IMG/VR virus record: IMGVR_UViG_3300048823_000008 | Coordinates: 1-22,475 of that record | Length of the DNA: 22,475 nt | Strand: one strand, 5' to 3' | Source of the DNA: a virus | Shown here: piece after piece, positions 1-22,475 of the stretch | Position numbering within the stretch: position 1 is the stretch's first letter | Layout: each line of letters starts with the position of its first letter | Program-made: the position numbers and the translations under genes | Notes under the pieces: generated by a model | Told to the model about the DNA's origin: nothing | What the model saw: only the letters and a program-made list of their open reading frames with translations | Database searches by the model: none

Positions 1-3000
1 CCGTTCCGCTTGCGATTGTTTGCGTCGTCGTGCCAGATGGCAGTGATACCCAGCCTGCACCTAGCGTATTCGTTTTAACGCTACAGCCGTTGGCTATGGT
101 GTCAATTCCGATACCTGACTGTGAGGAGCTGAGCGAAGGAAGGGAGACGGTTGAACAAGTTCCGACCGCTACAAAAGTCGGAAGATTCCCGCCCGCGCCG
201 ATAGTTATTGGCCCCGGAACTTCGATTCCGGAAGCGTCACCAATTTGCGAGCGGATGTAATAAGGGCTAACAACCTCGCTCCCAGCTAGATTAGAAGTTA
301 AAGTTGTGGTAATCGGAACAGACGTAGACGATCCGGTAACCGTTGTGTTTGTCGCAACGAAGTACAGTTGAAAGTCCTGATCAGCGCCGATACCGGAAGG
401 CTTATCAGCATTAAATAGAGCGATGAGCAGCGGGTCACCTACTACAGCGTTCCACGAACCGCTAGAAAGCTCGAGAGGAATCGACGTAGCCCCAGAACTT
501 GCGCCCGCGCTCGCTACCTGTAATAAAGCAGTTGGCGGGGAAGAAGCGCTGACTTGCGCTCCGCCACGCACTCCGGGAATATCAGCACCCGTAACGCCTA
601 TCGGTCCAGAACGGTTTTTCCACGCATCACGTTGCGCGCCTTGAAAGCTTCCTGTCTGTGCGGGGTTCGCAGTAGTTGACTGCCAGCGCCCGATCTGCGT
701 CTGGTGCCCTGCTAAAGCTGTACCGAACACTTGGCCATAAGGGAAGCTGCTGGTGTATGTGTAAGTTCCCGTAAATGCGCTGCACGAACAATTGAAAGTA
801 ACGGTGCTAGTCGGACGGCTTGGAGAAGTTCCGGTGACCACGAAAGGCACACCGTTCAATGCCGAAGCGCCGCCAGTGATGCCTGTAAATTCAAATGTTT
901 CTCCCGTCGCCCAGCTTAGGTTATTGACTGGGGAAAGAATCGTTGCGATAGCGGATGAAGTACTAACAACGATCTGTGTTACCGCTTGCTCGTCTCCTTC
1001 CACAGTGTCATATAACCCAGATGCCGGGTCATTGGTGAATGTGTATGATGGAGAGGCGCTCGTACCGTTCGGTCCTTGAAGCGGGAAGCTAGCCGTAATT
1101 GGACCGCAGCCGGTCGCGTTACCGTTCGGCAAGATACCGAGCGGAGCGAAACCTGACGCGCACAAAGTCGGAGTTGCCGCCAGCTGAGTCGCCGTACCAG
1201 CATTCCCAGTTGTGCTGTTGGAGATTGTTCCTGTCTGCGCAATAAGCTGTTTTGACGAGTTGGTGCCAAGAACCACCGCGCTCACTGGGATCGCAGCGCC
1301 TTGGATCTGTGCGACGGTTGGATTCGGCAATGTCCCGGACAAGTCTCCGCCCGCTGTGCTGCTGATAAATGCGCCAGCGCCGAAGGCGGTGCCGCCCGAT
1401 TTTGTGCAAGTTATTCCACCGGAAGCGGAGCGGGTACAATCGCCCGACATCGAAACGGCAGCATACGCAGTTCCGCCTGAGTTTCCAACTAAATCCTGAC
1501 CAGCGGAAGGCGTTGTGTTCGGAACGATACTCGCGATCGTCTGCGCAGCATTCGTAACGTTTCCCAATCCGACTTCAGCGGCAGTCAACCCTACGACCGT
1601 TCCGCTAAAGGTTGGCGACGTGGCGAGCACCGCATTACCAGAGCCTGTTGTGTTTATGCCTTGAATTGAAGTCGGTCCAGTCCACTGCGCTAACTGCCCG
1701 TTCGTAGGCGATCCAACGTTACTAACGTTGCCCGCGCCCGCTGGTGTGTAGTAGCCCTGTACGCCACCGGATACGCCCCAGAACGTGCCGTTTCCACCTG
1801 TACTCTGAATGGCGACTGCTGTAGCCGCATTGCCCGTCGTATTCTGGTTGAGCGTCGGGAAGTTCGTCAATAGCGCTGCGCTGACGCTAGGAAGTTGCCC
1901 GGAGCTATTGAGTTGCACGACATTGTTCGGGGCAACGCCAAGCGTACCGAAAGCCGCCGTACCGAAAGCCTGCCCATTCGTCTTGGTGCATGTGATACTT
2001 CCAGAAACAGAGATCGTACAATCGCCGCTGAGCGTTTGCGGAGTGTACGCGCTGGAATTGTTTCCAAGTGGAAGTTGCGCCGCTGCTGGGGAAGTATTCG
2101 GGTAGAGCGACGCGTAAGCTTGCAAATTGTTCGTGAGATTGCCAAGTCCAACCTCGTCCGCAGTGATTCCACTGACGCTCCCAGTGAAAGTGCAACCAGC
2201 GACCGGGCAGTAGCTCAGGTTCTTCACATATGCTGTGGTCGCCAACTTCGTACTGGTGTCTCCGGTCGATTGCGTCGGAGCCGTTGGATTGCCAGTGAAA
2301 GCCGGTGAACTCAGCAACGCCAGCGCGCTGATCTGGATGCTGCTATCAGAAATCGCTTTGCCGGTGCTCGATCCGAAGATCGCAACATCATTCGCCGTCG
2401 AACTTCCCGGACCGGTGACGTTGCCGGTACCGACACCGTAGTTCTGCTCTTGGACCCAAGCGGTCGTGGCCACCTTGGCTGAATTGTCCGACGAGCCCGG
2501 AGTCGGAGCGGTTGGTGTTCCAGTCAAAGCTGGAGAAATCAAGGGTGCTAGTGTTTGCAGGTAATTCCATAAGTCAGTCTGGCTGCTGAGCGTTCCGCTG
2601 ATCGTCCCCCACGCGCCGCCGCCCGGCGTTTGACATACCCACTGCGAGCCATTCCACACCAGGCCCTGCCCTGAAGCCGAGCAACCCACCAAGCTAAGAC
2701 TTAGCGTTCCGGTCGATCCACCACCTTGCAGTCCGCTACCTGAAGCCGTTGTAACACCCGCGATGCCGCCGGTACCGACGCCACAAAGCAATGCTCCAGT
2801 CCCGGCGGCGATTCCGATCGCTACTAGTCCAGACGGACAAGATTGCGCATACAGACCGCCAAGAGAAAACTGTTGCGGCGTGGACAACTGCGCGGTGATC
2901 ACTGAGGGATTCGTTGGCGCGTACTGATCGTAATTACATGTCCCTGATGAGCACCATGAATTAGCGGTCTGCGGCTGCACGCAGTTCGATCCATTCTGCG

Positions 3001-3340
3001 GTGGAGAAACAATCTGCCCGCTTGAATTTTCAATCGTGACCGCGAAGCAAACGTTCATCGGATTTGTAAGACTGACGTTCGGCAACTGACATCCACCGCT
3101 GATCGCTCCGTTGACAACAGAACAGACAGTCGGGAAAGTGATCTGTTGTCCGCCGCCGCCGACTTGATATCCAACCGGGTTCCCATTGGAATCGACTGCC
3201 TGCCAGATCATGCTTCCAGCGGGCAAGAGTCCGCCACCCGCGTTGTAGATACTGGACGCGGTGACCGTCATGAAGTTTTGAGCGAGAGCCAGCGTGGAGA
3301 TTGCGAGCAGCAAGAGATGCGCGAAAAGTATTTTCTTCAT
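1..3340 (-). CDS. Very large tail fibre with N-terminal signal peptide (over 1,110 aa, C-terminus outside window)
   Basis: I translated the minus strand from the ATG at 3340; the frame stays open to the left edge (1,113 codons). Residues 1-21 (MKKILFAHLLLLAIS, then TLALAQ) form a clear Sec signal peptide. The body is a phage fibre. SPALTGTPTAPT...KVATTAWV (from residue 269) and SPAFTGNPTAPT...KLATTAYV (from 345) are fibre repeats, and VGLGNLTN (near 396) and VGLGNVTN (near 589) are the fibre-shaft motif. A SGDCT ... ITCTK unit occurs at about 438 and 632, giving a unit of about 193 residues duplicated. Residues 788-863 carry an LNG-type beta module. About 20 cysteines are spread over the chain. 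It follows the short fibre gene by 5 bases. No strong ribosome site is visible. The C-terminal tip is not in the window. Confidence 0.85.
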   Translation of the reverse strand, partial: MKKILFAHLLLLAISTLALAQNFMTVTASSIYNAGGGLLPAGSMIWQAVDSNGNPVGYQVGGGGQQITFPTVCSVVNGAISGGCQLPNVSLTNPMNVCFAVTIENSSGQIVSPPQNGSNCVQPQTANSWCSSGTCNYDQYAPTNPSVITAQLSTPQQFSLGGLYAQSCPSGLVAIGIAAGTGALLCGVGTGGIAGVTTASGSGLQGGGSTGTLSLSLVGCSASGQGLVWNGSQWVCQTPGGGAWGTISGTLSSQTDLWNYLQTLAPLISPALTGTPTAPTPGSSDNSAKVATTAWVQEQNYGVGTGNVTGPGSSTANDVAIFGSSTGKAISDSSIQISALALLSSPAFTGNPTAPTQSTGDTSTKLATTAYVKNLSYCPVAGCTFTGSVSGITADEVGLGNLTNNLQAYASLYPNTSPAAAQLPLGNNSSAYTPQTLSGDCTISVSGSITCTKTNGQAFGTAAFGTLGVAPNNVVQLNSSGQLPSVSAALLTNFPTLNQNTTGNAATAVAIQSTGGNGTFWGVSGGVQGYYTPAGAGNVSNVGSPTNGQLAQWTGPTSIQGINTTGSGNAVLATSPTFSGTVVGLTAAEVGLGNVTNAAQTIASIVPNTTPSAGQDLVGNSGGTAYAAVSMSGDCTRSASGGITCTKSGGTAFGAGAFISSTAGGDLSGTLPNPTVAQIQGAAIPVSAVVLGTNSSKQLIAQTGTISNSTTGNAGTATQLAATPTLCASGFAPLGILPNGNATGCGPITASFPLQGPNGTSASPSYTFTNDPASGLYDTVEGDEQAVTQIVVSTSSAIATILSPVNNLSWATGETFEFTGITGGASALNGVPFVVTGTSPSRPTSTVTFNCSCSAFTGTYTYTSSFPYGQVFGTALAGHQTQIGRWQSTTANPAQTGSFQGAQRDAWKNRSGPIGVTGADIPGVRGGAQVSASSPPTALLQVASAGASSGATSIPLELSSGSWNAVVGDPLLIALFNADKPSGIGADQDFQLYFVATNTTVTGSSTSVPITTTLTSNLAGSEVVSPYYIRSQIGDASGIEVPGPITIGAGGNLPTFVAVGTCSTVSLPSLSSSQSGIGIDTIANGCSVKTNTLGAGWVSLPSGTTTQTIASGT
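1300..2164 (-). repeat. Duplicated fibre-shaft unit (about 193 aa period)
   Basis: In the large fibre, TADEVGLGNLTN (residue 393, first base at 2164) and TAAEVGLGNVTN (residue 586, first base at 1585) are 193 residues apart. SGDCTISVSGSITCTK (residue 438) and SGDCTRSASGGITCTK (residue 632) are 194 apart. Each copy continues with an AFG(T/A)(A/G)AF segment. The unit therefore reads VGLGN ... LGN(N/S)S ... SGDCT ... ITCTK ... AFG, repeated twice with many substitutions. The right border is approximate. Confidence 0.7.
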
Positions 3341-3345
3341 GGATT

Positions 3346-3984
3346 TTAGTGTCCAATCGCAATAACCATTGGCGTTGTTTCTGTACTATCAACGAGCCCG
3401 ATAAGCTGCCATGTTACTAGTTGTCCGGTTCGAGTCGGAGAACCTACGGTTTGCCACACTCCGTCAACGTGATTACTCGTGGATGCGATCTGCGTCGTTA
3501 CTATGGCGAACAGACATGCAGTCGCAAATTCAACGGGGAACGTTACCGTTTCTGTGTAAGGATCGCCGCCCACATTAGCCGGGATTGACGATCCGGCAAC
3601 CCACTGAATCGTGAATCCACCGAAGAATGTCGGCAGCTTCAAGTATCCGTTCGTGCCAGTGCTGAAAAATCCATTCAAGTCTGCATTGGTTAGGATGTTA
3701 GCGAATATCGCCGCCAGCGCAGTTACCGCTGTACTTGGACTAACAAGACCCGGATCTTGCGACGGAGATCCATCCAGCACGTTGTAACCTTTGCTAGATA
3801 AAGCCAATGCCAGCGCTGCGATGAATGTCGAGTACTGATAATCCTTTTTGTTCAGGATAACCGAAGCTAAAATTGCATCGGTGAGAATCCCATTTTCTCG
3901 CTGCGGGTCTGAGGCGTAAGTCGAGTCCGTCTCTTGATTCGCTGCGCCCGGATTGACTTGAATAAAATTCGTTGAGCCTGACAT
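3346..3984 (-). CDS. Tail fibre protein with gp53-like C-terminal domain (212 aa)
   Basis: An AGGAG lies about eight bases before the ATG. The N-terminus (STNFIQVNPGAANQETDSTY, ASDPQRENGILTDAILASVI, YQYSTFIAALALALSSKGYN) is a conserved baseplate-attachment region in short fibre proteins of contractile phages (NFLQVNP ... Q-ETDAxYxxDxxRxxG ... K-x-x-YQxSTFIxALxQALxxKG). Residues 115-212 (GYLKLPTFFGGFTIQW ... TVTFPVEFATACLFAIVTTQ ... MVIAIGH) match the gp53-like fibre tip: GYxKLPxxxGGxIIQWG, FPxxFPxxCxxV, then xxIAIG(Y/H). It lacks a signal peptide, unlike the next gene. A receptor-contacting role is inferred from the tip domain. Confidence 0.8.
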   Translation of the reverse strand: MSGSTNFIQVNPGAANQETDSTYASDPQRENGILTDAILASVILNKKDYQYSTFIAALALALSSKGYNVLDGSPSQDPGLVSPSTAVTALAAIFANILTNADLNGFFSTGTNGYLKLPTFFGGFTIQWVAGSSIPANVGGDPYTETVTFPVEFATACLFAIVTTQIASTSNHVDGVWQTVGSPTRTGQLVTWQLIGLVDSTETTPMVIAIGH

Positions 3985-3996
3985 GGAAATCTCCTT

Positions 3997-5838
3997 TTAG
4001 ACGGCGTGACCAAGGTCTGCGCCAGCGATGAAAGCATTATTGAGATCGGCACCGAATACCGGCAGTTCTGCATACTCAAAGATATAAAGAACACCTTGAG
4101 GACGCGGCAAGATCAAGTCGTTGATGATCATCTGCTCTTGGATCGGAGTCAATGTACCGCCAGTAAGTAATACATCGACGGTCATATTGGCATTATCGAT
4201 AAGAATGATGCCAGAACCCGGAAAGAGAGAATTCAGCATCGCGTAGATCGAATCTATCTGACCATTGAATTGGTTGCGATCGATCTTTGCGAGTAATGCT
4301 GTGATGTAATCCGCATCATCTAACGTTGAACTTGGCGGCGTCAAGGAAGTGACTTTTGCTCCGACGCCATGTGGATGAACGAAATTTGCGGTAAACGAAA
4401 CACCCGGAACGTAGCTGATAATATCGACTGTTTCCGTGGTGCTTCCAGCCCCTTCAGCCGTAACGACTACTTGAAGTGGGACATACATGCCGGACGTGGC
4501 CATGTTTCCAGGCGGGGCCGATGTCGCGGAAAGAGGTTGAATATCTGCCACGACCGCACTCCCAGCAGCAACCGCGCTACTTAGCGACGTACTAACTCCC
4601 GGCTGAAATGGTAAAGTTCGATTGAACCCGACAATCGTTCCAATGATGTCCAATTGCGGTCCAGCGGCTATCGTTGTATCCGGCGGCTGGCCGGATATCG
4701 CAGGGTATCCCGGTGCAACCGCTGGAACTCCAGCCAGACTGAATTGCTGATAAAGCTGCTGTGTACACGCAAACAAATCCACTGCCACAATGAGCAGAGA
4801 CGAGAGCCAAGCATAGAGATTTGGAGCGTTCTGGTATTCACTCGTCAGAAGCGATAAATAATAAAGCGGCAGAACAAATTCCTGAAGCTGAACATAGCCC
4901 ACAGTCGTTAAATCGAATTCAGCGCCGCTACCAGTTCCGCCCGTAGCCGGAACGTCGTCAGCCGTGCTATAACCCTCTCCGGCTGCGATGATCTGTACGG
5001 AGCCAATTGCATTGGGACTAAAATACGCTACTGCGGTCACCAAAATGAGGCAGCCACTGGCAGAACCTTGAGTCGGAGTGAGCACGTCGCCAACGGAGTA
5101 ATCTTCTCCGCCGTCAGCAATGGATACACTTGTTACTCCGCCTACAAGTCCAGAGTCGAACGCTAGAAGTGGAGCATAGACAGGATTGCCGTTTTGCGTA
5201 AGTCTGTAGTTGCTTATTTCCCAAGTAGTCTGTGATGGCTCTCCTGGTGTGACCGGAGTAAACCCAGACGGAAGGAAGCCGACGAAATAAGTTGAACTAG
5301 GCGGAAAAGCGTTTACGACGCTAGCGCCAGCGGCATACCCGTATGCTAGGTTTGCCGTAAAGGATACGCCCGTATCGACCGCTTGGATTACTTCGTCCGT
5401 GCCCGGAGAGCTACCAGAAATGTTGATAGTCTCGCCGACAAGCATGTCGGTTGTATTGTCAACAGGAATAACTTGACTATTGCCGTGAAAAACATTCTCA
5501 GTAGTTAATGCGTTTACTATTCCAACGGTCCCTACATAGGCGCACTGAGTTTGCACGACCATCGTCGCAGCGCCAGTCGGGACTTGATAGGTGAAAGTGT
5601 AGTTATGCCATCCATTGTCGGTATTTGGTGGGGCAATAAGGATCGCTCCGTAACTTGTCTCTTGTAACGCATCCCAAAAATAGACAGCGATAAACGGCTG
5701 CATCCCTCCAGCGACGAAACGAATCGAAGCAGTGAACGCGATCACGTCGCCGGGCGAACAAGGGAATGCCGCAGACTGTGCCCCGATGTTTTTATCGGGT
5801 GCAGAAAGGTTGATCACATTGAATTGCGGAGCAGCCAT
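3997..5838 (-). CDS. DUF2612-type tail protein with several inserted beta modules (613 aa)
   Basis: The C-terminal residues 505-590 (LDDADYITALLAKIDRNQF, G-IDSIYAMLNSLFPG, IILIDNANMTVDVLL, LILPRPQGVLYIFEY) are characteristic of the DUF2612 family, encoded after baseplate J. Its N-terminal part at about 315-412 (SEYQNAPNLYAWLSS, GPQLDIIGTIVGFNRTL) is separated from it by an insert of about 90 residues. Residues 1-115 look like a jelly-roll carbohydrate-binding-type domain (DNGWHNYTFTYQVPTGAATM). Residues 123-180 and about 440-505 both carry a VSFTAN ... GA-x-V ... PPSST module. Residues 233-313 carry the GYxVGD repeat that is also in the sheath. The protein probably links baseplate and fibres and is unusually decorated. 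The C-terminal FGADLNNAFIAGADLGHAV is pentapeptide-like. Confidence 0.78.
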   Translation of the reverse strand: MAAPQFNVINLSAPDKNIGAQSAAFPCSPGDVIAFTASIRFVAGGMQPFIAVYFWDALQETSYGAILIAPPNTDNGWHNYTFTYQVPTGAATMVVQTQCAYVGTVGIVNALTTENVFHGNSQVIPVDNTTDMLVGETINISGSSPGTDEVIQAVDTGVSFTANLAYGYAAGASVVNAFPPSSTYFVGFLPSGFTPVTPGEPSQTTWEISNYRLTQNGNPVYAPLLAFDSGLVGGVTSVSIADGGEDYSVGDVLTPTQGSASGCLILVTAVAYFSPNAIGSVQIIAAGEGYSTADDVPATGGTGSGAEFDLTTVGYVQLQEFVLPLYYLSLLTSEYQNAPNLYAWLSSLLIVAVDLFACTQQLYQQFSLAGVPAVAPGYPAISGQPPDTTIAAGPQLDIIGTIVGFNRTLPFQPGVSTSLSSAVAAGSAVVADIQPLSATSAPPGNMATSGMYVPLQVVVTAEGAGSTTETVDIISYVPGVSFTANFVHPHGVGAKVTSLTPPSSTLDDADYITALLAKIDRNQFNGQIDSIYAMLNSLFPGSGIILIDNANMTVDVLLTGGTLTPIQEQMIINDLILPRPQGVLYIFEYAELPVFGADLNNAFIAGADLGHAV

Positions 5839-5839
5839 C

Positions 5840-7108
5840 TTAGGAATTCACCACGATATTCCCGCTCACGCCTTGTGCTGTGTACATCGGCCATTGCATT
5901 GTTATGTCAACAGAACCAGAAGGTGATGCGGTAGTTCCCAGCAGCAAAGGTGAGGTGATATCGAAAATCGGCGCATTCAGTGGACCGGCGACCGACATCA
6001 CTGCCGCGACCAGCGCTGACTGAGAAACAGTCTGGCCAATGCTCAAGCTGTTCAAGTAAGAAACGATAGCCGCTGTAATCGCGGCGAGCGTCCCAGCACC
6101 GAAAGCGTTCGTCAATGGATTGACGGTTACAGTAACATAGATCGGAATATAGACCGGCGGATAGAAATACACTGCAAAGGTTTGACCGCTGTCCGGATCA
6201 GTGACATACGTCGCTGGCGGAGTAGGAACGTTCGGATTACTTCCGCTGCCGGTGTAAGGAGAATCGTTGATTCCGCAGCCGATGCCCTTATTGAAATAGA
6301 TAGCATCCGCAATATCTTGCGCGTTGCCGCCTTCGACGATAGCTGTCAATGAGTGCGCCGGTCCAAACCATGTTGGATCGCCTGACGCAATCGGCCAAGC
6401 CGTCAACGGGCTGCCAGTTGGGTTCTCCATGGTCAACTGGCGGGTCACTCCAGCGAGCGAAAGAATATCTGCAATCGTTCCGGCGAGCAAAGTGCTAGAC
6501 GGTTGTTCTGTCGATACTGATTGGCGGGTACGCAACTGGGTATCTGTCTCGACTGGGTTTCCGGCTGTGGCGGCTGCGGAGTTGCTGACACCAGTCCAGC
6601 CGGACGTTGGCGTCGCGATAGCAAAGCCATTGATCGGCGCATTGACATTTCCCACTACTTCACAAGTGACAATGACGGTCACCGTGCCACCGCTTCCAAT
6701 AATCGTGGGTGACGGGAGATCCCATAAGTATCCCTGTCCCGGAACAGTATCGACGACCGATCCATTGGTAATTACGATTCCAGCGGTGCCTGCCACTACA
6801 ATCGAGCATGTCGAATAGGATGGAGCCTCGCGAGCCAATCCGTTAAACACTACATCGATATCGAGTGCTCCGCCGACCGCTGTCGCTGGCGAAATATTGC
6901 TATAAGCGAGTTGCAACCCATTGGACTGATCGCTCATCGAGAGAGCAAGGATGCTCAGCATCTGGTAGTCAGGCGAATCGATACCAAGATATACGCCGGG
7001 TCCATAGATTGCCTGAAAGTTTGTAATCAGCAATGCAAGAATTGCCTGATACGAAGGAATAGAAAGGCCAGCCGGTCCGATGGACGGCGGAAAATAAACG
7101 CTTCCCAT
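5840..7108 (-). CDS. Baseplate J-like wedge protein (422 aa)
   Basis: Recognised by the N-terminal SIPSYQAILALLITNFQAIYG, DSPDYQMLSILALSMSDQSN, TAVGGALDIDVVFNGLAREA and SYSTCSIVVAGTAG core. Next come the T-V-x-V-x-x-x-G-N-V-N-A-P-I-N strand and the ETDTQLRTRQSVSTEQPSST helix, where the E-(T/S)-D-x-x-x-R-x-R motif is typical. Later parts include GPAHSLTAIVEGGNAQDIAD, IYFNKGIGCG and FFYP-like VYFYPPVYIPIYVTVTV, then a helix-rich end (AITAAIVSYLNSLSIGQTVS) and DITMQWPMYTAQ. J-type proteins form the wedge arms of the baseplate that move when the tail contracts. The stop is one base from the next start. Confidence 0.87.
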   Translation of the reverse strand: MGSVYFPPSIGPAGLSIPSYQAILALLITNFQAIYGPGVYLGIDSPDYQMLSILALSMSDQSNGLQLAYSNISPATAVGGALDIDVVFNGLAREAPSYSTCSIVVAGTAGIVITNGSVVDTVPGQGYLWDLPSPTIIGSGGTVTVIVTCEVVGNVNAPINGFAIATPTSGWTGVSNSAAATAGNPVETDTQLRTRQSVSTEQPSSTLLAGTIADILSLAGVTRQLTMENPTGSPLTAWPIASGDPTWFGPAHSLTAIVEGGNAQDIADAIYFNKGIGCGINDSPYTGSGSNPNVPTPPATYVTDPDSGQTFAVYFYPPVYIPIYVTVTVNPLTNAFGAGTLAAITAAIVSYLNSLSIGQTVSQSALVAAVMSVAGPLNAPIFDITSPLLLGTTASPSGSVDITMQWPMYTAQGVSGNIVVNS

Positions 7109-7536
7109 TACGATGGTACCCCCTGTGCTGGCGGTGTCGGGAAATTGATCGGTATAGTACCGAAGGATGTTTGCACGCTCGCATTGAAGCTGAATGTGCG
7201 CGAGCCGGTATTAAAACTGAACTGAACATTGCTGAGCGCGATCACGTATGGCACGCTGAGAATGATCTGCTGAAGACTGTTAGCAATTTGCTGTTGGAGC
7301 GTCGTGTTGCCGCCCGGACCGCTTTGCCCAATCATCTGCTGGAACAGCGGAGTTCCAGCTAAGATCGACTCCCACCATTCGCCTTGAAGCAAAAGCAGGC
7401 GGGTGTAGATTGCTTGCGCTACGGCAGCGGTGCCACTCAGGAAGTTGCGCGATCCTTGCCCCCACTGCGGATCGTTGTACGCTGATCCGTTTTGGCGATA
7501 AGTGAAAATTGAAGGAGAAAGCGGCTGACTGCTCAT
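7108..7536 (-). CDS. Baseplate wedge protein, gp25/W-like (142 aa)
   Basis: The protein contains YNDPQWGQGSRNFLSGTAAV, AQAIYTRLLLLQGEWWESIL, GTPLFQQMIGQSGPGG, LQQQIANSLQQIILSVPYVI and FSFNTGSRTFSFNASVQTSF, GTIPINF. The order (D-x-x-GD/WGQ start, A-x-A-I-x-T-R-L-x-L-x-x-GEW(W/F)xDxxxGxP ... I-x-x-x-I-x-x-VxGV ... F-x-V-x-T-x-F-G) is that of gp25/W-like baseplate wedge proteins. These start sheath assembly and contact baseplate J. It lies directly before the J gene and its stop overlaps that start by one base (TAATG). Confidence 0.83.
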   Translation of the reverse strand: MSSQPLSPSIFTYRQNGSAYNDPQWGQGSRNFLSGTAAVAQAIYTRLLLLQGEWWESILAGTPLFQQMIGQSGPGGNTTLQQQIANSLQQIILSVPYVIALSNVQFSFNTGSRTFSFNASVQTSFGTIPINFPTPPAQGVPS

Positions 7537-8243
7537 GGGATAGGCGGACCTGTGTCTCCAGAAATTGTTCCGCCGGTATGGGTATGACTTTGAAGCGTAC
7601 CGGCAATGTCGTCCACGGTTACAGTGTCGTTCAGTGCTACCGGACCATTGAAAGTTGCTGTCTTGCTGGCCACAACCGTGATGTCATCGTTGAAAGTTAC
7701 CGGACCGGTGAATTCGATACCGCTCGCGCTCAGCGAAATCTTGACTGCGCCATCCAGCGTCCGGAGTTCCGCCGCTGTCGTGCTGTAATCGCTGATCTTG
7801 TTCGGCTGCGACCAAATCCCGAAGATTGCGATCCCATCCGACAAGTCATGGCGGCGCTTGTCGAGTTGGACATTGTTTGAATCGCCAGACTGCCACCATG
7901 CGTCGAAGCACATGTCATTGAAAATCACCAAGCATTCGTCGCCTTCCTGAATCGGCATCGTCAGGACAAACGGTCCAGCGAGAGGGAAAATGACAGGAAT
8001 CTTTCCGAATGGCTTCGTCCACGGCATGTTGGTCGGAGTCGGGACGCCGTCCACATTCTGGTAAACCTGCTCCATGACAGCGGGCAACACGCTGACGGTT
8101 TGCGTCGCCGCATCGAACGCTTGCACGATGCAAATCATGGCTACGCGTGTCTTGCAAAGCATCTGCTTGACATATGTGGCGTGCTGGTCTTCCGGCAATC
8201 CAAGACGCTGCGTAATTGAGATGTTGCTGAGAGGTGTACTCAT
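7533..8243 (-). CDS. Central spike, gp138/gpV-like, with HxH tip (236 aa)
   Basis: Residues 30-130 form an OB-type domain: FDAATQTVSVLPAVMEQVYQ, KIPVIFPLAGPFVLTMPI, GDECLVIFNDMCFDAWWQSG and LSDGIAIFGIWSQPN. This is the Gp138_N signature, with PVxFPxxxGxxLTxPIxxGDxxLVIFxxRxxDxWWQSG. It is followed by a narrow beta-helical stretch (VTFNDDITV, KTATFNGPVALND, TVTVDD) and ends SHTHTGGTISGDTGPPIP. His220 and His222 form the HxH motif that binds a metal ion at the spike tip in P2 gpV and phi92 gp138. The trimer would pierce the outer membrane, which implies a diderm host. Coupled by ATGA overlaps on both sides. Confidence 0.88.
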   Translation of the reverse strand: MSTPLSNISITQRLGLPEDQHATYVKQMLCKTRVAMICIVQAFDAATQTVSVLPAVMEQVYQNVDGVPTPTNMPWTKPFGKIPVIFPLAGPFVLTMPIQEGDECLVIFNDMCFDAWWQSGDSNNVQLDKRRHDLSDGIAIFGIWSQPNKISDYSTTAAELRTLDGAVKISLSASGIEFTGPVTFNDDITVVASKTATFNGPVALNDTVTVDDIAGTLQSHTHTGGTISGDTGPPIP

Positions 8244-9265
8244 GTGCTCGATGCCACTAATTGATTGATCACATCAACTTTCGGGACATATCCGGTGATG
8301 TCGGTTTCCCATGCATCGCCGCGCGAGTCGCCGCGATGTCGTACCGCGCCGACGATGAAGTTTCCTGTGCTTTCGATCGGCCATGCGAACTGACCCGGCT
8401 GAAGCGAATACTGTTGAATGATCGCTTGATCGATGCCAACGGTTTGCGGTGGCAGTTGCGCCTTAATGCGAGGGTCCAGTAGGACGGTGAACTCTACGCC
8501 ATCCTGTGTCTGGATTGGTGTACCAAGCAGGCCAGTCGTCGGAGAGTAAATATAACCCGGCGTCGAAGAGATCCCGTTACTCAGCGAACTGAACCAGACC
8601 TTGGCAGCACTACCTGCCAGACCGTGCTGATCCAAGAACCAGACCACTCCCGGATTATCCTTTGCAATATTGTCGAGGTGATCCGCCGCGCTGCCAAACA
8701 CCACTTTGTCTCGCGGCAAAACTTTTGTGCTGACGCCATTGATCGGGCCAATCGTCAAGCCTAACGATTTGATCATCGCAGTAACGATCTGTGACTGGTT
8801 GTAACTTCCGCCGCCATAGACCGCGCTCATGACCTGACCGTCCGTCGCTTGCAAAAGGCTTAAGATACAATGCAGCGTCAGTTTGTAATCGGTAACATTC
8901 AATCTGACAAATAGAGGTTGAAACACTGGGCCTTGCCAGATCACGTCATAGTTACCATTGACATACCCAGCACTTAGAATCACAGTCATGCCCGGCGTGA
9001 TATTCGATGCAGCGTTGATGATCGTCGGGACAACTTCGGGACTAATGTTGTAGATGTCAATATCTGCGAACCAATACCGATGCCACAGCGGTGTATAGAC
9101 GTTGAACGCGATGCGCAGCGCTTCCGGCTCAAAGCTGCTGTCTGAAATGTTTACAATCGCTCCGCCATTTGCATTTGGGTTGTAAACCTGCAAAAGATAC
9201 TTGCGACCATACAGAGGCTGCCCTGAAGATTGTCCTGTTCCTACCGCTGGGTAGTTCTGGCTCAC
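8240..9265 (-). CDS. Baseplate hub / late-control-like protein (341 aa)
   Basis: The start is GTG at 9265, overlapping the plug stop. The first residues are disordered (SQNYPAVGTGQSSGQPLYGR), then YLLQVYNPNANGGAIVNISD and SSFEPEALRIAFNVYTPLWHRYWFADIDIYN begin the first hub barrel. ASNITPGMTVILSAGY, VIWQGPVFQPLFVRLNVTDYKLTLHC and a later domain with TAMIKSLGLTIG and DNIAKDNPGVVWFLDQHGL match the gp44/gpD-like central hub fold, including the tip-facing IAKDNP-type segment. The C-terminus has STGNFIVGAVRHRGDSRGDAW and ends in the expected beta strand. The protein trimerises as the platform that holds the spike, encoded next with an ATGA overlap. Confidence 0.75.
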   Translation of the reverse strand: MSQNYPAVGTGQSSGQPLYGRKYLLQVYNPNANGGAIVNISDSSFEPEALRIAFNVYTPLWHRYWFADIDIYNISPEVVPTIINAASNITPGMTVILSAGYVNGNYDVIWQGPVFQPLFVRLNVTDYKLTLHCILSLLQATDGQVMSAVYGGGSYNQSQIVTAMIKSLGLTIGPINGVSTKVLPRDKVVFGSAADHLDNIAKDNPGVVWFLDQHGLAGSAAKVWFSSLSNGISSTPGYIYSPTTGLLGTPIQTQDGVEFTVLLDPRIKAQLPPQTVGIDQAIIQQYSLQPGQFAWPIESTGNFIVGAVRHRGDSRGDAWETDITGYVPKVDVINQLVASST

Positions 9266-9597
9266 GGCGTATCACCCCACAGCATAATGTAACCATTACC
9301 AAGATTCGTGCTGTTAGGGTTGCCGCCAGCGTTGCCCGTCACATTGATGATGTAGCAAGAACCGATCTGCAAGAACGCGTACTGTTTGAGAATGTTGCAT
9401 ACCGGCCAGTTTCCGGTTACGAGCGGGACAGAATCGACCAGCACATTACTGTTTGCATCACTGACGGTCATAACCCAGTAGTTCGCTACTTCATTGAAGT
9501 GCAGCGCAAGGATCAGTGAGAGCGAAGCCCCGTCCACACTCAGCGGGATCGCGAAAAGTTGGTTCGGTGCGCTCGTGACTGGGATAGTTTGAATCAT
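9262..9597 (-). CDS. Baseplate plug protein, Pam3 gp18-like (111 aa)
   Basis: This short all-beta protein has IPVTSAPNQLFAIPLSVDGA, then LSLILALHFNEVANYWVMTV, SDANSNVLVDSVPLVTGNW and a C-terminal strand ending GNGYIMLWGDT. The arrangement I-x-x-x-P-NQ-F-x-x-LxG ... W-x-(L/M)-x-(I/V)-x-D-x-x-x-x-L ... P-L-x-x-G ... G-x-LY/LW-x-D-x is that of the plug family described in cyanophage Pam3 and common in contractile-tail operons right after the Dit-like gene. It is thought to fill the hub centre. The stop overlaps the GTG start of the next gene by four bases (GTGA). Confidence 0.78.
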   Translation of the reverse strand: MIQTIPVTSAPNQLFAIPLSVDGASLSLILALHFNEVANYWVMTVSDANSNVLVDSVPLVTGNWPVCNILKQYAFLQIGSCYIINVTGNAGGNPNSTNLGNGYIMLWGDTP

Positions 9598-10346
9598 GGC
9601 GTTGGGGAGAATCCCAGCGGATCTTCGACGACAGGATCGCTGTTCAATTGTGGATTTGGATCACCTTGTAGTTCCGGCGGTACTGGCAGACTGCTTTCGT
9701 GTTGCAGCAGGACTGACGGATCAGTGCTCTGCGGCTGCAATGTTCCCGCTGCGCTCGATTGCGACTGATTCGGTCGGCTGCTCACCGCCGGTGTCGTCGC
9801 CAGATTCGCAATAATGATCTGCTTCAGGACGATGGTGAACTTCGCCCCAGCCACCGTCATGTTAGTATCAGAGGCACGAATTTCCTCGATACCCATAACC
9901 GGATACGACTGCATCCGCGTATTTACCTGTAATTGCGCACCAGATTTTTGCAGACTTACAAAAGTCTGGTAAGCATTGACTGACTTTCCACCCGCTGCCG
10001 CATACTGTCCGACAGAGTAACTCTGCATCGCATCGGAAAAACGAACTTCCAGAATGAGGCGATCAGGCATCTGGAAGCTGTGATCGACGACGCTCGCGCC
10101 AGACTGAATCGGGTGATCCGTGAAGCGCCGCGTGGTGTAGTGATCGGCGGAGAGAACTGCATCGAAATAATAAGTCGTCGCAGACTGCTGTGCGGTGATC
10201 GGCGACAACGTACCCGGAAGACTTTCATCTCCGCCCGGACCCGTTGTTAAGGTTCCGGAAGCTGGAGTCGTTGTCGATTGGACAACGGTGATGGAAGTCT
10301 TTTGCGGCTGTGACCAGTTGGTTGGACGAAACGCGGTACCACTCAT
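9594..10346 (-). CDS. Dit-like baseplate hub / distal tail protein (250 aa)
   Basis: The central domain has YFDAVLSADHYTTRRFTDHP, QSGASVVDHSFQMPDRLILE, VRFSDAM, NAYQTFVSLQKSGAQLQVNT and MQSYPVMGIEEIRASDTN. It ends with AKFTIVLKQI, the TEHPVExGxxITDHxxxxPxxLxLE signature of the Dit-like N-terminal family found between tape measure and hub in contractile phages. These proteins form the ring that joins tube and central hub. The first 50 residues (Q/S/T/G rich) and the last 60 (many P, S, Q; ending DPLGFSPTP) look disordered and are extra to the domain. ATGA overlaps couple it to both neighbours. Confidence 0.78.
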   Translation of the reverse strand: MSGTAFRPTNWSQPQKTSITVVQSTTTPASGTLTTGPGGDESLPGTLSPITAQQSATTYYFDAVLSADHYTTRRFTDHPIQSGASVVDHSFQMPDRLILEVRFSDAMQSYSVGQYAAAGGKSVNAYQTFVSLQKSGAQLQVNTRMQSYPVMGIEEIRASDTNMTVAGAKFTIVLKQIIIANLATTPAVSSRPNQSQSSAAGTLQPQSTDPSVLLQHESSLPVPPELQGDPNPQLNSDPVVEDPLGFSPTP

Positions 10347-11818
10347 ATTACATACACCACATTTGAATTGACTTGTGAGCGCTGACTCATTTTCTTCAAA
10401 AGAGCTTCCGCCGCTGCTTCGCCATGAGCCTTCGGGTCATCCGTTTGTGGGTAGATATTGACGGTCACATTTCCCATGCGGCTCATCACGCTGTCCGCAT
10501 ACTGTTCCGCTTTCGGATTTCCCGCGCTTCCGTTATAGGCGCGCGCCATCGAGCGTTCGTCGCCGGGATACGTCTTTCCCAATGCCTGCAATTTACTCAT
10601 TCCAGCATCGAGATTGTCTTGTGGATTGTTAATATCGCCATGACCGTACTTCGCGAAAGTGCTTGAGAGCACTTGCATCATGCCGTAACCGTCGCCCGGA
10701 TTGTGCGGCGCATTCGGGTCCATGCCAGATTCTTGCATCGCGACGGATACCGCGAGCGCCGGATCTACTCCGTGTCGTAGCGCGGAAGCGATGATCGCCG
10801 AGCGTACCGCACCAGATCCTTTCGGACCCCACGCGCTTGGAGATGGCGAAGGTGAATCGCTATCCACATGACCGGCAATCGGTGGATAGAAAAAATCCAT
10901 CGCCTTATGACTTAAATACGGGATAGCTGACGGTGGGAACATGTACTTGAAGTAATATTCCGGGACACCCTTAACCTGATCGACGAGATATTTCGTGGCG
11001 TCCGCAGCGGCCCTAGTCCAGTCAGCAATATGGTGCATCGCGTCGCCGATGTTCTCCAAATTATTCTTGCCGTCGATCAATTTCTGATCGCCAGCGATAG
11101 TGCCAATGAACTGAGTGAACCAGCCGATCGCTATATTCAGCACGCTCCCGATGTCGGTCCAGATATCGCGTACGTCGCGCAGAACTGGAACAAGATATGT
11201 GGTGAATTTGTTGGCCAAGTCAGGGATGTTCTGAATCAGCCATTCGTTCCAGCCTTGCAATTTTTGCAAGAGTCCGTTCTCGTCGCCGGTGAGCGCGATG
11301 CTGAGCGACTTCGTAAGCGCCATTACAAAGAGTTGAGCGTCCTGCTGCAATCGCGTGAACTCAAAAGCAACTTGGCGGATCTTCAGCATCTCTTGCTCGA
11401 ACGATTCGCCGCCGATGCCAACCATGACGCGGCGTTGGTCCGATACCAATTGCTGGTAGCGTTGCCGGAGTTCCGGCGGACCGTAGATCACGTCTTCTGC
11501 CGACACTCCGAGCGCATCGAGTGCCATCTTCATTTCGCGCATCGCTGGCAAGCTTGTGTACATGCGCCGCGCCAGTAATTGCATCTGAAGATCACTCTTG
11601 GCTGTCTCGTACATCATTCCGACCGTAGCAGTCGCCACTGCGGTCAGTGCCGTCGTCACCGCTGCCCCGGCTTCGACGAAACTGGTCGCCATGCCCGCTG
11701 TGAAACGGGTAATCTGCGCCGTCGCGGTTCTTAATGCCTCATCGAATTTGTTCTTGGCTTGGTTGTCTATGTCGAAGCCCAACTCGACCAAGTAACTTTT
11801 GATGACGTTTGCATTCAT
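10343..11818 (-). CDS. Short tail tape measure protein with lytic transglycosylase domain (491 aa)
   Basis: The N-terminus (SYLVELGFDIDNQAKNKFDE) and the hydrophobic/alanine-rich region at about 38-75 (FVEAGAAVTTALTAVATATVG) are typical of tape measure proteins, followed by long helices. From about residue 335 a goose-lysozyme/SLT-type domain appears. It has AIIASALRHGVDPALAVSVA, the motif MQESGMDP with the likely catalytic Glu363, then GYGMMQVLSSTF, NLDAGMSKLQAL and MARAYNGSAG. It would cut peptidoglycan when the tail tip crosses the cell wall. At 491 residues it is short for a tape measure, so the tail should be short. The start overlaps the chaperone stop, and the stop overlaps the next start, both as ATGA. 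Confidence 0.85.
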   Translation of the reverse strand: MNANVIKSYLVELGFDIDNQAKNKFDEALRTATAQITRFTAGMATSFVEAGAAVTTALTAVATATVGMMYETAKSDLQMQLLARRMYTSLPAMREMKMALDALGVSAEDVIYGPPELRQRYQQLVSDQRRVMVGIGGESFEQEMLKIRQVAFEFTRLQQDAQLFVMALTKSLSIALTGDENGLLQKLQGWNEWLIQNIPDLANKFTTYLVPVLRDVRDIWTDIGSVLNIAIGWFTQFIGTIAGDQKLIDGKNNLENIGDAMHHIADWTRAAADATKYLVDQVKGVPEYYFKYMFPPSAIPYLSHKAMDFFYPPIAGHVDSDSPSPSPSAWGPKGSGAVRSAIIASALRHGVDPALAVSVAMQESGMDPNAPHNPGDGYGMMQVLSSTFAKYGHGDINNPQDNLDAGMSKLQALGKTYPGDERSMARAYNGSAGNPKAEQYADSVMSRMGNVTVNIYPQTDDPKAHGEAAAEALLKKMSQRSQVNSNVVYVI

Positions 11819-12443
11819 CGGAGATTTGCTAGCGCATCCTCTTTCAGATTGAGCAGTTGGTGAGCATCGGCGAGGTCATGAGAGTTATAGGTGCCATCCC
11901 ATAATTCTTTCTGCGTCCACAGACCGGCGAGCACCGGTCGCCAGAGAAATAGATTCAGGTCGCTATCTATCTGGTCTGGGTCGCGCCCGCAGTTCGCGTC
12001 AACCCCGCGACGAAAAAAGGAGCGATATTGAACTGCAAGGCTGCCGTCACTAAATCGCCGACCGCGACCGGATCAGTCTTGAGGTTGACATCTGCCCACC
12101 GGCCATCCGCCATTCGCACCGAAACAGGCGCGCCGGTTGGTTCGTCGATATACTTGCAGACCGCCAAGGCATATTTCTGGACGCTGCGATAATTAGCCTC
12201 GCTGAGCACTGACGGAGCCATCAGCCAAAGCATCGTGACCGTTCCGTCCGCTTTCAGTTGGGGATTTTTAGGAACTTCCTGTTGCTGCCCTTCCGGACTC
12301 TGGCTGTTCATTTGCTCATCGGAAAGCTTGAGTGCCACGAAGACGAGCCAGCTATGAATCATGCAGGCTGTCTCCGGCGTCATTGACTCGACTAGATAGT
12401 TGCGACCTTGGATCGTCACTGCTTTGTTCGTTTCATGTTCCAT
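11815..12443 (-). CDS. Frameshifted long tail chaperone (gpGT-like fusion, about 209 aa)
   Basis: 144 codons of the 0 frame (12443-12012) are followed, after a -1 slip at T TTT TTC, by codons from 12012 (CGT CGC GGG ...) to the TGA at 11817-11815. The extension reads FFRRGVDANCGRDPDQ, then FLWRPVLAGLWTQKELWDG and TYNSHDLADAHQLLNLKEDA. It carries the short helical W ... QxELxDGxxxxxDLADAHxxLxLKE pattern of T-domain chaperones, which bind the tail tube subunit. There is no independent start codon with a ribosome site for this extension. The stop overlaps the tape measure start by four bases. The expected ratio of long to short product is low, but the sequence cannot give it. Confidence 0.8.
11967..12443 (-). 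CDS. Tail assembly chaperone, 0-frame product (gpG-like, 158 aa)
   Basis: The ATG at 12443 is preceded by TGAGG at a suitable distance. The longer upstream extension to 12638 is out-of-frame tube sequence and is rejected. The protein (MEHETNKAVTIQGRNYLVE ... TPETACMIHSWLVFVALKLSDE ... MLWLMAPSVLSEANYRSVQKYALAVC ... TDPVAVGDLVTAALQFNIAPFF) is a small helical protein located between tube and tape measure. That is the invariant place of tail assembly chaperones, which coat the tape measure during tube assembly and are absent from the virion. Near the end its codons run CCT TTT TTC, forming the slippery heptamer at 12018-12012. Normal translation ends soon after, at the TAG at 11969. Confidence 0.82.
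   Translation of the reverse strand: MEHETNKAVTIQGRNYLVESMTPETACMIHSWLVFVALKLSDEQMNSQSPEGQQQEVPKNPQLKADGTVTMLWLMAPSVLSEANYRSVQKYALAVCKYIDEPTGAPVSVRMADGRWADVNLKTDPVAVGDLVTAALQFNIAPFFVAGLTRTAGATQTR
12012..12018 (-). promoter_or_regulatory. Programmed -1 frameshift site T TTT TTC
   Basis: On the minus strand the heptamer TTTTTTC lies with codons TTT (12017-12015) and TTC (12014-12012) in the chaperone's own frame, so it is read T TTT TTC, the X XXY YYZ form. A slip of one base back moves the ribosome into a frame that stays open for 65 codons and ends exactly at the tape measure start in an ATGA. Position, phase and open extension all agree with the conserved G-to-GT recoding of phage tails. 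I did not establish a downstream stimulatory structure. Confidence 0.85.
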
Positions 12444-12472
12444 GATGTTCCTCAGTTGTTCTTCGATTGATA

Positions 12473-12518
12473 ACGGGAAAATAATTCCGGGCAACGACAA
12501 AGATTGCCGCTGCCCGGA
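12473..12518 (-). terminator. Probable intrinsic terminator after the tail tube gene
   Basis: Positions 12486-12518 can fold on the transcript as a nearly continuous stem of 15 pairs with a three-base loop. It has a TCCGGGCA / TGCCCGGA outer stem, a G-U pair, and a CGGCAA / TTGTCG inner stem with one more G-U pair. It is followed by AATTATTTTCCC, a moderately U-rich tract. It lies in the longest intergenic gap of the tail module (86 bases), between tube and chaperone genes. Many phages reduce transcription at this point so that sheath and tube exceed the tape measure and baseplate proteins. The imperfect U-tract suggests attenuation rather than full stop. Confidence 0.65.
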
Positions 12519-12528
12519 GAATTCTCGG

Positions 12529-12987
12529 TTACAGCGCCACGCCCTGCGCGACGTTCTGAATGTCGGCGCATGGCAGCATCCATGTGATGTTTTGGCCCTG
12601 TGCTGCATACGGATAGTCCGGCATCTTGCTAGGAGCAACGCCGCTGCAAGTATGACCGGTACCGGTCGTGACGTTGCGCAAACTCATCGTTGCGCCCGCC
12701 CATGTCGTCACGTCGCCATTGTTCAACTTCGCAAGTTTCGCGTTCAGCCAGTTCAATAAGAACTGATGAAGTTGACTCGTTTGCTGGACTTGGATATTGA
12801 CGTGACCAGAGTTACCCGCAATCGCGCTGATCAGGATCGTGCCATCGGCAGCGGTCAGCAACACGGTACGTTCTGTTGCCATCGCGACCGAAGCTTCACC
12901 GAAACCGATCTGCCCGGAGAAGGAAAAACTGCCTACATCCGGGTCCGAAAAAGCGAGCGTTAAGTCTTTGAACGAATACACCACCAT
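12529..12987 (-). CDS. Tail tube protein, DUF3277 type (152 aa)
   Basis: An AAGGAG lies a few bases before the ATG. The protein begins MVVYSFKDLTLAFSDPDVGSF, then GEASVAMATERTVLLTAADGTILIS, IAGNSGHVNIQVQQTSQLHQFL and a WAGATMSLRNVTTG strand. This is the layout of the DUF3277 tube family: VYSFKD start, EE/GI-x-V with a TxGADGxxxxS strand, G-x-SG-x-V-x-V-x-LLxTS, then a C-terminal sheet ending in -W-x-x-P. Subunits stack as hexameric rings under the sheath around the tape measure. Its place directly after the sheath and before the chaperones is canonical for myoviruses. A strong hairpin with a U-rich tail lies just downstream, which would separate high-level sheath and tube transcription from the later genes. 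Confidence 0.85.
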   Translation of the reverse strand: MVVYSFKDLTLAFSDPDVGSFSFSGQIGFGEASVAMATERTVLLTAADGTILISAIAGNSGHVNIQVQQTSQLHQFLLNWLNAKLAKLNNGDVTTWAGATMSLRNVTTGTGHTCSGVAPSKMPDYPYAAQGQNITWMLPCADIQNVAQGVAL

Positions 12988-13002
12988 AGCTAATACTCCT
13001 TC

Positions 13003-14430
13003 TTAGGATTGGACATAGACTCCGACAAGCACCGACTGCGCGGCGTCAGTGCAGATGATCGCCAGATAGATCGGCATCGCCTGACGTGCGGCGCGCGCTG
13101 CCGACGATTGAGTCGAGAACGGCGCAGCTATCGCCAAGTAACCATTCGGGATCGCCTGTCCCGGAACGATTCCCAGCGTCGAAGTAAGCTGGATCGTCAC
13201 TCCGTTCCATGTTCCGGACGAAATAAATCCGATCTGTTGCAGATACTGACAGGCCTGATTGACGCAGTGAATTAGTTGCTGTTCACCCGCATCCGTCAGT
13301 GGCACGGCTGGCAACTCCGTGAGCAAGTTCATGATGTTGTACTGGATCTGCGCCGACAGTACGTCGAGGAACAGAATCAAGTCCAAGAACTGCCCGCTGC
13401 CCATCGTTCCCTTCCATAAGAAGGTGTACGCATTCGCAAAATTGGAAAGCACGTTGCCGTTCTTTCCCTTTGTCGAAAGCGATGCGCCGTTGATGTATTG
13501 AACCTGCTGGCCGGTCAGTGGCTCTGACGTGACGCCTACTTCATTCTTCGCGAACATCGTGAAGTAGCTACCAGCGAGCCCGGTGTTCAATCCCATCGCG
13601 ATACCCATTGCGGCGGCTCCGCAGTAAATATTGTTCGGGTAAGTTCCGCCTTGCGTCGTTGAGTATTGGCCGAAGACGCGGTTGTAATTGTTCGACTGCA
13701 TGTAACTGAACACGTCAGTCGTCGCACTCGTCGGTACGTTCGAATCGTGCGTTCCGTAGAAGTAAATCATCGGCGGAGTCGCCGACTGGACATAAGCCGC
13801 AATCGCTTCGTGATCTGCGGTGACCGCCGCCGTAGACATCACTCCATAGAAGTCAGAGTTTAGATTGCGGCAGTTCAAGAGAGCAGTCAGAACGCTTTCG
13901 CCGACTCCCGTAATGTCAATCGTCAAGCCAGTGCCTACGCTTGGAGAAACGGCGACTGTCGCGAGGTTGTTGGCATTCGAATAGCTAGTACCATCCGCGA
14001 GCGGTAACAGAGTGATCGCGGTGACTGCGCCACCAGTTTCCGCTGCCACTTGAACCTGTCCGCCCGAGGCACCGCCCTGCGTGATCGTAACGATGTCGCC
14101 GACCGCATAGCCGCTACCGCCCGAACTCCCAACCGTTGCGTTATTGATGGAAGTTGGGTCTTGAAAACCAACCCATAAAAGATTTGGAGCGGGCGATTGT
14201 CCGAAGTATTCAGCCGCCGCAAGGTACTCTGGCTCAGTGAGCGTATAGCCAGCCGTGAGCAGAGCAGACAGGCTGGTATAAGACGCTAGTCTCTCATTGT
14301 GAGTCACCACTCCGGCGGTCGGTCCGATAATCAGACCATGATTGAAAGTCGGAGCAGATGCAGATTCCGGCGAAATCAGTACGACTACATCGACGATATC
14401 TGAAAGCGTAAGTGCTGGCGTGCTGCCCAT
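13003..14430 (-). CDS. Tail sheath protein, DUF3383 type (475 aa)
   Basis: An AAGGAG at 14444-14439, eight bases before the ATG, is the best ribosome site in the window, as expected for an abundant structural protein. The N-terminal part (LSDIVDVVVLISPESASAPTFN ... GLIIGP ... ERLASYTSLSALLTAGYT) and the middle (TADHEAIAAYVQ, IYFYGTHDSNVPT, NNYNRVFGQYS) fit DUF3383-type contractile sheath proteins. So does the C-terminal half, with AAAMGIAMGLNTGLAGSYFTMFAK, then GVTSEPLTGQQ, an N-A-YTFLWKGTMGSGQFLDLI-like region and PLTDAGEQQLIHCVN. Residues 98-176 are an inserted module, GSGYAVGDIVTITQGG, with a YS-N-NLATVAV partner. It resembles one in the DUF2612 tail protein and probably projects from the sheath surface. 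The sheath contracts to drive the tube through the envelope. The tube gene follows 15 bases later. Confidence 0.88.
   Translation of the reverse strand: MGSTPALTLSDIVDVVVLISPESASAPTFNHGLIIGPTAGVVTHNERLASYTSLSALLTAGYTLTEPEYLAAAEYFGQSPAPNLLWVGFQDPTSINNATVGSSGGSGYAVGDIVTITQGGASGGQVQVAAETGGAVTAITLLPLADGTSYSNANNLATVAVSPSVGTGLTIDITGVGESVLTALLNCRNLNSDFYGVMSTAAVTADHEAIAAYVQSATPPMIYFYGTHDSNVPTSATTDVFSYMQSNNYNRVFGQYSTTQGGTYPNNIYCGAAAMGIAMGLNTGLAGSYFTMFAKNEVGVTSEPLTGQQVQYINGASLSTKGKNGNVLSNFANAYTFLWKGTMGSGQFLDLILFLDVLSAQIQYNIMNLLTELPAVPLTDAGEQQLIHCVNQACQYLQQIGFISSGTWNGVTIQLTSTLGIVPGQAIPNGYLAIAAPFSTQSSAARAARQAMPIYLAIICTDAAQSVLVGVYVQS
13903..14139 (-). other. GSGYxVGDxVTxTxGG beta module inserted in the sheath
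   Basis: Sheath residues 98-176 hold SGGSGYAVGDIVTITQGGAS, a GQVQV strand, a VTAITLLPLADGTSY strand and TVAVSPSVGTGLTIDIT. This two-half repeat (GYxVGDxLTxTxG ... V ... GxxY ... TGxGxG) also occurs in the DUF2612-type protein at residues 233-313, as GGEDYSVGDVLTPTQGSASG and GEGYSTADDVPATGG. The flanking sheath sequence is continuous before and after it, so it reads as an insertion. The function is unknown; surface decoration is inferred. Confidence 0.6.
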
Positions 14431-14472
14431 AGTTATATCTCCTTGTAACCGTGTTCGTTAGATTCAGATTTT

Positions 14473-15396
14473 TTATTGCAGGTCAACTACAAAATCGTTA
14501 ACTGGAATAGTAACGACGCTTTGTAATGTAGCTGTCCCGGTATCATCGGCGAGGACGTACTGCTCTCCGTCGTAGTTTGCATTAAATTGCCACTGATTGT
14601 TGCCGAGACTGGCAACGCCGGTGATTGTCAGCGTCAGACCGTTCAACCATGTCGCGTATGTCAGACCATTCATTAGATATTGCTGACCAACGGCGAGCGG
14701 TATCGCTGATGGTGGAACCGTCACCCTAATCCCAACCGTAGGGACGCCCAGATCGTCCGTATCTTGCGTAGCAAAGACTTGAAGAACCTGTGGCGTCTGT
14801 TCTTCTGTGAAAACTTTGATCTCAACGCTTGCGATAATCGGCACTACTAAGGTTTCGGTAACGCCTTCGTTGAACTCTGATTCGAAGTCAGTGCGCTCCC
14901 ACCACTGTCCATCTTCGAACGGCGGAATGCGTTGCGGCGCGGGCGGGTTCGTTACCCAATACAAATTGAGATTGAAAACCGCGAAGGTGTCATGTATTGC
15001 CTGAGTGAACAGTCCGCTATGTACAATGCGAGCCCGGTCAAAACTGTTTGGTCCGTAGAACTCCCAAAACGTTTTCCAGACGCGCTGGTAAGTCGTAACC
15101 TGAAGCAGCGTCTGTGGCGGATCGTTCTGGTCTTGCGGATTCGGAATTATTTGCACATCTCGGACCCGGTTGTACAGGTTGTCTACTTCGACACAGCGCA
15201 GCATCACTACATCCTGAGTGATATCAGGGAACGGTTCGCCGCGCGTCTGCCATGCAATTCGGACCGCTGAATAAATCTCTGCGCCGACTGGCGGTGGCGG
15301 ATTCGGCGGCGACCACAATCCCAAGAGATTCGCAGTCAGTAACTGCATCCCCGCCTGAATCTGTTTTGGAGTTAGTGGCGTCGGATAAGCAGACAT
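14473..15396 (-). CDS. Neck/tail terminator-like protein with extra C-terminal beta module (307 aa)
   Basis: Residues 1 to about 200 resemble the phage neck terminator (gp12-like, LIC_12616-type) family. A helical N-terminus (TPKQIQAGMQLLTANLLGL) is followed by VRIAWQTRGEPFPDITQDVVMLRC, a QVTTYQRVWKTFWEFYGPNSFDRAR region, and the conserved GQWWERTDFESEFNEGVTE before a VEIKVFTE strand. Such proteins cap the tail tube and meet the neck. Residues 221-291 (14736-14524) form an additional beta module with VGQQYLMNGLTYATWLNGLTLTITGV and a closing DDTGTATL. A similar module occurs in the large fibre gene at the left end. This extension is not needed for the basic fold and may decorate the neck. The gene lies 42 bases before the sheath gene. 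Confidence 0.75.
   Translation of the reverse strand: MSAYPTPLTPKQIQAGMQLLTANLLGLWSPPNPPPPVGAEIYSAVRIAWQTRGEPFPDITQDVVMLRCVEVDNLYNRVRDVQIIPNPQDQNDPPQTLLQVTTYQRVWKTFWEFYGPNSFDRARIVHSGLFTQAIHDTFAVFNLNLYWVTNPPAPQRIPPFEDGQWWERTDFESEFNEGVTETLVVPIIASVEIKVFTEEQTPQVLQVFATQDTDDLGVPTVGIRVTVPPSAIPLAVGQQYLMNGLTYATWLNGLTLTITGVASLGNNQWQFNANYDGEQYVLADDTGTATLQSVVTIPVNDFVVDLQ
14524..14736 (-). other. Mobile beta module (NGL-T/LNG-L-TITG type) in the neck terminator
   Basis: Residues 221-291 of the neck terminator carry VGQQYLMNGLTYATWLNG, then LTLTITGV, then a strand with WQFNANYDG, then DDTGTAT. The pattern VGQxVxxxGLTxATxLNGxxLTVTxV ... F ... DTGTAT is a small domain that recurs in phage and adhesin proteins. 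The same arrangement is visible in the left-end fibre at about 979-750 (TGETFEFTGITGG, LNGVPFVVTG, TVTFNCSC). I infer that it is a shuffled decoration domain; its ligand is unknown. Confidence 0.5.
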
Positions 15397-15779
15397 TAGT
15401 TACCCGCCATGCGTACGGCGATTGCCCACCAGTAGCCACGCGAAGCATAGTTGTGCGTTTTCATCACGCGATACTGTCCGCCCGGCGCAAGATCGTTCCC
15501 GGTCCAGATCACGATGTCGCTCGTCGCCGGTCCGGTCGAGCCTGCTGTGCGAGTGACGAATAGTGCATCCGTGCAATTGATCACGATGGCTTCATGAATG
15601 CGGTCGCCTTCCGGGAGTGCAGCGACTTCGCGAGGACTAGCGATGCTGATGACACCCATCTTGTTAAGCGTGGTGTATTTATCTACCCAGCCGCTAGGGC
15701 CGAACTGTCCGCCTTGCGAGCGCTGGACAGTGAACGGCTCATACGTGTCCTGATCGAGAACCGCATCGCTAAGATCCAT
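15396..15779 (-). CDS. Small neck protein, probable head-tail stopper (127 aa)
   Basis: The protein starts MDLSDAVLDQDTYEPFTVQRSQ and continues with a short beta-rich domain containing IASPREVAALPEGDRIHEAIVI, SDIVIWTGNDL and GGQYRVMKTHNYASRGYWWAIAVRM. The order (N-terminal DALxDxDTY/TVxR, then LPEGxR, then DxVxWxGxxYxV, then W) is that of small phage proteins usually found between the head-tail connector and the tail terminator, with a stopper-like beta-barrel. That placement holds here: gp10-like protein upstream, terminator-like protein downstream. Its stop overlaps the next start by one base (TAATG), so the two are coupled. No strong ribosome site precedes the ATG. The exact role (stopper versus other tail completion) is inference. 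Confidence 0.65.
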   Translation of the reverse strand: MDLSDAVLDQDTYEPFTVQRSQGGQFGPSGWVDKYTTLNKMGVISIASPREVAALPEGDRIHEAIVINCTDALFVTRTAGSTGPATSDIVIWTGNDLAPGGQYRVMKTHNYASRGYWWAIAVRMAGN

Positions 15780-15808
15780 AGGTTTTTATGATTTCCGCTC
15801 GTGCGGAA

Positions 15809-16399
15809 TTATTCGTTCGCCAGAACGTAGATGATGGACTTACGCATTTCATCGAACTGAATGAGAGGTTTCGCGGAGCCCTTGCGCCGGATCGTGCTCT
15901 GCGCATTTGGAGCCCAGCCATTGCGAGGATCATCGAACCATGCCCGCGCCCGATTCTGGCCTTCCATGCCAGCACGTCGCAGATCAGTGACGGCTGCATC
16001 GCGCTTACCGTCCAGCATGTCAATGCCGCACTGTTTCAACTCGCGCACGATCGCTTCCTGATTTTCCGGCGCTTCGATTGCCGGTTCGATCACCGGACGA
16101 GGTGGAATCTGGAAAGCCATGGAGCCTTTGCTTTGAACGTACAGATCGCGCGCAGCCTTATAGCTGATGCCGCGATTGATCATCGTCGCGCCCATGATCC
16201 GGCGCGCATCGAGCGAGCGCACCCCGTTGGTATTGAAGAATAGAATTTCTGAGTTCGTCACTTTTCTGCCGTGCTGACGGGCATTCCTGCTTTCAGGGAT
16301 GCCGACATAAACACGCATTTGCGACAAGTCGGAAATATTCTTCGCTGCTTTGACTGAACCATCCGTTATTGTTTTCAACGTCAGCTTTGGCTTGATCAT
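15809..16399 (-). CDS. HK97 gp10-like neck / tail-completion protein (196 aa)
   Basis: I use the ATG at 16399 (MIKPKLTLKTI). The frame extends up to an ATG at 16459, but those 20 extra residues overlap the small upstream ORF and look like shadow. The protein is basic and mostly helical. It contains MRVYVGIPES near residue 28, a central IPPRPVIEPAIEA segment and a C-terminal GWAPNAQSTIRRKGSAKPLI, followed by F-D-EMRKSIIYVL. The pattern PPRPFIRPAIE ... G ... PNAPSTIxRKGSxxPLIDTGxLRxSI is characteristic of the gp10-like/virion-morphogenesis family. These proteins sit at the head-tail interface or help complete tails. It is followed at 29 bases by another neck gene. Its presence argues for a headed phage, not a headless tail-like machine. 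Confidence 0.75.
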   Translation of the reverse strand: MIKPKLTLKTITDGSVKAAKNISDLSQMRVYVGIPESRNARQHGRKVTNSEILFFNTNGVRSLDARRIMGATMINRGISYKAARDLYVQSKGSMAFQIPPRPVIEPAIEAPENQEAIVRELKQCGIDMLDGKRDAAVTDLRRAGMEGQNRARAWFDDPRNGWAPNAQSTIRRKGSAKPLIQFDEMRKSIIYVLANE

Positions 16400-16401
16400 T
16401 T

Positions 16402-16536
16402 TTACAAACTCAAGAGCGTAAGCACTGGATAAACTGCGAACACTGAAGCCGTGGCGCACTGACCGTTGAAGGCGTTGTATTGAGCGAACGCCTGACCAGC
16501 GAGTAAGAGCAACAGCGCGATGCGGTAGGTTTTCAT
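16402..16536 (-). CDS. Small signal-peptide ORF (44 aa), possible gene remnant
   Basis: An ATG at 16536, nine bases after the stop of the 514-residue gene, opens a 44-codon frame ending in TAA at 16404-16402, two bases before the next ATG. Residues 1-18 (MKTYRIALLLLLAGQAFA) are a near-ideal Sec signal peptide, followed by QYNAFNGQCATASVFAV and a second hydrophobic end, VYPVLTLLSL. There is no lipobox cysteine at the cleavage site, so it is not an obvious lipoprotein or spanin. It may be a genuine small exported or membrane peptide. It may also be the surviving 5' end of another signal-peptide fibre gene whose body was lost, since the signal closely resembles those of its neighbours. No strong Shine-Dalgarno is visible. 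Confidence 0.5.
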   Translation of the reverse strand: MKTYRIALLLLLAGQAFAQYNAFNGQCATASVFAVYPVLTLLSL

Positions 16537-16545
16537 CTTAGCGGC

Positions 16546-18090
16546 TCATTGTATTACGAACGCTCCAATTTGTGATGCTGCTGCGCTTGTACCGGTACTC
16601 AGCTTTGCAGCAAACCCGCATCCAGCGGCAGATGGCGTCGGCCCTGTAGCTGTTTCGGTAGGAGCAGTGCCATTACTACTGTACGCATAAAACGCATTCG
16701 TGTGGACTAGCATACCAGTGGCTAGATAATTAACGGGACCACTTATTACAGCGGGTCCAGCACCGGAATATATTTGTAAGATGGCGTCGGTTCCAGTCGG
16801 ACTCGTCGCGGTCATGGTGTTTGTATTGGAGGGGGAATTGTTACCTGCGTGCGCCACGCTATCTACAGTTATCGGCCAATTAAACTCATGTAGAACCGCA
16901 GTCCAAGGCCCACTGTCTGGGTTACCACTACGAGTTGGTGTGATACAGTTGACGCCGCCCGCGCCGGATAGAATATAGTTTGCGCCTGCATCTTCCTGAT
17001 ACGAACTGCCCCCTAAATACCCAAATCCCTGACATGACGGGGAGGCTAGGTACGTATCAATCGCATTCGCAGAGGTACAAGCATTCGCAGATAGCGCGCA
17101 CGTCGTAGGGGACACGTTGCATCCGTATGCCGAGAACGTAATAGGAATGCCGTTTCCACTATCTTCATCGTTATTGTAAAGAATAACTTCCCCGTGCCCG
17201 GCTATCGTAGCGTGAACCTGAAAGCTGCCATAAAGCTGACTTCGCAGTAAACCAGTTTGTGTACCGCCAGTAGCAGAATAACCAGATGGGGTTATCTGCG
17301 CGAATAGGGGAGTTGAGGCAACGGTACGTAGCTCGACAGGCGCACCTAGCCAAGCGCCGGAAGTACTCAGGGTAGCTGAACACGTCACAGATCCGGGACT
17401 ACTGGCAGTAGTCGTAAGCAAGATTCCGTATGGAGAAACGGATAGAGCCAACGTTTGGATAGAGGTTCCAGAAACAGGTGTGAAAGTAGTTCCATTAGCG
17501 GCAACAAATGCGCATCCCATTACATCGTTCGCGTCGTCTAGCGTAAGCGTCATAGATGCGGTTGAGCCTGTACCGCTGCATCCGTTCGCTATCTTCGTAC
17601 CGGACCCACAACTGGTGATCGTCGGCAGATTGTTGACCGACAGGACGCCGGAAAATTCTGCCAGGATTCCGCCCATTTTGAGGTTCCAAACACCCGCGCA
17701 CCCATAAGGAGAAGATGTAGAAGTAGCCGTAGCCGTGAACAGTCCTAGCGCGAAGCTTCCCGCTGAAATCTGTGATGCCGGGAAAGCTGTCGTGTTGTCA
17801 GACCCCAGACAATAGGGGAAGTTACCGGGTACGGCCACGGTCGAGGCAAACATGACCGTGTTACCAGAAGTTGCCGTGTAGGTAAACGGCATGGTGTTAC
17901 CGGAACCCGTTATCACCGTAGCGCCGGGTGCAGTCGTCGAGCCGACATAAGTTATCTGTCCGGAGCAAACGCTGATACCGATAAACAACGCGAGAATGTT
18001 CCACGACCACGTTATCCACGACGGTGCGAGATGAATTAGCGTTTTGATGCTCCCAGACTTGAAGTCTGGGATTCCAGATGTCTGCATCAT
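16546..18090 (-). CDS. Unrecognised secreted virion or surface protein (514 aa)
   Basis: The ATG at 18090 overlaps the preceding TGA (ATGA) and is preferred over an in-frame ATG at 18156 that lies inside the upstream gene. Residues 1-30 are unusual. They include IPDFKSGSIK, encoded by the palindrome cluster, and a tryptophan-rich stretch. Residues 31-44 (NILALFIGISVCSG) are a hydrophobic segment followed by a plausible signal-peptidase site, so the original start may have been further in. The rest is low in charge, rich in G, S, T and C, and looks all-beta, with segments such as SGNTVMFASTVAVPGNF, MTLTLDDANDVMGCAF and VLHEFNWPITVDS. I do not recognise a domain with confidence. Its position between fibre-like genes and its style suggest an exported adhesin or fibre accessory, but that is inference. 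Confidence 0.7.
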   Translation of the reverse strand: MMQTSGIPDFKSGSIKTLIHLAPSWITWSWNILALFIGISVCSGQITYVGSTTAPGATVITGSGNTMPFTYTATSGNTVMFASTVAVPGNFPYCLGSDNTTAFPASQISAGSFALGLFTATATSTSSPYGCAGVWNLKMGGILAEFSGVLSVNNLPTITSCGSGTKIANGCSGTGSTASMTLTLDDANDVMGCAFVAANGTTFTPVSGTSIQTLALSVSPYGILLTTTASSPGSVTCSATLSTSGAWLGAPVELRTVASTPLFAQITPSGYSATGGTQTGLLRSQLYGSFQVHATIAGHGEVILYNNDEDSGNGIPITFSAYGCNVSPTTCALSANACTSANAIDTYLASPSCQGFGYLGGSSYQEDAGANYILSGAGGVNCITPTRSGNPDSGPWTAVLHEFNWPITVDSVAHAGNNSPSNTNTMTATSPTGTDAILQIYSGAGPAVISGPVNYLATGMLVHTNAFYAYSSNGTAPTETATGPTPSAAGCGFAAKLSTGTSAAASQIGAFVIQ

Positions 18091-18098
18091 ATGCAGAC
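18052..18098. repeat. Cluster of tight palindromes at a gene junction
   Basis: Two perfect inverted repeats lie 9 bases apart. Positions 18052-18060 (CCCAGACTT) pair with 18062-18070 around one central base. Positions 18080-18087 (GTCTGCAT) pair with 18091-18098 around three bases. In addition, CCAGA at 18053-18057 can pair with the TCTGG at 18065-18069, and GATGC just left of the first repeat (about 18046-18050) can pair with GCATC inside the second, so several alternative cruciforms are possible. The cluster spans the stop of the beta-helix gene and the ATGA start of the next gene. It looks like a REP-like element or a recombination scar. It is too compact and too far from a T-run to be a convincing terminator. 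Confidence 0.6.
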
Positions 18099-19217
18099 CT
18101 CGATCGTCGCCGTACTGCCACCGCTGAATGTCCCGATATTGATGCCTTGAGGACATGCCTGCTCGACGTTGTTCTCAAAAGTCATCGCAGCGCCCTGTTG
18201 CTGGATCGACCATCCAACGGTCGAGTCCATGAAGTTCGGGCAAACGAGAGTGTTGTTGTAAACCTGAGTTACGCCACTCAAGCCAGAGAAGATTCCTACC
18301 CAGCCATTAGCATTTACTCCATCTGCTTGCGAGGCGTCAAAGACGTTATTCCAGATATAGGTGTTACTGGCGTTCGACATGGAGGGAGAACCTTGCTCCA
18401 TGAACAAGAACCCAGACGAGCACGCCCCTGAAAGCGTCCCATGAAACCAATTGTTATAGATATAGACGCCGTTCATCGTGGAACCCGACACGCCATAGGT
18501 ATGCAGCCCGTCAAGGTGATAAACGCATCCACTCGTCTCCCAATTCAGGTTCGACCCGAATTGGTTGTCGTGCATGATGAGGCACGGAGCCGTACAGGAA
18601 ACGGCGCTTCCGGTCGCATAAGCCGCCGCGTGATCCCAGTTATAGATGTAATTATTGAAAATCTGCGCGTTCGTGTCTCCCGACCCGTAATTGGTGTAGA
18701 GGCACCAGCCACAGTCGTGAATTGTGTTCCCTGACATCGTAATGTTCTGGCCACCATAGACGATGGCATTCATCTGTGTAGCCGTTCCGCCGAGCGGCGA
18801 ACTGTAGTTCTGAATCGCGACGTAGATGTTCGCGATGGCTAGATTTTCAATGATGCAATTCGTGCAGGTTGCTGCATATACCCCAATCGAGATGTGCTGA
18901 TTGGCTAGCCCGTCTCCGTTCGCCGTGTTCTCGATAGTTCCAGTGTTTTCCCCGTTGATCGTGACGTTACTTAGTCCGCTGTGCGGAGTAATCAGTGTCG
19001 ATCCTGCCGATTGCGTAGCGAACGAGGAAGACGGGCAAAGCCAAGCAATATCGCCAGCGCTCAATGTCGTCGAGTTGAATGTGGCTGGAGTTATCGCTGT
19101 TTGACCGTTGCAGGCAGTGCCACCTGTGAATGTTCCCGCCGTAGCCGCGATGTAGCGTGTAGTCGCGAGCAGTGGCGAACACAACGCGAGAAGGCAAATC
19201 AATAATAAGCGTTTCAA
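18087..19217 (-). CDS. Secreted right-handed beta-helix protein, probably C-terminally truncated (376 aa)
   Basis: The start is TTG at 19217, overlapping the previous TGA as TTGA. This start gives a strong Sec signal peptide (MKRLLLICLLALCSPLLA, then TTRYIAATAG). The mature protein has the fold signature of pectate-lyase-like beta-helices: repeated short strands with NNxI/IxNN-type turns (INGENTGTIEN, NCIIENLAI, NITMSGNTIHDC, AQIFNNYIYNW, VYIYNNWFHG, NTYIWNNVFDA, TQVYNNTLV, MTFENNVEQ). About 13 cysteines occur after the signal, several in close pairs (TCTNC, DCGWC, SCTAPC), which suits disulfide formation after export. It stops abruptly at ATIEVCI, inside what should be another coil and without the usual YD/GAxE closing motif. 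The stop falls in a cluster of tight palindromes. Substrate is unknown; I see no catalytic motif I can assign. Confidence 0.78.
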   Translation of the reverse strand: MKRLLLICLLALCSPLLATTRYIAATAGTFTGGTACNGQTAITPATFNSTTLSAGDIAWLCPSSSFATQSAGSTLITPHSGLSNVTINGENTGTIENTANGDGLANQHISIGVYAATCTNCIIENLAIANIYVAIQNYSSPLGGTATQMNAIVYGGQNITMSGNTIHDCGWCLYTNYGSGDTNAQIFNNYIYNWDHAAAYATGSAVSCTAPCLIMHDNQFGSNLNWETSGCVYHLDGLHTYGVSGSTMNGVYIYNNWFHGTLSGACSSGFLFMEQGSPSMSNASNTYIWNNVFDASQADGVNANGWVGIFSGLSGVTQVYNNTLVCPNFMDSTVGWSIQQQGAAMTFENNVEQACPQGINIGTFSGGSTATIEVCI

Positions 19218-21352
19218 AACGAGAACACCCCGCCAGTGGTCTGAATGATGGCTTGCTCGAATGCTCCCGGCGAACCGTAGCCAATGTTGTTTCGGATTTG
19301 ACCGGAGATGTCGTAGGGCAGAACATTCGTTCCGGATGGGAAGAAGTTGATCGCCGGAGAACTTGACAGGAGATGATAATCCCCACCGCCAGTATTGCCG
19401 TTGGTGCCGTCGTAGGCTTGGCGATTCTTGTATCGGGGGAGGTTGATTGTCGTATTCACGTTGCAGGCCACTGGTTGTCCGCCAGTGAGAGTCGTGTCGT
19501 AGGTGTAGACTCCGGTGAACTCAGGGCAGAAGGTTCCAGTCGCCGGCCATCCGGTTGTCCCGCCGCTCGCCTCTACATAGAAGTTCGATCGCATCCCGGC
19601 ATTGTAGAGACATGCCCATGCTCCTACGCGAGCGCCGCTGGCTGTCGGCCCAGCATACGTGTCCGTCTTGGTTGCACGCTGGTCCATGATGTTGCCGATG
19701 TAGCCATGTGTCTGACGGAAGGCGATTTGGTTGGTCACGTTTTGGCCCGAGTTATAGCACCAATTCATGCGCGATCCGAGAATGTCGTTGTCCCAAAGCA
19801 TTACGTTGTTGACCGGGGTAACGTTATCTGTATCGTCAGCCGAGTTGATAATGATCGGATTCGTAATCGACGTGTAATCGTTCTCGAAAACGTTTTGTAC
19901 GACGGCGATCCCGATTGGATTGGAGTTTGTCTCGCCTACGCTGACGGCATTGTTGGACGACTGGTTGGCGAAGTACAGAGTATTGAACGCAAAGATCGGC
20001 ATCGTCGATGTCGGGTTGCCTTGCGAGGCATAGCCATCGGAGAATGCGACGTTCGTATTCGACTTGACCGTATTGCCGACAACGGTATAGATGTTCGATC
20101 CCGTTCCCGATCCGCCTGCGACGGTAGTTACGTCATTGCCACGGATGAGATAGTAACCAGCGTTGGTTGTCGAGAATGCACGGAGGCCATTGCTCGCCAA
20201 AGTGCTCGGAATCACGCAGTCGGTGATATAGATCACCGTGACTTGAAAGACTGGAGCCGTGCCACCAGACGACAAAGAACAACTATCCAGCCACAGATAT
20301 GTGATGTTGTTGAAGACACTGGTTGGTCCTGTAGCAACCAAAGTGGTGATGTTCTGTAAATGTAAAGGGGTGCCGCAGTTCGTCGATCCGGACGTACAGC
20401 GCGTTCCAAACCCTTGCTGGTCGGACCCGTTCTGCTGGTCAATGACAACCTGAGCTTGCGTCACGCCAGTTGCGGGAGTGAGAGTCGCCCAGCATTTCCC
20501 GGTCGTATTAGAATCAGCCGCCGTCGATCCCATCCAGTTGTAATAGCCTTGCGCCAAGAATAAAGTTCCGCAAGCATCGTTGTGAGTTGGCGTCGATGAA
20601 GCATTATTGAATGCCGCCATCTTAATGAGTGCGCCGTTGATCGACGCACAGGGGGAAGCTGGTTGTCCGGCCGACAACGCCGCAGCGCACGAGTTGGAAT
20701 CCGATCCCACGGCCACAGGAGACGCGGTCGGCGTATAGACGCCACTCGTTGTTTGATCTACCCACGTATTTGAGCTATTCGCGGTCCCGCTCACGATTTG
20801 CCCGATGTGCATCGTCGTCGATCCTGTGGGTGAGTTAATCAAGTAGGCTGTGGCATTCGATGTTCCTTGAATTACCTTATGCCCAGAGGCCAGAGTACCG
20901 CTCGTCACTGACCCCGTAACATTTAGTGACCCGTCAACGTACCCCGCTGCCGCATAAGCATTGGTCGAGTCGTAGAGATAGTACTGCGGCGAATATAATG
21001 GCGAAGGCTGCGGATTCACCAAAGAGGGTGCAGCAGTTGGCGTATATGTGGCTCCGCTCGTTTGCCCAGTCCAGATGTTCGATGAGTTCGCCGCCGATGT
21101 CTGGCTGATGATTGAGCCGATGACCATGCTGGCTGATGCGGTTGGAAGATTATCCAAGTACGCGAGCACGTTCGTCGTTGCCTGCTTAACCTGCTCATTC
21201 GCTTGGAAGGTGCCAGTCGCAACTATCCATGACAGCGGTTTCGTCGCCAATCCACGGATATGCGCGATAGCAAAGCGTGAGCTGGTCGTGGTTCGTGAAC
21301 GTGGATGTTGAGACGCTGCCGACATATTCGATGACCGGAACTTGATCCGCAA
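19214..21352 (-). CDS. Beta-helix fibre-like protein, 3' part of the frame-broken gene
   Basis: This frame is open from 21352, but its first 43 or so residues are arginine-rich shadow sequence under the previous ORF. Convincing protein begins at about 21220 with ATGTFQANEQVKQ. Two copies of a module of about 60 residues follow (21220-21026 and 20905-20717), each ending in TYTPTA or VYTPTA, joined by a linker with PLYSPQYYLYDSTNAYAAAGY. After them comes a long region with alternating hydrophobic strands, N- and G-rich turns and NNI/NVFEND patterns, typical of right-handed parallel beta-helix (pectate-lyase-like) proteins. The C-terminus has SSSPAINF, LPYDISGQIR and GSPGAFEQ, the usual closing motif of such proteins. 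No start codon with a convincing ribosome site lies at the module start, so the piece probably belongs to the upstream ORF. The cause could be a mutation, an assembly error or recoding. Likely role: receptor binding or polysaccharide contact. Confidence 0.72.
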   Translation of the reverse strand: MRIKFRSSNMSAASQHPRSRTTTSSRFAIAHIRGLATKPLSWIVATGTFQANEQVKQATTNVLAYLDNLPTASASMVIGSIISQTSAANSSNIWTGQTSGATYTPTAAPSLVNPQPSPLYSPQYYLYDSTNAYAAAGYVDGSLNVTGSVTSGTLASGHKVIQGTSNATAYLINSPTGSTTMHIGQIVSGTANSSNTWVDQTTSGVYTPTASPVAVGSDSNSCAAALSAGQPASPCASINGALIKMAAFNNASSTPTHNDACGTLFLAQGYYNWMGSTAADSNTTGKCWATLTPATGVTQAQVVIDQQNGSDQQGFGTRCTSGSTNCGTPLHLQNITTLVATGPTSVFNNITYLWLDSCSLSSGGTAPVFQVTVIYITDCVIPSTLASNGLRAFSTTNAGYYLIRGNDVTTVAGGSGTGSNIYTVVGNTVKSNTNVAFSDGYASQGNPTSTMPIFAFNTLYFANQSSNNAVSVGETNSNPIGIAVVQNVFENDYTSITNPIIINSADDTDNVTPVNNVMLWDNDILGSRMNWCYNSGQNVTNQIAFRQTHGYIGNIMDQRATKTDTYAGPTASGARVGAWACLYNAGMRSNFYVEASGGTTGWPATGTFCPEFTGVYTYDTTLTGGQPVACNVNTTINLPRYKNRQAYDGTNGNTGGGDYHLLSSSPAINFFPSGTNVLPYDISGQIRNNIGYGSPGAFEQAIIQTTGGVFSF
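20717..21220 (-). repeat. Two-copy protein module (about 60 aa each) in the beta-helix fibre
   Basis: Copy A (21220-21026) and copy B (20905-20717) share the pattern GT(F/L)-x-(A/S)(N/G)xx(V/K)-x-Q-x-T(T/S)N-x-(L/T)AYL-x-N-x-PT-(G/A)S, then M-x-IG-x-I-(I/V)S, then NSSN-(I/T)W and finally YTPTA. They are separated by about 40 residues. The frame change that breaks this gene lies at the upstream edge of copy A. This fits an out-of-frame module insertion or duplication, though the order of events is inference. The copies are diverged at DNA level, so they are not a recent simple duplication. Confidence 0.7.
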
Positions 21353-22331
21353 CCTTCGCTTGCCCGCCGATAGATTCGTCCCATGTGGGAACTCCGATAG
21401 TTGAGGTCGCTACGTTGTTGTGTGCATCCTGCCCAGAGAAGATCACGCAGGCAATCGGGAGTTCGTTGAGCGGAAGTTGCGAGAATCCCGTCCCGCGCAC
21501 ATTGACTGTGCTGCCTGTTACAAGTTGCCAGCCGGGATAGGTCCAGTTAAACAGCGTTCTAGCGTTGGAATAGGTGAGCGTCGAATTGTTTGTGACCGAT
21601 GTTCCCGCCGAGACAGTTCCAACCGTATTACTGGAACCATCCGTATAGAAACTGTTTACAACCTGATAAGTGACCGTTTCTCCGGCAAAGATGGCGACCA
21701 TCCCATTACTGCCGAGGGAGAGTCGGAAGGTAGTCGTCCCGCCGTTGCTTACCGTGTCATTCGTCGTCGCATTCGGATAAGGATCACGAAGGGTATGCGT
21801 GGCCCAGAGGGTGCGCGTGTAGGTAGTCGTCGCGCCGCATGTGCCGCCGTTAACCGTTCCTTTATACCCAGTTGAGGTAACCGTAACGATCACAGAAGGG
21901 CTGGAAGGAACGTTGTTGGTTGACTGAGTGAATCCGAAGTTTCCGAATGTTCCGCCAGTCGCAATCGTGGGCACGTCGATTTCGAGCACCCAGCCATTGC
22001 AAGCCTGAGTCGCATAGCAGGCTGACGAAAGGACGGTGTAGGACTGTGCTGTTGCCGGAGTGCATGTTGGAGTTGATGCTACGGTCACAATCGTTGTGCT
22101 AGTGAACGCCGTAATCGTGCAAACCTGTCCGTTAAAGATCACGCCTTCCTGCACCATGCCGGAAGAGAAACAGCCGACGGTGGAAGTCAGCGTCGTACTT
22201 GCAAGTGTGGCTGTTCCGCTGCATGGAGCCGTGACCGTAGAAACGCCCATGATTCGGGCAGCGGTCGGAGTGTAGACTGTGGCACTCGCCGCCGCGCAAA
22301 GCAGCACTAAGATTGTCAGGATTCGGATCAT
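21195..22331 (-). CDS. Secreted fibre-like protein, 5' part of a frame-broken gene (378 aa)
   Basis: The ATG at 22331 is preferred over an upstream in-frame ATG at 22382. It overlaps the previous stop (ATGA) and gives a textbook Sec signal peptide: basic MIR, a leucine-rich core, then AAASA before TVYTPTAARIMG. The mature part is rich in threonine, serine and cysteine with beta-repeat character and contains a FNGQVCTITAF module. Near the end comes CYRAYPWIGDETAVMDS, a segment I associate with large fibre or adhesin proteins of environmental phages, and such proteins normally continue for hundreds of residues. Here the frame stops 8 residues later at 21197, in sequence that does not look like protein. 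The credible continuation (TGTFQANEQVKQ onward) lies in another frame starting at about 21220. This is probably the first third of one gene with the ORF ending at 19214. Enzymatic activity is unknown. Confidence 0.75.
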   Translation of the reverse strand: MIRILTILVLLCAAASATVYTPTAARIMGVSTVTAPCSGTATLASTTLTSTVGCFSSGMVQEGVIFNGQVCTITAFTSTTIVTVASTPTCTPATAQSYTVLSSACYATQACNGWVLEIDVPTIATGGTFGNFGFTQSTNNVPSSPSVIVTVTSTGYKGTVNGGTCGATTTYTRTLWATHTLRDPYPNATTNDTVSNGGTTTFRLSLGSNGMVAIFAGETVTYQVVNSFYTDGSSNTVGTVSAGTSVTNNSTLTYSNARTLFNWTYPGWQLVTGSTVNVRGTGFSQLPLNELPIACVIFSGQDAHNNVATSTIGVPTWDESIGGQAKVADQVPVIEYVGSVSTSTFTNHDQLTLCYRAYPWIGDETAVMDSCDWHLPSE

Positions 22332-22475
22332 TGGAAGTTTTGCCCCGCCGTGCAGTAGGTCGTCGTTCCGTTCAGCATGCACGAATAAATGTCAACCTGC
22401 GATGCTCCAGATGACATGACTGGAGCAACGCCCCCCGGCCACTTCACCGATGTCCAAGTAATTGTATAGGGACCG
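22328..22475 (-). CDS. Tail-fibre-like protein, C-terminal 48 residues (5' part outside window)
   Basis: Reading the minus strand from 22474, one frame is open to a TGA at 22330-22328. It encodes a stretch that includes TWTSVKWPGGVAP, then SGASQVDIYSC, and ends in TAGQNF plus one residue. This matches the common C-terminus of phage tail-fibre and receptor-binding proteins, where a W/F-P-x-SVKWPGG-x-APT segment is followed by a VDIxSF-type strand, a short glycine/threonine/tyrosine loop and AGQNF. The stop overlaps the next ATG in an ATGA, so the downstream gene is probably translationally coupled to this one. The N-terminus, and therefore any signal peptide, lies beyond the right edge. The frame and family resemblance are clear, but the fragment is too short to say more about function. 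Confidence 0.75.
   Translation of the reverse strand, partial: GPYTITWTSVKWPGGVAPVMSSGASQVDIYSCMLNGTTTYCTAGQNFQ

Follow-up and report, generated by a model that had tools for sequence, protein, structure and literature searches.

Fibre- and spike-like genes that lie beside the structural genes of uncultured tailed phages encode N-terminal Sec signal peptides, and export of the signal-bearing proteins is strongly indicated. We consider it probable that these are adsorption and matrix-active proteins, which would be exported through Sec, disulfide-bonded, and would meet the virions at lysis. The signals, their recurrence, the pairing of cysteines, a tip domain of the tail-fibre type and the location beside structural genes can all be read directly from the sequence.

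The window and its tail module

The window spans an entire viral contig of IMG/VR (22,475 bases) and encodes on its minus strand the cassette singled out by the initial annotation, a contractile-tail module and a terminal fibre. The module runs from 16399 downwards, with the cassette situated upstream of the neck gene, and its order is neck (phrog_222), head protein (phrog_939), DUF3383-type sheath and, farther along, a J-like protein, a DUF2612 baseplate protein, a small fibre with a Gp53-like_C region and a large tail fibre. The features of this part are:

15809..16399, minus strand: neck / tail completion protein (phrog_222, E=1.5e-25); signal absent
13003..14430, minus strand: tail sheath, DUF3383-like (tblastn matches to proteins annotated as tail sheath or DUF3383); signal absent
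5840..7108, minus strand: baseplate J-like protein, identical in contig L003 and 40% identical in contig L004, named from sequence and gene order; signal absent
3997..5838, minus strand: baseplate protein with DUF2612 (PF11041, E=2.2e-17); signal absent
3346..3984, minus strand: small tail fibre protein with Gp53-like C-terminus (PF21882, E=2.2e-7); signal absent
2..3340, minus strand: tail fibre with predicted Sec signal peptide at 3281-3340, MKKILFAHLLLLAISTLALA|Q (SP score 5.11); gene cut by the contig end

L004, which was found through the J protein, is a distant relative that lacks the signal-bearing fibre cassette. The reading frame of the terminal fibre (3340..2) is intact, and its full form on the identical contig L003 has 1203 aa with 24 cysteines in the mature part. 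This protein matched PHROG tail-fibre families down to 5e-15, gave tblastn matches to proteins annotated as tail fibres in Pseudomonas phages and in cyanophages, and comes directly after the DUF2612 and Gp53-like_C genes, i.e. behind the baseplate genes. The fibre bodies align with annotated tail fibres in short stretches only. We also noted that the signal-less small tail fibre protein (3984..3346) could be the real receptor binder of the window. According to the initial annotation all the tail proteins that follow the cassette are free of signals; this holds for the 14 other neck and tail proteins of the window, in which our rule-based predictor called no signal, but fails for the terminal fibre with its classical Sec signal.

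Signal peptides in the upstream cassette

The predictor was written for this analysis and is not SignalP; its rules ask for a basic n-region, a charge-free hydrophobic core, agreement with the -3/-1 rule and the absence of a second hydrophobic segment. Benchmarked on E. coli proteins at the cut-off used, it called 17/17 exported and 0/42 cytosolic proteins, while 2/19 membrane proteins were called in its first version. When 52 structural genes of the cultured phages phiEt88, T4, NoPa and Pf-WMP3 were searched from any possible start, it called none of them (0/52). This dismissed an artefact of random starts, and argues that the cassette signals are not due to chance. The cassette comprises:

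22332..22475, minus strand: 3' end of an upstream fibre-like gene (TWTSVKWPGG...CTAGQNFQ*), cut by the contig end; C-terminus and position as in the 913-aa ORF that precedes the A+B gene of relative L002
21195..22331, minus strand: gene A, 5' part of a large fibre-like gene whose frame is broken; predicted signal 22281-22331 (17 aa, SP score 5.4); 83% identity to the first part of the 1055-aa L002 ORF
19214..21352, minus strand: gene B, remainder of the gene of A in another frame; true continuation from near 21215; aligns to the L002 ORF from about residue 387 onward
18087..19217, minus strand: gene C, predicted signal 19164-19217 followed by a beta-helix, truncated; 79% identity to a 605-aa L002 homologue that runs about 200 aa further
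16546..18090, minus strand: gene D, 514 aa, beta-rich, with 12 cysteines after a hydrophobic stretch; signal unsupported from every start
16402..16536, minus strand: E, a 44-aa remnant consisting of a signal recognised by eye (16483-16536) and 26 aa

The gene starts that the initial annotation had assigned to the cassette, all on the minus strand, are correct. Its signal peptides at 22331 and 19217 drew strong calls from the predictor, with the N-terminus of gene A being MIRILTILVLLCAAASA|TVYTP and that of gene C MKRLLLICLLALCSPLLA|TTRYI. The basic n-region, hydrophobic core and small -3/-1 residues are present in A, C and the terminal fibre, in E by eye only, and are absent in D. The signal proposed at 16536 (MKTYRIALLLLLAGQAFA|Q) can thus be seen by eye, but it sits on the 44-aa remnant E and failed the rule owing to a hydrophobic tail, and the probable signal proposed at 18090 for gene D was not called from any start. 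The abundance of cysteines was borne out, and their counts are even throughout: 24 in the fibre (full length in L003), 20 in each of the A+B and C proteins of L002, and 12 in gene D of the window.

In L002, A and B form a single gene of 1055 aa (82-83% identity), relative to which a net 26 nt are missing from the window near 21215, placing B out of frame. Gene D starts at the break where gene C ends about 200 aa early. Given this early end and the A/B frame break, the cassette is partly damaged or misassembled, and three of its genes look damaged when compared with their relatives. No relatives of gene D were found in viral contigs or cultured phages. Single-sequence queries with the sheath, A and D had recovered few or no relatives.

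A search with the neck protein of the window recovered three relatives. In one of these (G309, also L125) three signal-bearing genes of 774, 358 and 444 aa, the first with PHROG tail-fibre matches, occupy the interval from neck to sheath in a module of the same type. In the second (G311) the signal-bearing ORFs lie farther upstream, and in the third (G310) a 1700-aa, 38-cysteine ORF without a signal lies upstream of the neck. These layouts suggest that the surroundings of the neck are a recurrent slot for such genes, usually though not always with signals.

A fibre family with a shared tip domain

The last ~110 residues of the terminal fibre constitute a domain common to fibre genes on other contigs, and a profile scan of IMG/VR detected it on at least 133 viral contigs, and 80 of the loci were retained. 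Of the non-redundant genes whose start is intact, 67 in number and all selected through this one shared domain, 63 showed a Sec signal (63/67): 59 were called by rule, three recognised by eye (L071, L076 and L098), and one (L090) lies at an internal start. L090 had been taken as signal-less at first because a long stop-free frame in 69% GC DNA was misleading. Signals are absent from the fibres of L045, L055, L068 and L083 and from two copies in L008. The initial annotation had named homologues starting after the signal as evidence against export; such homologues exist, comprising gene C of L008 and the fibres of L045, L055, L068 and L083, but they are a minority. In a tree of the tip domain the signal-less copies are scattered and require 4-5 changes, a count made with L090 among the signal-less. 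The notion that a phage has signals on either all or none of these genes was rejected, as L068 mixes signal-less and signal-bearing genes, and one phage can thus do both. Five of the signals show a lipoprotein-like box, and the product of such a gene would therefore be tethered rather than freed.

Signal-bearing ORFs of at least 200 aa concentrate on the strand of the fibre, downstream of it (86/179); the corresponding figures are 20/199 upstream and 9/85 on the opposite strand. The upstream neighbours of the fibres include genes for the major head protein, head protease, internal virion protein and terminase, and these loci therefore lie in the late part of phage genomes, not in stray bacterial DNA. 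One complete genome with a 127-bp terminal repeat (G005) likewise has signal-bearing fibre genes.

The predicted fold of the tip domain (AF2 pLDDT 90.7) gave 8 matches in BFVD at E<=1e-3, the named ones being phage proteins such as a pectate lyase, and next in rank, past that cut-off, came tail collar fibre, minor tail and tail fibre proteins; its viral structural neighbours are of spike, fibre and minor tail type. Its matches in the PDB were weak (an H-type lectin and several tailspike C-termini), with none at E<=0.001. Among 50,697 cultured-phage records no tblastn match was found to the tip domain, to gene C, to gene D or to the partner family described below.

Divergent signals and a PGPG-containing partner

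The signal sequences of the window share 41-44% identity with those of L002, against 84-86% for the mature parts, as would be expected where a signal is retained for its character. Immediately downstream of the fibre, in 39 of the 59 testable loci, there is a gene of a partner family typified by a PGPG motif after the signal and, as a rule, a length of ~180-380 aa. The signals of this family are mostly of the Sec type; L118 has a Tat-type RR signal, as probably does L115, which was judged by eye. Such a swap of Sec for Tat within one family argues that export itself is under selection.

Cysteine parity and pairing

An even number of cysteines is an accepted mark of extracytoplasmic DsbA substrates and of exported proteins in oxidising compartments (PMC7678975). 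Counted over the mature parts, the even:odd ratio was 56:2 for the fibres (p=6e-15, a value that ignores relatedness), 76:11 for other signal-bearing ORFs and 119:97 for signal-less ORFs on the same contigs; alongside this comparison, cysteine density was 2.04 against 0.86 per 100 aa. One cysteine pair of the tip domain was found in 59-60 of the roughly 65 copies that bear a signal and in 0/6 of those without one, with L090 counted as signal-bearing (Fisher p=6e-6, again ignoring relatedness). As far as sequence can tell, the even counts and the tip pair together are the hallmark of proteins that are exported and disulfide-bonded. Signal and cysteine content are not strictly coupled, since gene C of L008 lacks a signal and retains 16 cysteines, and the 38-cysteine ORF of G310 has none either.

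These features also bear on the interpretation of the N-terminal segment as a membrane-active or virion-attachment part that is kept in the mature fibre, the protein remaining cytoplasmic until lysis. The gene position is as for ordinary tail fibres, homologues of the domain occur without the segment (L008, L045, L055, L068 and L083), and the fibres of tailed phages known to us are cytoplasmic, all of which speak for it. However, the n-h-c layout is complete in these segments and residues of the cleavage type are in place, and a mere anchor predicts neither the bias to even cysteine numbers, nor the loss of the cysteine pair from signal-less copies, nor the Tat-type replacements; we hold this interpretation to be highly improbable. 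The suggestion in the initial annotation that these proteins are exported on purpose is instead well supported, by the recurrence of the signals (63/67), the parity and pairing of the cysteines, the divergence of signals that keep their character and the change from Sec to Tat.

Gene C, the host and alternative origins

The model of the gene C family is a beta-helix of moderate confidence (74), with 27 PDB matches at E<=1e-3, mostly PL6 lyases, GH136, RbmB and the HK620 spike. The best neighbours were GH136, polygalacturonase, PL6 lyases, the HK620 spike and the biofilm lyase RbmB, at a sequence identity of about 10-14%. Relatives of gene C in Acidobacteriota MAGs (29-41% identity) carry a signal in at least 6 of 7 cases, and two MAGs hold pairs of them inside exopolysaccharide gene clusters. 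The fibre tip domain was found in 1 of 297 Acidobacteriota genomes searched, where a cassette of three signal-bearing genes is followed by a terminase gene. In view of the gene C relatives and of this one MAG with the tip domain, the host of the present phage is probably an acidobacterium. Acidobacteria as the sole hosts of the whole class were dropped from consideration, the GC of the contigs spanning 0.37 to 0.69.

The initial annotation had offered as an alternative that host secreted genes were captured, in which case the signal would be a passive relic useless to the phage. For gene C alone such an origin finds support in its true signal-bearing Acidobacteriota relatives, although the capture would be old at 29-41% identity; gene A has no host relative in the genome scan, the tip domain occurs in just the one Acidobacteriota genome of the 297, in a signal-bearing cassette followed by a terminase gene, and the signals keep their character over long divergence. 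As a general account we regard this as extremely improbable.

Another possibility is that the proteins are exported as free soluble factors that never sit on virions, released by the infected cell or lysogen as matrix-degrading enzymes or adhesins that open the exopolysaccharide and let progeny spread, or mask receptors against superinfection. The beta-helix of gene C, with its nearest folds among polysaccharide lyases and glycosidases including RbmB, and its signal-bearing relatives in Acidobacteriota exopolysaccharide clusters are in line with this, and the cysteine parity and export evidence fits it equally well. The tip-domain proteins, on the other hand, are fibre-like in their repeats, fold and post-baseplate position, none of which a free enzyme needs, and we consider this explanation rather unlikely.

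A proposed route of export and assembly

In the reading that we favour, of exported adsorption and matrix-active proteins that meet virions at lysis, the fibre and spike proteins would be made as Sec precursors and exported by the host Sec machinery during infection, with signal peptidase cleaving off the signal. The mature chains would then fold outside the cytoplasm with their cysteines in disulfides, for which a diderm host would use its Dsb system. The terminal fibre and others like it would most likely join virions once the inner membrane is breached at lysis, and if they join only then, the particles would leave the cytoplasm without fibres. Beta-helix enzymes such as gene C would most likely cut or hold host exopolysaccharide. 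What we infer from these sequences is that export and cleavage really occur, that disulfides form, that fibres attach to virions and that the enzymes are active; attachment, suggested by the fibre-like sequence, fold and gene position, is put forward tentatively. It is conceivable, and offered with somewhat more reserve, that an entire class of uncultured tailed phages equips its virions outside the cytoplasm, the fibres for host recognition and their conserved partner being exported (mostly by Sec, sometimes by Tat), disulfide-bonded, and mounted in the envelope or at lysis.

Host range is determined by the tail fibres. Should export of fibres be common among environmental phages, the tail would not be assembled purely in the cytoplasm, and virions may reach maturity at lysis or later. 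To be active, recombinant fibres from such phages would then need production in an oxidising compartment, and disulfide-hardened fibres would become possible that a reducing cytoplasm would not allow. It would also account for how large signal-bearing beta-helix or lectin-like genes of soil viromes could pass for host contamination or metabolic genes.

Comparison with known systems

In the open-access literature we found no paper describing Sec signals on tailed-phage fibres; the nearest mention, in the accessible part of a report on rumen Bacteroides phages, is of one or two signal peptides, not linked there to tail fibres (PMC5723332). These would be fibres and spikes of a known kind but of an exported type, such export of fibres being undescribed for tailed phages in the papers found. 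The closest systems are the tail fibres and tailspikes of Caudoviricetes, such as the fibre of Pseudomonas phage NoPa and the spikes of HK620 and K64-1, which are alike in their repeat regions, tip-domain fold, beta-helix bodies and position after baseplate or structural genes. The Caudoviricetes genes tested (0/52, including the NoPa and Pf-WMP3 fibres) have no Sec signals, whereas the present fibres combine a Sec signal with even, paired cysteines. Gene C resembles the beta-helix matrix enzymes that bacteria secrete (PL6 lyases, Vibrio RbmB and the homologues in Acidobacteriota EPS clusters) in fold, signal peptide and cysteines; it differs from them in lying within a phage structural or late cassette and in being 29-41% identical to its host relatives.

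The coat and adsorption proteins pIII and pVIII of filamentous phages are structural proteins made as Sec precursors, and in this they offer a parallel to the present fibres. However, inoviruses assemble at the membrane by extrusion, while the phages described here have dsDNA and possess heads, a terminase and tails. Finally, the superinfection exclusion lipoproteins and secreted moron proteins of phages are comparable as signal-bearing phage products that act in the envelope, but these are usually small single genes, in contrast to the large fibres in conserved late operons encountered here.

Signal-bearing partners of the tip-domain fibres

At 39 loci the gene directly after the fibre gene belongs to a conserved family whose products bear a signal and, behind it, a PGPG motif. 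Examples are:
L094:10303-11001, PGPG gene
L070:10288-10995, PGPG gene
L122:16211-16930, PGPG gene

The L122 protein, tested as an example, had no match in Pfam, PHROG or cultured phages. This locus (L122:11091-17934, contig C5 of the Acidobacteriota MAG G085) comprises a signal-bearing fibre cassette of three genes, the first encoding a 1707-aa protein that includes an F5/8 type C domain, and then a terminase large subunit; together, within a bacterial contig, they represent a prophage remnant or satellite.

Twin-arginine (Tat-like) signals were also seen on cassette proteins of phage contigs:
L118:7270-8091
L115:10279-10986 (probable)
L112:11124-11885
L074:11021-12748
L056:4694-5575

The G005 contig (46,230 bp) has an exact 127-bp direct terminal repeat and is thus a complete genome. 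It encodes two fibres and a signal-bearing protein of 618 aa with 22 cysteines, whose gene immediately precedes a large ORF in the portal position. The G004 contig, which carries the signal-bearing fibres of locus L006, also encodes a GroEL-like protein, recognised by eye (36723-38414, reverse-complement coordinates; MPKLIVSGPEARTKLLKGVDLIANAVKRTLGPDG).

Signal-less versions

The same tip domain is also fused to an N-terminal domain without a signal (IGTF[IV]NGRN..DDFLQ...GGT.F.WID..G.LQG), which appears to mark a cytoplasmic version of these fibres:
L045:9122
L083:8768
L008:6901
L008:8077

G310, a relative found with the window's neck protein, has a signal-less ORF of 1700 aa with 38 cysteines (19142-24244) and a neck gene downstream; its product either uses another export route or is a cysteine-rich cytoplasmic fibre.

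Frame breaks

Past the window end, in the identical contig L003, the next gene downstream of the window's fibre (L003:7814-10019; 690 aa, 22 cysteines, open end) looks like another signal-bearing protein, its signal (MITILKKIAII...LTGAAFAQ) being interrupted by a frame break. This is the second break in this phage after that between A and B (22331..21195 and 21352..19214), and two in one phage suggest that the breaks are sequencing errors or else that genes are genuinely switched on and off by such variation.
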